From NCBI RefSeq assembly GCF_039566955.1, contig NZ_CP154796.1:1612001-1676000 (forward strand): a stretch of 64,000 nucleotides of DNA. The letters are read 5' to 3'. The translations under genes and the position numbers were made by a program. The notes under the pieces are model-generated. The model saw nothing but the letters and a program-made list of their open reading frames with translations, ran no database searches and was not told the DNA's origin. This document shows positions 1 through 64,000 of the stretch, in pieces. Positions within the stretch are counted from its first letter, which is position 1. Each line of letters starts with the position of its first letter. The stretch comes from Micromonospora sp. DSM 45708. Its GTDB lineage: Bacteria > Actinomycetota > Actinomycetes > Mycobacteriales > Micromonosporaceae.

Positions 1-78
1 ATCGCCCGTGACCTGCGCGGGTTAGCGCTTACCTGTCGGTAACCCCTAGGCTCGCCACCGACCGAGAGATCAGACTGA

Positions 79-798
<720 letters not shown>

Positions 799-825
799 CT
801 AACGAGAGCACGGAGGAACTGCGCA

Positions 826-1593
826 ATGTCCGGACTCCTGGCCGGTAAGCGGCTGCTGGTCACCGGCGTCATCACCGACGCCTCGATCGCGTTCTCCGTG
901 GCGAAGCTCGCCCAGGAGAACGGCGCCCAGGTCGTGCTCACCGGCTACGGCCGCCTCTCCCTGGTCGAGCGGATCGCCAAGCGGCTGCCCGAGCCGGCGC
1001 CGGTGATCGAGCTGGACGTCAGCAACGACGAGCACCTGGCCGGGCTGGCGGACAAGGTGCGCGAGCACGTCGACGGCCTGGACGGGGTGGTGCACTCGAT
1101 CGGGTTCGCGCCGCAGAGCTGCCTCGGCGGCGGGTTCCTCGACGCGCCGTGGGCCGACGTGGCGACCGCGTTGCAGGTTTCCACGTTCTCCTACAAGTCC
1201 CTCGCCATGGCGGCGCTGCCGCTGATGTCCTCCGGCGGCGCCGTGGTGGGCCTCACCTTCGACGCCACCAAGGCCTGGCCGGTCTACGACTGGATGGGCG
1301 TGGCCAAGGCCGGGCTGGAGTCCGCCTCCCGCTACCTGGCGTTGCACCTGGGCAAGCAGGGCATCCGCAGCAACCTGGTCGCCGCCGGCCCGCTGCGCAC
1401 CATGGCCGCCAAGTCGATCCCCGGGTTCACCCAGTTCGAGGACGCCTGGTCCGAGCGCGCGCCGCTGGGCTGGGACCTCGCCGACCAGGAGCCGGCCGCC
1501 CGGGCCTGCCTGGCGCTGCTGTCCGACTGGTTCCCGGCCACCACCGGCGAGATCGTGCACGTCGACGGCGGCTACCACGCCCTCGGCGCCTGA
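826..1593 (+). CDS. fabI: Enoyl-ACP reductase FabI (InhA-type)
   Basis: NADH-dependent enoyl-ACP reductase, the last step of the type II fatty-acid elongation cycle. The protein is 255 residues, a little shorter than mycobacterial InhA. Visible signatures are the glycine-poor nucleotide loop TGVITDASIAF (13-23), HSIGF at 90-94 and the catalytic Tyr154-x6-Lys161 pair in YDWMGVAK. A strong ribosome site (GGAGGAAC) precedes the ATG. It lies 27 bp after fabG, so the two are likely one operon; a GC-rich hairpin follows the stop codon. Regulation is not evident from the sequence. Confidence 0.95.
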   Translation: MSGLLAGKRLLVTGVITDASIAFSVAKLAQENGAQVVLTGYGRLSLVERIAKRLPEPAPVIELDVSNDEHLAGLADKVREHVDGLDGVVHSIGFAPQSCLGGGFLDAPWADVATALQVSTFSYKSLAMAALPLMSSGGAVVGLTFDATKAWPVYDWMGVAKAGLESASRYLALHLGKQGIRSNLVAAGPLRTMAAKSIPGFTQFEDAWSERAPLGWDLADQEPAARACLALLSDWFPATTGEIVHVDGGYHALGA

Positions 1594-1601
1594 GCGCCGC
1601 G

Positions 1602-1622
1602 GTGGGCCCCGGCGGGGCCCAC
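1602..1622 (+). terminator. Hairpin after fabI
   Basis: Perfect 9-bp arms (GTGGGCCCC / GGGGCCCAC) with a 3-nt loop, 9 bp after the fabI stop codon. There is no clear T-run, as is common for actinobacterial terminators. It suggests the downstream hemH has its own promoter. Confidence 0.6.
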
Positions 1623-1694
1623 TGCAACCGGCCGTTACCGCGCTGACCAGGGGGCGTCGCGCGGGCGTCACGGCGGGCGGGGAAGAATAGGACC

Positions 1695-2726
1695 ATGGCG
1701 TACGACGCGTTGGTGCTGGTCTCCTTCGGTGGCCCGGAGCGGCCCGAGGACGTGCTCCCCTTCCTCCAGAACGTGACCCGGGGCCGGGGCGTGCCGCCGG
1801 AGCGGCTGGCCGAGGTCGCCGAGCACTACCTGCACTTCGGCGGCGTGTCCCCGATCAACCAGCAGTGCCGGGACCTGCTGGCGGCGATCCGGGCGGACTT
1901 CGCCGCCAACGGCGTCGACCTGCCGGTCTACTGGGGCAACCGCAACTGGGACCCGATGCTCGCCGACACGGTGGCGCAGATGCGCGACGACGGGGTCACC
2001 CGCGCGCTGGCGTTCGTCACCAGCGCGTACGGCGGCTACTCCTCCTGCCGGCAGTACCAGGAGGACATCGCGACCGCGCGGGCCGCGGTCGGCCCGGACG
2101 CGCCGCTGATCGAGAAGCTGCGTCAGTTCTGGGACCACCCCGGCTTCGTCGAGCCGCACGCCGACGCGGTCCGCGCCGCGCTGGCCCAGCTCGACCCGGC
2201 CCGGCGGGACAGCACCCGGCTGGTGTTCACCGCGCACTCGATCCCGGCCTCGGCCGCCGCCACCGCCGGCCCGCACGGCGGCCGGTACACCGCCCAGTTG
2301 GAGGAGACCGCCCGGCTGGTGCACGCCGCCGCCGCGCCCGACCTGCCGTACGACCTGGTCTGGCAGAGCCGGTCCGGCCCGCCGCAGGTGCCGTGGCTGG
2401 AGCCGGACGTCAACGACCACCTGACCAGCCTGGCCGAGCAGGGCGTGACAGGTGTGGTGGTGAGCCCGATCGGTTTCGTCTCGGACCACCTGGAGGTGGT
2501 CTGGGACCTGGACACCGAGGCGCTGGAGACGGCCAAGCAGCTCGGGCTGGACTTCGTCCGGGCCGGCACCCCGGGCACCGACCCGCGGTTCGTGGCGATG
2601 GTCCGCGAGCTGGTCCTGGAGCGCACCGCCCCGGACGGGGAGCGGTCGCGCCGCCGGCTGGGCGAGTTGCCGGCCTGGGACACCTGCCCGGCGCTGTGCT
2701 GCGTGCCCGCGGCCCGCCGGCCCTGA
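1695..2726 (+). CDS. hemH: Ferrochelatase (coproporphyrin-type, HemH/CpfC)
   Basis: Inserts ferrous iron into a porphyrin; in actinobacteria the family works on coproporphyrin III (established for the family, not shown here). 343 residues. Family residues visible are His181 in TAHSIPAS and the His265/Glu267 pair in [11 protein letters not shown]. The C-terminal tail carries Cys331, Cys335 and Cys336 (TCPALCC) and there is an internal Cys118, consistent with the [2Fe-2S] cluster known for actinobacterial ferrochelatases; the ligand assignment is my inference. A -10-like AAGAAT lies 6 nt before the ATG, suggesting a leaderless mRNA. The gene keeps the mycobacterial fabG-inhA-hemH order. Confidence 0.93.
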
Positions 2727-2763
2727 GCCCGACCGACCATCGACACCCCCTGGGACGGACACG

Positions 2764-3543
2764 ATGCATGACCGCAAGCCGGTGCAGAGCTGGCTCACCG
2801 ACATGGACGGCGTGCTGGTGCACGAGGGGCAGCCGGTGCCCGGCGCTCCGGAGTTCGTCAAGAAGCTGCGCGTCTCCGGCAAGCCGTTCCTGGTGCTGAC
2901 GAACAACTCCATCTACACCCCGCGCGATCTCCAGGCCCGGCTGGCCCGGATGGGGCTGGACGTGCCGGAGGAGGCGATCTGGTCGTCCGCGCTGGCGACC
3001 GCCCAGTTCCTGGCCGACCAGCGGCCGGGCGGGACCGCGTACGTGATCGGTGAGGCCGGCCTGACCACGGCGCTGCACGCGGTGGGGTACGTGCTCAGCG
3101 ACTTCGCGCCGGACTACGTGGTGCTGGGGGAGACCCGCACCTACAGCTTCGAGGCGATAACCAAGGCGATCCGGCTGATCGACGACGGCGCGCGGTTCAT
3201 CTGCACCAACCCGGACGCCACCGGCCCGTCGGTCGAGGGCGCGCTGCCGGCGGCCGGCTCGGTGGCCGCGATGATCTCCAAGGCGACCGGGGTGGACCCC
3301 TACTTCGTCGGCAAGCCCAATCCGATGATGATGCGGTCGGCATTGAACACCATCGACGCGCACTCGGAGTCCACCGCGATGATCGGCGACCGGATGGACA
3401 CCGACATCCTGTGCGGGCTGGAGGCCGGGCTGGAGACGATCCTGGTGCTCACCGGCATCAGCACCCGGGCCGAGGCCGAGCGGTACCCGTACCGGCCGTC
3501 CCGGATCGTCGACTCGGTGGCCGACCTGATCGACGAGGTCTGA
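2764..3543 (+). CDS. HAD-IIA family (NagD-like) phosphatase
   Basis: Cytosolic HAD-superfamily hydrolase of the NagD/4-nitrophenylphosphatase branch, 259 residues. Motif I is DMDGVL (Asp13 nucleophile, Asp15 acid/base), motif II is VLTNNS and the metal-binding motif IV is GDRMDTDI near residue 207. The C2 cap typical of subclass IIA lies between motifs II and III. The physiological phosphate ester cannot be read from sequence. It starts 37 bp after hemH and may be read through from it; the ribosome site is weak. Confidence 0.85.
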   Translation: MHDRKPVQSWLTDMDGVLVHEGQPVPGAPEFVKKLRVSGKPFLVLTNNSIYTPRDLQARLARMGLDVPEEAIWSSALATAQFLADQRPGGTAYVIGEAGLTTALHAVGYVLSDFAPDYVVLGETRTYSFEAITKAIRLIDDGARFICTNPDATGPSVEGALPAAGSVAAMISKATGVDPYFVGKPNPMMMRSALNTIDAHSESTAMIGDRMDTDILCGLEAGLETILVLTGISTRAEAERYPYRPSRIVDSVADLIDEV

Positions 3544-3562
3544 GTCGGGGCCCCGTGCCGCG

Positions 3563-4357
3563 TCAGAGTCGCAGCGGGGCGTTGCAGGCGGCCACCAGTG
3601 CCTGCCGGCAGGCGGTGGTCAGCGGTCGGAGCGCCGCGTCCCGCTGCTGCGCCTCGTAGGTGTTGACCGCCCCGCCCGGGGCGCTCTCGCCGGCCAGGGC
3701 GAGCACCCGGTCCAGCACGGCGGCGCGGGCGAACAGGCGGCGGGACCGCGGATCGAAGCCGGGTGGCAGGTCGGTGGTGCCGTCGGGGCGGCGCAGTGCC
3801 GCGAGCGCGCCGGCCAGCTCGGGCCGCCACTGGGCGACGTCCAGTCGGGTCAGTGCCGCGGTCGTCTCGGCCAGCGCGGTGGCCAGTTCGGCCTCGGCCT
3901 CCGCCGCGCCCGGCGCGGTCAGCGACGCCTTCGGCGCGTCCGCCGGCAGCGCGTGGACCCGCCAGAGCACCGTCTCCCAGGTCATCCCGGAGCCGGAGGT
4001 GTGCGTGCGCACCTCGGGCACCAGCCCGAGCCCGCTGGCCACCACCGCCTCGCCGGCGAGCAGCGCCGCCCCGGCGAACGCGCCGGGGCCGGGCAGCCCG
4101 CGCGGGTCGCCCGGAGCGGGCAGGACCAGGCGGATCTCGTCCGGGGAGTGCTTGGCCAGGCTCGGCAGCGCCTCCCGCAGGGACACGTCGGTCCAGGTGC
4201 CGGGCGCGTCCGCGACGAGGTGCTCCTCGTCGCCGGCGATGGCGTCGGCGACCTCGTCGAACGGCACCAGGCCGGCGCGCCAGGCGCGTACCCATGCGAC
4301 GAACCGGCTCGACCGGCGCGCAGCCAGCGTGGCCGCGCCCGTTGCGGGGGAGGACAT
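3563..4357 (-). CDS. Conserved hypothetical protein
   Basis: 264 residues when started at the ATG at 4357. That start has a TACCCT hexamer 6 nt upstream, fitting a leaderless promoter. The protein is alanine-rich and soluble, with no membrane segment or signal peptide and no catalytic motif I recognise. It converges on the HAD gene (20-bp gap) and is divergent from the DUF3097 gene, with the two start regions about 160 bp apart. I recognise it only as an actinobacterial protein of unknown function. Confidence 0.7.
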   Translation of the reverse strand: MSSPATGAATLAARRSSRFVAWVRAWRAGLVPFDEVADAIAGDEEHLVADAPGTWTDVSLREALPSLAKHSPDEIRLVLPAPGDPRGLPGPGAFAGAALLAGEAVVASGLGLVPEVRTHTSGSGMTWETVLWRVHALPADAPKASLTAPGAAEAEAELATALAETTAALTRLDVAQWRPELAGALAALRRPDGTTDLPPGFDPRSRRLFARAAVLDRVLALAGESAPGGAVNTYEAQQRDAALRPLTTACRQALVAACNAPLRL

Positions 4358-4518
4358 GCGGAAAGGGTACGTGCTAGCCGCCGCCGCTGTCTCGGCTGCC
4401 GCTCCGGTGGTGTGGCCTGCCCCCAACTACCCCGTTCGCACCGTTTCGTGCCGTCGGGCGGTGCCCGGACCGGCGCGTCGGCGGGCGGCCCGCCGGCCCG
4501 GTGGCTAGCGTGATCAGC

Positions 4519-5331
4519 ATGGCGGGGCGATACGACGGGGATGTGCTGGCGGGCGACTGGCGGAGGCGGAAGGTGACCCCCGAGGTCGACGCCGAGCCCG
4601 ACCTGGTGGTCGAGGACGCCGACTCCGGGTTCTGCGGCGCGGTGGTCGGCTTCGACTCCGGCGCCGTGGTGCTGGAGGACCGGCACGGTCGGCGGCGCAA
4701 CTTCCCGCTGTTGCCCGCCGCGTTCCTGCTCGACGGCCGGCCGGTCACGCTGCGCCGCCCGGCCCGCGCCCCGGTCCCGGCCGCCCGGCGTCGGACCGCC
4801 TCCGGCTCGGTCGCCGTGGACGGGGTACGGGCGCAGGTCGCCAAGGCCAGCCGGATCTGGGTGGAGGGCGTGCACGACGCCGCGCTCGTCGAGCGGATCT
4901 GGGGCGACGACCTGCGGATCGAGGGCGTGGTGGTGGAGCCGCTCGACGGCATCGACGCGCTCGCCGACGAGGTGCGCGCGTTCGCGCCCGGCCCGGGCCG
5001 GCGGCTCGGTGTGCTGGTCGACCACCTCGTCCCGGGCTCCAAGGAGAGCCGGATCGTGGCCCGGGTGACCTCGCCCCACGTGCTGGTCACCGGTCACCCC
5101 TACGTGGACGTGTGGCAGGCGGTGCGACCGGCGGCGCTGGGCATCGCGGCGTGGCCGGTGGTGCCGCCCGGGCAGCCCTGGAAGGAGGGCGTCTGCGCCG
5201 CGCTCGGCGTGGCCGAGCCGGCCGACATGTGGCGGCACATCCTGTCCCGGGTGGACAGTTTCGCGGACGTGGAGACGCCGCTGATCAACGCGATGGAGCG
5301 GTTGATCGATTTCGTCACCTCGCCTGGGTAG
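4519..5331 (+). CDS. DUF3097 family protein
   Basis: Actinobacterial DUF3097 protein, 270 residues from the ATG at 4519. It begins MAGRYDGDVLAGDW and contains the well-conserved SRIWVEGVHDAALVERIWGD stretch and a GVLVDHLVPGSKESRI segment that resembles a Toprim-like acidic motif. The Toprim comparison is my inference; the function is unknown. In-frame GTG codons at 4501 and 4510 could extend it, but a TAGCGT hexamer sits 7 nt before 4519, matching the leaderless pattern seen elsewhere in the window and supporting the shorter start. Confidence 0.85.
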   Translation: MAGRYDGDVLAGDWRRRKVTPEVDAEPDLVVEDADSGFCGAVVGFDSGAVVLEDRHGRRRNFPLLPAAFLLDGRPVTLRRPARAPVPAARRRTASGSVAVDGVRAQVAKASRIWVEGVHDAALVERIWGDDLRIEGVVVEPLDGIDALADEVRAFAPGPGRRLGVLVDHLVPGSKESRIVARVTSPHVLVTGHPYVDVWQAVRPAALGIAAWPVVPPGQPWKEGVCAALGVAEPADMWRHILSRVDSFADVETPLINAMERLIDFVTSPG

Positions 5332-5662
5332 TGGTTGCGCCCGGGGCCGGGGGCGACCGCGCCCGGCTCCGGGCGGTCAGGCTTGATCCCTGCGCCGGTC
5401 ACGGTCGCCCCCGGCCCCGTCGTGCGCCGGGTTCGCGGCTCGGTCCCGCGGTCGGTGGGGTGGGGTATGCCGGGGCGCTACGAACTTGAGGGCGTGGACG
5501 AGTCAGGGGTGAGTCGTCCACGCCCTCAAGTTGGTAGGCGCCCCAGGCGTGGGTCGGCGGCCATGCGGCGGCCCGGTCGTTCTCCGGGGAGGTGGGCGGC
5601 GCTTGCCTCACGCCACACGGCTGCGGCCGGAGGCCGCGGGGGCGGTGGTCGGAGGGCGGGAG
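5332..5662. other. 331-bp intergenic region
   Basis: Gap between the DUF3097 gene and the end of the serine hydrolase gene. Apart from the large palindromic element at 5472-5544 I see no gene, tRNA or promoter of note; the open frames here lack ribosome sites and family features. Confidence 0.6.
5472..5544. repeat. Palindromic intergenic element, family A copy 1
   Basis: Inner perfect 18-bp arms at 5484-5501 and 5514-5531, separated by 12 nt. They are flanked by imperfect outer arms (GGGGCGC at 5472 and GCGCCCC at 5538), so the whole 73 bp can fold back on itself. One side (5476-5507) is closely similar to 63690-63722 at the other end of the window, so this is a dispersed family. It lies in the long gap between two convergent genes and could also terminate both. 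Confidence 0.75.
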
Positions 5663-6973
5663 TCAGGGGGTCTGGTCGGGGGAGCGGGTGAGGACGAACG
5701 TGGCGATGTCCAGCGCGACCACCCCGCCGGCGGAGTCGCGGACGACGGTGAGGATCTCGCCGTCCTGCGGGCCGGACCGGCCCCGCCAGCGGTCCGGCCC
5801 CTCCGGCGTGAAGCGGAGCGACGAGCCGCCCACCGGCCCGCCCACCAGGTCACCGGCCGGGTCGACGCGGAACTCGTATTCCAGGCCCATCCACCACCAG
5901 CGGCCGGTCAGCTCGGCCGCTTCGGCGGCGGGGGGAGCGGCCGGGCGCCACGGGGCCGGCGCGGGCGGCTCGGCGTCGAGCACCCGGGTCAGCACGTCGC
6001 GGGCCATCCCCACGACGTGGTGCCCGCGCAGCCCGTACGCGTTGGCGAAGTCCACCACCGCGGTCCGGGTGGGGCGGTGCACCACCAGGCCGGCGACGAA
6101 GCCGGGCATCGAGCCGCCGTGGCCCACGTACACCCGGTCGCCGACCCGGTAGAGCTCCACGCCGAGGCCGTGGCCGCCGGTCCACGAGTCCAGGTCGCTG
6201 ATCGCCACCGGGACGCACATCTCGGTCAGCGTCGCCGGGTCGAGCACCGCCGGGTCCGGGTCGGCGAGGAACGCCGCCCAGCGGGCCAGGTCCGCGACGG
6301 TCGACCAGAGCTGCCCGGCCGGCGCCATCGCCCCGGTGTCGGTGAGCGGCTCCTCCCGCAGCGTCTGGTGCCAGGGGTGCACGACGTAGCCCCGGGCGTA
6401 CGGCCCGGTCGGGAGCACGGTGGTGCGGCGCATCCCGAGCGGCTCCAGCAGCCGTTCGGTCAGCAACGCGGGCCACGGGGTGCCGGTGATCCGCTCCAGC
6501 GCGCCGCCGAGCAGCCCGTACGCCAGATTGGAGTAGTGGTAGACCCGGTGCGGCGGGTAGGCGATCTTGTCCGGCGTCAGCCCGGCGAGCAGCGTGTCCA
6601 GGTCGGTGCCCTCGGCGCGTTCCCACCAGCCGCCGTCCGGCTCCCGTTGCAGCCCGCTGGCGTGCCCGAGCAACTGGCGCACGGTGAGCGTGCCGACCGG
6701 GGTGCCGGGCAGGTGCTCGTCGAGCGGGTCGTCCAGGGCCAGCCGCCCGGCGTCGCGCTGCTGCATCACCAGCGCCGCGGTCATGGTCTTGGTGATCGAG
6801 CCGATCCGGTACTGCATGTCGACGTGGGGGCGGGGATGCTCGCCGGCGACCGCCACGTGTGCCAGTTCGCCGTCGCGGACCACGCCCAGGGCGACCGACG
6901 GCCCGCGTCCGTCCGCCTGGGCGCGGGCGACCAGCAGGTCCACCTGGCGTGCGGTCTCGGGCAGCAGAGCCAT
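5663..6973 (-). CDS. Serine hydrolase, beta-lactamase/class C PBP-like
   Basis: 436-residue serine hydrolase of the beta-lactamase/esterase/D-aminopeptidase fold. Family motifs are SITK (Ser59 nucleophile, Lys62), YSN (Tyr147, Asn149) and HGG near residue 285. No signal peptide is visible, so it is probably cytosolic and the substrate is unknown; an esterase or peptidase role is as likely as cell-wall cleavage. The C-terminal ~90 residues form an extra beta-rich domain common in this family. The ATG at 6973 is chosen because a strong GAGGAGG site precedes it; longer in-frame starts would run into the divergent nfeD gene. Confidence 0.88.
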   Translation of the reverse strand: MALLPETARQVDLLVARAQADGRGPSVALGVVRDGELAHVAVAGEHPRPHVDMQYRIGSITKTMTAALVMQQRDAGRLALDDPLDEHLPGTPVGTLTVRQLLGHASGLQREPDGGWWERAEGTDLDTLLAGLTPDKIAYPPHRVYHYSNLAYGLLGGALERITGTPWPALLTERLLEPLGMRRTTVLPTGPYARGYVVHPWHQTLREEPLTDTGAMAPAGQLWSTVADLARWAAFLADPDPAVLDPATLTEMCVPVAISDLDSWTGGHGLGVELYRVGDRVYVGHGGSMPGFVAGLVVHRPTRTAVVDFANAYGLRGHHVVGMARDVLTRVLDAEPPAPAPWRPAAPPAAEAAELTGRWWWMGLEYEFRVDPAGDLVGGPVGGSSLRFTPEGPDRWRGRSGPQDGEILTVVRDSAGGVVALDIATFVLTRSPDQTP

Positions 6974-7028
6974 CTCGTCCTCCTCGTCGCCGTACGGCCG
7001 GCCCAGCCTAGCGATCATGACAGTTCGA

Positions 7029-7050
7029 TGACACGTGCCTTGACGTGTCA
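7029..7050. promoter_or_regulatory. Inverted repeat in divergent promoter region
   Basis: Perfect 8-bp arms TGACACGT / ACGTGTCA around a 6-nt spacer, between the divergent serine hydrolase and nfeD genes and only 11 bp before the nfeD start. It may be an operator or a promoter-overlapping palindrome; this is inference from position. Confidence 0.45.
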
Positions 7051-7061
7051 CGATTGACCAC

Positions 7062-7535
7062 GTGGACGCCGTGTTCTGGATCGTTCTGGGTGTGGTATTG
7101 GCGGTCGCCGAGATCTTCACGACGACGCTCTTCCTGATCATGTTCGGGGTCGGGGCGTTCGCCGCGGCCGGCGCCGCCGCGCTCGGCGCGCCGGTGGCGC
7201 TCCAGGCGGTGATCTTCGCGGTGGTCTCGGCGCTGTCCCTGGCGCTGGCCCGGCCGGTGATCCGCCGGAACGCCCGGTCGGCGCTGGAGACCGGTGAGCA
7301 ACCGTTCGGCGTCGAGGCCATCGAGGGGGCCAGTGCGGTGGTCCTGGAGGCGGTGGACGCCGACCGGGGCATGGTCAAGATCGATGGTGAGCTGTGGACG
7401 GCCCGTTCGTTCGACGCGACGCGGGCGTACGCCGTCGGCGAGCGGGTGCAGGTGATAAAGGTCCGGGGCGCGACCGCCCTGGTCTGGCAGGACGACATTT
7501 CCGCCCCGGGCGGGCTGCCCGAAGCGAGAGGGTGA
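7062..7535 (+). CDS. NfeD family membrane protein
   Basis: 157-residue short NfeD protein. Three hydrophobic segments (about 4-20, 22-43 and 46-65) are followed by a soluble OB-fold domain (about 80-145) ending in KVRGATALVWQ. NfeD proteins partner SPFH proteins in membrane microdomains. The SPFH gene starts 4 bp after the stop codon, so the pair is translationally linked and almost certainly functions together. GTG start; the ribosome site is weak. Confidence 0.9.
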   Translation: MDAVFWIVLGVVLAVAEIFTTTLFLIMFGVGAFAAAGAAALGAPVALQAVIFAVVSALSLALARPVIRRNARSALETGEQPFGVEAIEGASAVVLEAVDADRGMVKIDGELWTARSFDATRAYAVGERVQVIKVRGATALVWQDDISAPGGLPEARG

Positions 7536-7539
7536 AGAT

Positions 7540-8646
7540 ATGGAGTTTGCAGCGGTCCTGTTGATCGCCGTGGCGGTGATCGTCGTGGTGACCCTGGCGA
7601 AGGCGGTGCGGATCGTGCCGCAGCAGCGCCAGGACGTGGTGGAGCGGCTCGGTCGGTACAAGCGCACCCTGAGCCCGGGCCTCAACCTGCTGGTGCCGTT
7701 CGTCGACGCGGTGCGCACCAAGGTCGACATGCGCGAGCAGGTGGTCAGCTTCCCGCCGCAGCCGGTGATCACCTCGGACAACCTGGTCGTCTCGATCGAC
7801 ACGGTGCTCTACTTCAAGGTGGTCGACTCGGTCCGGGCCACCTACGAGATCTCCAACTTCCTCCAGGCGATCGAGCAGCTCACCGTCACCACGCTGCGTA
7901 ACGTGATCGGCTCGCTGGACCTGGAGCGCGCGCTCACCAGCCGCGAGGAGATCAACAGGCACCTGTCCGGCGTGCTGGACGAGACCACCGGCCGCTGGGG
8001 CATCAAGGTGACCCGGGTGGAGATCAAGGCGATCGAGCCGCCGCCGAGCATCCGCGACTCGATGGAGAAGCAGATGCGCGCCGAGCGGGACCGCCGCGCC
8101 GCCATCCTCAACGCCGAGGGGCACAAGCAGTCCCAGATCCTCACCGCCGAGGGTGAGAAGCAGGCCGCGGTGCTGCGCGCCGACGGTGACCGGCAGGCCC
8201 GGATCCTCCAGGCGGAGGGCCAGGCCAAGGCGATCCGCACCGTCTTCGACGCGATCCACACCGCCAACCCGAGCCAGAAGGTGCTGGCCTACCAGTACCT
8301 CCAGGCGCTGCCGCAGATCGCCAACGGCACGGCCAACAAGGTGTGGATCGTCCCGACCGAGCTGACCCGGGCGCTGGAGGGCATGGGCGGCGCGTTGGGC
8401 GGGCTGGCGAACATGGTCGGCGACCAGCCGTCGCCGGAGGCCGCCAGGACCGCCAGCGAGGTCGAGCGGGAGGCCGCCGAGGCGGCCCAGGCCGCGGCCG
8501 TCGCCGCCCGGGAGATCCACGACGAGGTACGCGTGGCGGAGGCGCAGGCCACCGGCGGCACCACGGCGAAGGGCCTGCCGGCCCCGGAGCCGGTGGCCCC
8601 GGAATCCCTGCTCAACGACCCGGCGGACCAGCGCGAACGGGGCTGA
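7540..8646 (+). CDS. SPFH/stomatin-like (slipin) protein
   Basis: 368-residue SPFH (band 7) protein. One N-terminal membrane anchor (about 4-20) is followed by the stomatin domain with RIVPQQRQDVVERLGRY at its start and the VTRVEIKAIEPP motif. Next comes a long charged coiled coil with repeated AEG/ADG units (about 175-235) that drives oligomerisation in the family. The tail is alanine- and glutamate-rich. It forms a scaffold at the inner membrane with the NfeD partner encoded just upstream. The ATG has GAGGGTGA upstream. Confidence 0.92.
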   Translation: MEFAAVLLIAVAVIVVVTLAKAVRIVPQQRQDVVERLGRYKRTLSPGLNLLVPFVDAVRTKVDMREQVVSFPPQPVITSDNLVVSIDTVLYFKVVDSVRATYEISNFLQAIEQLTVTTLRNVIGSLDLERALTSREEINRHLSGVLDETTGRWGIKVTRVEIKAIEPPPSIRDSMEKQMRAERDRRAAILNAEGHKQSQILTAEGEKQAAVLRADGDRQARILQAEGQAKAIRTVFDAIHTANPSQKVLAYQYLQALPQIANGTANKVWIVPTELTRALEGMGGALGGLANMVGDQPSPEAARTASEVEREAAEAAQAAAVAAREIHDEVRVAEAQATGGTTAKGLPAPEPVAPESLLNDPADQRERG

Positions 8647-8775
8647 CCGGCAAATCCGAGAATCGCTCATCCGGCGCCCCGGCGCCTGCCACCATCGGTC
8701 TGAAGGACGGGTGGTGACCAGGGCCGGGGCGCCGTTGCGCGTCCCGGGCCACCCGTGGCGCGAACGAGGTGACGC

Positions 8776-9570
8776 ATGACGGAACCGGCGAACCGGCTCT
8801 TCTCCCGTACCCCGGTCCCCGGCGCGCACGACCCCGGCGGACCGCTCGGCTCCCGGCGTACCGGAGGAGGTTTCGGGGTCCTGCCGTTCGTCTCCGAACC
8901 GGGGCCGGGGGCCCCGGCCACGGACGCGAGCTGGGCCTGGTCCGTCCGGCGGTTCGCCCGCGCGGCGGTCTGGCTGCTCCCGGCGTACGCGGTTCTCTAC
9001 GGCGTGGTGGCGATGGCCAGCGACGGCGGGGTGGGCAACGACCCCTACCCGGCCGACGGCCGGCCGCTCTACCTGGTCGGCTGGGTGGCGTCGGTCTGGC
9101 TGGGGCTGCTGGCCCTGCTCGCGCTCACCGGGCTGCTCGCCGCCACCCGCTGCCGCCGGGTCGCGCTGGCCGGGCTGTTGGCCAGCATCGGCGGCATGGT
9201 GCTGATGCTCCCGTTCGCCGGGCTGGCCGAGCAGACGCCGGTGTTCGGCCTGACCGCGCGCGGCATCGTGCTGTTCGGGGCCACCTGCTACAGCGTGGGC
9301 TGGTTCCTCACCGGCTGGTCGGTGGCCCGGTCCGGGATGTTCTCCTACGGCGACGGGATCATGCTGATGATCGCCGCGCCGCTGCTCGGCCTCGGCGGCG
9401 CGCTGATCGGCTCGTTGCAGACGTTCGGCGCGATCTTCGTGCTGGTCGCCGGCATCGGTATCGGCTACCGCAGCGGCCGTCTGGTGCCGGAGACCATCGC
9501 CCGCGACGCCGCCACCGCCAGCGTCGCCGCCCCACCGGCGTCACCGGACGGCCCGCTTGCCGCCGGATGA
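8776..9570 (+). CDS. Multi-pass membrane protein of unknown function
   Basis: 264 residues. A ~60-residue proline/glycine-rich cytoplasmic leader is followed by about six hydrophobic segments (roughly 64-82, 97-122, 128-150, 162-184, 194-214 and 218-233) and a short alanine-rich tail. No catalytic motif or known transporter signature is visible. The ATG follows a GAGGTGAC site. It lies 130 bp after the SPFH gene and 102 bp before the penicillin-binding protein gene in the same direction. Confidence 0.8.
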   Translation: MTEPANRLFSRTPVPGAHDPGGPLGSRRTGGGFGVLPFVSEPGPGAPATDASWAWSVRRFARAAVWLLPAYAVLYGVVAMASDGGVGNDPYPADGRPLYLVGWVASVWLGLLALLALTGLLAATRCRRVALAGLLASIGGMVLMLPFAGLAEQTPVFGLTARGIVLFGATCYSVGWFLTGWSVARSGMFSYGDGIMLMIAAPLLGLGGALIGSLQTFGAIFVLVAGIGIGYRSGRLVPETIARDAATASVAAPPASPDGPLAAG

Positions 9571-9672
9571 CCGGTTCCCGGGCGCCGCCGAAGCTGGAAA
9601 GTCGCCGTGAGGTAACTGACAGTTGCCTGACGAGGTGGCCGGTTGGCGGCTTTCGTGGCCATCCTTGGCTCC

Positions 9673-11877
9673 ATGCCGTCTCCCCGGTCGCCGCTGTCGC
9701 GGCTGCTCACCGTGCTGCTCGCCGGCCTGCTCGCCGGGCTGGTCCTGGCGCTCGCCGCGCTCCCGACCGGACTGCTCGGCGGGTTCGTCGCCAAGGCGAG
9801 CCTCGGGGCGTACGCGGAGCTGCCCGACGCGCTGCGCACCCCCGCCCAGCCGCAGCGCTCCTACCTCTACGCCAACGACGGCAAGACGCTGATCACCACG
9901 TTCTACGACGTGAACCGCACCGACGTGCCACTGGCCGAGATCGCGCCGGTGATGCGCCAGGCGATCATCTCGGCCGAGGACCGGCGGTTCTACTCGCACG
10001 GCGGCGCCGACCTGCGCGGGATCGCCCGCGCGCTGGTGGCCAACGTGAAGGGCGGCGGCACCGAGCAGGGCGGCTCCACGCTGACCATGCAGTACGTCCG
10101 CAACGTGCTCAAGACCGACCCGACCCGCACCGCGCAGGAGCGGCAGGCCGCCACCGAGCAGACCGTCGGGCGCAAGCTCCAGGAGATCCGGTACGCGAAC
10201 GCGCTGGAGCAGTCGCTGTCCAAGGACGAGATCCTCAACCGCTACCTCAACATCGCGTACTTCGGCTCCGGCGCGTACGGCGTCGCCGCCGCGAGCGAGC
10301 GCTACTTCGGCAAGGCGCCGGCCGACCTGACGCTCGGCGAGGCGGCGCTGCTCGCCGGCCTGGTCCAGTCGCCGGACGAGTACAGCCCGATCGACGGCGA
10401 CAAGGACGCGGCGCTGGCCCGCCGGGCGTACGTGCTCGACTCGATGGCCGAGACCGGCGCGATCACCACCGCGCAGGCGGCGACGGCCAAGGCCGAGCGG
10501 CTCACGCTGCGTCCGACCGCCCAGCCCAACGGCTGCACCGCGACCGCGCGGGGCCACGACGACTGGGGCTTCTTCTGCGACTACCTGCGCCAGTGGTGGC
10601 TCACCCAGCCGGCGTTCGGCGACACCGCCGACGAGCGCGAGCAGGCGCTGCGCCGCGGCGGCTACCGGGTCGTCACCACGCTCGACCCGAAGATCCAGCA
10701 GACCGCGCAGGCGCAGGCCACCAAGGTCTACGGGTACGACGACAGGCGCGCGTTGCCGATCGCCGCGGTCGAGCCCGGCACCGGCCGGGTGCTCGCCATG
10801 GCGGTCAACCGGCACTACAGCCTCGCCGACAACCCGGGCGGGCAGGCCAACCACCCGAACACGGTCAACCCGCTGATCTCCGGCGGCGCGAGCGTGGACG
10901 GCTACCAGGCCGGCTCGACGTTCAAGCTGTTCACCATGCTGGCCGCGTTGGAGGCCGGCAAGCCGCTCGCCACCGGCTTCGACGCGCCGGCCAAGCTGCC
11001 CACCCGGTACGCCTCCGACGCCGAGGGCAACTGCGCCGGCAAATGGTGCCCGGCCAACGCCAACCCGGAGTGGATGGACGGCTACCGGATGATGTGGGAC
11101 GGATTCGGTCGCTCCGTCAACACGTACTTCGTCTGGCTGGCCGAGCAGGTCGGCGAGGACAAGGTGGTGGAGATGGCGCAGCGCCTGGGCATCACGTTCC
11201 GGGCCGACTCCGACGCCGCGTTCGCCCGCGACGACGCCGCCAACTGGGGCGCGTTCACGCTCGGCGTGGCCGCCACCACCCCGCTCGACCTGGCCAACGC
11301 GTACGCGACGGTGGCCGCCGAGGGCACGTACTGCACGCCGCTGCCGGTGGTCTCGGTGACCGCGCCGGACGGCGGGACGGTCGACGTGGGGCAGCCGGAC
11401 TGCAAGCGGGTGCTCGAACCGGACGTGGCGCGGGCGGCCACCGACGCGGCCCGCTGCCCGGTGGGTCAGCAGTCGGCGTACGGGCAGTGCAACGGCGGCA
11501 CCGCCACCGGCGTCGACGGGATCGTCGGGCGGCCGGTGGCCGGCAAGACGGGCAGCTCGGAGCGGAACGCCACCGAGACGTTCGTCGGGTTCACCCCGCA
11601 GGTGGCCGTGGCCGGCATCGCGGCCAACCCGGACGACGCGACCGACCTGGTCGGCTCCGCCGTGCAGTCGAAGGTCATCGACGCGGTGGCCCGGACCATC
11701 AGGGCGGCGGTCGCCGGCAAGCCGGTGCGGGACTTCACCGCGCCGAGCCGCGAGCTGGCCGGCGACCCGCAGCGCCCGCAGCCGCGCCCGCAGCCCCAGC
11801 AGCCCACCCAACCCCGCCCCGACACCCGGGCCGACCTCCCCGCAGACATCCTCCGCTGGCTCCAGAACCGCAACTAG
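9673..11877 (+). CDS. Class A penicillin-binding protein (transglycosylase/transpeptidase)
   Basis: Bifunctional peptidoglycan synthase anchored by an N-terminal membrane segment (about 10-32). The GT51 glycosyltransferase domain shows AEDRRFY with catalytic Glu102 and GGSTLTMQ (133-140). The transpeptidase domain has the Ser415-x-x-Lys418 motif (STFK), SVN at 481-483 and KTGS at 625-628. A proline/glutamine-rich tail ends the 734-residue protein. It polymerises lipid II and crosslinks glycan outside the membrane. The start at 9673 places the membrane segment properly, but the ribosome site is poor and a start 30 bp upstream is possible. Confidence 0.93.
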   Translation: MPSPRSPLSRLLTVLLAGLLAGLVLALAALPTGLLGGFVAKASLGAYAELPDALRTPAQPQRSYLYANDGKTLITTFYDVNRTDVPLAEIAPVMRQAIISAEDRRFYSHGGADLRGIARALVANVKGGGTEQGGSTLTMQYVRNVLKTDPTRTAQERQAATEQTVGRKLQEIRYANALEQSLSKDEILNRYLNIAYFGSGAYGVAAASERYFGKAPADLTLGEAALLAGLVQSPDEYSPIDGDKDAALARRAYVLDSMAETGAITTAQAATAKAERLTLRPTAQPNGCTATARGHDDWGFFCDYLRQWWLTQPAFGDTADEREQALRRGGYRVVTTLDPKIQQTAQAQATKVYGYDDRRALPIAAVEPGTGRVLAMAVNRHYSLADNPGGQANHPNTVNPLISGGASVDGYQAGSTFKLFTMLAALEAGKPLATGFDAPAKLPTRYASDAEGNCAGKWCPANANPEWMDGYRMMWDGFGRSVNTYFVWLAEQVGEDKVVEMAQRLGITFRADSDAAFARDDAANWGAFTLGVAATTPLDLANAYATVAAEGTYCTPLPVVSVTAPDGGTVDVGQPDCKRVLEPDVARAATDAARCPVGQQSAYGQCNGGTATGVDGIVGRPVAGKTGSSERNATETFVGFTPQVAVAGIAANPDDATDLVGSAVQSKVIDAVARTIRAAVAGKPVRDFTAPSRELAGDPQRPQPRPQPQQPTQPRPDTRADLPADILRWLQNRN

Positions 11878-11905
11878 CCACCCCCACGCCCACCCCACCC
11901 CCACC

Positions 11906-11967
11906 CGCTGTTTCACGGAAAGCGGGGTCATCCGCGCCCCGATTGCCACGCTTTCCGTGAAACAGCG
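11906..11967. repeat. Palindromic intergenic element, family B copy 1
   Basis: Perfect 19-bp arms (11906-11924 and 11949-11967) around a 24-nt loop, 28 bp after the penicillin-binding protein gene. The sequence TTTCACGGAAAG and a following CATCCG recur in the element at 56207-56256, so the two belong to one family. It may terminate the upstream transcript. Confidence 0.75.
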
Positions 11968-12072
11968 CGCACGGGTGTGCAGCGCGCACGGGGGTGTCGG
12001 ATTCGGGTGGGCGGCTCCGACCCGATGGGGAGGGGGCGGCTTGGGTGTCCCCGTGACGTGGAGGAGCGCACC

Positions 12073-12633
12073 ATGGGCAAGGTCATCTACTGGGTGCACC
12101 AGTCGGTCGACGGCTTCGTCGAGGGACCGAACGGCGAGTTCGACTGGCCGGCGATGGGGGACGAGCTGTCCGCGTACTCCCTGGAGCTGGCCGGGCGGGC
12201 CGGCGCGTTCGGGTACGGACGGCGGGTGTGGGAGCTGATGGCCGGCTACTGGCCGCAGGTCGAGTCGATCTCCGACCATCCGCACGACCTGGCGTTCGCG
12301 CCGATCTGGCGGCGTACCCCGAAGGTGGTCGTGTCCCGCACGCTCGCCGCGGCCGACCACGGCGCCCGGGTGATCGGCGGCGGCGACCTGGCGGCGGAGC
12401 TGGCCGGGGTGCGGGCCGGGCTCGACGGTGACCTGCTGGTCACCGGCGGCACCGGCGCGGCGGCGGCGCTGGCCGCGCTCGGGCTGGTCGACGAGTACCA
12501 GGTGATCGTGCACCCGGTGCTGCTCGGTGGCGGGAAGCGGTTGCTGCCCGGCCTCGACCGGCAGGACCTGCGGCTCGTCTCCACGCGCGGCTTCGACGGC
12601 CGGTCGGTGCTGCTGCGCTACGAACGGGCGTGA
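12073..12633 (+). CDS. RibD C-terminal/dihydrofolate-reductase-like protein
   Basis: 186-residue protein of the RibD_C (dihydrofolate reductase-like) superfamily. It opens with the typical VIYWVHQSVDGFVEGPNGEF and contains GYGRRVWELM, the nucleotide-binding VTGGTG segment and a VHPVLLGGGKRL motif. These actinobacterial paralogues are generally annotated as NADPH-dependent reductases of unknown substrate and not as true DHFR. A GGAGGA ribosome site precedes the ATG. Confidence 0.88.
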   Translation: MGKVIYWVHQSVDGFVEGPNGEFDWPAMGDELSAYSLELAGRAGAFGYGRRVWELMAGYWPQVESISDHPHDLAFAPIWRRTPKVVVSRTLAAADHGARVIGGGDLAAELAGVRAGLDGDLLVTGGTGAAAALAALGLVDEYQVIVHPVLLGGGKRLLPGLDRQDLRLVSTRGFDGRSVLLRYERA

Positions 12634-12676
12634 CCGGCCGGCGGCGAGCACCCCGACCGGGCGGCGGCGTGCGCGG

Positions 12677-14515
12677 TCAGCGGCCCCGGCGGCGCGGCCG
12701 GTAGGTGGCCACCGTGGCGGGCAGGCCGCGCCGGAGGATGCCCGCCCGGTCGCTGTCGCCGCGCAGCAGCGCGGCGGCCGTCTTGCGGGCCTGCTCGGCG
12801 GTGAAGTGCGGCGGCAGCATCAGCTCCGCCGGGTCGACCACCGCGTTGACCACCACCGGCCGGTCCGCGCCGAGCACCCGCGGCCACAGGTCGGGCACCT
12901 GCCCGGGCGCGTCGACCAGCTCGCCGCCGAGCCCCAGCACCTCCGCCCACCTGTGGTACGCCACGTCCGGCAGGTCCTGGCTGTCCGGGAACCTCGGCGT
13001 GCCCTCGCCGGAGCGCTGCTCCCAGCTCACGAACGACAGGTCCCGGTTGTTGAGCACCAGCACCACGAACCGGGGGTCCGCCCACTCCCGCCAGTACCTC
13101 GCCACCGTGATCAGCTCGTTGACGCCGTTCATCTGCATCGCCCCGTCGCCGAGCAGCGCGATCACCGGGCGGTCCGGGTGGGCGAACTTCGCCGCCAACG
13201 CGTACGGCAGGCCGCCGCCCATGGACAGCAGCGTGCCGGAGAGGCTGGCCAGCATCCCGGGCCGGACCCGCAGGTGCCGGGCGTACCAGGCGGTGGCGGT
13301 GCCGCAGTCCACGGCGAGCATGGCGTCGTCGGGCAACGCGTCGTCGAGCGCGACGAACAGCGACTGCGGGTTCACCGGGTCGGCGGGCTGCGCGGCCACC
13401 TCCCGCTGGGCCGCCCGCCACTTGCCGGTGGCGTCGGCGATGGTGGCCCGCCAGGCGGTCGGCGCCGGGCCGGGGCCCAGCTCGTCCAGGAGGGCCCGCA
13501 GCGTCGGGCCGGCGTCGCCGGTCAGGTTCACCTCGGTCGGGTAGCGCAACCCCATCCGGGTGCCGTCGAGGTCGATCTGCACCGCCCGGGCCTGGCCCTC
13601 CGGCGGGTAGAACTCCGAGTACGGCATCTGGCTGCCGACGATCAGCAGCCGGTCGCACTCCTGCATGAGCTGCCAGCTCGGGCGCGTGCCGAGCAGGCCG
13701 ATCGCGCCGGTGACCCAGGGCTGCCGGTGGTCCACGGCGGCGAAGCCGAGCAGCGCGGCGGTCACCCCGGCGCCGAGCCGGTCGGCGATCCGGCGTACCT
13801 CGTTCTCCGCGCCGAGGGCGCCCTGCCCGACCAGCATCGCCACCCGCTCGCCGCCGCGCAGCACCTCGGCCGCGCGACGCACGTCGGCCTCCGGTGGCAC
13901 GGTCGGTGGGCTGCTCGGCACCGCGCTGGTGTGGTAGTAGCCGTGCGCGTGCGGCGGGTGCGGCACCGCCGGCTCATCCTGCACGTCCGAGGGGAGGACC
14001 AGGGCGGTCACGGTACGCCGGGCCAGCGCCGTGCGGCAGGCCCGGTCCACCAGGTGCCGGACCTGGGACGGGTCGTCGAGCTGGGCCAGGAAGCCGCCGG
14101 CCACGTCCTTGTAGAGGGAGAGCAGGTCCACCTCCTGGTAGTAGCCGCCGCCCTCGGCGGGCAGCGCGGTGTGCCCGAGCAGCGCCACCACCGGCTGGTG
14201 GTCGAGCTTGGCGTCGTAGAGGCCGTTGAGCGCGTGGATCGCGCCCGGACCGCTGGTCACCACCACGCACCCGAGCGGGCCGCCGCCGTACTTGACGTGC
14301 GCGCCGGCGGCGAAGCCGGCGGTCTCCTCGTGGCGTACCTGGATGAACCGCGCGCGCCCCTCGGCGCGTTGCAGCGCCGACGTCAGGCCGTTGATCCCGT
14401 CCCCGGGATAGCCGTAGTACCGGTGCACGCCCCACTCGGCGAGCCGGGCCACGATCTGGTCGGCCACGGTGGCGCCGCGGGGCAGCCGGCCGTCGTCGTG
14501 GTGGTCCGCGCCCAT
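12677..14515 (-). CDS. Thiamine-pyrophosphate enzyme (pyruvate oxidase/acetolactate synthase family)
   Basis: 612-residue ThDP-dependent enzyme with the three-domain acetolactate synthase/pyruvate oxidase layout. The cofactor-activating glutamate is in RHEETAGFAAG (about 65) and the ThDP/Mg motif is GDGAMQ followed about 25 residues later by LNN. The strong GYPGDGINGL start resembles pyruvate dehydrogenase (quinone)-like proteins, but substrate and acceptor cannot be fixed from sequence. The ATG at 14515 has a GGAGGG site 9 nt upstream. It converges on the RibD-like gene and is divergent from the SpoU methyltransferase gene. Confidence 0.88.
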   Translation of the reverse strand: MGADHHDDGRLPRGATVADQIVARLAEWGVHRYYGYPGDGINGLTSALQRAEGRARFIQVRHEETAGFAAGAHVKYGGGPLGCVVVTSGPGAIHALNGLYDAKLDHQPVVALLGHTALPAEGGGYYQEVDLLSLYKDVAGGFLAQLDDPSQVRHLVDRACRTALARRTVTALVLPSDVQDEPAVPHPPHAHGYYHTSAVPSSPPTVPPEADVRRAAEVLRGGERVAMLVGQGALGAENEVRRIADRLGAGVTAALLGFAAVDHRQPWVTGAIGLLGTRPSWQLMQECDRLLIVGSQMPYSEFYPPEGQARAVQIDLDGTRMGLRYPTEVNLTGDAGPTLRALLDELGPGPAPTAWRATIADATGKWRAAQREVAAQPADPVNPQSLFVALDDALPDDAMLAVDCGTATAWYARHLRVRPGMLASLSGTLLSMGGGLPYALAAKFAHPDRPVIALLGDGAMQMNGVNELITVARYWREWADPRFVVLVLNNRDLSFVSWEQRSGEGTPRFPDSQDLPDVAYHRWAEVLGLGGELVDAPGQVPDLWPRVLGADRPVVVNAVVDPAELMLPPHFTAEQARKTAAALLRGDSDRAGILRRGLPATVATYRPRRRGR

Positions 14516-14624
14516 CGTGGTGGTCCCTCCGTCGGTGTCCGCTTCCCCGGCTCCGTTCCCCGCCTCGGGCGGCGGAAACCCGGCCCGCGCCGGGACGGGC
14601 CGGGACACCAGGCAGAATCGTGCG

Positions 14625-15437
14625 GTGCCCGTCCACGAGATCACCGACCCCGACGACGACCGGATCGCCGACTACCGCGCGTTGACCGACGTGGAGCTGC
14701 GGACCCGCTGGGAGCCCCCGCACGGGTTGTTCATCGCCGAGGGGGAGCTGGTGCTGCGCCGGGCGCTGCGGGCCGGCTACCCGGCCCGGTCGTACCTGGT
14801 CGAGTTGAAGCGGGCGGACCAGCTCGCCGACCTCGACACCGGCGACGTCCCGGTGTACGCCGCCACCGCCGAGGTGCTCCAGCGGACCACCGGCTTCCAC
14901 GTGCACCGGGGGGTGCTCGCGTCGTTCCACCGCCGGCCGTTGCCGTCGGCCGCCGAGGTGCTGCTGGCCGCCGCCCGGCGGGTGGTGGTGCTGGAGGACG
15001 TCAACAACCACACCAACCTGGGCGCGATCTTCCGGGCCGTGGCGGCGCTCGGGGTGGACGCCGTGCTGCTGTCGCCGACCTGCGCCGACCCGCTCTACCG
15101 GCGCAGCGTCCGGGTCAGCATGGGCGAGGTGTTCGCGGTGCCGTACGCGAAGCTGGAGCGCTGGCCGGCGGGCCTGGACGAGGTGCGGGCGGCGGGTTTC
15201 AGCGTGCTGGCCCTGACCCCGGCGCCGGACGCGGTGGCGATCCAGCGGCTCACCGACGGCCAGCGGGTCCGTGCGGCGCTGCTGCTGGGCGCGGAGGGTG
15301 CCGGGCTGACGGCGGCGGCGATGGCCGCCAGCGACGTGCGCGTGGTGATCCCGATGCGCCGGGGGGTGGATTCGCTGAACGTCGCCGCCGCCACGGCGGT
15401 GGCCTGCTGGGAACTCGGTCGCGACGACCCGATGTAA
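14625..15437 (+). CDS. SpoU/TrmH-family RNA methyltransferase
   Basis: 270-residue SPOUT 2'-O-ribose methyltransferase that uses S-adenosylmethionine to modify rRNA or tRNA. An N-terminal substrate-binding domain contains GLFIAEGELVLRRALRAG. The knotted catalytic domain shows motif 1 (LEDVNNHTNLGAIFRAVAA), motif 2 (LLLGAEGAGLT) and motif 3 (IPMRRGVDSLNVAAA). The GTG start is preceded, 6 nt away, by CAGAAT, a probable -10 box, so translation may be leaderless. The RNA target is unknown. Confidence 0.9.
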   Translation: MPVHEITDPDDDRIADYRALTDVELRTRWEPPHGLFIAEGELVLRRALRAGYPARSYLVELKRADQLADLDTGDVPVYAATAEVLQRTTGFHVHRGVLASFHRRPLPSAAEVLLAAARRVVVLEDVNNHTNLGAIFRAVAALGVDAVLLSPTCADPLYRRSVRVSMGEVFAVPYAKLERWPAGLDEVRAAGFSVLALTPAPDAVAIQRLTDGQRVRAALLLGAEGAGLTAAAMAASDVRVVIPMRRGVDSLNVAAATAVACWELGRDDPM

Positions 15438-15444
15438 CGCTCGC

Positions 15445-16931
<1,487 letters not shown>

Positions 16932-16994
16932 GCGGGCCGTTTGCGCACGGGCGGGGCTTCGGTTTCGGTGGTGACGCAGGGTAGCGTGTCGCCC

Positions 16995-18779
16995 GTGTTC
17001 CCTACCGTGCGTGAGGTGCTCGCCCTGGTGCCGGTGCGCCACGGCGCGCCGCGCCTGGTCGCCGGCGACGCCGGGCTGGACCGCCCGGTGCGGTGGGTGC
17101 ACGTGACCGAGGTGCCGGACATCGCCACCCTGCTCGGCGGCGGCGAGCTGGTGCTGACCACCGGCATCGGACTGCCCGCCGACGACACCGGGCTGCGCGC
17201 GTTCGTCGGCGACCTGGCCGACGTCGGGGTCTCCGGGCTCGTCGTCGAGCTGGGTCGCCGCTACGTCGGCGGCGTGCCCCGGGTGATGGCCGCCGCCGCC
17301 GAACGGCGCGGACTGCCGCTGGTCGAGCTGCGCCGGGCCACCCCGTTCGTGCGGATCACCGAGGCGGTGCACGCGCTGATCGTGGACGCCCAGCTCACCG
17401 AACTGCGGGCCACCGAGGAGATCCACCAGCGGTTCACCGAGCTGTCCGTGGAGGGCGCCGAGCCGGCCGAGGTGCTGCGGCAGGCCGCCGAGCTGGCCGG
17501 CTGCCCGGTGGTCCTGGAGAACCTGTCCCGGCAGGTGCTCGCGTACGACCCGGCGGGGGAGAACGCGGAACTGCTGCTGGACGGCTGGGAGCAGCACTCC
17601 CGCCGGATCCGGCCGGCCGGGCGGACCGCGTACGACCCGGACAGCGGCTGGCTGGTCACCACCGTCGGCGCGCGGGGACAGGACTGGGGCCGGCTGCTGC
17701 TGCGCTGGCCCGCGGCCGAGGCCGCGCCGCCCACCCGGCTCACCATCCTGATCGAGCGGGCCGCCTCCACGCTCGCCCTGGGCCGGCTGATCCGCCGCGA
17801 CGCCGAGGGCCTGGAACGGCAGATCCACCGTACGCTGCTGACCGCGCTCATCGACCACTCCCGCCCGGTGGACGAGGTGGCGCTGCGGGCCAAGGCGCTC
17901 GGCGTCACCCTGGACCGCCGGCACCTGGTCGGCGTGGTGGTCCGGCATCGTGGCGACGACCCGGCCGGCGACGCCACCGACCTTCCCGACGACTCCCGCG
18001 CGGGCCCCCGCCGCGACCCGGTCGACCCCGGGGCCGGCCCGGCCCGGCTCCGCGATCTCGCCGAGGCGGTCGGCCAGGCCGTGCGCGAGGCCAAGCTGAC
18101 GGCGCTGACCAGCGCCGTCGACGACCACGCGGTGGGCGCGCTGCTGGCCCTGCCCGACCCGGGCGCCGAGGAGAGGGCGCTCGCCGCGTTCGCCGCCGCG
18201 TTGCGTCGGGTACGCCTGGACGCCGCCCCACCCCGCCCACCGACCCCCCGTCCGGGCCGGCCGGTCGACGGGGCCGGCCGGGGCGGGGCCCCTGGGGTCG
18301 CGCGGCCGGTCGACGGGCCGCCGTCGCGCCCGGCGGTCGTCGTGGCGGCCGGCTCCGGGGTGAGCAGCCTGCGCGAGGCGCGCCGGTCGCTGGTCGAGGC
18401 GCGGCAGATCGCCGAGGCGGCCCGGCGGGACCCACGGGACCTGCCGTGCTTCCGGCTGCCGCACGTCGGGCTGGCCGGTCTGCTGCACCTGCTGCGGGAC
18501 GAGCCCCGGTTGCAGACGTTCGTCGAGCGGGAACTCGGCCCGCTGCTGGCGTACGACGCCCAGCATCCCCGGGAGCAACTGCTCGGCACGTTGCGGGCCT
18601 ACCTGGAGCAGGGTCGCAACAAGTCAGCGGGCGCCGTGGCGGCGCACCTGTCCCGGCCGGCCTTCTACGAGCGGCTGGCCCGCATCGGCCGGATCCTCGA
18701 CGCCGACCTCGACTCGGTCGAGCAGTGCCTCTCCCTGCACGTGGCCCTGCTGGCCCTGGACGCCGTCCGCACCCCCTGA
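16995..18779 (+). CDS. PucR family transcriptional regulator
   Basis: 594-residue PucR-type regulator. The N-terminal PucR domain (about 5-125) contains WVHVTEVPDIATLLGGGELV. A GGDEF-like central region is interrupted by a proline/arginine-rich insert around 330-445. The C-terminal HTH_30 domain (about 525-590) reads LRAYLEQGRNKSAGAVAAHL. Such proteins commonly control purine or amino-acid catabolism, but no such genes adjoin. A TAGCGT hexamer lies 7 nt before the GTG at 16995, favouring this start. Confidence 0.88.
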   Translation: MFPTVREVLALVPVRHGAPRLVAGDAGLDRPVRWVHVTEVPDIATLLGGGELVLTTGIGLPADDTGLRAFVGDLADVGVSGLVVELGRRYVGGVPRVMAAAAERRGLPLVELRRATPFVRITEAVHALIVDAQLTELRATEEIHQRFTELSVEGAEPAEVLRQAAELAGCPVVLENLSRQVLAYDPAGENAELLLDGWEQHSRRIRPAGRTAYDPDSGWLVTTVGARGQDWGRLLLRWPAAEAAPPTRLTILIERAASTLALGRLIRRDAEGLERQIHRTLLTALIDHSRPVDEVALRAKALGVTLDRRHLVGVVVRHRGDDPAGDATDLPDDSRAGPRRDPVDPGAGPARLRDLAEAVGQAVREAKLTALTSAVDDHAVGALLALPDPGAEERALAAFAAALRRVRLDAAPPRPPTPRPGRPVDGAGRGGAPGVARPVDGPPSRPAVVVAAGSGVSSLREARRSLVEARQIAEAARRDPRDLPCFRLPHVGLAGLLHLLRDEPRLQTFVERELGPLLAYDAQHPREQLLGTLRAYLEQGRNKSAGAVAAHLSRPAFYERLARIGRILDADLDSVEQCLSLHVALLALDAVRTP

Positions 18780-18818
18780 CGAGGTCCGCGCGCCCGCCAC
18801 CGTCTCACGGTCCTGACG

Positions 18819-18840
18819 CGAGGCGCTGATCTCCGCCTCG
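18819..18840 (+). terminator. Hairpin after the pucR-like gene
   Basis: CGAGGCG and CGCCTCG arms around an 8-nt loop, 40 bp after the stop codon; a modest GC-rich terminator candidate. Confidence 0.4.
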
Positions 18841-18904
18841 GCCGTCTCCGGGCGTGCTGGCCACAGAGCGTGGTTCTCGCCGGTGAGGCGGTGCGCTTTT
18901 TGGC

Positions 18905-18942
18905 GGTATACCTCTGAGGCATTTATGCCTCAGAGGTATACC
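18905..18942. repeat. Perfect 18-bp palindrome, TATACC element
   Basis: Arms 18905-18922 and 18925-18942 are exact reverse complements around a 2-nt TT centre; each contains GGTATACC and CTCTGAGGCAT. It lies between the 3' ends of the convergent pucR-like and murL genes, and its A+T content is clearly above its surroundings. It may be a bidirectional terminator, a protein-binding site or a mobile palindrome. Confidence 0.8.
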
Positions 18943-19000
18943 AGCGCTCGATGGCATCCCTGCTCCACGACGACACGCCGAGGCCGACACGCCGACGCGC

Positions 19001-20326
19001 TCAGGTGAGGGCGGTGAGGGCCTTGGCGTAGGGGGCGGGGACGTGGTTCGGGCCGGCGGGGGTGAAGACGTCGGAGGTCGCGGCGGCCTGCCAGGCGGCG
19101 TCCGGCAGCGCCGCCACCAGGGCTCGGACCACCGGGGCGTCCCGCCACCGGTCCTGCTGCGCGAGCAGGCTCAGCGCCACCACCGACTCCTCCACCTCGC
19201 CGACGCACTCGAACGGCTTGTGCCCGTCCACGCCGAGCAGCTCCCGGTAGCCGGGCACCTGGGACTCGTCGGCCAGCAGGTCACCGCCGAAGACGCCGGT
19301 GAGCCGCTCGCGGGGCATGAACGGGGCCATGGCCAGGAAGACGAAGCGGCACTTCGGGCAGTCCCGGCACCAGCGTTCGCTCGGGTCGTGCAGCTTGAAC
19401 GCGGCGTTGCAGCTCGTCACCACCGCGTCGTACCTGTCGATCTCGGCGAACAGCCGGGCGATGTGCAGCTCGGACAGCGAGCGCAGGAGCGAGAAGTACG
19501 GCTCGGTGAGCCCGGCGTGCTCGGCCAGCGCGGCCCGCAGCAGCCCTTCCGCCTCGACGCCCTTGGACCACTGGTGGTTGATCTCGTGGCCCTGCCAGAC
19601 CAGGTTCGGGTCGGACGCGGAGCGCTCGTTGGACATCACCACCGGCCCGAGTTCGTGCAGCACGGCGGTGGCGACCGCGATCAGCGAGTTGATCGCGGTG
19701 ACCGGGATGTGCCCGTTGCGGGCCCCGGCCCGGTTCAGCTCGAACAGCACCGGGTCGAGCCGCCGCCGGGCGGCGAGCGGCACCAGGTCGGACGCCTCGT
19801 TGACCGAGACGATCACGTGGTTCGGGTTGACCGAGAACGGCACCGGGTCGAGACCGGCCCGACGCAGCGCCTCCAGCGTGACGATGGAGTCCTTGCCGCC
19901 GCCGACCGCCGACAGCGGACGCCGGTCGGAGTTGTCCCACGGCGCCGCCGCCTCGACGGAACCGGCCGGGACCTCCGGGCGCAGCGCCAACACGTGCGGC
20001 AACGCGTTGCGGTAGGCGTACTCGGCGAGTCCCTTGGTGTAGACGGCGGTGACCAGCTCGACGGCGGCGGCCCCCAGCGGCGCCGGCAGCACCAGCCGGG
20101 ACGGCGCGGCGGCCTTGTAGTAGCTGACGCCGGCGACCACGTGCAGCAGCTCCAGGACCCGGGCCAGCCGCGTCGCGGTGGCGTCGGAAACCGGCTCGGC
20201 GGGCAGCGGGAGGGTGATCACCTCGGTGAACCGCTGGTCGCCGTCGGGGCCGGTCAGGGCGTAGTCGAACAGGACCTCACCGGTGGCGAAGTCGACCGAG
20301 TACGACGGGAAGGTGAAGGCGTCCAT
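19001..20326 (-). CDS. murL: UDP-MurNAc-L-Ala-L-Glu epimerase MurL
   Basis: Epimerises the terminal L-glutamate of UDP-MurNAc-L-Ala-L-Glu to D-Glu, replacing the glutamate racemase route. 441 residues. A PP-loop-like GGGKDS motif (142-147) fits the ATP-dependent activation known for MurL, and a Cys-rich RWCRDCPKC segment lies near residue 325. The assignment rests on remembered family features plus the neighbour: the divergent gene encodes a MurD-type ligase, the known MurL/MurD2 pairing. A GTG at 20350, with TAGTAT just upstream, is an alternative leaderless start adding eight residues. Confidence 0.85.
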   Translation of the reverse strand: MDAFTFPSYSVDFATGEVLFDYALTGPDGDQRFTEVITLPLPAEPVSDATATRLARVLELLHVVAGVSYYKAAAPSRLVLPAPLGAAAVELVTAVYTKGLAEYAYRNALPHVLALRPEVPAGSVEAAAPWDNSDRRPLSAVGGGKDSIVTLEALRRAGLDPVPFSVNPNHVIVSVNEASDLVPLAARRRLDPVLFELNRAGARNGHIPVTAINSLIAVATAVLHELGPVVMSNERSASDPNLVWQGHEINHQWSKGVEAEGLLRAALAEHAGLTEPYFSLLRSLSELHIARLFAEIDRYDAVVTSCNAAFKLHDPSERWCRDCPKCRFVFLAMAPFMPRERLTGVFGGDLLADESQVPGYRELLGVDGHKPFECVGEVEESVVALSLLAQQDRWRDAPVVRALVAALPDAAWQAAATSDVFTPAGPNHVPAPYAKALTALT

Positions 20327-20398
20327 CCGTCCGAGCTGTCCGTTAAGCACAGGTCATACTAGTCCGGACCCACCGGGACGCGAGCAAGGAGATTCAAC

Positions 20399-21748
20399 GT
20401 GCGCCTGTCTGACCTGCGCGGACGCTCTGTGGCGATCTGGGGTACGGGGCGTGAGGGCATGGCCGCCGCCCGAGCGGTCGCCGCGCACGGTCCGGCCGGT
20501 CTCGTCGCGGTGGACGACCGGGCGAACTTCCTGTCGCTGCCCTGGGACGGGCCGTTGGCGGAGTCCGCCCCGCTGGTCACCGGCGAGCAGGGCCTGCACG
20601 CGCTCACCGCCGCCGACGTGGTGGTCCGTTCTCCCGGCGTGCCGCAGACCCACCCGTGGATGATCGAGCTGCGGCGGCGCGGCATCCCGGTGACGCAGGG
20701 CACCGCGCTGTGGATGGCCGACCACGCCGACCGGACCATCGGGGTGACCGGCAGCAAGGGCAAGAGCACCACCTCCAGCCTGATCAGCCATCTGCTGGTC
20801 GCCGTCGGCCGCCCGAACGTGTTCGGCGGCAACATCGGCGTGCCGACGCTGCAACTGCCCGAGGCGGAGCTGTACGTGCTGGAGCTCTCCAGCTACCAGT
20901 GCAGCGACTTGACCGACTCACCGCGGATCTCCGTGGTCACCGCGTTGTTCCCGGAGCACCTGGACGCGCACGGCGGGGAGCGCGAGTACTACCGGGACAA
21001 GCTGAACCTGCTGGCACACGGCCCGCACGCGGTGGTGGTCAACGGCGCGGATCCCCGGCTGGCCGTGGAACTCGGCGACCGGGCGGCGATCCGCGCCGGC
21101 TCGCCGGACACCACCCACGTGGCGACCGGCCCGGACGGCACGCCCTGGTTCCACCTGCGGGACACACCGCTCTTCCCGCGCGCGGTGCTGCCCCTGGTCG
21201 GCCGGCACAACGAGGGCAACCTCTGCGTCGCGCTCGCGGTGCTCGACGTGCTCGGCGTGGACGTGGCGGCGCACAAGGACACGCTGGCGATCGCGGTCGC
21301 GGAGTTCCAGGGGCTGGCCCACCGCCTCACCGAGATCCCCGACCCGTCCGGGCTCACCTTCGTCGACGACACGCTCGCCACCAGCCCGTACGCGGCCATG
21401 CACGCCATCGACGCGTACGACGGACGGCCGTTGACGGTCATCCTCGGCGGCACCGACCGGGGGGTGGACTACGCCCCGCTCCGCGACCACCTCGCCGAGC
21501 GGGAGATCACCGTGATCGGCATCCCGGACAGCGGACCGCGCATCGTCGAGGCGCTGGCCGGGCTGCCGGGCGTACGGTGCGAGATCGTCGAGGACCTGTC
21601 CGACGCGGTGCGCCGGGCCCGCAAGGTCACCCCGACCGGTGGCGTCGTGCTGTTGTCGCCGGCCGCGCCCAGCTACGGCCGGTTCCGCAACTACGAGCAC
21701 CGCTCGGAGGCGTTCCGCGAGGCCATCGCGGACACCATGGCCGGCTGA
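20399..21748 (+). CDS. murD2: UDP-MurNAc-L-alanine--L-glutamate ligase MurD2
   Basis: Mur ligase of 449 residues with the MurD layout. The N-terminal UDP-binding Rossmann domain contains WGTGREG, the ATPase P-loop is GVTGSKGKSTTSSL and the central motif is LELSSYQCSD; the C-terminal domain carries the ILGGTDRGVDY motif. Ordinary MurD uses D-Glu. Because this gene is divergent from murL, it is best read as the MurD2 form, which adds L-Glu for later epimerisation in peptidoglycan precursor synthesis. GTG start with an AAGGAG site. About 70 bp separate the divergent starts, so both promoters share that region. Confidence 0.85.
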   Translation: MRLSDLRGRSVAIWGTGREGMAAARAVAAHGPAGLVAVDDRANFLSLPWDGPLAESAPLVTGEQGLHALTAADVVVRSPGVPQTHPWMIELRRRGIPVTQGTALWMADHADRTIGVTGSKGKSTTSSLISHLLVAVGRPNVFGGNIGVPTLQLPEAELYVLELSSYQCSDLTDSPRISVVTALFPEHLDAHGGEREYYRDKLNLLAHGPHAVVVNGADPRLAVELGDRAAIRAGSPDTTHVATGPDGTPWFHLRDTPLFPRAVLPLVGRHNEGNLCVALAVLDVLGVDVAAHKDTLAIAVAEFQGLAHRLTEIPDPSGLTFVDDTLATSPYAAMHAIDAYDGRPLTVILGGTDRGVDYAPLRDHLAEREITVIGIPDSGPRIVEALAGLPGVRCEIVEDLSDAVRRARKVTPTGGVVLLSPAAPSYGRFRNYEHRSEAFREAIADTMAG

Positions 21749-21763
21749 CCGGGCCGCGCGGCA

Positions 21764-22528
21764 GTGGACTTCACCTTCGCCACCGCGCCCGGATCGGAGC
21801 GGCCCAACGAGGACCACGTCGTCGTGTCGCCCGACTGGGCGATCGTGCTGGACGGCGTCACCCGGCCGCCCGATCTGGACACCGGCTGCGTGCACGGTCC
21901 GGCATGGCTGGTGCGGGAGCTGGGCGACTGCCTGGTGGGCGCGTTGACGGCCGGCCCGGCGGCGCCGCTCGACCAGATCCTCGCCACCGCCATCGACCGG
22001 TTGCGGGGCCGCCACGGGGACCGCTGTGATCTGTCCGATCCGCACAGTCCGTCGTCGACCGTCGCCGTCGTCCGGGCCGCCGGTGACCACGTGGACTATC
22101 TGGTGCTGTGCGACTCGTCGGTGGTGTTCGAGAACGCGGACGGCGTCACGGTCGTCCATGACGACCGGGCCGACACCCTGCCGGCGTACGACCGGCACAC
22201 GGTGGCCCGGCTCCGCAACCGGCCGGGGGGCTTCTGGGTGGCGTCGACCGATCCGGCGGCGGCGGCCGAGGCGGTGACCGGCCGGGTGGCCCGCTCCGGG
22301 CTGCGCCGGTTGCTGCTCTGCACCGACGGCGTCTCCCGGCTGACCGAGTTCTTCGGGCTCGGTTGGGCGGAGGTGTTCGGGATCGCCGAGCGGTCCGGTC
22401 CCGGCGCCGTCATCGACGCCGTCCGCCGGTACGAGAGCAGCCGCCCGGAACTGTTGGCGCGGCCGGGTCGGGGCCCGGTCAAGCAGCACGACGACGCGAC
22501 GCTCGCCGTGCTGCTTCCCCGCGCCTGA
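21764..22528 (+). CDS. PP2C-like serine/threonine phosphatase
   Basis: 254-residue single-domain PP2C (PPM) phosphatase. Metal-binding positions are conserved: Asp17 in RPNEDHV, Asp30 in LDGV, CTDG around residue 188 and the C-terminal HDDAT. The usual DGxGG loop is altered to LDGVTRPPD. No membrane segment is present, so it is cytosolic. The GTG start lies 15 bp after murD2 with a poor ribosome site, suggesting co-transcription. Target unknown; the link to cell-wall genes or to the conflict island downstream is only positional. Confidence 0.8.
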   Translation: MDFTFATAPGSERPNEDHVVVSPDWAIVLDGVTRPPDLDTGCVHGPAWLVRELGDCLVGALTAGPAAPLDQILATAIDRLRGRHGDRCDLSDPHSPSSTVAVVRAAGDHVDYLVLCDSSVVFENADGVTVVHDDRADTLPAYDRHTVARLRNRPGGFWVASTDPAAAAEAVTGRVARSGLRRLLLCTDGVSRLTEFFGLGWAEVFGIAERSGPGAVIDAVRRYESSRPELLARPGRGPVKQHDDATLAVLLPRA

Positions 22529-22701
22529 CCAGGCCACCTGAGCGGGGCGTCGTGTGGTGACGGAATTCCGACGGTGCTCTTGCCCTCCGATGTGGGCGAC
22601 GGTTCAATACTGCCGTTCTCGCCCACGCCGAGGACCATCGCCGGGCGTCACCCGCACCGATTCCACGAACGGGCGGCCGGTTCGACGGGAGGGTGCCAGC
22701 C

Positions 22702-23082
22702 GTGATCGAGGAGACGGGCGGTCCGATGTCCTCCGAGGACCTGTACCGGACGGCGGCCATGGACGCCAAGACGTTGCAGGACCGCATCCTCACGGCGGCC
22801 GGTCCCGGCGTCGACGTCAGTGACGGGCACGCGCCCGCGCAGGCCCTCGCCGACGCCCTCCTCGCCGTGGTGCAGGACCACCTGGCGCAGACCTCGGACG
22901 AGCACGACGTGGAGTTGTTCCTCGAGGTCAACGGCCGGCCGCCGGAGGACGTCACCGCCTGGCCGGTGAACATCCTGGCCGGCCTCGTCCTCCGCCGGAC
23001 CCCGGCCGCCGACCGGCACGCGATCTGCGAGCGCGCGGTGCAGATCGCGGCCCGGCGGCTCCGGTCGTCGTCCGGCGCCTGA
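22702..23082 (+). CDS. Small helical protein of unknown function
   Basis: 126 residues from the GTG at 22702, chosen because GGGAGGG (22687-22693) lies about 8 nt upstream. Mostly alpha-helical by composition, acidic in the middle, with a basic end (AARRLRSS). No recognised domain, signal or membrane segment. It sits between the PP2C-like and murB genes, all on the same strand, with about 170 bp upstream that could hold its own promoter. Confidence 0.65.
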   Translation: MIEETGGPMSSEDLYRTAAMDAKTLQDRILTAAGPGVDVSDGHAPAQALADALLAVVQDHLAQTSDEHDVELFLEVNGRPPEDVTAWPVNILAGLVLRRTPAADRHAICERAVQIAARRLRSSSGA

Positions 23083-23141
23083 CCGACGGGTCGCGTCGAG
23101 GAAGCCGCGGGCGTCGCTGGCCCGGTCAGTAGGCTGGCACG

Positions 23142-24155
23142 GTGACAACCACGTTTGCTGATCTGACCACGATGCGGGTCGGTGGTCCGATCGGTCGCCT
23201 GTACGTTCCGGAGACCACCCCCGATCTGCTCGACCTGTTGCGCCGGGCCACCGCCGCCGGTGACCCGCTGCTGGTCATGGGCGGCGGGTCGAACCTGGTG
23301 GTGGGCGACGTCGGCTGGGACGGCACGGTCGTCCGGATGGCGACCTCGGAGTTCCGCATCGACGGTGAGCGGGTGACCGCCGCCGCCGGCGTCGAGTGGG
23401 ACCGCCTGGTGGCGGCCACCGTCGACGCGGGGCTCGCCGGCCTGGAGGCGCTGTCCGGCATCCCCGGTCTGGTGGGCGGCACGCCGGTGCAGAACGTCGG
23501 CGCGTTCGGCACGGTGACCTCGGACGTGCTCGACTCGCTGGCCGTCTACGACCGGCAGACCGGCAGCCTGGAACGGTGGACGCCGGAGCGGTGCGGCTTC
23601 GGCAGCCACCGGCAGTCCGTCTTCAAGCACAGCGACCGCTGGGTCGTGGTGGAGGTGACGTACCGCCTGCGCCGCAGCGGTCAGTCGCGGCCGATCGAGT
23701 ACGCGGAGCTCGCGAAGCGGCTGGGCATCGAGGTGGGCGGCACCGCCGCGCCGGCGGACGTCCGCGAGGTCGTGCTCGCGCTGCGGCGCAGCCGCGCCAT
23801 GGTCCTCGACCCGGATGACCACGACACCTGGAGCGTCGGGTCGTTCTTCATCAACCCGGTGCTCGCCGAGGTGCCGGAGTCGGCCCGGGAGTGCCCCCGC
23901 TATCCGGACGTCAAGGGCACCAAGCTGCCGGCGGCCTGGTTGATCGAGCGGGCCGGCTTTCCCCGGGGCTACGGTCACGACTGGGGAAACGGCACGGTGG
24001 CGCTGTCCAGCCGGCACGCGCTCGCGGTGACCAATCGGGGTGGCGCCACCACGTCCGAGGTCATGAAGTTCGCGGCGCACATCCGCGCGGGCGTCGAGGC
24101 GCGTTTCGGTATCCGGCTGGGGCCCGAATGCGATCTCGTCAACTGTTCCTTCTGA
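23142..24155 (+). CDS. murB: UDP-N-acetylenolpyruvoylglucosamine reductase MurB
   Basis: FAD-dependent reduction of UDP-GlcNAc-enolpyruvate to UDP-MurNAc, the second committed peptidoglycan step. 337 residues, type I layout. The FAD-binding motif VMGGGSNLVVGD lies near residue 45. The catalytic serine is in WSVGSFFINPV and the C-terminal glutamate is in LGPECDLV. A TAGGCT hexamer 6 nt before the GTG start suggests leaderless expression. It lies near murL/murD2, so this is a small cell-wall precursor neighbourhood. Confidence 0.93.
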   Translation: MTTTFADLTTMRVGGPIGRLYVPETTPDLLDLLRRATAAGDPLLVMGGGSNLVVGDVGWDGTVVRMATSEFRIDGERVTAAAGVEWDRLVAATVDAGLAGLEALSGIPGLVGGTPVQNVGAFGTVTSDVLDSLAVYDRQTGSLERWTPERCGFGSHRQSVFKHSDRWVVVEVTYRLRRSGQSRPIEYAELAKRLGIEVGGTAAPADVREVVLALRRSRAMVLDPDDHDTWSVGSFFINPVLAEVPESARECPRYPDVKGTKLPAAWLIERAGFPRGYGHDWGNGTVALSSRHALAVTNRGGATTSEVMKFAAHIRAGVEARFGIRLGPECDLVNCSF

Positions 24156-24359
24156 TCGGCTTTTCTCGGCGTGTCGGTTAGCCGACAATGTGCCGGCACC
24201 GGCGCGGAGTGGTCGAAGTGATTGCGGTCGAGCTGGTCGAAGGCCTGAACGTCCGCCAATTCGCGACCGGATCGGATGACCGCCGGGCAACCGTTCCGGT
24301 GTCGGTACGCCGCTGACGGGCGACTTCACCGTAGGTGTCCTCGCCTATGGTGACTGTCG

Positions 24360-24698
24360 ATGAACGAGACCGGTGCTCCCCACCCCGCCGACATTCTGCA
24401 ATACGCCATCGACGCGTTGGACGACATCCGCGAGGCGACGCTCCCGCCGGAGAAGTGGGAACGGTTCGGCGGCTGTCTGGTGCTGATGAATGAGGCACTC
24501 GATCACCACGACCTGGCCGCCGTCAATCGGTACCGGCAACAGATCGAGGCGCTCGAGAATCTGCTGGGTGCCAAGGCGGACCTCGCCACGGATGTCCGGC
24601 AGTCGGTGCCGCTGCGGGAGCAGGCCGATCGTCTACGCGACCGGCTTCGCCGGGAGAAGGGGGACGGCTCGGGGCCGGACGACGGCCGGGGCCGATGA
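24360..24698 (+). CDS. CATRA-associated small protein (CATASP-like)
   Basis: 112-residue, highly charged, almost entirely alpha-helical protein with a probable coiled coil from about 60 to 105 and a disordered Gly/Asp/Arg tail. Size, composition and a 4-bp ATGA overlap with the next gene match what I recall of the small accessory protein in CATRA conflict systems. It has no enzymatic motif, so a regulatory or adaptor role for the larger CATRA protein is likely. The upstream region has TATGGT about 8 nt before the ATG and no ribosome site, so the operon may start leaderless here. Confidence 0.65.
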   Translation: MNETGAPHPADILQYAIDALDDIREATLPPEKWERFGGCLVLMNEALDHHDLAAVNRYRQQIEALENLLGAKADLATDVRQSVPLREQADRLRDRLRREKGDGSGPDDGRGR

Positions 24699-26149
24699 GG
24701 CTGCACGCGTACGCGCTCAACGCGTACACCTTCTTCGACGGCCTCCGGGACACCGGGGTCGCGACGCGGATCGTCGCGGCCTGCCGCGCCCTCGGCATGG
24801 CGGAGCCCGACCGCGTGCCGCTCGTGCACGCCGACGGCCTGCGGGCCCGGCAGCTCCTCACCGCCCCGGGCGACGGCACGTGGCAGGCGTTGCGGTACGC
24901 CACCACCCGCCTGGATGCGTTCCTGGTCTGCCTGGCGCCGGTGGACGGCGCCGCGGACTGGCGCGAACTCGACCGGACGTGGCGGGAGGCGGTGGGCGCG
25001 GCGGCCGACGAGGACTGCACCGGCCGGGTGCGGCTGTTCTACGCGCTGTACGACGGCGCCGGTGACGCCGACCAGCTCGCCGTCGCGGCGGAGGCCGCGC
25101 TGCCGGCCGGAGCGAACATCCGTGGGGAGGAACCGACCGAGCCGGTGCCCGGCACCTATCTGTGGGAGGTCCCGTCCCCCGACCCGGACCGCCCGGAACG
25201 CGTCCTGGTGCTGCTGGCGCCCACCGCCGGCGAGACGCTGAGCGACTCCTGGGTGTGGCCGGACGGCGACGCGCGACTCCGGCCGCTGCCCGGCTACCTC
25301 TGGGAGATGGCCAAGGTCCGCCACGAGGCCCGCCGGTTCGCGGAGCGCCGCTCGCAGGACCGACAGGCCCGGTTGTACGACCTCGCGTCACACGTCGAGG
25401 ACAGCGAGCGGACCGACCCCGAACCGACCGAGGCCCGGGAGGAGCGGCTCCGGAAACTCCGGCGGGAGACGGCGTTGGGCGCCGCCGACGAGGCCGACCT
25501 GCGCATCATGTCCCGGACGGTCACGGCCGAGGAGCACAACGCCCGGATCTGGCTGCGCGACTGGGCGGGCACGCTCGCGGTGCCGGACCGCCACGCCTGG
25601 GTCGAGGGCCTGGCCGGGCCGGTGGCCGCCGACCTGGAGTACGTGGCCTGGTTGCTGACCGAGATCGACGACGCGGCGGACACGGCGCGGTACACCGTGG
25701 CCTACGCGGAGCCGATGGCGCAGATCGGCGCCGCCGACCTGGAACGGCGGCTGCGCGCCCTCGCCGAACGCAACGAATTCCTCACCGCGCTGCACACCTC
25801 GGTCCTCGCCGCCGTCGGTCTGCTGCTGGCCGCGTCCCAGTCCCTCAGCTACGACTGGCCGATGTACGCGTCGCTGCGGGCGCCGTTCATCGTCTCGGTG
25901 GCCGCCGGCGGGCTGCTCCTGCTGCTCGCCACGACGCTCCGGTCGACCCGCCGGTTCTGGGTGGGACTGGCCACCGCCGGCTTCGCCGCCTCGCTGACCT
26001 GGTTCGTGGTGACCTGGCTGGTCCGGTGGCAGACCGCCCGTCCGCCCGAAGCGTCGGTCACCCGCGGCTGGTCGGCCGCCGCCGCGGCGGCGGCGCTCGC
26101 CGGCTGGCTGGGCCGACGGGCGATCAGGTCCCGACGGGAACTGCGATGA
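24695..26149 (+). CDS. CATRA conflict-system protein with C-terminal membrane region
   Basis: 484 residues. The N-terminal domain (about 1-215, starting MRLHAYALNAYTFFDGL) looks like the CATRA-N (caspase and TPR repeat-associated) domain. A charged helical linker follows (220-270), then a C-terminal domain with about four hydrophobic segments between roughly 360 and 475, so it should be anchored in the membrane. By family knowledge CATRA proteins accompany caspase-like and TPR proteins in NTP-dependent conflict systems, and such a protease is encoded by the convergent operon. The start overlaps the previous stop as ATGA, giving translational coupling. Identification is from memory of the family. 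Confidence 0.65.
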   Translation: MRLHAYALNAYTFFDGLRDTGVATRIVAACRALGMAEPDRVPLVHADGLRARQLLTAPGDGTWQALRYATTRLDAFLVCLAPVDGAADWRELDRTWREAVGAAADEDCTGRVRLFYALYDGAGDADQLAVAAEAALPAGANIRGEEPTEPVPGTYLWEVPSPDPDRPERVLVLLAPTAGETLSDSWVWPDGDARLRPLPGYLWEMAKVRHEARRFAERRSQDRQARLYDLASHVEDSERTDPEPTEAREERLRKLRRETALGAADEADLRIMSRTVTAEEHNARIWLRDWAGTLAVPDRHAWVEGLAGPVAADLEYVAWLLTEIDDAADTARYTVAYAEPMAQIGAADLERRLRALAERNEFLTALHTSVLAAVGLLLAASQSLSYDWPMYASLRAPFIVSVAAGGLLLLLATTLRSTRRFWVGLATAGFAASLTWFVVTWLVRWQTARPPEASVTRGWSAAAAAAALAGWLGRRAIRSRRELR

Positions 26150-26186
26150 CCCACCCCGACCGTGTGCGACGACCGCAGGAGGATCC

Positions 26187-27560
26187 ATGACCGTGATGAG
26201 CGCCGAGCGCCTCGAGGAACTCTGCCTGGCCCTGCGCCGAGGCGAGATCACCTGCGACGACGACCTGGTGGCCGCCATCGAGGCCGACGTGGTGGCCTAC
26301 GACCGTGACCCGCGCACCCAGTTGCCGCCCGACGACGTCGCCGAACTGTTGCCGCTGATGGGCTGGCTGATGTACGAGGCGACCTGGTCGGCCCTGGAGC
26401 GGATTCCGAACCGGCGCGGGAGCGACGGCGACCGGGACGGTAATCACGAGTGGATCCTGCGGATCGCGAACGCCGCCCGTGACCTGCCGTGGCCGGAGTT
26501 CGCCCCGCGGGCGTTGGGCGCGTTCCGTTCGCTGGCGCTCGCCGAGTCGAAGGAGGACACGCAGGCGTCCTACGACCGTGCGCAGGACGCCCACCAGAAG
26601 GCACGCGAGCGCCACGCCAGCCATCTCTCCTACCACCGGGATCCGAAGAACGTCCCCTCTCCGTTCGGCGGTTTCGAGCTGCACTACGACGAGATGCTGC
26701 TCCAGTTGGTGCTGGCCGAGACCGGGACCGCGTGCCGGATCGCGGAGCGGGTCATCGACCGGTGGGCGGAGGAGTTCGCGGTCGAGGGTGACGACGCGGA
26801 TCGGCAGCGCCGCGAGGAACGCATTCAGATGATCTTCAGTGATCTGTCGAAGGGCGCCGTCCGGGGCGAGGAGGCGCTCACGGCGGCCGAGCGCGTCGCG
26901 GAGCACGGCTTCGTCGACGAGCCGACGAAGGAGCGGCTGGCGATGCCCACCAGCTTCGTCAACCCGGGGATCATGACCGCCCGGGCCATCCTGCTGATGC
27001 TGGGGTTGTACCCGGAGATGCAGCGGCTCGGCTACTTCCCGCTCGGCGACGACGACTCCTGGGACGACAGCCGGAAGGCCCTGGCGGCGCGCTTCGACCA
27101 CGCCTACTCCAAGATCGAGAAGCCGATCCTCACCAGCGGGGGTCAGCCGCAGGAGCTGCGGCGCGGCCTCCGGCTCGCCGTGGTGCAGATCCGGTTGGCC
27201 GCCGGGCTGCTGATGCCGGGCCACCGGCTGCCCAGCACGCTGTCCTTCGCGCCGTGCCTGGCGCACGAGGTGCTCGACGACGACGCCGTGGAAGCCCTGT
27301 CCGCCTGGTTGACGGAGACGATCACCGACTCGAAGGGCCGGGAGACGCAGCGCAGCAACCTGCGCGGGTTCGGCGGCTCGATCATGCCCAACTTCTTCGA
27401 CGGCGTCGAGGAGTGTCGCGTCGCGTTCGGCGGCCGGCCCGGCTACCGCGCGTGGCGCGCGCGCTGGTTCATCCTCGACAAGTACGCCGACGAGCCGGGC
27501 CGGGCCGAGCGGGTGTCGGCCGTGCTGGGCCGGCCGGTGAACCGGACCCGCCCTATCTGA
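26187..27560 (+). CDS. Uncharacterised third protein of the CATRA operon
   Basis: 457 residues, acidic, predicted mainly alpha-helical, without signal peptide or membrane segment. I recognise no domain. Features visible are a charged helix-rich region at about 130-160, a histidine/arginine-rich patch (ARERHASHLSYHRDP) and a C-terminal conserved-looking stretch with NLRGFGGSIMPNFFDGVEEC. An AGGAGGA site lies 3 nt before the ATG at 26187, so GTG 26193 or ATG 26196 may be the true start. It is 37 bp after the CATRA gene and overlaps the 3' end of the convergent protease gene by 8 bp. Confidence 0.75.
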   Translation: MTVMSAERLEELCLALRRGEITCDDDLVAAIEADVVAYDRDPRTQLPPDDVAELLPLMGWLMYEATWSALERIPNRRGSDGDRDGNHEWILRIANAARDLPWPEFAPRALGAFRSLALAESKEDTQASYDRAQDAHQKARERHASHLSYHRDPKNVPSPFGGFELHYDEMLLQLVLAETGTACRIAERVIDRWAEEFAVEGDDADRQRREERIQMIFSDLSKGAVRGEEALTAAERVAEHGFVDEPTKERLAMPTSFVNPGIMTARAILLMLGLYPEMQRLGYFPLGDDDSWDDSRKALAARFDHAYSKIEKPILTSGGQPQELRRGLRLAVVQIRLAAGLLMPGHRLPSTLSFAPCLAHEVLDDDAVEALSAWLTETITDSKGRETQRSNLRGFGGSIMPNFFDGVEECRVAFGGRPGYRAWRARWFILDKYADEPGRAERVSAVLGRPVNRTRPI

Positions 27561-29862
27561 CGTAGGCGTTGAACAACGCCCAGTTGGCCACCGGCTCGCC
27601 CGACCGCAGGTAGTGCAGTTGGGCGAGCCGGAGCGCGTGGTCGAGGCGGATCCCGGACCGCCGGACGAGCCCCACGAGATGCGCGGCCATCCGGCTGGCC
27701 GGGAGTTTCGCCACCTCCTCGATCGCAGCCGCGACGGACCGTCCCCCACCCGTCAGCACCGCCACCACGAGGCCGACCGGCTCGATGTCCGCCACGTTCG
27801 TCACCGCGCCGACCTGACAGGACACCATCAGCGTCGACGCCGGCCAGCGCAGGGCCAACGCGTACGCGGCGGACAACTGCGCGTCGGTGTCGGTCTCCTC
27901 CGGGAGAACGAGGTGCTGCCCGAGGCCGTGGCCGGTGCCGTGCGCCTTGACGTGGAGCAGTCCACACTCGGTTTCCTGCCGAAGGGCCACGCTGATCCGC
28001 GGGGACGGGTGCACCGTGGGTTCCTGTTCGTCGAACGGGCAGCGGCTCAGCGGGACGTCTCCCCGGCTCAGGGTCCAGGCTCTCCGTTCCAGTTCGTCCG
28101 ACGGGCCGCCGTGGGCCAACGGCACCAGCCGGACCAGCGCCGGGCCGGTGACCACCGGGGGCGGCGAGTCGGACAGACAGGTCAGCACCGGCGTGTGGGT
28201 GAGCACGGCCCGGCCCACCAGCCGGGTGCCCCCGGTGTCGAGCACCAGCGCCGCCCAGGGCACCAGGCACAGCTCCTGGTGCGCCGAGATCACCAGCTCC
28301 AGCGGGTCCCCGGTCGCCGCGTCGAGCCGGCCGCGCAGCTCGGCGGGAAGCAGGTCGAGGGCCAGCCGGTGCCAGTCCGGGTCACCCAGGTCGAGGTCGA
28401 TCGACCCCTCCGGGTTCCGGACCCGCCGACCGGCGACGTAGGCGGCGAGCTGCTCACCCGGGGTGAACCGTTCGAAGAGGACACCGCCGCCCGGTGTGAC
28501 GAGCGCGCGGAACCAGTTCGTCCCCGTGGCGAGGCTGTCCGGCAGGGCGGCGAAGTCGAGCGCGTACCTGTCGCCCAACGCGTGGCGCAGGGTGGTCAGG
28601 TCCGTCGGGGTGGGCAGCGTCATCTCCGCGAAGATCGGGTTCACCCGCTTCTCGATCCGCCGGTGCAGGGTGCTGATCTCCCGGTTCTGCTCCTCCCGTT
28701 GGTCCTCCGCCGCACGGGCATCCGTCCCGTGGTCGAGCGGATCATCCCGTTCGACCTTGAGCACGTCGTCGATCAGGCCTTGGAGCTGGTTGGGCAGCAA
28801 CGACACCTCGGCCCGCATCTGCGCGGCCAGCCCGGTCTGCTTGGCCGCCAGACACATGCGCAGTCCCAGCTCGGCGGCTCCGGGACCCCGCAGGGCCGCG
28901 GCCAGCAGCGCGATGTCGCCGTAGACCCGGCGGAACGCCGTCGACAACGGCGTACGCGCCCGGGAGATCACCCCCCACCGGCTCCGGATCCCCTCGGCGA
29001 CCGCCAGGGCCCGCGCCGCGAGCAGGACCGCGCGGTCGTTCCCGGGCTCGGTCAGCGCGAGCAGCTCGGCCAGCGTGAGCGTCAGCGACAACTCGTAGAC
29101 GTCGTGCTGGGGGTCGGCGATCCGGAACTCCGCCAGATGCGCCAGCGCCGCCGTCATCCGCGTGACGGCCTCCCCGGTGTGGCCGGCCGCCTGGTCGGCC
29201 AGCGCCAGGACGAAGCCGTAGCGGTGCCGGGTCGAGTAGGAGCTGGCCTCGGTCGACTCCCAGTAGGTCTGGGCCAACTCGCCGAGCGCGCTGTGCACCT
29301 CGGCGGCCTGGCCCAGCTCCAGCAGGCACGCGCCGGTCTCGAAGTCGACGTCGCCGGCGCGTGGCTCCGCGCCACTGGCGAAGAAGAACTCGCGGTCCAG
29401 GGTCGCCGCCAGGGCCAGCGCGTCCGCGGGCCGCCCCGACGCCCGGAGGCTGCGGATCAGCCGGTAGGTCACCGTGACCTCGGTCCACCTGTCGCGTACC
29501 GGCCCGTCGTCCGGACGGATCTCGGCGAGCGCCGTCTCGTACAGCTCCTCGACGGCGGGCGTCGAGCGCAGCGGATGGCCCAGGTAGGCGCAGAACCGCA
29601 GGATGGTGGCGGCGTTGGCGTTGCCGTCGCTGCGGAAGGACCAGTCGTGGTCGACCTGTCCCGCCCATTCGCGGCGGGTGGTCGCCTCGACCAGGTACCG
29701 CTCGACCGCGATCCGGAGCAACGCCTCCTCGTTGTCGAACACCCGGGCCTTGTGATCGTCCTTCCGCACGATGACCAACGCCTGCTCGGCGTCGTGGGCG
29801 AGCCGCAGCATGGTGTCGCGGGCCAGGGCGCGGCGTACCGCGTCGGCGAGGGCCTGGGTCAC
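27553..29862 (-). CDS. TPR-CHAT domain caspase-like protease
   Basis: 769 residues from the GTG at 29862, which overlaps the vWA stop codon (GTGA). The N-terminal two thirds are helical TPR-like repeats (about 90-430) with a charged coiled segment near 400-430. The C-terminal ~300 residues form a CHAT (caspase-like) domain with the catalytic dyad intact: His641 in HVKAHGTGHG and Cys682 in LMVSCQVGAV. CHAT proteases with TPRs act as proteolytic effectors in bacterial conflict systems; here the neighbours are a MoxR ATPase, a vWA protein and a CATRA cassette. The target is unknown. Longer upstream frames overlap the vWA gene and are not credible. Confidence 0.85.
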   Translation of the reverse strand: MTQALADAVRRALARDTMLRLAHDAEQALVIVRKDDHKARVFDNEEALLRIAVERYLVEATTRREWAGQVDHDWSFRSDGNANAATILRFCAYLGHPLRSTPAVEELYETALAEIRPDDGPVRDRWTEVTVTYRLIRSLRASGRPADALALAATLDREFFFASGAEPRAGDVDFETGACLLELGQAAEVHSALGELAQTYWESTEASSYSTRHRYGFVLALADQAAGHTGEAVTRMTAALAHLAEFRIADPQHDVYELSLTLTLAELLALTEPGNDRAVLLAARALAVAEGIRSRWGVISRARTPLSTAFRRVYGDIALLAAALRGPGAAELGLRMCLAAKQTGLAAQMRAEVSLLPNQLQGLIDDVLKVERDDPLDHGTDARAAEDQREEQNREISTLHRRIEKRVNPIFAEMTLPTPTDLTTLRHALGDRYALDFAALPDSLATGTNWFRALVTPGGGVLFERFTPGEQLAAYVAGRRVRNPEGSIDLDLGDPDWHRLALDLLPAELRGRLDAATGDPLELVISAHQELCLVPWAALVLDTGGTRLVGRAVLTHTPVLTCLSDSPPPVVTGPALVRLVPLAHGGPSDELERRAWTLSRGDVPLSRCPFDEQEPTVHPSPRISVALRQETECGLLHVKAHGTGHGLGQHLVLPEETDTDAQLSAAYALALRWPASTLMVSCQVGAVTNVADIEPVGLVVAVLTGGGRSVAAAIEEVAKLPASRMAAHLVGLVRRSGIRLDHALRLAQLHYLRSGEPVANWALFNAYVR

Positions 29863-31019
29863 GTCGGGACACCCCACTTCCGGTGGTCGCGATGACGGCG
29901 GCAGCGCGGCCCGCAGGTCGGACAGGCCAGCACGCCGGCGAGGGTGCGCAGGGCCGCCGCGTCGGGCGTGGCGACCAGTTGGACGTACGGCAGGCTGCCC
30001 ACCAGCGCCGGCGCGTACGGGGTGAACCCGGGCCCGCCGGCCTTCGGGTGTCCCCAGATCACCGCGTGGGCCAGCCGGGACAGCCGGCTGACCTGTGCCA
30101 CCAGGGGCGCCGGATCGGCCAGCTCCCACCCGTCGGAGACGATCACCAGATGCGCCGACCGCACGACGCGGTGGCCGCCCCAGACCCGGCCGAAGGCGGT
30201 GACGGCGCTCCCGAGCCGGGTCCCGGCGTCCCAGTCCGTGCGGCGGGCGGCCAGCGCGCGCATCGCCGTCTGCGGGTCGCGGGACCGCAGCTCCCGGGTG
30301 ATCCGGTCGAGCCGGGTGCCGATGGTGAACACCTCGGTCGTCAGCGGTGCGGCGGCGACCGCCGCGTACCCGAACCGCAGCAGCAGACCCCGGTACGCCC
30401 GCATCGAGTAGCTGAGGTCGAGCAGCAGGACCAGGCGACGTCGCGCGTGGAGACGACGGCGGTACCACAGCCGGGTCGGCTCACCCGCGGTGCGCATCAT
30501 CGTCCGCGCGGTGCGGGACACGTCGACGTGCCGCCGGCCGCCGGACGTGTGGCGCATCGTGCGGCGCAGCGGGACCGCCCTGGTGAACGCCTCGACGAAG
30601 GACTCCAGTTCGGTGCGGTCGGCGGCGCTCGACGTCCACGGTGGGGCGGTCGCCAACCGTTCGGTGGAACCGGCCCGGGAACGGGCCGATCCCGGCTCGG
30701 CGGTGTCGTCCCGACCCGGCTCCTCGACCGTCGCCGCGCGCACCGGCGCGGGGCCGGGCAGCGCGGAGTCACCTGCCCCGGTGGACGCGGCCGGCCCGAA
30801 CCAGGCGGCGAACGCGGCGTCGAAGACGGGCAGGTCCTCGTGGCGCGAGCACAACGTCAGCCGGGTCGCCCAGTAGACGGCGTCCCGGTCGAGCCGCTCG
30901 TACGCGCCGAGCGCGCGCATCGCGGTGGCCACCCGCGTCACCTCGACGCGGAGTCCGTCGGCGCGGAGCCGCCGGGCGAACCCGACCAGGTCGCGGACCG
31001 GGTCGTCGTCCGACGTCAC
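29859..31019 (-). CDS. vWA domain (CoxE-like) protein
   Basis: 386 residues. The N-terminal helical region with a basic Arg-rich linker is followed by a von Willebrand A domain from about residue 190. An intact MIDAS motif DLSYS sits in LVLLLDLSYSMRAY, with a later VSDGWEL. Such proteins partner MoxR AAA+ ATPases, the ATPase remodelling the metal-dependent vWA interaction. The GTG start overlaps the MoxR stop (GTGA) and its own stop overlaps the protease start in the same way, so the three proteins should be made in fixed ratio. Confidence 0.88.
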   Translation of the reverse strand: MTSDDDPVRDLVGFARRLRADGLRVEVTRVATAMRALGAYERLDRDAVYWATRLTLCSRHEDLPVFDAAFAAWFGPAASTGAGDSALPGPAPVRAATVEEPGRDDTAEPGSARSRAGSTERLATAPPWTSSAADRTELESFVEAFTRAVPLRRTMRHTSGGRRHVDVSRTARTMMRTAGEPTRLWYRRRLHARRRLVLLLDLSYSMRAYRGLLLRFGYAAVAAAPLTTEVFTIGTRLDRITRELRSRDPQTAMRALAARRTDWDAGTRLGSAVTAFGRVWGGHRVVRSAHLVIVSDGWELADPAPLVAQVSRLSRLAHAVIWGHPKAGGPGFTPYAPALVGSLPYVQLVATPDAAALRTLAGVLACPTCGPRCRRHRDHRKWGVPT

Positions 31020-31864
31020 GGGGCTCCCGCGCGCAGGACGTCGCGAACGGCCTCCTGGTCCTCGCGCTGCTTCACCAGCACCCCGAGCGCGTCGTCGGCG
31101 GCCTCGGCGACGGTGTGACGGCCGAGTGCCGCGGCGGCGCGGGCGAAGGCGATCGACTCGGCGACTCCGGGCGGACGGACCAGCGACAGTTGCCGCAGTC
31201 TGGTCATGGCGGTCGCGATCTGCGCGGCCAACGGCGTGCCGGCCACCTCCGGCACGTTGCGCCGGATGATCTCCGCCTCGTCCTGTTCGGTCGGATGGTC
31301 GACCCAGTGGTAGACGCACCGCCGTTTGAGCGCGCCGTGCACCTCGCGGGTGCCGTTGGAGGTGAGGACCACGAACGGCGGCTCGTCGATGGTGATCGTC
31401 TGATAGTCGGGAATGCTGAGGGTGTCGCCTTCGAGGACCTCCAGCAGGAATGCCTCGAACTCGTCGTCGGCCCGGTCGATCTCGTCGATGAGCAACACCG
31501 ACGGACGTTCCTCCACGGCCCGCAGAATCGGCCGGGCGATCAGGAACTCCCGGCGGTAGATCGATTCACCGTCCGGCGTGCCGCGCAGATGCAGCAGTTG
31601 ACGGGTGAAGTCCCACTCGTATAGCGCCTGGGAACGGTCGATGCCGCTGTGGCACTGCAACCGGATCGGTGCGACGCCGAGCATCTCGCCGATCTTTCTG
31701 GCCAGCACCGTCTTTCCCACGCCCGGGTCGCCCTCGAGGAACAGCGGCAACCTGAGTTTCATCGCGAGGAAGACCGCCGCGGCGAGCCCGGGAGCGGCCA
31801 GGTAGTTCAACCTCGCGAGTTCCTCCGCGATCCGTTCCGGCGTGGAAAAGGAAGCGTTCGGCAT
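31016..31864 (-). CDS. MoxR-family AAA+ ATPase
   Basis: 282 residues, the usual MoxR length. Walker A is EGDPGVGKT, Walker B is LLIDEIDRADDEFEAFLLEV, sensor 1 is VVLTSNGT and the arginine-finger region is ALKRRCVYHW. It hydrolyses ATP to remodel partner complexes, here presumably the vWA protein and through it the CHAT protease. It is first in the three-gene operon. The ATG at 31864 is chosen because it begins directly before the family's ERIAEELARLNYL helix; the ribosome site is weak. The promoter must lie in the 325-bp divergent gap. Confidence 0.9.
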   Translation of the reverse strand: MPNASFSTPERIAEELARLNYLAAPGLAAAVFLAMKLRLPLFLEGDPGVGKTVLARKIGEMLGVAPIRLQCHSGIDRSQALYEWDFTRQLLHLRGTPDGESIYRREFLIARPILRAVEERPSVLLIDEIDRADDEFEAFLLEVLEGDTLSIPDYQTITIDEPPFVVLTSNGTREVHGALKRRCVYHWVDHPTEQDEAEIIRRNVPEVAGTPLAAQIATAMTRLRQLSLVRPPGVAESIAFARAAAALGRHTVAEAADDALGVLVKQREDQEAVRDVLRAGAP

Positions 31865-32189
31865 CGGTCGAGATTCGGCCCGGGGCCGTACGCCTGTCGA
31901 TCCTATGAACGGGTGATCCGCCTTACTGATCGACCGAGCGGGCGGGCCGCCACGAGTGCGGAGAGGACCGGCCGGGCCGCCACCGACCGATCCCGGCGAG
32001 TGTCGTGGAAACGGTCGCGCCGGACCGGTCACGTGCGATCCGTGGAGCCGTCGAATCCGCGTTGACCGGCCATGATGCAAGGTGCGGCGCGGGGAGTGCC
32101 ATCGACCGACGGACGTCATTGTCGTCTAGAGTGCGAGACGCGGTCGCGACTCCTCGGCCCGTCCGTCACGAGTTCCGCGAAGGAGAAAC
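31865..32189. other. 325-bp divergent promoter region of the conflict island
   Basis: Separates the MoxR operon (left) from the paralogue pair (right). No credible gene. I see only weak -10-like hexamers, for example TAGAGT near 32130 on the plus strand and TAGGAT near 31900 on the minus strand, without good -35 partners. An AAGGAGA ribosome site for the rightward gene ends the region. Confidence 0.5.
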
Positions 32190-33173
32190 ATGGTCAGTTT
32201 CGACGCTGTCGCCCTTCCGACTTGCGAGCCGAACTTCCGTCCGCAGGCGGCGGCCGAGGAGATCCTCGCCTGGGTCTCGTCGCCGCCGATGCGTGCGCTG
32301 GTCGAGGAGTACGACGGCGTCCTGCCCTCGGCCGGCGTCGGCGAGCTGCTGGAGTGGCTCGACGCGTTCTCCGACCGGCACTGGAACTTCCGCAAGCGGG
32401 GCAACGTCGAGCGGGACCAGGTGACGGCGCCGACGTTCGAGCCGGCCCGGGCCGCGCTCGTGCTCGCCGCGGCGACCGCACTGCGTCTCGTCGAGCCGGC
32501 CGAACCGCCCCGCGCGGCGTACGACCACCTGCTCGTCCTGGGTGGCCTCGGGCGGGCCTGCCTGCAACGCACCGAGTACGCCGCCCGGCTCGTCCGCGAG
32601 GGCGTCGTCTCGGTCGGCGAGGTGGCGGCGCTCGGCAGCTTCCGACCGCTGACCGAGCCGGAGACCACGCTGCCCGGCCTGGCCGACGGTCGGTTCGAGA
32701 TGGACGCGATGGACGTCGGTGCGCGCCACGCGTTCGGGCTCGCCGAGCCGGCGCGGTGTGAGTCCTCCGAGGGGGCGGTGACGCACCGGTCCTGGCAGGT
32801 GCGCACGTACCGGCCGGTCGGCGGCCCGCCGGTGCAGGTGCTCGCCGCGCCGTCCAGCGAGCCCGAGCTGCGTCGCGCCAACACCCCCGACACGTACGAT
32901 TTCTGGGCCCGGCGCTCCAGTCTCCGGCCGACGGACCGGATTCTCGTCGTCACCTCCCCGATCTACGTGCCGTTCCAGCACAGCGACGCGATCCGCATGC
33001 TGGCGGCGCGCCACGGCTGCGGGATCGACACGATCGGCTTCGACCCGGCGCGGTCCTCGGTGCCGCTCGCGCCGGGTGCCACCAATCCCGACCGCTACCT
33101 CCAGGAGATCCGCTCCGGGATCCTGTCGATGCAGCGGTTGCACCGGGCGTTGGCCGGGAGCCTGGCCGCGTGA
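32190..33173 (+). CDS. Possible DUF218/YdcF-like protein, paralogue 1
   Basis: 327 residues, soluble, no signal peptide. It shares colinear blocks with the next gene: HLLVLGGLGRACLQRT, ALGSFRPLTEPE, RRANTPDTYDFW, ILVVTSPIYVPFQHSDAIR and a terminal QEIRSGILSMQ. The sequence of LGG...R, then E, an NT motif and VVTS...A resembles the DUF218 (YdcF/SanA) Rossmann-like fold, but the match is distant and is my inference. Expressed divergently from the MoxR-vWA-CHAT operon with a good AAGGAGA site. Function unknown. Confidence 0.7.
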   Translation: MVSFDAVALPTCEPNFRPQAAAEEILAWVSSPPMRALVEEYDGVLPSAGVGELLEWLDAFSDRHWNFRKRGNVERDQVTAPTFEPARAALVLAAATALRLVEPAEPPRAAYDHLLVLGGLGRACLQRTEYAARLVREGVVSVGEVAALGSFRPLTEPETTLPGLADGRFEMDAMDVGARHAFGLAEPARCESSEGAVTHRSWQVRTYRPVGGPPVQVLAAPSSEPELRRANTPDTYDFWARRSSLRPTDRILVVTSPIYVPFQHSDAIRMLAARHGCGIDTIGFDPARSSVPLAPGATNPDRYLQEIRSGILSMQRLHRALAGSLAA

Positions 33174-34165
33174 CGGCGGCGGTCTTCGCCGCGGTGCCGT
33201 TGCCCACCACCGGGCCGCCGGCCGGCCGCGCGGACGGGTCCGTCGCCGGGCCGGCGCCAGCGGACCGGGCCGGCATCGCCGAGGGGATCGCCTCCTGGGT
33301 GGACTCGCCGGCGATGACCGCACTGCTGGCCGAGTTCGGCGGTGGGCCCCGGCCGGTCGGTCCGCTCGGCGACCGTCTGGACGCGCTGGCGGAGTTCTCC
33401 GCCCGGTGGGACTACCGGAAGGGGCTGGAGCGCCACCAGGCGGTGGGGGAGAGCTTCGCCGCTGGCACCGACGCGCGCATCCGGTCGGCGGCGAGGTCGT
33501 TGGGGCTGGCCGGCCGCGTGATGCCGAGGAGCCTGTGGTTCGACCACGTCCTGGTGCTCGGCGGCGGCGTCCGCACCATGATGGCCCGTGCGCATCTGGC
33601 CGCCGCGATCCTGCGCCGGGGGGTGCGCGCCGGCTCGGTCGCGGGGCTGGGCAGCCTGCGGCCGATTCCGGAGCAGAACGTGATCGCCGCCGGGCTCGGG
33701 CTGGGCGCCGTCGCGACCGAGGGCGACGCGGTCGACGAGGCGCTGCGGCACGCCTTCGGCGCGGCGCCCGCCACCGAGCGGCGCTCCGGCACGACCGGGG
33801 CCGGTCAGCCCTGGTGGGTCCGGTCCCATCGGGACGTGGATCCGCCGGTGCACGTGCTGGCCGCACCGTCGACCCGGGCGGGCGAGCGGGCCAACACGGC
33901 GGACACGTTGGTCGGCTGGGCGGAGCTGGTGCGGCCGGCGTCGGTCGGCGCGCGACTGCTGGTGGTCACGACCGACATCTTCGTACCGTTCCAGCACTGC
34001 GACGCCGTCCGGCTGCTCGGCCTGCGGTACGGCTGCCGGGTGGAGACGGTGGGCTTCGACAGCGGCGCCGATCCCTGGGTGCCGCCGCCGGCGACCTCCG
34101 CGATCCTCCAGGAGGTCCGGTCCGCCATCCGGTCCATGCGGGTGTTGTACCAGGCGGTCGCCTGA
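33170..34165 (+). CDS. Possible DUF218/YdcF-like protein, paralogue 2
   Basis: 331 residues, clearly paralogous to the preceding protein along its whole length. Matching blocks are HVLVLGGGVRTMMARAH, LGSLRPIPEQN, RANTADTLVGW, LLVVTTDIFVPFQHCDAVR and QEVRSAIRSMRVLYQA. Its N terminus has an extra Ala/Pro-rich stretch. The GTG start overlaps the upstream stop (GTGA), so the two proteins are coupled and may form a heteromer. It probably arose by tandem duplication. No catalytic residues can be named with confidence. Confidence 0.7.
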   Translation: MTAAVFAAVPLPTTGPPAGRADGSVAGPAPADRAGIAEGIASWVDSPAMTALLAEFGGGPRPVGPLGDRLDALAEFSARWDYRKGLERHQAVGESFAAGTDARIRSAARSLGLAGRVMPRSLWFDHVLVLGGGVRTMMARAHLAAAILRRGVRAGSVAGLGSLRPIPEQNVIAAGLGLGAVATEGDAVDEALRHAFGAAPATERRSGTTGAGQPWWVRSHRDVDPPVHVLAAPSTRAGERANTADTLVGWAELVRPASVGARLLVVTTDIFVPFQHCDAVRLLGLRYGCRVETVGFDSGADPWVPPPATSAILQEVRSAIRSMRVLYQAVA

Positions 34166-34202
34166 GCGTGGCCCGGCCCGTCTCGACCGTCGCGCGGCAC
34201 GG

Positions 34203-34676
34203 TCAGCCCCGGTCCAGCGGGATGACCTCCGTCGGTTCCGGGGTGTCGTCGGCCGGCTCCCGTGGCGCGGGCGGTGTCGGCGCGACGCTGCCGGCCCGCT
34301 GTTTGTCCGGGGTCCAGGCGAACGCGAGTGCGCCACCGACCAGCGCCAGCAGCATGCCGATGACGAACCCGCCGAGGTTCGAGGTGAGCCAGGAGACCAG
34401 CCCGAGCAGCAGCGACAGCAGCGCGTAGAAGACGCGTTGCTGCGGGGTGGCGATCAGCAGCGCGCCGCAGAGCACGAGGATCGCCGGGACCAGGTAGGCG
34501 GCCAGTCCCTGCGGCCCGACGTGCAGCAGCACCCCGAGCGGCGCGCGCAGCGTCACCAGCATCTCGACGCCGCCGAGCGCGATGAGTAGGCCGGCGACGA
34601 ACGGCCGGGCCCGCCGCCAGCGGCGCCAGCGCCCGCCGGGGCGGGCGTCCGGCGCCGCGTGCTGTCCGACGGTCAT
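34203..34676 (-). CDS. DUF6114 family membrane protein
   Basis: 157 residues with four hydrophobic segments between about 24 and 115 and a proline/glutamate-rich cytoplasmic tail. It matches the actinobacterial DUF6114 family, which usually follows a DUF6230 gene; here it begins 2 bp after that gene's stop, so the two are translationally linked. The ATG at 34676 follows directly and needs no separate promoter. Biochemical function is unknown; a membrane-surface complex with DUF6230 is a reasonable guess. Confidence 0.8.
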   Translation of the reverse strand: MTVGQHAAPDARPGGRWRRWRRARPFVAGLLIALGGVEMLVTLRAPLGVLLHVGPQGLAAYLVPAILVLCGALLIATPQQRVFYALLSLLLGLVSWLTSNLGGFVIGMLLALVGGALAFAWTPDKQRAGSVAPTPPAPREPADDTPEPTEVIPLDRG

Positions 34677-34678
34677 CG

Positions 34679-35308
34679 TCAGCACCCGTCGGAGCTGAAG
34701 CCCATGTGCAGGTTGGGCAGCGTGAAGACCGCGGCGGTGGTGGCGTAGTTGTTCTGCCGCAGGTTGGTGATGGTCACCGAGTCGGCCTGCTGGGCGAAGA
34801 CGCCGGGGTTGCCCTTCACGCCGGGAACCTGGTCGACGGTGCTGGCGTCCTGCCCGACGTTGATGTTGCGGAACGAGGCGTTGCCGGCGACCTCGTCGCC
34901 GTCGACGACCAGCGTGCGGGCGGTGACCGGCTTGCCGGAGCCGCCCGCGGTGATCCGCAGGTTGATCCCGCCCAGGCTGATGTTCTGGCAGAGGTTGGTC
35001 AGCTCGGCCTTGTCGATGGCCGACACGATCACCACCACCTGGCCGCCGGTGTCGCCCTGGTTGGGGCTGTCCGGGATCATCTGGTCGAGCGTGGCGAACT
35101 GCTCGAAGCCGGTGCCTTCGAGTTTGTCGGCGGTGACGGTGAACGGCATGCCGGAGATGGCGAACTGCGCGCCGAGCACGCCCTGCGCGGTCAGCACGAC
35201 CATGCCGGCGGCGCCGGCCGCGACGGCGCCGAGCGTGACGGCGAAGCGGCGCCAGCGTACGCCGCTGCTCGGCGGGGCGGGCTCGATCGGTGCGGTCTGC
35301 TCCGACAT
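34679..35308 (-). CDS. DUF6230 family exported protein
   Basis: 209 residues. A short cytoplasmic N terminus is followed by a single hydrophobic segment (about 22-45) and an exported beta-rich domain with two cysteines, Cys108 and the C-terminal Cys209. Matches the actinobacterial DUF6230 family, sometimes labelled cholesterol esterase without solid basis. First gene of a two-gene operon with DUF6114. AAAGGAAG ribosome site; a good promoter lies about 80 bp upstream. The TetR regulator encoded next door may control it. Confidence 0.8.
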   Translation of the reverse strand: MSEQTAPIEPAPPSSGVRWRRFAVTLGAVAAGAAGMVVLTAQGVLGAQFAISGMPFTVTADKLEGTGFEQFATLDQMIPDSPNQGDTGGQVVVIVSAIDKAELTNLCQNISLGGINLRITAGGSGKPVTARTLVVDGDEVAGNASFRNINVGQDASTVDQVPGVKGNPGVFAQQADSVTITNLRQNNYATTAAVFTLPNLHMGFSSDGC

Positions 35309-35387
35309 GGCGGCTTCCTTTCGAGATCAATTCATGTGCGACGATCTGAATTGGATTCGCAGGATTTCGCGCCAGGGGCGCAGGCCG

Positions 35388-35416
35388 AAGTTACCGCTGG
35401 GTAAAGTGGCGGTCAA
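35388..35416 (-). promoter_or_regulatory. Promoter of the DUF6230-DUF6114 operon
   Basis: On the minus strand TTGACC (35416-35411), a 17-nt spacer and TAACTT (35393-35388), about 80 nt before the DUF6230 start codon. This is a near-consensus housekeeping-type promoter. Confidence 0.6.
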
Positions 35417-35451
35417 CAGGGAGTTCGGCGGCATGTGCCAATTGTGGCCAA

Positions 35452-35478
35452 AGTGAAAAACCGCAGCGGTTTTTCACT
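35452..35478 (-). terminator. Bidirectional terminator after the tetR-like gene
   Basis: Perfect 13-bp arms AGTGAAAAACCGC / GCGGTTTTTCACT around a single A, 6 bp past the stop codon of the TetR gene. The A-run/T-run symmetry allows it to act in both directions and insulates the promoter next to it. Confidence 0.7.
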
Positions 35479-35484
35479 GGACCG

Positions 35485-36234
35485 TCAGTCGGCCGCGCAC
35501 GGCGCGGTCGTGCTCGGCCCGTCGTCCGGCCCGGCGTGCCGGGTGGCCCGGCGCGCGCCCTCGGGGCCGAGGAACGGCGCGGTGGCCGCGTACGTGAGCA
35601 CCGGCAGCAGCAGCGGCAGCTCCTCGGCCCGCCCCTGCGCCACCCGGGCGCGGATGGTGGCGTGGATGCCGCCGACCACGGTGGACACCAGCACGTCGCG
35701 GTCCACCCCGGTGAGCGCCGGCCCCGGCCCGGCGTCGGCGAAGAACCGGCGGAAGCTGTGCAGCAGCGCGTCGCGTTCCCGGCGGGCGTCCGGGCCGGCG
35801 GCGTCCACCTCGACCAGTGCCATCCGGGCGAACGCGGGCACGCTGGCCAGCACGTCGAGCAGGGTGCGCAACGCGGCCCGGGCGGCGTCCGGCCAGGCCG
35901 GTCCGGCCCCGGCGTAGGCGGCCTCCATGAGTTGTGAGACCACCGCGATGCCGTGCCGGTAGGTGGCGAGGAACGCGTCCTGCTTGCCGCTGAACAGGGC
36001 GTAGAAGGCCGGCCGGGTGACGCCTGCCGCATGGCAGATGTCGGTGACCCGGGCGTTGTCGTACCCCCGGGTGGCGACCTCGCGGACCAGCCCGTCGAAG
36101 AGGCGGTCGCGCTGGGTCGCCGCCACCTCCTCGGCCGGTACCCGCCGGGGTCCGCGCTTGATGGCGCGGTCCGGGTCGCGGCCGTGCCGGGCGCCGGGCA
36201 GCGGCGCCGGCGGGGGCGGGCTCTGCATGGTCAA
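35485..36234 (-). CDS. TetR family transcriptional regulator
   Basis: 249 residues. A basic N-terminal extension of ~35 residues precedes the TetR HTH (about 40-90, RVTDICHAAGVTRPAFYALF) and the ligand-binding domain. The C-terminal tail is Ala/Pro-rich. It lies between a DUF6230-DUF6114 operon and a divergent secreted-protein gene, an arrangement common in actinomycetes, so it probably represses one or both. The effector is unknown. Confidence 0.9.
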   Translation of the reverse strand: MTMQSPPPPAPLPGARHGRDPDRAIKRGPRRVPAEEVAATQRDRLFDGLVREVATRGYDNARVTDICHAAGVTRPAFYALFSGKQDAFLATYRHGIAVVSQLMEAAYAGAGPAWPDAARAALRTLLDVLASVPAFARMALVEVDAAGPDARRERDALLHSFRRFFADAGPGPALTGVDRDVLVSTVVGGIHATIRARVAQGRAEELPLLLPVLTYAATAPFLGPEGARRATRHAGPDDGPSTTAPCAAD

Positions 36235-36256
36235 GATATCGGCCTTCCGTGATGCG

Positions 36257-36286
36257 TTGACTTTACGACCCTCTGAGGTTTATAAC
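36257..36286 (+). promoter_or_regulatory. Promoter of the secreted-protein gene
   Basis: TTGACT (36257-36262), an 18-nt spacer and TATAAC (36281-36286), leaving a leader of about 115 nt. The leader contains GGTGATCACC (36321-36330), a perfect 10-bp palindrome that could bind the adjacent TetR protein. Confidence 0.55.
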
Positions 36287-36408
36287 TTTCGACACGCTCA
36301 GTTCACAGCCCGTCACCATTGGTGATCACCACGGAAGGGCTCGAACGGCCGTCATTATCGCCGTCCGGCTCCACCACCACCCCCGTCCCACCGCCGGAAG
36401 GAACCACC

Positions 36409-37095
36409 ATGCCCAGGTACGGACGCATCGGCGCGGGCCTCGCCGCCCTGGCGCTGCTGACCGGTCTGGTCGGCGCCACCCCCGCCACCGCCGCCCCCTC
36501 CACCTCGCTGGCCAGCGCCGTGCTGACCTACCCGACCGCGGCCGGCACCGCCGTGTCGGTCAACGACGTCATCCAGGCCAGCCTGAAGACCGGCACCAGC
36601 GCGACGTTCTACTCCTCGGCCAGCGGCACCACCGGCGTCAAGTGCGCCGCGTCCACGTTCAGCGCCAAGGTGCTGAGCAACCCGACCGCTCCCGGCACCG
36701 CCACCGAGAGCCTCACCGCGCAGTCGTTCACGAGCTGCACCAGCAACATCATCGGCACCACCGGCGTGCAGAGCGTGACCGTCAACAACCTGCCGTACAC
36801 CACGTCGGTCACCAGCGGCGGCGTGGTGACCATCTCCGGCACCTCGGCCGCGCCGATCCAGAGCACCGTGGTGCTGAACTCGCTGCTCGGCCCGATCACC
36901 TGCGTCTACCGGACCAGCACCAACACGCTCACCGGCGTGGCGGCCAACGCCACCAACTCGATCGCGTTCACCAACCAGACCCTGACCAAGTTCTCCGGCC
37001 CGTCGCTCTGCTTCGGCACCGCGTACTTCACCGCGACCTACTCGCCGGTGCGGGACACCAGCAAGACCGGCAGCCCGGCGGTCTTCGTCAACTGA
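36409..37095 (+). CDS. Secreted protein with N-terminal signal peptide
   Basis: 228 residues. The start at 36409 has GGAAGGA upstream and gives a clean signal peptide (MPRYGRIGAGLAALALLTGL, cleavage near ATAA-AP around residue 30). The mature domain is Ser/Thr-rich, beta-structured and has four cysteines, likely two disulphides. It resembles exported actinobacterial proteins often found beside DUF6230/DUF6114 and TetR genes; no enzyme motif is visible. An in-frame start at 36319 would bury the signal peptide and is rejected. Confidence 0.8.
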   Translation: MPRYGRIGAGLAALALLTGLVGATPATAAPSTSLASAVLTYPTAAGTAVSVNDVIQASLKTGTSATFYSSASGTTGVKCAASTFSAKVLSNPTAPGTATESLTAQSFTSCTSNIIGTTGVQSVTVNNLPYTTSVTSGGVVTISGTSAAPIQSTVVLNSLLGPITCVYRTSTNTLTGVAANATNSIAFTNQTLTKFSGPSLCFGTAYFTATYSPVRDTSKTGSPAVFVN

Positions 37096-37108
37096 CCACC
37101 CGGCAAGT

Positions 37109-37141
37109 GGCCGGTGCGCGGCGGTTCGCCGCGCACCGGCC
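37109..37141 (+). terminator. Strong hairpin after the secreted-protein gene
   Basis: Perfect 15-bp GC-rich arms (37109-37123 and 37127-37141) with a 3-nt loop, 13 bp after the stop codon. It separates this transcript from the aminotransferase operon. Confidence 0.7.
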
Positions 37142-37260
37142 CCCGCCATGGGGTACGTGGTGTCAGGTGGGCGGGGTCGCCGCGCGACACAGTGACAGTT
37201 GTCCCGACCCCGGCGCGGTGGCAGCGTGCGGGAACCAGACCGCCGCTGAAGGGTGCGCCG

Positions 37261-38559
37261 ATGACCGACGACCTGCTGGCCCGGCACCGGGCCGTGCTCC
37301 CGTCCTGGATGCCGCTCTACTACGCCGAACCACTCGAACTGGTCGCCGGCTCCGGCCGCCGGGTCACCGACGCGGCCGGCCGCAGCTACCTGGACTTCTT
37401 CGGCGGCGTGCTGACCAACATGATCGGCTACGACATCCCGGAGATCCGCGACGCGGTGGACCGGCAACTGCGCACCGGCCTGGTGCACAGCTCCACGCTC
37501 TACCTGATCCGCCAGCAGGTCGAACTGGCCGAGAAGATCGCCCGGCTCTCCGGCATCCCGGACGCCCGTGTCTTCTTCACCAACTCCGGCACCGAGGCGA
37601 ACGAGGCGGCGCTGCTGGTCGCCACCAACCACCGCCGCTCACACCAGATCCTCGCGGTGCGCAACAGCTACCACGGCCGGTCGTACGCGACCATGGGCGT
37701 CACCGGCAACCGCGGCTGGACGGCCAGCGCGCTCAACCCGTTGCAGGTGGCCTGGCTGCACTCCGGTGAGCGGCTGCGTGGCCTGTTGGCCCGGCTCGAC
37801 GCCGCCGACCGGGTCGACGCCGCGGTCGAGGACCTGCGCGAGGTGCTCGCCACCCAGACCGCCGGCGACGTGGCCTGCCTGATCGCCGAGCCGATCCAGG
37901 GCGTCGGCGGCTTCACGTACGGCCCGGACGGGCTGTTCGCGGCCTGGCGGAAGGTGCTCGACGAGCACGGCATCCTGCTGATCAGCGACGAGGTGCAGAC
38001 CGGCTGGGGGCGCACCGGCGAGCACTTCTGGGGCTACCAGGCGCACGGCGTCACGCCGGACCTGCTCACCTTCGCCAAGGGCATCGGCAACGGCTTCGCG
38101 CTGGCCGGGGTGGTGGGTCGGGCCGAGGTGCTGGAGGCGGTGCCGGCGATCAGCTTCTCCACGTTCGGCGGCAACCCGGTCTCCACCGCCGCCGGCAACG
38201 CGGTGCTCGACTACCTGCTCGACCACGACCTCCAGGCCAACGCGGCCCGGGTCGGCGCGATCCTCGCCGACGGCCTGCGGGCCGCCACCGCCGGCCTGGA
38301 CCGGGTCGCCGAGGTCCGCGGCAAGGGCCTCATGCTGGCCGTCGAGTTCGTCCGCCCCGGCACCGTCGAGCCGGACCCGGAGCTGACCGCCCGGGTCTTC
38401 GAGGCGTGCCGTGCCGGCGGCCTGCTGGTCGGCAAGGGCGGCCTGTACGGCAACGTGGTGCGGATGGGCCCGCCGCTGACGCTGACCGAGGACGAGGCCC
38501 GCGAGGGCCTGGCCATCCTGGTCGACGCCATCCGCTCGTCCGTCGAGGAGGCGGCATGA
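37261..38559 (+). CDS. Class III aminotransferase (PLP-dependent)
   Basis: 432-residue fold type I aminotransferase of class III (AGXT2/omega-aminotransferase branch). The cofactor-binding region shows TNSGTEANEAAL, and LISDEVQTGWGRTG carries the PLP-ring aspartate. The Schiff-base lysine is in LLTFAKGIGNGF near residue 282. It overlaps the next gene, a methylmalonate-semialdehyde dehydrogenase, by ATGA. The pair would transaminate an omega-amino acid such as beta-alanine or beta-aminoisobutyrate to the semialdehyde, which the partner oxidises to an acyl-CoA. The substrate is inferred from context. Confidence 0.88.
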   Translation: MTDDLLARHRAVLPSWMPLYYAEPLELVAGSGRRVTDAAGRSYLDFFGGVLTNMIGYDIPEIRDAVDRQLRTGLVHSSTLYLIRQQVELAEKIARLSGIPDARVFFTNSGTEANEAALLVATNHRRSHQILAVRNSYHGRSYATMGVTGNRGWTASALNPLQVAWLHSGERLRGLLARLDAADRVDAAVEDLREVLATQTAGDVACLIAEPIQGVGGFTYGPDGLFAAWRKVLDEHGILLISDEVQTGWGRTGEHFWGYQAHGVTPDLLTFAKGIGNGFALAGVVGRAEVLEAVPAISFSTFGGNPVSTAAGNAVLDYLLDHDLQANAARVGAILADGLRAATAGLDRVAEVRGKGLMLAVEFVRPGTVEPDPELTARVFEACRAGGLLVGKGGLYGNVVRMGPPLTLTEDEAREGLAILVDAIRSSVEEAA

Positions 38560-40046
38560 CCCTCATCGGGCACTACGTCGACGGCAAGCGGACCACCGGG
38601 GACTCCGAGCGGCGCGCCGACGTCTTCGACCCGGCCACCGGCCGGCGTACCGGTCGGGTGGCGCTCGCCGGGGCCGCCGACGTGGCCGGCGCGGTGGAGG
38701 CCGCCGAGCGCGCGGCCCGCGGCTGGCGGGACGCCTCCCTGGCCCGGCGCACGGCGGTGCTGTTCGCCGTCCGGGAGCTGGTGCACGCCCGCCGGGACCG
38801 GCTCGCCGAGGCGATCACCGCCGAGCACGGCAAGGTGCTCGCGGACGCCGCCGGCGAGGTGCAGCGCGGCCTGGAGGTGATCGAGTACGCCTGCGGCATC
38901 GCCTCGGCGCTGCGCGGCGGGTTCAGCGAGAACGTCTCCACCGAGGTCGACTCGTACAGCCTGCGGCAGCCGCTGGGCGTGGTCGCGGTGGTCTCCCCGT
39001 TCAACTTCCCGGTGATGGTGCCGCTCTGGTTCGTGCCGGTGGCGATCGCCTGCGGCAACGCGGTGGTGCTCAAGCCCAGCGAGAAGGACCCGAGCGCGGC
39101 GCTGCTGCTGGCCGAGTGGTTCACCGAGGCGGGCCTGCCCGACGGCGTGCTCAACGTGGTCAACGGCGACAAGGAGGCGGTCGACGCGCTGCTGGACCAC
39201 CCCGGCGTCCGGGCCGTGTCGTTCGTCGGCTCCACCCCGGTGGCCCGGTACGTGCACCAGCGCGGCTCGCTGGCCGGCAAGCGGGTGCAGGCGCTGGGCG
39301 GGGCGAAGAACCACATGGTGGTGCTTCCCGACGCCGACCTGGACCTGGCCGCCGACGCCGCGGTCAACGCCGGATTCGGCTCGGCGGGGGAGCGGTGCAT
39401 GGCGATCTCCGCGCTGGTCGCGGTGGAGCCGGTGGCCGACGCGCTGGTGGAACGTATCGCCGCGCGGATCGGCCGGCTGCGCACCGGGGACGGCCGGCGC
39501 GGCTGCGACATGGGGCCGCTGATCACCGCCGCGCACGCGGACCGGGTGCGCAGCTACGTGGAGTCCGGGATCGCGGCGGGCGCGGTGCCGGTGGTGGACG
39601 GGCGGGACGTCACGCCGGACGGCGACCCCGGCGGCTTCTGGCTCGGCCCGACGCTGTTCGACCACGTCACGCCGGACATGTCGGTCTACACCGACGAGAT
39701 CTTCGGCCCGGTGCTGAGCGTGCTGCGGGTCGGCTCGTACGACGACGCGGTGGAGCTGGTCAACGCCAACCCGTACGGCAACGGCACCGCGATCTTCACC
39801 AACGACGGCGGCGCCGCGCGGCGCTACCAGCACGAGGTGGAAGCCGGCATGGTCGGCATCAACGTGCCGATCCCGGTGCCGATGGCGTACTACTCCTTCG
39901 GCGGGTGGAAGGCGTCGCTCTTCGGCGACCTGCACGCGCACGGCGCCGACGGGGTGGCGTTCTTCACCCGGGGCAAGGTGGTCACCAGCCGCTGGCTCGA
40001 CCCGCGCCACGGCGGGGTCAACCTCGGCTTCCCCACCCAGACCTGA
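38556..40046 (+). CDS. mmsA: CoA-acylating methylmalonate-semialdehyde dehydrogenase
   Basis: 496-residue aldehyde dehydrogenase of the MmsA branch, converting (methyl)malonate semialdehyde to acetyl- or propionyl-CoA with NAD and CoA. Signatures are SPFNFPVMVPLWFVPVAIA, FVGSTPVARYVH and the catalytic cysteine in GSAGERCMAISALV near residue 283. MmsA enzymes lack the general-base glutamate of ordinary aldehyde dehydrogenases, and the ALGGAKNHMVVLPDA segment fits that. The start is coupled to the aminotransferase stop. Its 3' end overlaps the convergent acyltransferase gene by 29 bp. Confidence 0.92.
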   Translation: MTLIGHYVDGKRTTGDSERRADVFDPATGRRTGRVALAGAADVAGAVEAAERAARGWRDASLARRTAVLFAVRELVHARRDRLAEAITAEHGKVLADAAGEVQRGLEVIEYACGIASALRGGFSENVSTEVDSYSLRQPLGVVAVVSPFNFPVMVPLWFVPVAIACGNAVVLKPSEKDPSAALLLAEWFTEAGLPDGVLNVVNGDKEAVDALLDHPGVRAVSFVGSTPVARYVHQRGSLAGKRVQALGGAKNHMVVLPDADLDLAADAAVNAGFGSAGERCMAISALVAVEPVADALVERIAARIGRLRTGDGRRGCDMGPLITAAHADRVRSYVESGIAAGAVPVVDGRDVTPDGDPGGFWLGPTLFDHVTPDMSVYTDEIFGPVLSVLRVGSYDDAVELVNANPYGNGTAIFTNDGGAARRYQHEVEAGMVGINVPIPVPMAYYSFGGWKASLFGDLHAHGADGVAFFTRGKVVTSRWLDPRHGGVNLGFPTQT

Positions 40047-41370
40047 GCAGCCGCAGCAGACCCGCCCCGGCCAGGTACGCCACCAGCGCCGGGACGGGCA
40101 GGCCGAGCGGCTCCGGCGCGGCCTTCGGCGCGAGGCTGTTCAGCAGCAGGCCGGCGACCAGCGCGGCGTACCCGGCGACGGCCATCGTGGTGCGCAGCCG
40201 CCGGCCGCCGGCGTCGGCCGGCCCGGTCGGGGGCGGGCGGCGGGTGCGGGCCTCGACCGGACCGAACACGGCGACCAGCGCGGCCAGCACCACGGCCAGC
40301 GCGAGCAGCCACGGCACCCGCCAGGCCCACCAGGCCGCCGAGCCGACCCGGGGAGTGGGCAGCACACCGAGCGCGTCCAGCAGGCCGATCAGCAGGATCG
40401 CGGCGGTCAGGTGCCACAGGAAGACGGTGAGCACGACCGCGTTGACCGCGATCGCCGCCCGCCACGGGCCGGGCCGGCGCAGCCAGCGGCCGGCCGGGCG
40501 GCGCAGCAGCAGGATCAGCCCGAGCTGGGCGGTGGCGGCGGCGAGCAGCGCCAGGCTCGGCGGCGCGGCGTTGTCCAGCCGTTCGCCCGGCACGTGCAGC
40601 ATCGCCACCGGGTACGGCCCGACGGTGGTCAGCAGCACCAGCGCGACCAGCCCACCGACCAGCAGAGCCGCCCCGGCCCGGCGGGACAGCGGCAGCCGGC
40701 GCCGGCGGGGCTGCTCGGGTGACCGGGCGTCGAACCAGGCGAAGCCGAGCTGGTGCACCGCCAGCCAGCCGAACAGGTAGTTGCCGTCGGCCAGGCCGGC
40801 CGGGCCGAGGAGCCGCCCGAGGTCGCCGAGCGCGACGAGCGCGACCAGCACCACCGGCACGGCCAGCCCGAACCGGCGGTGCAGCGCCGCCATCGGTGGG
40901 GTCAGCGTCACCACCACGAAGTAGGCGACCAGGAACCAGAGCGGGATGGTGGCGAACCAGACCACGGTGCGGACCTGCGCCGGGTCGGCGCCGCGCGCCG
41001 TGGCGACCGCGGCGCCGGCGGCCAGCACCAGCAGCAGCGTGGTGGTCGGCCGGACCAGCCGGGCGCTCCGGTCGACCAGCCAGCCGGTCGCGGTCCCGCC
41101 CCGGCCACGGCGGGCGGTCAGCGAGGCGGCGTTGGCGTAGCCGCCGACCAGGAAGAACACCGGCATCACCTGGGCCAGCCAGGTCAGCGGCCAGGCCCAG
41201 GGCAGGTCGGCCAGCGCCGAGTGACCGGCCGGGCGGCCGTGGTCGTACCCGATCGCGGTCACGCTCCAGTGACCGAGCACGACCATGGTGATCGCCAGCG
41301 CCCGGAGCAGGTCGACGTAGCGCTCCCGCCCCGGCGGCGTGCGCTCGGCGAGCTGCCGCAGGCGGCGCAT
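40018..41370 (-). CDS. Acyltransferase family 3 integral membrane protein
   Basis: 450 residues with ten or more hydrophobic segments, matching the acyltransferase 3 family that acetylates cell-surface sugars or lipids. The N-terminal RYVDLLRALAITMVVLGHW carries the conserved Arg/His pair (RxxDLLRA, H38), and a FLWHLTAA motif lies in the second half. Acceptor unknown. A TAGCCT hexamer sits 6 nt before the ATG, fitting a leaderless transcript. It converges on mmsA and is divergent from the first sugar ABC operon. Confidence 0.88.
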   Translation of the reverse strand: MRRLRQLAERTPPGRERYVDLLRALAITMVVLGHWSVTAIGYDHGRPAGHSALADLPWAWPLTWLAQVMPVFFLVGGYANAASLTARRGRGGTATGWLVDRSARLVRPTTTLLLVLAAGAAVATARGADPAQVRTVVWFATIPLWFLVAYFVVVTLTPPMAALHRRFGLAVPVVLVALVALGDLGRLLGPAGLADGNYLFGWLAVHQLGFAWFDARSPEQPRRRRLPLSRRAGAALLVGGLVALVLLTTVGPYPVAMLHVPGERLDNAAPPSLALLAAATAQLGLILLLRRPAGRWLRRPGPWRAAIAVNAVVLTVFLWHLTAAILLIGLLDALGVLPTPRVGSAAWWAWRVPWLLALAVVLAALVAVFGPVEARTRRPPPTGPADAGGRRLRTTMAVAGYAALVAGLLLNSLAPKAAPEPLGLPVPALVAYLAGAGLLRLLRSGWGSRG

Positions 41371-41429
41371 GGGACCAGGCTATGCCAGCAGCCCCCGACC
41401 GGGACGGATAACGGATCGGTCATGAGGTC

Positions 41430-41458
41430 TTGTGGTCCGCGTCGGGTGGGCGTAGAAA
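41430..41458 (+). promoter_or_regulatory. Possible promoter of the first ngc-like operon
   Basis: TTGTGG (41430-41435), a 17-nt spacer and TAGAAA (41453-41458), about 58 nt before the substrate-binding protein start. Match to consensus is moderate. Confidence 0.4.
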
Positions 41459-41515
41459 TTCTCCAACGAAGACGTGTCCCGTGAAGAGAAGCGACGGAAT
41501 CACCGAGGAGATGCG

Positions 41516-42931
41516 ATGAACAGGCGTGAGATCCTCCGGCGCAGCGCCGCCGCCGGTCTGCTGGCCACTCCCGCCGCCGGCCTGCTCGCCGGCTGCGCCA
41601 CCTCCGGCGGCGACGACAAGGGCGACGCGGGCGCGTACAAGGGCACCAAGAGCGAGCAGAACCCGCTCGGCGTCGCCGAGGACGCGCCGCTGGAGGTGGT
41701 GATCTTCAACGGCGGCTTCGGCGAGGAGTACGCCAAGGCCCACGAGGCGATGTACAAGGAGAAGTACCCGAAGGCGGAGGTCAAGCACTCGGCCACCCAG
41801 GAGATCAGCAAGACGCTCCAGCCGCGCTTCGTCGACGGCAGCCCGCCGGACGTGGTGAACAACTCCGGCGCGGGGCAGATCGACTTCAACGGCCTGGTCT
41901 CCCAGAACGCGCTGGCCGACCTCGGCGAGCTGCTCGCCGCGCCCAGCCTCGACGTGCCCGGCAAGACGGTCAAGGACACGCTGCTGCCCGGCACCGTCGA
42001 GGTCGGCTCCTACGACGGCCGGTTCCTGGTGCTCAACTACACCTACACGGTCTACGGCATCTGGCACTCCACCAAGCTCTTCGCCGAGCGCGGCTGGAGC
42101 TACGCCAAGACCTGGGACGAACACATCGCGCTCTGCCGGCAGATCAAGGCCGCCGGCATCGCCCCCTGGACGTACGCCGGCCTGCACCCGCGCTACATGA
42201 GCTGGCCGCTGATCTCCACCGCGATCAAGCTGGGTGGCCCGTCCGTGGCGCTCGCCATCGACAACCTGGAGCCCAACGCTTGGAAGTCGGACGCGATGAG
42301 GACCGCCGCCGACGCCTGGCACCAGATCGTCAAGGACAGGTTCATCCTCGACGGCTCCCCGGGTCTGGACCACAAGCAGTCGCAGACCGCCTGGTGCCAG
42401 GGCAAGGCCGCGTTCATCTCCTGCGGCTCCTGGCTGGAGAGCGAGCAGAAGGACGTCACCCCGGCCGGCTTCAACATGACTGTCGCGCCGACGCCGAGCC
42501 TGGGCAGCGGCGACAAGCTGCCGTTCGAGGCGATCCGGGGCACCGCGGGCGAGCCGTTCATGGTGCCGGCGAAGGCGAAGAACGTGGCCGGCGGGCTGGA
42601 GTACTTCCGGACCATGCTGTCGCGCAAGGGCGCCCAGGACTTCACGAGGAAGGTCGCCAGCCTGCCCGTGGTCGCCGGCGCCACCGACGGCGTGGAGCTG
42701 CCGTTCGGGCTGGCCACCGTGGTCAAGGCGCTGGACGCGTCCGGCGCCAACGGGTTCAACTGGGTCTACAACAACTACTACCGCAAGCTGGAACGCAACC
42801 TGGTGGACGCGGCCTGCGGCGAGTTCTTCAGCGGCCGGATCTCCCCGGCGGAGTTCCTCGACCAGTGCCAGAAGGGCGCCGACTCGATCGCGCAGGACAG
42901 CTCCGTCAAGAAGTACAAGCGGGCCGCGTGA
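41516..42931 (+). CDS. NgcE-like sugar-binding lipoprotein, system 1
   Basis: Extracellular solute-binding protein family 1, 471 residues. The N terminus has twin arginines followed by a hydrophobic stretch and a lipobox LAGC with Cys27, so it is probably exported (possibly by Tat) and lipid-anchored. The mature domain contains VVIFNGGFGEEYAKAHE, close to the second system's protein at 52835. NgcE-type proteins bind N-acetylglucosamine or chitobiose; the substrate here is inferred by similarity. CGAGGAG precedes the ATG. First of three genes, followed by two permeases; no ATPase gene, so a shared MsiK-type ATPase is expected. Confidence 0.85.
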   Translation: MNRREILRRSAAAGLLATPAAGLLAGCATSGGDDKGDAGAYKGTKSEQNPLGVAEDAPLEVVIFNGGFGEEYAKAHEAMYKEKYPKAEVKHSATQEISKTLQPRFVDGSPPDVVNNSGAGQIDFNGLVSQNALADLGELLAAPSLDVPGKTVKDTLLPGTVEVGSYDGRFLVLNYTYTVYGIWHSTKLFAERGWSYAKTWDEHIALCRQIKAAGIAPWTYAGLHPRYMSWPLISTAIKLGGPSVALAIDNLEPNAWKSDAMRTAADAWHQIVKDRFILDGSPGLDHKQSQTAWCQGKAAFISCGSWLESEQKDVTPAGFNMTVAPTPSLGSGDKLPFEAIRGTAGEPFMVPAKAKNVAGGLEYFRTMLSRKGAQDFTRKVASLPVVAGATDGVELPFGLATVVKALDASGANGFNWVYNNYYRKLERNLVDAACGEFFSGRISPAEFLDQCQKGADSIAQDSSVKKYKRAA

Positions 42932-42938
42932 CGGTCGG

Positions 42939-43850
42939 ATGCGACACGGTCGATACCCACTGATCCTCAGCTTCCTGCTGCCACCGCTGGCGCTGTACGG
43001 CATCTTCGTGCTGTCGCCGTACCTCCAGGCGTTCCAGATCTCCACCACCGACTGGCTGGGCTACTCCGCGCAGGCCGACCAGGTCGGCCTGGCGAACTTC
43101 CGCACGCTGCTGCACGACGGGTACGTCTGGAACGCGTTGCGGAACAACGCGATCCTGCTCGCGGTGGTGCCGGTGGTGACTATCGCGCTGGGTCTCTTCT
43201 TCGCCAGCATGCTCACCATGGGCGGTCGCAAGGGCCGCGCCGGCGTCACCGGGGTACGCGGCACCGCGCTCTACCGGCTGGTCTACTTCTTCCCGCAGGT
43301 GCTCTCCGTGGTGATCATCGCGTTGCTGTGGAAGGAGATCTACAGCCCGACCAGCGGCCTGCTCAACGGCGCGCTACGCGCGATCGGGCTGACCTCCACG
43401 CCGGCCTGGCTGGGCGATCCGCGATTCGCGTTCTGGTGCGTGCTGGCCGTGATGGTGTGGAGCAACGTCGGGTTCTACGTGGTGCTGTTCGGCGCCGCCA
43501 TGCAGGCCATCCCGCGCGACATCTACGAGGCGGTGCTGCTCGACGGCGCGTCCCGGGCCACCATGCTGCGGAAGATCACCATTCCGCTGCTCTGGGACAC
43601 CATCCAGGTGGCCTGGATCTACCTGGCCATCGCCGCGCTGGACGGCTTCATCCTGGTGCAGCTCATGACCAACGGCGGGCCCAACTTCTCCTCCGACGTG
43701 ATCGGTTTGCGGATGTACGACACCTCGTTCGGCAGCGAGAACAAGTTCGGGTACGCCTCCGCGATCGGTGTGGCCATGTTCTTCCTGACCCTCTCGGTGG
43801 CGGTGCTGGCGCTGCGGACCGCCCGGCGTGATCGGATCGAGTACTCGTGA
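42939..43850 (+). CDS. NgcF-like sugar ABC permease, system 1
   Basis: 303-residue MalF-type permease with six predicted membrane segments. The EAA loop (IYEAVLLDGASRATMLRKI), which docks the ATPase, is near residue 200. It starts 7 bp after the binding-protein gene and its stop overlaps the next start, so all three genes are one operon. Confidence 0.88.
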   Translation: MRHGRYPLILSFLLPPLALYGIFVLSPYLQAFQISTTDWLGYSAQADQVGLANFRTLLHDGYVWNALRNNAILLAVVPVVTIALGLFFASMLTMGGRKGRAGVTGVRGTALYRLVYFFPQVLSVVIIALLWKEIYSPTSGLLNGALRAIGLTSTPAWLGDPRFAFWCVLAVMVWSNVGFYVVLFGAAMQAIPRDIYEAVLLDGASRATMLRKITIPLLWDTIQVAWIYLAIAALDGFILVQLMTNGGPNFSSDVIGLRMYDTSFGSENKFGYASAIGVAMFFLTLSVAVLALRTARRDRIEYS

Positions 43851-44722
43851 CCACAGTGCAGACGCCCGTGCCGGCCGACCGTCCGCCGCGCCGCGAGTCG
43901 GGCGTGGCAAACGTCTTCTCGCACGGTTTCCTGCTGCTCTGGGCCGCCATGACCATCCTGCCGCTGGCCTGGATGCTGCTCAGCTCGCTGAAGAGCAACG
44001 GCGAGATCATCGCCGACCCGTGGGGCCTGCCGGAGGCGCTGCGGTTCGACAACTGGGCCCGCGCCTGGACCACCGCCCACATCGGCCGGTTCTTCGTCAA
44101 CAGCCTGGTGGTGGTGGCCGGCTCGCTGAGCCTGACCATGCTGCTCGGCGCCACCGCCGCGTACGTGTTCGCCAGGTACGAGTTCCGCGGCCGTCAGGCG
44201 GTCTACTACCTGTTCGTCGGCGGCATGATGTTCCCGGTGTTCCTGGCGCTGGTGCCGCTCTTCTTCGTGGTGCGCAGCGTCGGTCTGCTCGGCACCTGGC
44301 CGGGCCTGATCCTGGTCTACACGGCGTACTCGCTGCCGTTCACGGTGTTCTTCCTGACCGCCTTCTTCCGGACGCTGCCGACCTCGGTGGCGGAGGCCGC
44401 GATGATCGACGGGTGCGGCCACTTCCGGCTCTTCTTCCGGGTGATGCTGCCGATGGCGCGACCGGGACTGATCAGTGTCGGCATCTTCAACTTCCTCAGC
44501 CACTGGAACCAGTTCCTGCTGCCCCAGGTGCTCATCCCCGGCGACGGGCCGGACCGGATGCTCGCCCAGGGGCTGAGCTCACTGGCGGTCAGCCAGGGCT
44601 ACGCCGGCGACTACGCCCAGCTCTTCGCCGGGCTCACCATCGCGGTGCTGCCGGTGCTGGTGGTCTACGTGGCCTTCCAGCGGCAGATCCAGGCCGGCCT
44701 GACCGCCGGGCAGCTCAAGTGA
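43847..44722 (+). CDS. NgcG-like sugar ABC permease, system 1
   Basis: 291-residue MalG-type permease with six membrane segments and the EAA loop VAEAAMIDGCGHFRLFFRVM near residue 185. The GTG start overlaps the previous stop (GTGA). The C terminus (QRQIQAGLTAGQLK) is typical of carbohydrate permeases. Partner of the preceding permease in importing an amino sugar or oligosaccharide, by similarity to NgcG. Confidence 0.88.
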   Translation: MTTVQTPVPADRPPRRESGVANVFSHGFLLLWAAMTILPLAWMLLSSLKSNGEIIADPWGLPEALRFDNWARAWTTAHIGRFFVNSLVVVAGSLSLTMLLGATAAYVFARYEFRGRQAVYYLFVGGMMFPVFLALVPLFFVVRSVGLLGTWPGLILVYTAYSLPFTVFFLTAFFRTLPTSVAEAAMIDGCGHFRLFFRVMLPMARPGLISVGIFNFLSHWNQFLLPQVLIPGDGPDRMLAQGLSSLAVSQGYAGDYAQLFAGLTIAVLPVLVVYVAFQRQIQAGLTAGQLK

Positions 44723-44765
44723 GGTGGTTGCCACAGGCAACGGGACAGTGCGGATGATCGCGCTC

Positions 44766-44797
44766 CAACAAGGTGGGCCGGCACACTCACCTTGTTG
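44766..44797 (+). terminator. Hairpin between the ABC operon and the next gene
   Basis: Perfect 10-bp arms CAACAAGGTG / CACCTTGTTG around a 12-nt loop, 43 bp after the permease stop and 12 bp before the next start codon. It could terminate the operon or act as an attenuator in the leader of the following gene. Confidence 0.5.
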
Positions 44798-44809
44798 ACA
44801 GGAAACTCC

Positions 44810-45325
44810 ATGTTTTTTCTCATCTACACGCTGTTGTTGCTGCTCGGCGGCATCGCGATGGTCGCCGTCGGCGTCGCCATCAAGGAGCAGGGGACCGGGT
44901 CGCGCGTTCTCAACGTGATCGTCGGCCTGGCGTTCTTCGCGTACGGCTTCTACCTGCTGTTCCTCTTCGACGGTGGCAGCTACCGGATCTTCTTCTACGT
45001 CTTCATCCTGCCGATCCTGCTGATCGTGCGCGCGGTGAAGGCCCGCCGGGAGGCCCGCGAGCAGGCCGCCGCGCACCAGTTCGCCGGCACGCCGCAGCAG
45101 GGCATGTTCCCGCCGTCCGGGCACGGCCAGCCGGCCGCCGGCTTCCCGTCCGCCCAGGGCCAGCCGGCGCCGCACGGCTACCCGGCCGCGCCGCAGGGCT
45201 ACCCGGGTCAGACCCCACCGCAGGGCTACCCGGGTCAGACCCCACCGCAGTCCGCGCCCTACCCGTCCCAGGTCGGCCAGTCGGGGCAGCAGCCCTACGG
45301 GCAGCCGGGCAACCCGACCGCCTGA
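44810..45325 (+). CDS. Small membrane protein with Pro/Gln/Gly-rich tail
   Basis: 171 residues from the ATG at 44810, preceded by AGGAAA. Three hydrophobic segments lie within the first ~75 residues, followed by a basic stretch (KARREAREQ) and a long Pro/Gln/Gly/Tyr-rich cytoplasmic tail with two tandem QGYPGQTPP units. No recognised function. The upstream in-frame TTG at 44792 lies inside a hairpin and is unlikely. Confidence 0.7.
   Translation: MFFLIYTLLLLLGGIAMVAVGVAIKEQGTGSRVLNVIVGLAFFAYGFYLLFLFDGGSYRIFFYVFILPILLIVRAVKARREAREQAAAHQFAGTPQQGMFPPSGHGQPAAGFPSAQGQPAPHGYPAAPQGYPGQTPPQGYPGQTPPQSAPYPSQVGQSGQQPYGQPGNPTA
45194..45247 (+). repeat. 27-bp tandem duplication inside the tail of the membrane-protein gene
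   Basis: Two adjacent identical 27-bp copies (45194-45220 and 45221-45247) encode repeated QGYPGQTPP in the low-complexity tail. Confidence 0.85.
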
Positions 45326-45333
45326 GCGGGCAC

Positions 45334-45366
45334 GGAGAGCCGGTCGGCCACGTCGGCCGGCTCTCC
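45334..45366. terminator. Terminator between convergent genes
   Basis: GGAGAGCCGG and CCGGCTCTCC arms (10 bp, extendable inward) 8 bp after the membrane-protein stop; probably terminates it and perhaps the convergent regulator. Confidence 0.55.
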
Positions 45367-45458
45367 GCCGCGTCGGGCTGGGCACGCCGGGTCGCGTCGT
45401 CGGCGGGGCGCCGGCCGGGCGCCGTCCGGGCCGTGCGGGTCGCCGAGGTCGACCGGGA

Positions 45459-47867
45459 TCAGTGGTGACCCGCGCCCCGGGCGTCCGGGTCGAGTCCGGC
45501 GCAGATCAGCTCGTCCAGGCGGGCCCGCACCTGCTCCGCCTGGGGAGCGCCGATGTCGTGGAAGATGCCGAGCGCGGTGCGCCACGCCTCGGCGGCTGCC
45601 TGATCGTCGCCGGCCTCGTGGAGGGCGTCGCCGAGATTCGCGCCGGCCTCCGCCTCGCCGTGCCGATCGGCCAGCTCCCGGAACAGGTCCCGGGCCCGCC
45701 GGTAGAGCGCGGCGGACCGCTCGTGCGCACCGAGCAGCCGGTACACGTAGCCCAGGCTGTCCAGCGTCACGGCGACGCCGTCGACGTCGCCGAGCTGTTC
45801 GAGCAGCGCCAGGGCCTGCTCGCAGTGGGAGATGGCCGCGCGGTGGTCGCCCAACTGGGCGTGACACCAGCCGACCGAGTTCAGCGTCATGGCCTCGCCG
45901 GCACGATGCCCCACCCGCCGGAACAGCTCCAGGGCATGCAGGTCGTGCCGGAGCGCGGTGGCGTGCTCACCGAGCCGCTCGGCGATCCAACCCAGGCTGC
46001 GGTGGGTGAACGCCTGGTTCACCGTGTCGTCCAGCTCCTCGAAGAGCGTCAGGGCCCGCAACTGGTGGACCCGGGCGTCGAGGAACCGGCCCAGCCGGGT
46101 GGCGGCGCCGCCGAGGAACCGGTGGGCGTGCGCCTCGGCCGACGGGTCGGCGAGGCGGCGGGCCGAACGCAGGGCGGTGCGTTGGGTGGCTGTCCAGTCG
46201 TGCCAGTGCCCCCGCAGGTCGAAGAAGCTCACCAGGGCGGCGGCCAGCTGCCAGGCGTGCCGGTCGTGTCCGGTGGCCGCGGCGTGGTCGACCGCGGCGA
46301 CCAGCACGGTGTGCTCGGCGGCGAACCAGGCGAGTGCCGCTGCCCGGTCGTCGTGCCGTTCGGGTGTCACCCCCGGGGCCGGCTCCGCGAGCGTGATCGT
46401 CCCCCGGGGTGGTTGGAGCGGTCGTTCGGCGGTGTGCGCGCTGTGCAGGTAGTGGTCGAGCACCCGCAGGACGGCCGCGCGCCGCTGCGCCCCCGGGTCC
46501 GCGTCGGCCAGTTCCCGGGCATACGCGTGCAGCAGGTCGTGGGAGGTGTAACGCCCGGGGCGGTGCTCGGTGACCAGGTGGGTCTGGACCAGTTCGGCCA
46601 GCAGCGGGCGGACCTCGGGCTCCGGCAGGCCGGTGAGGCTGGCGGCGGCCGGCACGCCGATGTCCGGTCCGGCGATCAGCCCGAGCAGCCGGAACAGCCG
46701 CGCGGCGGGCGGACTGACCTGCCGGTACGACCAGGAGAAGACCGTACGGACGTCGATGGCCGGATCGGCGCCGGCGAGCGGGTCCAGCCGCCGGGGCGCC
46801 TCCCGCAACTCCCGGGCGACCGTGGCCAGGGAGAACCGCGGGTGGGTCGCGGCGCGGGCGGCGACCACCGCCAGGGCCAGGGGCAGCCCGGAGGAGCGCG
46901 CGACGATCTCGTCGACCGCGGCCGGCTCGTCCGCCACCCGTCGGACGCCGATTCGGCGGGCGAGAAGTGCCCTCGACTCCGCGGCGGTGAGCAGGTCCAC
47001 GGTGAGCGGGCGGGCGCCCTCGGTGGCGACCAGGCCGGGCAACTGACCACGGCTGGTCACCACCACCAGGCACCCTCCCGAGGCGGGCAGCAGCGGGCGG
47101 ACCTGGTCGGCGTCGCGGGCGTTGTCCAGCACCAGGAGCACCCGCCGGCCGGTGAGCAGCGTGCGGAACAACGTGACCTGGGCGTCCAGGTGCGCCGGGA
47201 TTCGCTCGCGCGGCACCTCGAAGGCGTCCAGGAAGTCGCGGAGCGCCTCGGCGGGCGCGACCGGGGTGCCGGCCGGATCGAAGCCTCTGAGGTTGGCGTG
47301 TAGCTGCCCGTCCGGGAAGTGCCGGCGCACGCCGTGCGCCCAGCGGGTGACCACCGTCGTCTTGCCCACTCCGGCGGTGCCCGTGACGACCGCGATCACC
47401 GGTGCGCCCGGCTCGTGGTCCACCTCGGGGAGCAGGCCGTCGAGGGCCGCCAGGATCTCCCGGCGGGCGGTGAAGGCGGCGCTGGTGGGCGGGAGTTGGG
47501 CGGGCACCGTGGTGGGTGGGCCGGGGCGCACCGGGGCCCGGTCGCCGGCGTGGCCGGGTTCCGCCGGCCCGGTCACCAGGCGGTCGCCGGTGATCCGCTC
47601 CCATCTGGTCGCCCAGACGCCGGCCTCGGCGGGGGACACGCCCAGCGCGAGCAGCAGCCGGTCGAGGACGTCCAGCGGCATCGGCGTGCGGCCGTTGAGG
47701 TAGTTGGAGAGGCTGCTCTTGGGCACGCCGGTGGCGGATTCGAGATCCTGGAGCGACAACCGGGCCTTGCCTCGCGCACGTGCCGCGCGGACGCGCAACC
47801 GGTTCAACTCCGCCAACAGATGCTGTTCTTCCCCACCCGTCGACGAATTGATGGAGTTGTCGTTCAC
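45459..47867 (-). CDS. HTH-NB-ARC-TPR regulator (AfsR-like STAND protein)
   Basis: 802 residues from the GTG at 47867. The N-terminal XRE-type HTH (about 38-76, SLQDLESATGVPKSSLSNYL) is followed by an NB-ARC ATPase with Walker A GTAGVGKTT (163-171) and Walker B VLLVLDNARD near 255. A winged-helix region comes next and at least five TPRs fill the C-terminal 250 residues. Such STAND proteins switch with ATP/ADP and sense a ligand or partner through the TPRs. It is divergent from a small exported protein gene, and a triple GTCCA repeat lies in the shared promoter region. Start tentative; weak ribosome site. Confidence 0.85.
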   Translation of the reverse strand: MNDNSINSSTGGEEQHLLAELNRLRVRAARARGKARLSLQDLESATGVPKSSLSNYLNGRTPMPLDVLDRLLLALGVSPAEAGVWATRWERITGDRLVTGPAEPGHAGDRAPVRPGPPTTVPAQLPPTSAAFTARREILAALDGLLPEVDHEPGAPVIAVVTGTAGVGKTTVVTRWAHGVRRHFPDGQLHANLRGFDPAGTPVAPAEALRDFLDAFEVPRERIPAHLDAQVTLFRTLLTGRRVLLVLDNARDADQVRPLLPASGGCLVVVTSRGQLPGLVATEGARPLTVDLLTAAESRALLARRIGVRRVADEPAAVDEIVARSSGLPLALAVVAARAATHPRFSLATVARELREAPRRLDPLAGADPAIDVRTVFSWSYRQVSPPAARLFRLLGLIAGPDIGVPAAASLTGLPEPEVRPLLAELVQTHLVTEHRPGRYTSHDLLHAYARELADADPGAQRRAAVLRVLDHYLHSAHTAERPLQPPRGTITLAEPAPGVTPERHDDRAAALAWFAAEHTVLVAAVDHAAATGHDRHAWQLAAALVSFFDLRGHWHDWTATQRTALRSARRLADPSAEAHAHRFLGGAATRLGRFLDARVHQLRALTLFEELDDTVNQAFTHRSLGWIAERLGEHATALRHDLHALELFRRVGHRAGEAMTLNSVGWCHAQLGDHRAAISHCEQALALLEQLGDVDGVAVTLDSLGYVYRLLGAHERSAALYRRARDLFRELADRHGEAEAGANLGDALHEAGDDQAAAEAWRTALGIFHDIGAPQAEQVRARLDELICAGLDPDARGAGHH

Positions 47868-47888
47868 CGCCGCATCTTCGCAGTCGGC

Positions 47889-47913
47889 GTCCAATGTTGT
47901 CCATGGACGTCCA
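47889..47913. promoter_or_regulatory. Triple GTCCA repeat with 10-bp period, candidate operator
   Basis: GTCCA occurs at 47889, 47899 and 47909, exactly one helical turn apart, and GTCCATGGAC (47899-47908) is itself a perfect palindrome flanked by ATGTT and AACAT. It lies 22 bp upstream of the AfsR-like gene's start and ~90 bp before the exported protein gene, so it suits a regulator with an HTH domain binding cooperatively on one DNA face. Confidence 0.55.
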
Positions 47914-48004
47914 ACATGTGGGTCCCCACGCCTCACTGACTGCCACCATCAATGCCACACCGCAAACCCATGCGGATGGATGTGCGGGAGGAAAGGGGTC
48001 AGGA

Positions 48005-48406
48005 GTGAATTCCATCGGTGGCACATTCAGGTCGGCAGCCGTGTTGGCGGGAATCGGACTCGCCGTGACCACGGTGGCCGCGCCGGCACAGGCGGCCCCG
48101 AAACCCCGGCAGGGCGTCGGAGCAGCGGCGGTGACCTGCGGAAACGCGTACTGGCCGCACGAGAAATGGGACACCGGATCGGGTCGCACGACCACCGAGG
48201 CGGCCGTGCACACCGGGCCGTACGGCGCATGCAGCGTCACCGCCTACCTGCCGGCGGGCACGTACGTGACGTACGACTGCTACACCGTGAACGACTACGG
48301 AAACACCTGGACCTGGGTGCGGGCCAGTGGTGGCGCCAGCATCGGCTGGGTGTACGACGCCTACCTCGACAACGGTGGCGCGACGGCCCTGTGCCCGAAG
48401 TACTGA
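48005..48406 (+). CDS. Small secreted SH3-like protein
   Basis: 133 residues from the GTG at 48005. Signal peptide of ~33 residues ending APAQA-A, then a compact domain with four cysteines and a terminal IGWVYDAYL segment that resembles bacterial SH3 (SH3b) domains. No enzyme motif. An AGGA sequence abuts the GTG and a GGAGGAAAGGGG tract lies 5-16 nt upstream. It is divergent from the AfsR-like regulator, which may control it. Confidence 0.7.
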   Translation: MNSIGGTFRSAAVLAGIGLAVTTVAAPAQAAPKPRQGVGAAAVTCGNAYWPHEKWDTGSGRTTTEAAVHTGPYGACSVTAYLPAGTYVTYDCYTVNDYGNTWTWVRASGGASIGWVYDAYLDNGGATALCPKY

Positions 48407-48446
48407 GACAGCAATTCCCCTATCGACGGGTGCGGAAAGGAAACAG

Positions 48447-48887
48447 ATGATTCGCAGGATTCTCGGCCTGGGCGCCGCCGGACTGGCGGCGACCGCGGCT
48501 CTGGTCGCCCCGGCCTCGCCGGCCGCGGCCGCGGACACCTGGTGCGGAACCGCGCGTGACTACAAGGTCGCGGTCTCCAACCAGCGGTCCGTGACGTACC
48601 AGGGGCGTACGGCGGCCATCCGCTACTACAACAACCACGTCTTCGCCGTCATCTACGGCGGTGAGGTCGGCGACGCGGTCAGCATGGGCTGGAACTACAC
48701 GGGTAACGACGTCTCCTACTGGTGCGGCGCGTACGGCGGCTCGTGGCCGACCTGGTCCTACGTGGCCGAGGGGAAGAACTCCTCGTTCACCGCCGCGGTG
48801 CCCTTCAGCCAGGTGAACTGGGCCTTCGCCCGCGGCAAGGTCTCCGGCACCACCCAGTACTTCGACACGACCAAGGTGTACGTCTGA
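48447..48887 (+). CDS. Small secreted protein of unknown function
   Basis: 146 residues. Signal peptide MIRRILGLGAAGLAATAALV with cleavage near AAAA-DT (about residue 29). The mature domain is rich in Tyr, Trp and Asn, with two cysteines. No recognised family. AAAGGAAAC precedes the ATG. It lies 40 bp after the SH3-like gene, so the two are probably one transcript. Confidence 0.7.
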   Translation: MIRRILGLGAAGLAATAALVAPASPAAAADTWCGTARDYKVAVSNQRSVTYQGRTAAIRYYNNHVFAVIYGGEVGDAVSMGWNYTGNDVSYWCGAYGGSWPTWSYVAEGKNSSFTAAVPFSQVNWAFARGKVSGTTQYFDTTKVYV

Positions 48888-48892
48888 GCAGC

Positions 48893-48918
48893 GGGAGCCG
48901 GCCGGTCGGCCGGCTCCC
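48893..48918 (+). terminator. Terminator after the secreted-protein pair
   Basis: Perfect 12-bp GC-rich arms (48893-48904 and 48907-48918) with a 2-nt loop, 5 bp past the stop codon. Confidence 0.65.
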
Positions 48919-48945
48919 GTCCGCCTACCGGCCTGGAGGGGCACC

Positions 48946-49935
48946 GTGCCACGTCTGCTTCGCGTCCTGCTCGTGACGGCACTGCTCGGCGCGGCGCTGA
49001 CCGGGTGTGACGACGCCACCGCCGTCGTCCCCGGCCGGGCCGGCGCGGCGGTCGGGGAGGGCGCCGTACCCTCCGCGGGGCCCGTGCCCGGCGCGTCCCT
49101 GCCGATCGCGGCCCTGGAACCCACCCTCGCGGACTACCAGCGGATTCAGCGTGCCCGGCTGCTGCTGGCCCGCCGTTGCATGGCCCGCCTGGGCATCGAC
49201 CTGGCGGTGCCGACGGTCCGCCCGGTACGGCATCCGGGCGCGACCGCGGCGGCGGCCGTCGGCGCGTTCGACGACCGCGAGCCCGCCCGGTACGGCTACC
49301 GCGGCCCGGTCGGTTACCAGTCCGACCTCTTCACCGGCGCGGTGCGGGGACTGACGAAGGCGCTCGTCGTCCCGGAGCCCGGTGTCGCCGCGTTCGACGG
49401 TTCGGTGGCCGAGTTCCGCGGCGTAGCGGTGCCGGCCGGGGGTTGCGAGGGCGAGACGCGGCGGGCGCTGGACACGCCGGCGGGCAGCGAGCTGCGGGCG
49501 GCGATCGGGGACGAGCGGGTGGTGCCGTGGACCGCCTTCGCCGAGTTGGAGCAGGCCGCCGCCGCGAAGCTGGCGGCCGACGACCGGTACCGGCGGGCGC
49601 AGCGCCGGTGGAGCGGTTGCATGGCGCGGTCCGGTTACCACTATCCGGAGACCACGGCGGCCGAGGGTGACGGGCGCTGGGCGACCTCGGTGTCGGTGAC
49701 CGACGAGGAACCGGAGCGGGAGGTGTCGGCGGTGGAGATCGCCACCGCGGTGGCCGACGAGCGGTGCCGCGCCGAGGTGGGTCTGCCACAACTGTCGGCG
49801 TCGCTGCTCGCCGGTTACCAGACGGAGTTGATCCGCCGGGAGGAGGAACGGCTGCGTCGGGTACGTCGGCTGCTGGACCTGCAACTGGCCTCGGCCGCCC
49901 GGGTGACGGGGGCGGGCGGCGGGGCGGCGCGGTAG
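48946..49935 (+). CDS. Putative lipoprotein of unknown function
   Basis: 329 residues. Type II signal peptide with lipobox LTGC, Cys21, then an Ala/Pro/Gly-rich linker (about 25-50) and a largely helical mature region with several cysteines (for example RRCMARLGID and RWSGCMARSGYHYP). The two short CMAR motifs recur about 145 residues apart, as in actinobacterial exported proteins of unknown role. GTG start preceded by GGAGGGGC. The last gene before the convergent kinase-like gene. Confidence 0.75.
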   Translation: MPRLLRVLLVTALLGAALTGCDDATAVVPGRAGAAVGEGAVPSAGPVPGASLPIAALEPTLADYQRIQRARLLLARRCMARLGIDLAVPTVRPVRHPGATAAAAVGAFDDREPARYGYRGPVGYQSDLFTGAVRGLTKALVVPEPGVAAFDGSVAEFRGVAVPAGGCEGETRRALDTPAGSELRAAIGDERVVPWTAFAELEQAAAAKLAADDRYRRAQRRWSGCMARSGYHYPETTAAEGDGRWATSVSVTDEEPEREVSAVEIATAVADERCRAEVGLPQLSASLLAGYQTELIRREEERLRRVRRLLDLQLASAARVTGAGGGAAR

Positions 49936-49976
49936 GTGACCGGCTCTTCCGGGTAGGACCGGCGGCCGGCCGGGGC

Positions 49977-50966
49977 TCAGGCCCTGGCCGGCACCAGCCG
50001 CGCGTGCAGCGCCGCCGGGTCGGTGACCTCGGGCAGGTCCCGGGCGGCGAGCCAGGCCGCGGCGGCGGCGCCGTCCCCGGCGGAGTGCAGCGGGGCGGCC
50101 GGCCAGCGGCGGGCCAGTTCGGCGCGGACGACGGCGGCCAGCGGGGTGTCGCCGGTGAGCAGGCCGCCGCCGAGCACCACCGGGTCGGTCGCGTCGGCGG
50201 GACGGATCCGGGAGACGCTCTCGGCCAGCAGCGCGGCGGCCTCGGCGATGATCGCCCTGGCGGCTTGCTCGCCCTGGCGGGCCGCGGTGACGACGAGTGG
50301 CGCGAGTCGGGCCAGGTCCACCGGCGGTCGCCGGGTGACCGCCTGCACCACGGCCCCGGCGGTCTCCCGGGGGCGGGCGGCGACCTCGGTCGTGCCGGTC
50401 AGTTCCGCCAGCACGCGGCGGGCCAGTTCCCCGGGCGGCTCGGCCCGGTCCAGGTCGGTCAGGAGCCGGCGGACCGCCTCCCGTCCCAGCCAGAATCCGG
50501 AACCCGCGTCGCCGAGCAGCCAGCCGTGGCCGTCTGCGGTGCGGTCCAGGCGGAGCTCGTGCACCCGGGCGGCGATCGCGCCGGTGCCGGCGATCAGCAC
50601 GGTGCCGTCCGGGGCGGCCGTTCCGGAGGCGTAGGCGACCAGGGCGTCGCCGTGCACGGCGTACGGGCAGCGCAGCCCCGCCTCGGTCCACGCCCGGTCG
50701 AAGGCGGCACGCCCCTCGGGATCGGCGCGGAGGCGGCCGGCGCCGGCGAGGCCGATCACGCCGGCGCGTACCCGGGTCGGATCGACCCCGGCGAGCGCCG
50801 CGCGGAGGGCGGCGAGCAGCTCGGCGGCGGCCCGGTCGGCGCCGTGGCTGGTCGGGTTGCCGCCGCCGGCCCGCCCGGTGCCCAGGCGTACACCGTCGAG
50901 GCTGACGGCGGTGGCGCGGGTGGACGTGCCCCCGACGTCGAGGCCGACCACGACGGTGTCCGACAT
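49977..50966 (-). CDS. N-acetylglucosamine kinase-like protein (BadF/BadG family)
   Basis: 329-residue ASKHA-fold ATPase of the BadF/BadG/BcrA/BcrD family, which includes N-acetylglucosamine kinases. The phosphate-1 motif is VGLDVGGTSTRATAV at the N terminus; phosphate-2 is VLIAGTGAIAA and the adenosine motif is PVVLGGGLLTG. It is divergent from a MurR/RpiR-SIS-ngcEFG operon, which supports phosphorylation of an imported amino sugar. No clear ribosome site before the ATG at 50966; ATG 50975 is an alternative. Confidence 0.82.
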   Translation of the reverse strand: MSDTVVVGLDVGGTSTRATAVSLDGVRLGTGRAGGGNPTSHGADRAAAELLAALRAALAGVDPTRVRAGVIGLAGAGRLRADPEGRAAFDRAWTEAGLRCPYAVHGDALVAYASGTAAPDGTVLIAGTGAIAARVHELRLDRTADGHGWLLGDAGSGFWLGREAVRRLLTDLDRAEPPGELARRVLAELTGTTEVAARPRETAGAVVQAVTRRPPVDLARLAPLVVTAARQGEQAARAIIAEAAALLAESVSRIRPADATDPVVLGGGLLTGDTPLAAVVRAELARRWPAAPLHSAGDGAAAAAWLAARDLPEVTDPAALHARLVPARA

Positions 50967-51027
50967 GGTCATCATGCTGACCGGCCGGGCCCTCCCCGCG
51001 CAAGATCGCGGCAGCGCGGCAGGTAAC

Positions 51028-51085
51028 AGTTTGAAAACTTCGCCCACGGTCTTGACACGGAGGGGCCTTCAGTAAGAACTTTTAC
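51028..51085. promoter_or_regulatory. Divergent promoter/operator region of the amino-sugar locus
   Basis: Rightward promoter TTGACA (51052-51057) with TAAGAA (51073-51078), spacer only 15 nt. Two candidate operators flank it: AGTTT-GA-AAACT (51028-51039) and GTAAGAACTTTTAC (51072-51085, GTAA/TTAC ends). The region is unusually A+T-rich for this genome. Likely bound by the RpiR-type regulator encoded just downstream. Confidence 0.55.
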
Positions 51086-51124
51086 CACTAACAGTTAACA
51101 CTCCTTTCCGAAAGGCTTTCGCCG

Positions 51125-52063
51125 ATGGCCGAGCACGAGGTCGAGACTTCCGCGGCGACCGCGGTGGTCGATGCCGACCGGCGGGGCGTCGACGGGGTGC
51201 TGGCCCGGGTCCGGGCCGGCGCGGGGGAGCTGACCGGGGCGTTGCGACGGGTCGCCGAGCACGTGCTCAGCGACCCGGAGGCGGCGGCGCGCGCCACCAT
51301 CGTCGAGCTGGCCGAGCGGAGCGGCACGTCACCGGCGACCATCACCCGATTCTGCCGGGCGATGGGCTTCGAGGGCTACGCCGACCTGCGGCTCGGCATC
51401 GCCGCCGAGACCGGCCGGGCCCGCTCGGCGGGCTGGACCGTCGACATCGGCCGGGAGATCCAGCCCGGCGACCCGCTGTCCCGGGTGCTCGACCAGATCA
51501 TGGCCGCCGACACGCGGGCCATGCACGACACCGCCGCCCTGCTCGACCTGCACGAGGTGGAACGGGCGGCGGTGGCCATCGCCGGGGCGAGCCGGGTGAA
51601 CATCTTCGGCGCCAGCGGCAGCGCGCTGGTCGGCGAGGAGATGCAGTTCAGCCTGCACCGCATCGGGGTGGCCGCCTGGGCCTGGAGCGACGTGCACGAG
51701 GGGCTGGCCAGCGCCGCGCTGCTGGGCGCGGGCGACGTCGCGCTCGGCATCTCGCACACCGGCCAGACCCGGGAGACCATCGAGCTGCTCGCCGAAGCGG
51801 GCAGCCGCGGGGCCACCACCGTCGCGTTGACCGGCTTCCCCCGCTCACCGCTGGCCGAGCTGGCCGACATCGTCCTGGTCACCGCCAGCCAGGCCACCAC
51901 CTTCCGGCCGGACGCCCTCTCCGCCCGGCACCCGCAGCTCGTCGTGCTCGACCTGCTCTACATCGCGGTGGCGCAGCGCACCCACGACCGCGCCCACGCG
52001 GCCTTCCGGCGTACCGCCCAGGCCGTCGACGGGCACAAGGCCGCCAAGGGGGCCCTCTCATGA
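51125..52063 (+). CDS. MurR/RpiR family transcriptional regulator
   Basis: 312 residues. N-terminal HTH_6 DNA-binding domain (ELAERSGTSPATITRFCRAM, about 60-80) and C-terminal SIS sugar-phosphate sensing domain (about 135-275, with FGASGSALVGEE and ISHTGQTRETIE). These regulators respond to phosphosugars such as MurNAc-6-P or GlcNAc-6-P. It heads an operon with a SIS protein and a sugar importer, so it most likely controls them and the divergent kinase gene. AAAGG site before the ATG. Confidence 0.9.
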   Translation: MAEHEVETSAATAVVDADRRGVDGVLARVRAGAGELTGALRRVAEHVLSDPEAAARATIVELAERSGTSPATITRFCRAMGFEGYADLRLGIAAETGRARSAGWTVDIGREIQPGDPLSRVLDQIMAADTRAMHDTAALLDLHEVERAAVAIAGASRVNIFGASGSALVGEEMQFSLHRIGVAAWAWSDVHEGLASAALLGAGDVALGISHTGQTRETIELLAEAGSRGATTVALTGFPRSPLAELADIVLVTASQATTFRPDALSARHPQLVVLDLLYIAVAQRTHDRAHAAFRRTAQAVDGHKAAKGALS

Positions 52064-52809
52064 TCAGTGCCCAGCGGTACGCGGACGCCGTCCGCCCGGT
52101 CCTCGACCGGCTGGTGGACAGCCAGGCGGACGCGGTGGACCGGGCGGCGGACCTGATCGCCGGCGGACTGCGTGCCGGCGGCGTCCTCCAGGCGTTCGGC
52201 GCCGGCCACTCGGAGGCGTTCGCCGCCGAGCTGGTGGCCCGCGCCGGTGGCCTGGTCGCCAGCAACCGACTCTCCCTGCACGACCTCGTGCTGCACGGTG
52301 ACGCGCCCCGCGACGTGCTCGCCGACCCCAAGCTGGAACGCGACCCGTCGGTGGCGCACCGGCTGTTCGCGCTGGCGGCGCCGCAGCCCGAGGACGTGTT
52401 CGTGGTCGCCTCGCAGTCCGGCATCAACGGCTCGGTGGTCGAGCTGGCGACGCTGGTCAAGCGCGGTGGCCACCCGTTGATCGCGGTCACCTCGGTCGAG
52501 CACACCGCCCGGGTCGCCTCTCGGCACCCCTCCGGGCACCGGCTCGCCGACCTCGCCGACGTCGTGCTGGACAACGGCGCGCCGTACGGCGACGCACTGC
52601 TGCCGCTCGAGGGCGGCGGCGCGGTCTGTGCGGTCTCCTCGGTCACCGCGGCGCTGCTGGCGCAGCTGCTGACCGCCGAGGTCGTACGACGGTTCCACCA
52701 GGCCGGAGAGGTACCCCCTGTCTACCTCTCCGCCAACGTCCCCGGTGGGGACGAGCACAACCTCGCCCTCGAGTCGCGGTACGCCGGGCGCCTCCGGCGG
52801 ACCGCCTGA
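52060..52809 (+). CDS. SIS domain phosphosugar-binding protein
   Basis: 249-residue SIS protein of the UPF0309 type. Sugar-phosphate binding motifs are FGAGHSEAFAAEL near residue 40 and ASQSGINGSVVELA near 115. It may isomerise or deaminate an N-acetylhexosamine phosphate, but lacks clear MurQ signatures, so the reaction is open. ATGA overlap with the regulator gene gives translational coupling; the ABC transporter follows 25 bp later. Confidence 0.8.
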   Translation: MISAQRYADAVRPVLDRLVDSQADAVDRAADLIAGGLRAGGVLQAFGAGHSEAFAAELVARAGGLVASNRLSLHDLVLHGDAPRDVLADPKLERDPSVAHRLFALAAPQPEDVFVVASQSGINGSVVELATLVKRGGHPLIAVTSVEHTARVASRHPSGHRLADLADVVLDNGAPYGDALLPLEGGGAVCAVSSVTAALLAQLLTAEVVRRFHQAGEVPPVYLSANVPGGDEHNLALESRYAGRLRRTA

Positions 52810-52834
52810 CCCGACACCACAAGGAGAGACAAAG

Positions 52835-54244
52835 ATGTCGGTTATCCCCGAGAAGTCTGACCTGAGCCGTCGGACGCTGCTCCAGCGCGCCGGCGCGGCC
52901 GGTCTGCTGGCCATCCCGGCGGCCGGTCTGCTCAGCGCCTGCGCCGGCAGCGAGCCGAGCAAGTCCGACGGCGGCGGCACGGCCAAGAGCAAGGACAACC
53001 CGTTCGGCGTCAAGGACGGCAGCGCCGTCAAGGTGGTCGTCTTCAACGGTGGGCTGGGCGACCAGTGGGCCAAGGAGGACAAGGTCGTCTTCAACGCCAA
53101 GCACCCGAACGTCACGGTCAACATGTCTTCCACCCAGAAGATCAAGACCGAAGAGCAGCCCAAGATGGCGACCCAGCCGAGCGACCTGGTGATGAACTCG
53201 GGCGCCGACATGATGGACCGCAGCACGCTGATCAACGAGGGCGCCATCGAGCCGCTCGACGACCTGCTCACGGCACCCGCCTGGGACGGCGAGGGCACGG
53301 TCGGCGACTCGCTGCTGCCCGGCACCGTCGGCGACGGCACCCAGAACGGCAAGTTCTACGTGGTGAACGTCGCCTACACGGTCTGGGGCAACTGGTTCAA
53401 CGCGGCGCTGTTCAACAAGGAGGGCTGGACGGCGCCGACGACCTGGGACGAGTTCTTCGCCCTGGCGCCGAAGATCAAGGCCAAGGGCATGGCGCCGTAC
53501 GTGCACGACGCGGCGCACGGCTACTACCCGCGCTGGGCGCTGTTCGCCAGCATCTGGAAGGCGGTCGGCAAGCAGGCCGTCGTCGACATCGACAACCTGA
53601 AGGACGGCGCCTGGAAGGCCGACGGGATCGTCGCCGCGCTGGAGCCGTGGGAGAAGCTGGTCAAGGACAAGCTGCTGCTGCCGGGCAAGCTCGACCACAC
53701 CCAGTCGCAGCAGGCGTTCCTCGACGGCAAGGCGGCGTTCATCCAGGTCGGCACGTGGCTGAAGAACGAGATGGCGGCGACCATCCCGCCCGGGTTCGAG
53801 CTGACCATGTCGGACTACTGGAGCAAGCCCGGCGACAAGGCCGCCAAGGACGTCTTCGCCGCCTCCGGCGAGGGCTTCGTGGTGCCCAGCAAGGCGCCGA
53901 ACAAGGAGGCCGCGAAGGAGTTCCTGCGGGCCATCCTGTCCAAGGCCGGGTCGGCGAAGTTCGCCGAGCTGACCAAGTCGCTGGCCTCCACCAAGGGCTC
54001 CGGCGACAACGTCCAGGACACGGCGCTGGCCAGCGCCAACAAGCTGGTCAAGGGCGGCAGCGGCGAGCTGATCTCGGTGAAGTTCCCGGACTTCTACGCC
54101 GACCTGGACAAGGAGAGCCAGAACCTCTCCGAGGAGCTGATGGCCGGCCGGCTCACCGCGGCCCAGTTCGTCGACAAGATGCAGTCGGCCGCCGACAAGG
54201 TCGCCAAGGACTCGTCGATCAAGAAGCAGACCCGCACCGCCTGA
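52835..54244 (+). CDS. NgcE-like sugar-binding lipoprotein, system 2
   Basis: 469-residue family 1 solute-binding protein. Signal: SRRTLLQRAGAAGLL with twin arginines and a lipobox LSAC (Cys36). The mature sequence VVVFNGGLGDQWAKED parallels the system 1 protein, showing common descent. By similarity to NgcE it should bind N-acetylglucosamine or chitobiose. AAGGAGA precedes the ATG. The operon context with a MurR/RpiR regulator, SIS protein and sugar kinase supports amino-sugar uptake. Confidence 0.88.
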   Translation: MSVIPEKSDLSRRTLLQRAGAAGLLAIPAAGLLSACAGSEPSKSDGGGTAKSKDNPFGVKDGSAVKVVVFNGGLGDQWAKEDKVVFNAKHPNVTVNMSSTQKIKTEEQPKMATQPSDLVMNSGADMMDRSTLINEGAIEPLDDLLTAPAWDGEGTVGDSLLPGTVGDGTQNGKFYVVNVAYTVWGNWFNAALFNKEGWTAPTTWDEFFALAPKIKAKGMAPYVHDAAHGYYPRWALFASIWKAVGKQAVVDIDNLKDGAWKADGIVAALEPWEKLVKDKLLLPGKLDHTQSQQAFLDGKAAFIQVGTWLKNEMAATIPPGFELTMSDYWSKPGDKAAKDVFAASGEGFVVPSKAPNKEAAKEFLRAILSKAGSAKFAELTKSLASTKGSGDNVQDTALASANKLVKGGSGELISVKFPDFYADLDKESQNLSEELMAGRLTAAQFVDKMQSAADKVAKDSSIKKQTRTA

Positions 54245-54266
54245 CGCTGTCGAGGAAGTGAGTTCA

Positions 54267-55208
54267 ATGCGGCACGGAGTCGCGCGTTTCGTCACGGGCT
54301 TCCTAGCCCTGCCCGTCGCGCTGTACCTGTTCTACGTGGTGTGGCCGTTCGCCCAGGCGGCGGGTTACTCGCTGACCGACTGGGGTGGGTACTCGGATTC
54401 CCAGCGCTTCGTCGGGCTGGACAACTACGTCCGGCTGTTCTCCGACGAGCTGATCCGGAAGGCGTTCTGGCACAACGTGTTCTTCCTGGTCACCGTGCCG
54501 CTGTTCACGATCGCGCTGGCCCTGTTCCTCGCGTTCCTGCTCAACGTGGGCGGACGCGAGGACAGGGCCGGCATCCGCGGGGTGTTCGGCTCCGCGCTCT
54601 ACAAGGTCATCTTCTTCTTCCCGCAGGTGCTGTCGCTGGTGGTCATCGCCGTGATGTGGCAGCAGATCTACCGGACCGACGGGCAGGGCCTGATCAACGG
54701 CCTGCTGATCAAGATCGGGCTGGTGGACGCGGACAACCCGATCGCGTTCACCGCCGACCCGGAGCCGTTCCTCGGCGTGCCGGCGGTGCTGTGGTGGCTG
54801 CTGCTCATCGCGGTGTGGAGCGGCGCCGGCTTCTACATGGTGCTCTTCTCCGCCGCCATGCAGTCGATCCCGAAGGACATCTACGAGGCCGCGATCCTCG
54901 ACGGCGCGGGCCGGTTCCACACGTTCTTCAAGGTGACGCTGCCGCTGCTGCGGGACAGCATCTCGGTCGCCTGGGTCTACCTGGGCTTCATCGCGCTGGA
55001 CATGTACGCGCTGGTCTTCGTCATGACGCCGAGCCAGGGCGGGCCGAACCACGCCAGCGAGATCTTCGCGTCGGTGCTCAACTTCACCGCGTTCCAGAAG
55101 GGCCAGTTCGGCTACGCCTGCGCGATGGGTGTCGCGCTGGCCATCTTCACGATCCTGCTCGCCGCCGTGCAGCTGAGGATCACCCGTCGTGACCGTATCG
55201 AGTACTGA
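54267..55208 (+). CDS. NgcF-like sugar ABC permease, system 2
   Basis: 313-residue MalF-type permease, six membrane segments, EAA loop IYEAAILDGAGRFHTFFKVT near residue 210. The ATG at 54267 is chosen over GTG 54258 because GAGGAA lies at proper spacing. It closely parallels the system 1 permease (shared FFPQVLS and ITRRDRIEY-type C terminus). Confidence 0.9.
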   Translation: MRHGVARFVTGFLALPVALYLFYVVWPFAQAAGYSLTDWGGYSDSQRFVGLDNYVRLFSDELIRKAFWHNVFFLVTVPLFTIALALFLAFLLNVGGREDRAGIRGVFGSALYKVIFFFPQVLSLVVIAVMWQQIYRTDGQGLINGLLIKIGLVDADNPIAFTADPEPFLGVPAVLWWLLLIAVWSGAGFYMVLFSAAMQSIPKDIYEAAILDGAGRFHTFFKVTLPLLRDSISVAWVYLGFIALDMYALVFVMTPSQGGPNHASEIFASVLNFTAFQKGQFGYACAMGVALAIFTILLAAVQLRITRRDRIEY

Positions 55209-55221
55209 AGGAGGCGCGGCG

Positions 55222-56178
55222 ATGAGCACGGCGACACACGATCTCGACCGGGCCGGACAGGCCAACCCCGGGTCCGGGGCTGCCCCCGTACGCCGGGGGG
55301 AGCGGCACCGCGGCGGGGTCGGCTCCCGGATCTTCAACGGCTTCTCCCACATCTTCCTGGTGGTCTGGGCCGTGATGGTCATCTACCCGCTGCTGTGGGT
55401 GGTGATGTCCGCGCTCAAGGACGACTCGGAGGTCATCCGCGAGCCGCTGTCCCTGATCCCGGACAAGCTGCACTTCGAGAACTTCGGTCGGGCCTGGACC
55501 GAGGGGCACCTCGGGTCGTTCTTCCTGAACACCCTCCTGGTGCTGGCCGGCAGCGTCACGCTGACCATGCTGCTCGGCTCGATGGCCGCGTACGCGCTGG
55601 CGCGGTTCGAGTTCCGCGGCAACCGGCTGATCTACTACATGTTCCTGTCCGGCCTGACGCTGCCGATCTACCTGGCGGCGGTGCCGCTGTTCAAGGGCGT
55701 CTACAACACCGGGGTCAGCTTCCCGCTGCTCGGCCCGAACAAGCACGCCATGCTGATCCTGGTCTACGTGGCCTGGTCGCTGTCGTTCACGATCTTCTTC
55801 ATGCACTCGTTCTTCCGGACGCTTCCCGACTCGATCGCGGAGGCGGCCTCGGTGGACGGGGCCTCGCACACCCGTACGTTCTTCAACGTGATGCTGCCGA
55901 TGGCCAAGCCGGGTCTGATCAGCATCGGCATCTTCAACGTGCTGGGCCAGTGGAACCAGTGGTACCTGCCGACGCTGCTCATGCAGTCGGTGGCCGGCGA
56001 GCCGAAGCACCAGGTCATCGCGCAGGGGCTGATCGAGTTGTCGGTCAACCAGGGCTACAAGTCCGACTGGTCCGGTTTGTTCGCCGGGGTCACCATGGCG
56101 ATGCTGCCGGTCCTGATCGTGTACATCGTCTTCCAGCGCCAGGTCCAGTCCGGCCTCACCGCCGGCGTCGGCAAGTAG
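55222..56178 (+). CDS. NgcG-like sugar ABC permease, system 2
   Basis: 318-residue MalG-type permease. A ~40-residue basic cytoplasmic leader is followed by six membrane segments and the EAA loop IAEAASVDGASHTRTFFNVM. GGAGG precedes the ATG. Completes a three-gene importer without its own ATPase; a general MsiK-like ATPase elsewhere is expected. A family B palindrome follows the gene. Confidence 0.9.
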   Translation: MSTATHDLDRAGQANPGSGAAPVRRGERHRGGVGSRIFNGFSHIFLVVWAVMVIYPLLWVVMSALKDDSEVIREPLSLIPDKLHFENFGRAWTEGHLGSFFLNTLLVLAGSVTLTMLLGSMAAYALARFEFRGNRLIYYMFLSGLTLPIYLAAVPLFKGVYNTGVSFPLLGPNKHAMLILVYVAWSLSFTIFFMHSFFRTLPDSIAEAASVDGASHTRTFFNVMLPMAKPGLISIGIFNVLGQWNQWYLPTLLMQSVAGEPKHQVIAQGLIELSVNQGYKSDWSGLFAGVTMAMLPVLIVYIVFQRQVQSGLTAGVGK

Positions 56179-56206
56179 CCCCGCCCCGCCCCGCCCCGCC
56201 CGCAGT

Positions 56207-56256
56207 TTCACGGAAAGAGTGGCCATCCGACGCCGGACGGCCACTCTTTCCGTGAA
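56207..56256. repeat. Palindromic intergenic element, family B copy 2
   Basis: Perfect 18-bp arms 56207-56224 and 56239-56256 around a 14-nt loop. It shares TTTCACGGAAAG and the following CATCCG with 11906-11967. Located 28 bp after the permease stop, the same spacing as copy 1 has from its upstream gene, and preceded by a CCGCC run. Confidence 0.75.
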
Positions 56257-56299
56257 TTCGCGGGGGAGGGTGTCGGTGGGGCGAGGCAGAATCACGTCC

Positions 56300-57976
56300 G
56301 TGCTGGTGGTGGCGGTGGTGGCGGGGGAGCGGGGCGGCGGCGTGCTGCAACCGCTGCACGCCGACGGGCGGGCGGCCGGTCCGGTGGAGGAGACGGCCGA
56401 CCTGGCCGCCGCGGTCGCCGCCCGCGAGGCGGCCGAGCGACCCCGTTGGGTGTGGGCCAGCGGCGCGGCGGTCTACCCGGCGCTGCTGCGCGCCGGCGTC
56501 CGGCTCGACCGCTGCCACGACGTCGAGCTGACCGAGACGTTGCTGCTCGGGCACGCCGGCCGCTGGGGCGAGCCGCGCGCGCTGCCCGCCGCCTGGGCCC
56601 GGCTGACCGGGGCACCGGTCCCACCGGACCCGGCGCCCCGCGCGCCGGAGCCGCCCGGCCACGGCCAGGCCGCGCTCTTCGACCCGCCGTCCGGCCCGTC
56701 CGGTCCGGGCATCACGGCGTTGACCCGGGTGTACGCCGACCAGCTCGCCCGGATCGCCGCGACGACCCACCCCGGCCGGTTCCGGCTTCTGGTGGCCGCC
56801 GAGTCGGCCGGCGCGCTGATCGCCGCCGAGATGGGTGCGGCCGGCCTGCCCTGGCGTGCCGACGTGCACGACGCGATCCTGGCCGAGCTGCTCGGCGAGG
56901 CGTCCCCGGTCGGCGGGCCGCCCCGCCGGCTGGCCGAGCTCCAGGCCCGGATCTCCGCCGCGTTCGGCGTACGCCATCTGCACGCCGACTCGCCCGCGGA
57001 GCTGTTGCGGGCGTTCGCCCGCGCGGGGGTGGAGCTGCCGAACACCCGGGCCTGGGTGCTGCGCGGGGTGGAGCACCCGGCGGTGCCGCTGGTGCTGGAA
57101 TACAAGGAGCTGTACCGCATCTGGACGGCGCACGGCTGGGCCTGGCGCGACGCCTGGGTCTCCGACGGCCGGTTCCACCCGGAGTACGTGCCCGGTGGCG
57201 TGGTCTCCGGCCGGTGGGCGACCCGCGGCGGCGGCGCGTTGCAGATCCCGAAGGTGATCCGCCGGGCCGTGGTGGCGGACCCGGGCTGGACGTTCGTGGT
57301 GGCCGACGCCGGCCAGCTCGAACCGCGGGTGCTCGCCGCGGTCTCCGGCGACGAGCGGCTGGCCGCCGCGGGTGGTGCCGGCGACCTCTACGCCGCGTTG
57401 GCCCGGGACGCGTTCGCCGGTGACCGGGCCCGGGCCAAGGTGGCGCTGCTCGGCGCCATGTACGGGCAGACCGGCGGCGCGGCGGTGCCGGCGCTGGCGG
57501 TGCTGCGGAAGAACTACCCGACCGCGTTCGGGTACGTCGAGGCCGCCGCCCGCACCGGTGAGGCGGGTGGACTGGTCCGGTCGTGGCTCGGGCGCACCTG
57601 CCCGCCGGGCGCGGTCGGGTTCGTCGACGGGGACGAGGCGGCGCCGGACGGGCCGGTGGACCCGCACGGCCCGTCCGCCCGCGCGGCCCGTTCCCGGGGG
57701 CGGTTCACCCGCAACTTCGTCATCCAGGCCACCGCCGCCGAGTGGGCGTCGACGCTGCTGGCCACGCTCCGCACCGAGCTGGCCGGCACGGCGGCCGAGC
57801 TGGTCTTCTTCCAGCACGACGAGGTGATGGTGCACTGTCCGGTCGACGAGGCGGAGGCGGTCACCGAGGCGGTCTCCGCCGCCGGGGCGCGGGCCACCCG
57901 GCTGTTGTTCGGCGACACCCCGGTCCGGTTCCCGCTCGACCTGTCCACGGTGGACTGCTACGCCAATGCGGCATAG
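56300..57976 (+). CDS. Family A DNA polymerase with 3'-5' exonuclease-like N terminus
   Basis: 558-residue protein of the actinobacterial bifunctional exonuclease/DNA polymerase type, much shorter than PolA. Polymerase motif A is VADAGQLEPRVLAAV, motif B includes KVALLGAMYGQTGG and motif C is FFQHDEVMVHC; the N-terminal ~200 residues replace a full exonuclease. The role in repair or accessory synthesis is not established. The GTG at 56300 is preferred because CAGAAT lies 7 nt upstream (leaderless pattern) and an earlier start would overlap the palindrome. Confidence 0.85.
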   Translation: MLVVAVVAGERGGGVLQPLHADGRAAGPVEETADLAAAVAAREAAERPRWVWASGAAVYPALLRAGVRLDRCHDVELTETLLLGHAGRWGEPRALPAAWARLTGAPVPPDPAPRAPEPPGHGQAALFDPPSGPSGPGITALTRVYADQLARIAATTHPGRFRLLVAAESAGALIAAEMGAAGLPWRADVHDAILAELLGEASPVGGPPRRLAELQARISAAFGVRHLHADSPAELLRAFARAGVELPNTRAWVLRGVEHPAVPLVLEYKELYRIWTAHGWAWRDAWVSDGRFHPEYVPGGVVSGRWATRGGGALQIPKVIRRAVVADPGWTFVVADAGQLEPRVLAAVSGDERLAAAGGAGDLYAALARDAFAGDRARAKVALLGAMYGQTGGAAVPALAVLRKNYPTAFGYVEAAARTGEAGGLVRSWLGRTCPPGAVGFVDGDEAAPDGPVDPHGPSARAARSRGRFTRNFVIQATAAEWASTLLATLRTELAGTAAELVFFQHDEVMVHCPVDEAEAVTEAVSAAGARATRLLFGDTPVRFPLDLSTVDCYANAA

Positions 57977-58046
57977 TCACACAATTTTCCGTTTTGCCCC
58001 GCTACCCGTGCCTGGCCGCGCTCGTTGGGCCCGATGTGCGTACGAC

Positions 58047-58082
58047 GGGACGGACCGGGCGCGGCTGTGCCCGGTCCGTCCC
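58047..58082 (+). terminator. Terminator after the polymerase gene
   Basis: Perfect 14-bp arms (58047-58060 and 58069-58082) around an 8-nt loop, 70 bp after the stop codon and just before the next gene's start region. Confidence 0.65.
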
Positions 58083-58101
58083 CCTGGTCGAGGGGGCACC
58101 G

Positions 58102-58713
58102 CTGAACCGGATCGCTGCAATGATCATCGCCGCGGGTGGGGGACGCCGCATCGGCGGCCCCGAGGCGCTGCTGCACCAGGGCGAGAAGCCGCTGGTCCGC
58201 CGGATGATCGACACGATGACCGACGCGGGCTGCGCGCAGGTCGTGGTCGTGCTGGGCGCGGCGGCCGAGCAGGTCAGGCGGACCACCGACCTGACCGGCG
58301 CCACCGTCGTGGTCAACCGCGCCTGGGGCACCGGCGTGGGCTCCTCGATCCGGGCCGGGCTCGCCGCGATGACCGACGACGGCGTCGAGGCGGTCGTCGT
58401 GGTGCCGGTGGACATGCCCGGGCTCACCGAGGAGGCGGTCCGCCGGGTGACCGCCCTGCCCTACCCGGACGTGCTGGTCTGCGCGACCTACGACGGCCTG
58501 CGCGGCTACCCGATGCTCTTCGGCCGCCGGCACTGGCCCGGCATCGCCACCCTGGCCAGCGCCGACGTCGGCGCCCGACCCTACCTGCTGGCGCACAAGG
58601 ACCAGATCGTCGACATCGCCTGCGACGCGGTGGCCGACGGCAGCCGGATCGACAGCCCGGAGTTGATGGCGCTCTACGGCCTTTCCATCCCCGAGCAGCG
58701 CATCGGCGCCTGA
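58102..58713 (+). CDS. MobA-like nucleotidyltransferase
   Basis: About 200-residue NTP transferase of the MobA/MocA fold. The nucleotide-binding signature is IIAAGGGRRIGGPEALL, the metal-binding aspartate is in VVPVDMPGLT and a G-Y-P-M-LFGRRHW loop contacts the acceptor. Members transfer CMP or GMP to molybdopterin or nucleotidyl groups to sugars; the acceptor is undetermined. Start odd: a GAGGGGG site is well placed for a CTG at 58102, which also restores the usual IAAMIIAAG strand; the first ATG (58120) would truncate it. Confidence 0.75.
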   Translation: MNRIAAMIIAAGGGRRIGGPEALLHQGEKPLVRRMIDTMTDAGCAQVVVVLGAAAEQVRRTTDLTGATVVVNRAWGTGVGSSIRAGLAAMTDDGVEAVVVVPVDMPGLTEEAVRRVTALPYPDVLVCATYDGLRGYPMLFGRRHWPGIATLASADVGARPYLLAHKDQIVDIACDAVADGSRIDSPELMALYGLSIPEQRIGA

Positions 58714-58782
58714 TCCGGGAGCTGCTCCCACGGCCCGGCCCGAGGCTCCGTCCGCGTCACGGACCGCCGCCGCTGGCCGGGA

Positions 58783-58799
58783 CACCCCACAATGGGGTG
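58783..58799 (+). promoter_or_regulatory. Palindrome overlapping the -10 box of the STAND operon
   Basis: CACCCCA-CAA-TGGGGTG, perfect 7-bp arms ending immediately before the ATG at 58800. The embedded CACAAT lies 6 nt from the start codon and looks like a -10 box of a leaderless promoter. A protein bound here would block transcription. Confidence 0.5.
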
Positions 58800-59249
58800 A
58801 TGGCAGCGGGTGATCGGGTGCGCAGACGGGCGGTGACGATCGTCGTCGGGCTGGTGGGCGCCGGTTTGGCGGCGTTTCTGGCCGCACAGAACCTCGACCG
58901 GGCGAACAAACTGGCCGGCGTGATCGCGTTGTTCTTCGCGCTCGCCGGGGTGGGCCTGTCCGCGTACGAGCTGATCGGTGCCCGGCGGGCGGCAGGTGGG
59001 CAGTCGGTCACCGACAGCGTCGTCGGCGCCGGGGTGACTCAGGTCCGCGGGGTGCGCGGCGACGTTCGCATCGGGCCGGCCGCGCCGGCGACCGGGACGC
59101 CGTCGGCACCCACCGCGCCGCCGCCGGCCGCCGGGTCAGGGACCGGCGGCGTGCCGACCGGGGACGGGCAGTCGGTGACGCGGTCGTGGACGGCGGGGCC
59201 GGTACGGCAGGTCGACGGTGCCGGCGGTGACGTGGACATCGACAGGTGA
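58800..59249 (+). CDS. Small membrane protein paired with a STAND ATPase
   Basis: 149 residues. Two hydrophobic segments (about 12-31 and 38-56) are followed by a Pro/Ala/Gly linker and two copies of a short beta-type motif: QSVTDSVVGAGVTQVRGV and QSVTRSWTAGPVRQVDGA. The same motif starts the next protein (QVVTGTVVFGDLIQISDV). The 4-bp GTGA overlap couples the genes. It may anchor or signal for the ATPase at the membrane. No known family is recognised beyond the motif's likeness to N termini of actinobacterial TPR ATPases. Confidence 0.75.
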   Translation: MAAGDRVRRRAVTIVVGLVGAGLAAFLAAQNLDRANKLAGVIALFFALAGVGLSAYELIGARRAAGGQSVTDSVVGAGVTQVRGVRGDVRIGPAAPATGTPSAPTAPPPAAGSGTGGVPTGDGQSVTRSWTAGPVRQVDGAGGDVDIDR

Positions 59250-62200
59250 GCCGTCGGTGGTGGGCGCAGCCGGCGGCGGGTCAGGTGGTGACCGGGACCG
59301 TGGTCTTCGGGGACCTCATCCAGATCTCCGACGTCGCCGGGAAGGTCACCGTCGTCAGCCCGGATCGGCCGCCCTACCGGGTGAGCACGGCCAACAGTTC
59401 CCCGGTGCCGGTGAGCGTGTCCAAGGCCCGGTCGCATCCAAGCTGCCTGTTGCTGGCCCGCCACCAGGTGGTGCCGTTCACCGGACGTGAACGCACCCTG
59501 GACGCGCTGGCCGAGTGGGTGCGCGGCGGCGAGCCGGTCGCGGCGTTGCTGGTGCACGGGGCGGGTGGCCAGGGCAAGACCCGTCTCGCGGCCGAGGTAA
59601 CCGCGCAGTGCGCAGCCGCGGGGTGGGCGGTGTGGACGGTGGTGCACACGCCGACCCCGGTGCCCGGAACCGTGCCGGTGTCCCGGGTCGAGTTGCCCGG
59701 TGGCGCGGTGCTGGCGGTCGTGGACTACGCCGACCGCTGGCCGGCCTCGGCGTTGGTGGCCCTGCTCACCCAGCTACGGGACCTGCACACGCGGACCGGC
59801 GTGCGGGTACGGGTGCTGATGCTGGCGCGCTCGGACGGCTACTGGTGGCCCGCGGTGGCCAACCGGGCCGAGAGTGACCTCGGCATCGACACCGGCCAGG
59901 TGGCGTTGCCGCCGCTGGCCGCGGACAGCGACGACGACCGGCCGGCACTGTTCACCACCGCGGCCGAGCGCTTCGCCGCGGTCATGGATCTCGAACCGGC
60001 CGGCTGGCCGGTACCGGATCTGACCGGGCCCGCCTTCACGCAGGTCCTGGCCGTGCACATGGCCGCCCTGGCCACCGTCGACGCGATCCGGCACGGCGAT
60101 GACCCGCCGGTGCGGGCGGACGCGGTCTCGGCCTATCTGCTGTTGCGGGAGGAGGCGTACTGGCACGAGCTGCGCGCCGGACCCGGAGACCCCCTGGCGA
60201 GCCCACCCGCGGTGATGCACCGGGCCGTCTACACCGCGACCCTGACCGGGGCCCAGCCCCGATCCGCCGCCCGAGATGCCCTCACCCGGGCCGGTTTCGC
60301 CGCCGACAGCCCCGCCGCGGACCGGATCATCGACGATCACGCGACCTGCTACCCGCCGACCGACGCCCGACTCGTGTTCGAGCCGCTGCACCCCGACCGG
60401 CTCGGTGAGGACCTCATCGCGCTGTCCACCCCCGGCCACGGCGGGCCCACGACCCTGGCGAAGGACTGGGCGCTCGGCGCGCTCGCCGACCTGCTCGCCG
60501 CCGATGGGCCACCGCCGGCATGGGCCACGGCTGCGGTCACCACTCTCGTCGAGACCGCGCGCCGATGGCCGCACATCGCCACCGACGTGCTGTACCCGCT
60601 GGTCCGTCGCCAGCCCGATCTGGTGATCGCCGCCGGTGGGGCCACCCTCACCCGCCTGGCGGGCGTCCCCGACATCGACACCGCCATCCTGGCGGCCCTC
60701 GAACCCCTGCTGCCCAAAGGGCGGCACATCGATCTCGACATCGCCGCCGCCGCGATCACCGGCCATCTCACCCGGGAGCGCCTGGACCACACCGACGATG
60801 ACGCCGACCGTGCCCGGCTGCACGCCGTCCACGCCTGGCGGCTGGCCAACGCCGGCCACCACACCGCCGCTCTGGCCGCGGCGGAGGAAGCCACCGGCGT
60901 CTACCGGCGGTTGGCGGCGGCCAATCCGGCCTACCTGCACCGCCTCGCGATGTCGTTGAACAACCTCGGCAACCACCTGTCGGGGGTGGGGCGTCGGGAG
61001 GATGCCCTGGCCCCCACGGAGGAAGCCGCCGGCATCTGGCGGTGGTTGGTGGCGGTCAACTCCACCGCCTACCTGCCGGAGCTCGCGGGGGCGTTGCACA
61101 ACCTCGGCAACCACCTGTCGGGGGTGGGGCGTCGGGAGGAGGCGCTGGCTTCGGTCGAGGAGGCGGTGGCCATTCGCCGCCGGTTGGCGGTGGCCAACCC
61201 CGCCACCACTCTGCCCGAGCTGGCGGGGGCGTTGGCCAACCTCGGCAGCCGGCTGTCGGAGGTGGGGCGTCGACAGGAGGCGCTGGCCCCGACGGAGGAA
61301 GCCGCCGGCATCTACCGGCGGCTGGCGGAGGCCGACCCGGACGCCCACCTGCCCGACCTCGCGACCTCGTTGCACAACCTCGGCAACGCGCTGTCGGAGG
61401 TGGGGCGTTGGGATGAGGCGCTGGCCCCGGTCGAGGAGGCGGTGGCGATTCGTCGCCGGTTGGCGGAGGTCAACCCGGCAGCGTTCCTGCCCGACCTCGC
61501 GATGTCGTTGACCAGCCTCGGCGTTCGTCTGTTCGAGGTGGGGCGTCGGGAGGAGATGCTGGCCCCGGCGGAGGAGGCCGTGGCCATCCGTCGCCGGTTG
61601 GCGGCGGCCAACCAGGCCGCCCACCTGCCCGACCTCGCGACCTCGTTGGCCAACATCGGCGTCCTGCTGTCCGAGGTGGGGCGTCGGGAGGAGGCGTTGG
61701 CGCCGGCGGAGGAAGCCGTTGTCATCTGGCGTCGGTTGACGGCGGCCAACACGGCCCCTCACCTGCCCCACCTCGCGACCTCGTTGGACAATCTCGGTGC
61801 CCGGTTGTCGGAGGTGGGGCGTCGGGAGGAGGCGTTGGCGCCGGCGGAGGAAGCCGTTGCCATCTGGCGTCGGTTGGCGGAGGGTAGCCCCGCCGCCTAC
61901 CTGCCCCACCTCGCCGGGTCGTTGACCAACCTCGGCACCCGGTTGTCGGAGGTGGGGCGTCGGGAGGAGGCGCTGGCCCCGGCGGAGGAAGCCGAGACCA
62001 TCCGCCGGCGGTTGGCGGCGGCCAACCCCGCCGCCTACCTGCCCGACCTCGCGATCTCGTTGGCCAACCTCGGCACACTCCTGTCCGGGATGGGGCGTCG
62101 GGACGAGGCGCTGGCCCGGGGGGAGGAGGCCGCCGGCGTCTACCGGCGGCTGGCGGAGGCCAACCCTGACTTCTACCTACCCGACCTCGCCATCTCGTTG

Positions 62201-62803
62201 AACAACCTCGGCGTCTTCCTGTCCGAGCTGGACCATCAGGAGCAGGCCCTGGCCGCGGCGGAGGAAGCCACCGGCATCCACCGCCGGTTGGCCGAGGTCA
62301 ACCCGGCCGCCTACCTGTCCCACCTCGCGATGTCGTTGACCAACCTCGGCGCCCGGTTGTCGGGGGCCGAGCGTCGGGAGGAGGCGCTGGCTTCGGCGGA
62401 GGAGGCGGTGGCGATTCGTCGCCGGTTGGCGGAGGTCAACCCGGCCGCCTACCTGTCCCACCTCGCCATCTCGTTGACCAACCTCGGTAACCGGCTGTCG
62501 GAGGTGGGGCGTCGGGACGAGGCGCTGGCCGCGGCGAAGGAGGCCGTGGCCATCCGCCGCCGGTTGGCCGAGGTCAACCCCGCCGCCCACCTGCCCGACC
62601 TCGCGACGGCGTTGTGGGCGTACGCGTGGGTGTGCGTCAACGTGGACGCGGACCTGGCCGGGGCGCTGGCGGCGGTCACGGAGTCGATAGGTTTCTACGA
62701 GCCCTTGGCGCGGCAGTCGCCGCAGATGTTCGCCGACTACCTGTCCAGCGCCCGGCAGACCCGCGCCGACATCATCGAGCGGCTCGGTGAGCCCGAGCAC
62801 TGA
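59246..62803 (+). CDS. Large STAND/NTPase protein with TPR array
   Basis: 1185 residues. N-terminal Q-V-T-type beta motif (13-35), then a P-loop ATPase with Walker A GAGGQGKT (105-112) and Walker B AVLAVVDYADRW near 155-165. A helical region (about 240-520) follows, and about twelve 46-residue TPR units extend from about 540 to 1125, each ending with a variant of SLxNLGxxLSEVGRR. STAND proteins with TPR sensors act in signalling or antiphage defence; the trigger and effector here are unknown, and the small membrane protein upstream is the likely partner. The GTG start overlaps that gene. Confidence 0.85.
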   Translation: MSRRWWAQPAAGQVVTGTVVFGDLIQISDVAGKVTVVSPDRPPYRVSTANSSPVPVSVSKARSHPSCLLLARHQVVPFTGRERTLDALAEWVRGGEPVAALLVHGAGGQGKTRLAAEVTAQCAAAGWAVWTVVHTPTPVPGTVPVSRVELPGGAVLAVVDYADRWPASALVALLTQLRDLHTRTGVRVRVLMLARSDGYWWPAVANRAESDLGIDTGQVALPPLAADSDDDRPALFTTAAERFAAVMDLEPAGWPVPDLTGPAFTQVLAVHMAALATVDAIRHGDDPPVRADAVSAYLLLREEAYWHELRAGPGDPLASPPAVMHRAVYTATLTGAQPRSAARDALTRAGFAADSPAADRIIDDHATCYPPTDARLVFEPLHPDRLGEDLIALSTPGHGGPTTLAKDWALGALADLLAADGPPPAWATAAVTTLVETARRWPHIATDVLYPLVRRQPDLVIAAGGATLTRLAGVPDIDTAILAALEPLLPKGRHIDLDIAAAAITGHLTRERLDHTDDDADRARLHAVHAWRLANAGHHTAALAAAEEATGVYRRLAAANPAYLHRLAMSLNNLGNHLSGVGRREDALAPTEEAAGIWRWLVAVNSTAYLPELAGALHNLGNHLSGVGRREEALASVEEAVAIRRRLAVANPATTLPELAGALANLGSRLSEVGRRQEALAPTEEAAGIYRRLAEADPDAHLPDLATSLHNLGNALSEVGRWDEALAPVEEAVAIRRRLAEVNPAAFLPDLAMSLTSLGVRLFEVGRREEMLAPAEEAVAIRRRLAAANQAAHLPDLATSLANIGVLLSEVGRREEALAPAEEAVVIWRRLTAANTAPHLPHLATSLDNLGARLSEVGRREEALAPAEEAVAIWRRLAEGSPAAYLPHLAGSLTNLGTRLSEVGRREEALAPAEEAETIRRRLAAANPAAYLPDLAISLANLGTLLSGMGRRDEALARGEEAAGVYRRLAEANPDFYLPDLAISLNNLGVFLSELDHQEQALAAAEEATGIHRRLAEVNPAAYLSHLAMSLTNLGARLSGAERREEALASAEEAVAIRRRLAEVNPAAYLSHLAISLTNLGNRLSEVGRRDEALAAAKEAVAIRRRLAEVNPAAHLPDLATALWAYAWVCVNVDADLAGALAAVTESIGFYEPLARQSPQMFADYLSSARQTRADIIERLGEPEH
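60886..62620 (+). repeat. 138-bp tandem repeat array encoding TPRs
   Basis: About twelve 138-bp units (46 residues) with the recurring core GTGGGGCGTCGGGAGGAGGC. Neighbouring units around 61680-62000 are nearly identical in DNA, which indicates recent duplication or gene conversion, while outer units are more divergent. In frame throughout, so the array can expand or contract without breaking the protein. Confidence 0.9.
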
Positions 62804-62896
62804 TGCCGTCCCCGCCTGCCGGAATTCGGATGTGGTTGGCGGCGTTCCTGCCTAGTCTGAGCCACCGGCCGGACCGGGCCGGGCGACGGATCGGAG

Positions 62897-63631
62897 ATGA
62901 ACAGCGCGATGACGAGCCACCTCCACGCGATCAGCGTCGACGCGGAGGCGCCGCTGCGGCTGGCGCGCTTCTGGGCGGATCTGCTCGGTCGGGAGGTGGT
63001 CGACGATCCACGCGAGGGGGTCGCGCTCCGACCCGACGGCGATGCCGGCCTGCGCATCCGGTTCCTGTCGACCGATGCGCCGAAGGTCGGGCAGAACCGG
63101 ATCCACTTCGACCTGACCAGCGCGTCGCCGGAGGGCCAGCGGGAGACGGTGGCCCGGGCGGTCGGGCTGGGCGGGCGGCACGTGGACATCGGCCAGGGCC
63201 CGGAGGAGGGGCACGTGGTGCTCGCCGACCGCGAGGGCAACGAGTTCTGCGTCATCGAGGCGGGCAACGCCTTCCTCGCCGGCTGCGGGTCCGTCGGCGC
63301 GGTGAACTGCGACGGTACGCAGGCGGTCGGCTACTTCTGGAGCGCGGCGCTGGGCTGGCCGCTGGTCTGGGACCAGGACCAGGAGACCGCGATCCAGTCG
63401 CCGCGTGGCGGGGCGAAGATCACCTGGAGTGGTCCGCCGCTGATGCCGAGGCACGGCCGGGACCGCGTACACCTGGATCTCGCGCCGCCGGCTGACGGTG
63501 ACCGGGAGGCGGAGATCGACCGGCTGCTCTCGCTCGGGGCGACGCGGGTCGGCGTCGGCCGGCACACCGCCGACGACGTGGTGCTGGCCGACCCCGACGG
63601 CAACGAGTTCTGCCTGCTGACGCCCCGTTGA
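62897..63631 (+). CDS. Two-domain VOC (glyoxalase-like) protein
   Basis: 244 residues made of two glyoxalase/bleomycin-resistance (VOC) modules, about 5-120 and 125-243. Each ends in an EFCVIE or EFCLLTP motif carrying the metal-binding glutamate. The first has an acid/His pattern in LHAISVDAEAPLRLARFW. Related proteins act in detoxification or small-molecule binding; the substrate is unknown. The ATG at 62897 has GGAGATG upstream; a second in-frame ATG at 62909 is possible. Confidence 0.85.
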   Translation: MNSAMTSHLHAISVDAEAPLRLARFWADLLGREVVDDPREGVALRPDGDAGLRIRFLSTDAPKVGQNRIHFDLTSASPEGQRETVARAVGLGGRHVDIGQGPEEGHVVLADREGNEFCVIEAGNAFLAGCGSVGAVNCDGTQAVGYFWSAALGWPLVWDQDQETAIQSPRGGAKITWSGPPLMPRHGRDRVHLDLAPPADGDREAEIDRLLSLGATRVGVGRHTADDVVLADPDGNEFCLLTPR

Positions 63632-63689
63632 GCTCGGCCGGACGGATCCGGGCTGCCGGTCAGCGGCCGGCGGGGACGTTGATGTCGAA

Positions 63690-63771
63690 CGCCTACGAAC
63701 CTGATGGCGTGGATGGCTCAGGCCCGGCTACCGCCGGCCGGTGGCCCTGAGTCGTTCACGCCATCAGGTTT
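63690..63771. repeat. Palindromic intergenic element, family A copy 2
   Basis: Imperfect 28-bp arms (63698-63725 and 63743-63770, a few mismatches) around a 17-nt loop. The left side CGCCTACGAAC-TGA-GGCGTGGA matches 5476-5507. Located between the convergent VOC gene and the membrane-protein gene at the window end; could also act as a terminator. Confidence 0.7.
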
Positions 63772-63856
63772 GCAGGGGGTCCGAGGCCAGGTCCAGGGGC
63801 GTCACCGCCGCGGTGATCCGGTCCGGACGCGCCCGGTGCGCCGCGCCGCGCCCGCG

Positions 63857-64000
63857 TCACACCTGGATGTCGAAGCGTTGCAGCACCGAGGGCGCGACCA
63901 GGCCCAGCGTGGCGAGCACGGCCAGCACGGTCAGCGCGCCCCGCAGCACGACCGTCTCCGCCTTGCTGCCGGTGCGCAGCGCGATCTTGTTGGGCAGCCC
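63857..64000 (-). CDS. Partial membrane protein (C-terminal end only)
   Basis: The last 47 codons of a gene that continues beyond the window. Reads GLPNKIALRTGSKAETVVL, then a hydrophobic segment (about 20 residues) and ends QRFDIQV. One membrane segment near the C terminus is certain; the family cannot be named from this fragment. Confidence 0.6.
   Translation of the reverse strand, partial: GLPNKIALRTGSKAETVVLRGALTVLAVLATLGLVAPSVLQRFDIQV

Follow-up and report, generated by a model that had tools for sequence, protein, structure and literature searches.

Does the block of eight genes at positions 24360-34165 of the 64,000-nucleotide stretch of Micromonospora sp. DSM 45708 analysed here (the window) act as a single defence or regulated-death system, as a sequence-only reading of the DNA had claimed, and which of its genes belong together? 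The gene models that we built from open frames with a simple codon-position caller fill the interval with eight genes in three transcription units, in agreement with that reading: CATASP, CATRA and g457 rightward, then MoxR, a CoxE-type vWA protein and CHAT leftward, and lastly a rightward paralogue pair, par1 and par2. The host is a soil actinobacterium. The eight genes and three upstream neighbours are:

21764 to 22528, plus strand: PP2C-type phosphatase gene, an island-associated neighbour (PF13672 31.1 bits, cut-off 24)
22702 to 23082, plus strand: 126-aa protein of unassigned function, without Pfam match, related proteins occurring at 5 of 10 loci compared
23172 to 24155, plus strand: a second MurB (murB2), with FAD_binding_4 and MurB_C
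24360 to 24698, plus strand: CATASP, CATRA-associated small protein (PF20271 39.6 bits, cut-off 29)
24695 to 26149, plus strand: CATRA protein (PF20269 and PF20270 above cut-off; CATRA-N 62.1 bits, cut-off 27; CATRA-C 38.8 bits, cut-off 24.6; NCBIfam NF038357 136.7 bits, cut-off 90)
26187 to 27560, plus strand: g457, 457 aa, TPR-like alpha-solenoid by predicted fold
27553 to 29862, minus strand: putative CHAT-domain cysteine protease (PF12770 in relatives, His/Cys pair)
29859 to 31019, minus strand: CoxE-type vWA protein (PF05762, VWA_CoxE, 137 bits, cut-off 26.4) with MIDAS motif (DLSYS, GTR, SDG)
31016 to 31864, minus strand: MoxR-family AAA+ ATPase (AAA_5 48.5 bits, cut-off 22; Walker A GDPGVGKT from residue 45, Walker B LLIDEI)
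32190 to 33173, plus strand: par1, YdcF/DUF218-like by predicted fold
33170 to 34165, plus strand: par2, paralogue of par1 (match to par1 as query, 45% identity, E 1.3e-52)

The 4-bp overlaps that had been described inside each unit are present at four of the five within-unit junctions (24695-24698, 29859-29862, 31016-31019 and 33170-33173) but not between CATRA and g457, where a 37-bp gap lies; g457 and CHAT converge, their 3' ends overlapping by 8 bp. Third-position G+C is 0.83-0.95 in the tabulated open frames (some of them longer than the final models, with CATASP outside the table). Promoter and terminator scans found 0 and 0 elements, the Rfam scan gave 0 matches, and the flanking genes were Pfam-scanned in part.

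The profile searches that had been proposed as a check placed CATRA-N, CATASP, vWA and MoxR directly above their cut-offs, and CHAT through relatives. CATASP also exceeded its cut-off at five related loci (L058, L059, L061, L062 and L063) and fell below it at L028 (21.9), while the CATRA protein carries three C-terminal hydrophobic segments by hydropathy (residues 362-380, 397-415 and 421-439). The window CHAT protein has no Pfam match, and neither has its relative at L058; PF12770 (CHAT) was matched at 43-67 bits (cut-off 24) in six relatives (L060, L061, L064, L065, L074 and L075), a 92%-identical homologue bears PF12770 in precomputed annotation, and a catalytic His (residue 641) and Cys (residue 682) are invariant in all 15 loci compared below. 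From the relatives' PF12770 and the H641/C682 pair, the window protein is a predicted CHAT peptidase. Some sources call its homologues TPR proteins (3 of 25 annotation rows); Pfam TPR matches in the CHAT proteins were not significant, and the best alignment against solved structures had E 0.017.

For g457, the predicted fold suggests a TPR-like solenoid, with a best VIA Z of 14.4, which by the tool's own guidance is ordinary for models made of helices. The assignment comes from its top structure matches, which are mostly TPR proteins, judged in part by their titles. The par pair probably adopts a fold like that of the YdcF/ElyC/SanA (DUF218) proteins, yet Pfam gave no DUF218 match (E up to 1) and par homologues carry PF27209 in precomputed annotation. 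Foldseek alone returned no E below 1e-3 for the g457 and par models. A 330-aa extension of g457 in L065, of low complexity and with no significant Pfam match, was rejected as a likely wrong start.

Which genes travel together was assessed over 15 distinct loci, which are related by descent (L026 and L057, L027 and L059, L029 and L063, and L076 and L058 are duplicates). The locus scan used two short patterns that miss distant relatives, and L028, L030, L074 and L075 were added from further searches; genomes G055 and G019, whose CHAT matches are weak and partial, count neither among the 15 nor in the genus figure of 5 in 121 given below. g457 and CHAT co-occur at 15 of 15 loci, the sole invariant pair, adjoining each other in 13 and separated by CATASP-CATRA in L061 and L062. 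Used as a query, g457 found five genomes, and CHAT was present at the locus in 5/5; in a class-wide sample it was found in 1 of 394 genomes, the window's own. The co-occurrence and the g457 query together indicate a constant CHAT-g457 core, and g457 as its constant member had been overlooked. The claim of one system thus survives for the first two units, which the invariant pair holds together, but not for the eight genes as a fixed set: MoxR-vWA and CATRA are each present in 8 loci and were each not found in 7, and the par pair also occurs without CHAT.

We read the block, at about even odds (a probability near 0.5), as an accessory module for conflict or regulated death, gated by a protease, that would comprise a CHAT and g457 core, a swappable effector and a threshold set by MoxR-vWA. 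The swappable partner is suggested by CATRA in 8 loci, related lipases in 3 loci without CATRA, a gene fusion and caspases in 2 loci. CATRA itself varies in position: 4 loci have it upstream of g457, 2 have it between CHAT and g457, and in 2 it is divergent from CHAT. The LCAT-like lipases (L060, L074 and L075; mutual identity 35-39%; LCAT/PGAP1 profiles above cut-off) have no relatives in the other 12 loci, all 8 CATRA loci included; in L060 and L074 the lipase and g457 genes share 4 bp, and in L075 the two are fused into a single 961-aa protein, a fusion that hints at which side the substrate is likely to lie on. Related caspases (30% identity) occur in L064 and L065. A [GA]HS[MT]G elbow is found in the lipases and in the DUF900 hydrolase of L066, whose gene is divergent from CHAT. 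In L064 and L030, generic alpha/beta-hydrolases that are not related to the lipases are encoded further away, and at L030 no recognised effector adjoins the core. On the CHAT tree (with possible attraction between the long branches L074 and L075), 3 changes account for CATRA and 3 (2 of them forced) for the hydrolase; CATRA is weakly clustered (25/500 shuffles as low), and the hydrolase label, with L066 counted in, clusters no more than expected by chance (145/500).

MoxR-vWA, by comparison, is clearly clustered on this tree (3/500 shuffles as low), and in 8 of the 8 loci that have it the pair lies directly upstream of CHAT on the same strand. The vWA and MoxR trees leave out the vWA rows of L062 (truncated model) and L103 and the MoxR rows of L092, L096 and L103. 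The window's vWA and the six other CHAT-linked vWAs placed in the tree, seven of the eight in all, form one clade with support 100/99, and the vWA partner has a single origin; support for one CHAT group in the MoxR tree is only 69/65. The nearest outside vWAs are the CoxE proteins of L083 and L084, which stand beside molybdopterin-dehydrogenase genes, and this placement indicates CoxD/CoxE as the source from which the pair was co-opted. In sequence the pair resembles CoxD/CoxE, which serves in the maturation of molybdenum CO/xanthine dehydrogenases, but the CHAT-linked vWAs branch apart as a clade of their own, and their neighbour is CHAT instead of a dehydrogenase. By gene starts, with genes scanned in part, no molybdopterin dehydrogenase genes were noticed in the window; a MobA-like gene lies 26 kb away, at 58120-58713. 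According to Kaur et al. (PMC7159879), MoxR-vWA pairs derive from CoxD-CoxE.

One alternative treats CATRA, the CHAT core, MoxR-vWA and the YdcF-like pair as cargoes of separate kinds, gathered at a common site with no common mechanism. CATRA-N was found in 15 of 201 genomes, and in 10 of these 15 the 20-kb locus lacks g457, MoxR and vWA matches, with a CHAT match to the window's that is at most partial; par relatives are spread over 97 of 201 genomes, of which only 6 hold a strong match to the window CHAT, and G108 has a tandem par pair without CATRA or CHAT and with no g457 within 20 kb (L077). par1 and par2 were therefore rejected as diagnostic parts, and on the CHAT tree neither par (500/500 shuffles as low) nor murB (159/500) is clustered. 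The block also lies on one or the other side of PP2C-murB, depending on the genome. Against such hotspot assembly stand the invariant g457-CHAT pair, which holds at loci away from the mur site as well, the MoxR-vWA-CHAT order kept in 8/8, and the lipase-g457 fusion; the par genes, too, adjoin the CHAT unit away from the mur locus in L062 and L065 (no murB found in the stretch) and in the short contig L075, and for this reason we rejected the mur locus alone as the explanation of par-CHAT co-occurrence. Assembly of separate cargoes is unlikely.

The upstream genes bear on a second alternative, in which the role is envelope-stress regulation instead of defence: CHAT with MoxR-vWA would carry out regulated proteolysis coupled to the supply of peptidoglycan precursors, and murB2, PP2C and the YdcF-like pair would be its functional partners. 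murB2 is 52% identical to the genome's other MurB, encoded elsewhere, and within the genus its close copies (79-100%) are confined to the five of 121 sampled genomes that have a strong CHAT match. Close PP2C copies (73-100%) occur in exactly these five, and the next-best matches by score are at 49% (another family) and 48% (genus), with partial matches up to 53%. The sequence-only reading had overlooked this tracking, and the island probably starts near 21764. Two distinct CHAT lineages share one mur locus, at different positions. The islands of G047 and G056 might be taken for window-like ones minus MoxR-vWA, an option that we rejected as their CHAT groups with that of L066 (100/99). The YdcF/DUF218-like fold of par favours an envelope role as well, as does the place of a par gene next to a Mur ligase gene (L082) and next to murB (L106); ElyC, a DUF218 protein, has a role in the metabolism of cell-wall precursors (PMC3879167). 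Counting the other way, the core occurs with no murB in the fetched stretch in 6 of 15 loci (L062, L064, L065, L066, L030 and L075, the last a 9.3-kb contig), and L062, a Micromonospora outside the 121-genome sample, breaks the tracking within the genus. Partners such as CATRA, lipases and caspases are what conflict systems typically contain. Deletion of ydcF in E. coli is reported to be without growth phenotype (PMC3879167). The cell-wall genes beside CHAT leave room for a housekeeping reading, and we regard envelope regulation as possible, if doubtful.

CATRA systems reportedly combine CATRA-N/C and CATASP with linked caspase-like and TPR proteins and serve a conflict function. The window agrees in having CATRA-N/C and CATASP above cut-off beside CHAT, and at ten other CATRA loci in relatives, eight of them scanned, CHAT is a neighbour in 7 and a caspase in 1; it differs from these systems by the addition of g457 and a CoxD/CoxE-derived MoxR-vWA pair. 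PADLOC had no fitting model and gave low AAA-type scores for MoxR only. A MoxR-vWA switch with a caspase-superfamily protease is shared with the published ternary systems (VMAP, iSTAND, FtsH and beta-propeller; iSTAND2, TERNS3), and the alpha/beta-hydrolase partner recalls VMAP caspase systems, where, as Kaur et al. report (PMC7159879), caspase domains always have a neighbouring alpha/beta-hydrolase. Such a triad in an actinomycete, along with the CoxE-like N-terminus that iSTAND vWAs also have (PMC7159879), could make the island a member of the VMAP, iSTAND or TERNS3 systems. This is very improbable: no published third component was recognised, with g457/CHAT in its place, and the vWA protein has no Pfam match besides its vWA domain and hence no effector domain found on it. 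The unassigned window proteins had no match in the Pfam set used, which may lack models of the VMAP third component. The 44 residues before the MoxR Walker A contain no Trp, hence none of the N-terminal aromatic motifs (WxhapG, PsWRxa) that are given for VMAP MoxR (PMC7159879), on which grounds VMAP membership was rejected. The island is a new variant within the CATRA/CHAT systems, not a VMAP system.

For the protease-gated module that we favour, Craspase offers a parallel: its TPR-CHAT protein (Csx29, with Cas7-11) is reported to be a partner-controlled CHAT protease cleaving a dedicated substrate (PMC10028731), an arrangement proposed here too. Unlike Craspase, the window showed no CRISPR genes among its called genes, judged by gene starts, and g457 has no Csx30-like assignment. 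A trigger would be sensed by vWA/MoxR or the TPR part; MoxR-vWA would set the threshold, and ATP-driven remodelling would release or activate CHAT, which may then cut g457 or the contact between g457 and the effector. The likely effector would be the membrane-anchored CATASP-CATRA here and the LCAT/PGAP1-like lipase in relatives, and the freed membrane partner would damage or reshape the membrane, leading to death or growth arrest. Each functional step, the cleavage target and the death or defence outcome included, is one that we infer, and CHAT could instead be regulatory, an alternative that we counted against the favoured reading.

More tentatively, and with a good deal less confidence, the loci may represent a previously undescribed ternary class with a CHAT and g457 core, interchangeable effectors (CATRA, lipase, caspase), a separately co-opted CoxD/CoxE switch and a physical murB2/YdcF link, through which the system may stand guard over the synthesis of cell-wall precursors or signal its state. 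Our comparison identifies CHAT plus g457 as the small, unvarying core of a family of caspase-like modules in bacteria and gives these modules a readout that can be tested, namely CHAT cleavage of g457 that would free the lipase or the CATRA membrane protein. If the favoured reading is true, CoxD/CoxE chaperones would have been recruited to a CHAT-type system, which would back the view, already published, that conflict systems take maturation chaperones into new use as switches.

The eight genes that the sequence-only reading had placed between 24360 and 34165, in three transcription units, are present at the coordinates it gave:

24360-24698, +, CATASP (Pfam above cut-off)
24695-26149, +, CATRA (Pfam CATRA-N and CATRA-C above cut-off)
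26187-27560, +, g457, a TPR-like protein by predicted fold
27553-29862, -, CHAT protease (Pfam matches in relatives and close homologues; active-site His and Cys)
29859-31019, -, vWA (Pfam VWA_CoxE above cut-off)
31016-31864, -, MoxR (Pfam MoxR-type AAA domain above cut-off)
32190-33173 and 33170-34165, +, par1 and par2, YdcF-like paralogues (4-bp overlap between them)

Coupling by 4-bp overlaps inside each unit, as that reading had it, holds for most junctions in the gene models (CATASP/CATRA, MoxR/vWA and vWA/CHAT), the exception being CATRA and g457, which are separated by 37 bp; g457 and CHAT overlap tail to tail by 8 bp. Profile searches confirmed CATASP, CATRA-N, vWA and MoxR. Pfam did not report the CHAT domain for the window's own protein; the assignment comes from six relatives above cut-off and from the precomputed annotation of close homologues.

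CATRA-N queries matched 15 of 201 relatives and CHAT eight (two of them weak partial matches), while par1 matched 97 and vWA 99, the last with at least 59% identity in only two other genomes. The g457 query was positive in 5/397 genomes of the order and 1/394 of the class, and across 84,980 species genomes CHAT gave 10 loci, all Micromonosporaceae. After merging of duplicates, 15 distinct loci remained (the window, L057-L066, L028, L030, L074 and L075, with L030, L074 and L075 from other families of the order), whose contents were determined by tblastn, blastp and Pfam.

All 15 CHAT loci carry g457 and keep the CHAT active-site His and Cys, and around this core the partners change. MoxR-vWA is found in eight loci (window, L057-L062, L064) and CATRA in eight (window, L057-L059, L061-L063, L028), lying directly upstream of g457 in four, between CHAT and g457 in L061 and L062, and in divergent orientation to CHAT in L063 and L028; CATASP exceeded the cut-off at 6/7 scanned CATRA loci. 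An LCAT/PGAP1-like lipase, without relatives in the other 12 loci, occurs in L060, L074 and L075 (mutual identity 35-39%); its gene overlaps g457 by 4 bp in L060 and L074, and in L075 (4131-7016) the two form a single protein. Related caspases occur in L064 and L065, and a DUF900 hydrolase gene is divergent from CHAT in L066. The par family is present in 12 loci and MurB in nine. In Dactylosporangium siamense the L065 caspase, of type C14, lies with another, strongly matching CHAT protein (135 bits) beside the CHAT-par region (3717-7571), and in Actinoplanes italicus (L066, 14741-16627) an Hsp70-like protein lies beyond the CHAT-g457 pair.

Seven of the eight CHAT-linked vWAs were placed in a tree, where they cluster together (100/99) beside CoxE-type proteins from L083 and L084, whose neighbours are molybdopterin dehydrogenase subunits (plus XdhC in L083); the MoxR tree is compatible with this picture, at support of only 69/65. 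The CHAT tree requires two changes for MoxR-vWA, three each for CATRA, hydrolase and par, and four for murB. The CHAT of genomes G047 and G056 groups with L066 rather than the window, yet their block occupies the window's mur locus, between a MurD-like ligase and PP2C, whereas the window block lies between murB and par; separate CHAT lineages thus came to one and the same neighbourhood.

Just upstream of the block (21764-24155) lie PP2C and a second MurB (murB2), 52% identical to the genome's other copy. Close murB2 (at least 79%) and close PP2C (at least 73%) each occur in exactly the 5/121 sampled same-genus genomes with a strong CHAT match; for one gene the chance of such overlap is 1 in about 2 × 10^8 if genomes are independent, a figure that shared descent weakens greatly. 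L062, a Micromonospora locus outside the sample, has CHAT and neither gene in its 22 kb, and three loci without CHAT (L077, L079, L080) have no PP2C or murB match among called genes. The accessory region therefore probably spans about 21764-34165, wider than first drawn. L077 (G108) has tandem par1-par2 at a MurD-like ligase locus (8927-10809), with no CATRA, CHAT, g457, murB2 or PP2C among called genes. In G145, YdcF-like par genes adjoin a Mur ligase in an apparent division/cell-wall cluster (L082, 9672-10670) and murB (L106, 7712-9852); the CHAT-g457 locus of this genome is on another contig.

By sequence criteria, the CATASP-CATRA-g457 and MoxR-vWA-CHAT units together qualify as a CATRA system. 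Among ten other CATRA loci in relatives, of which eight were scanned, CHAT is a neighbour at seven and a caspase at one. The window system differs from CATRA systems in g457, in its CoxD/CoxE-derived MoxR-vWA and in partner exchange; full-text literature searched with limited terms gave no description of this combination, which the founding CATRA paper may mention. TIR-domain (CAP12/Pycsar type) proteins are encoded close to further CATRA loci in this genus (L035, 14474-18625; L038, 6448-6990). Elsewhere in the window, two large NTPase-TPR proteins, one of 802 aa with HTH-NB-ARC-TPR architecture (45459-47867) and one of 1172 aa with TPRs and a weakly matching AAA domain (59285-62803), are possible further signalling or conflict genes; two three-gene sets that look alike (41516-44722 and 52835-56178) are, from gene starts only, apparently sugar ABC transporters.

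Going beyond what was observed (the gene layout, the motifs, a core that stays constant and partners that are exchanged), we propose a mechanism in which MoxR-vWA would remodel or free CHAT, CHAT would cleave g457 or a g457-effector contact, and the membrane partner would then act. Analogies are offered by Craspase, whose controlled TPR-CHAT cleaves an inhibitor (PMC10028731), and by VMAP systems, described as always pairing caspase domains with a neighbouring alpha/beta-hydrolase gene (PMC7159879).
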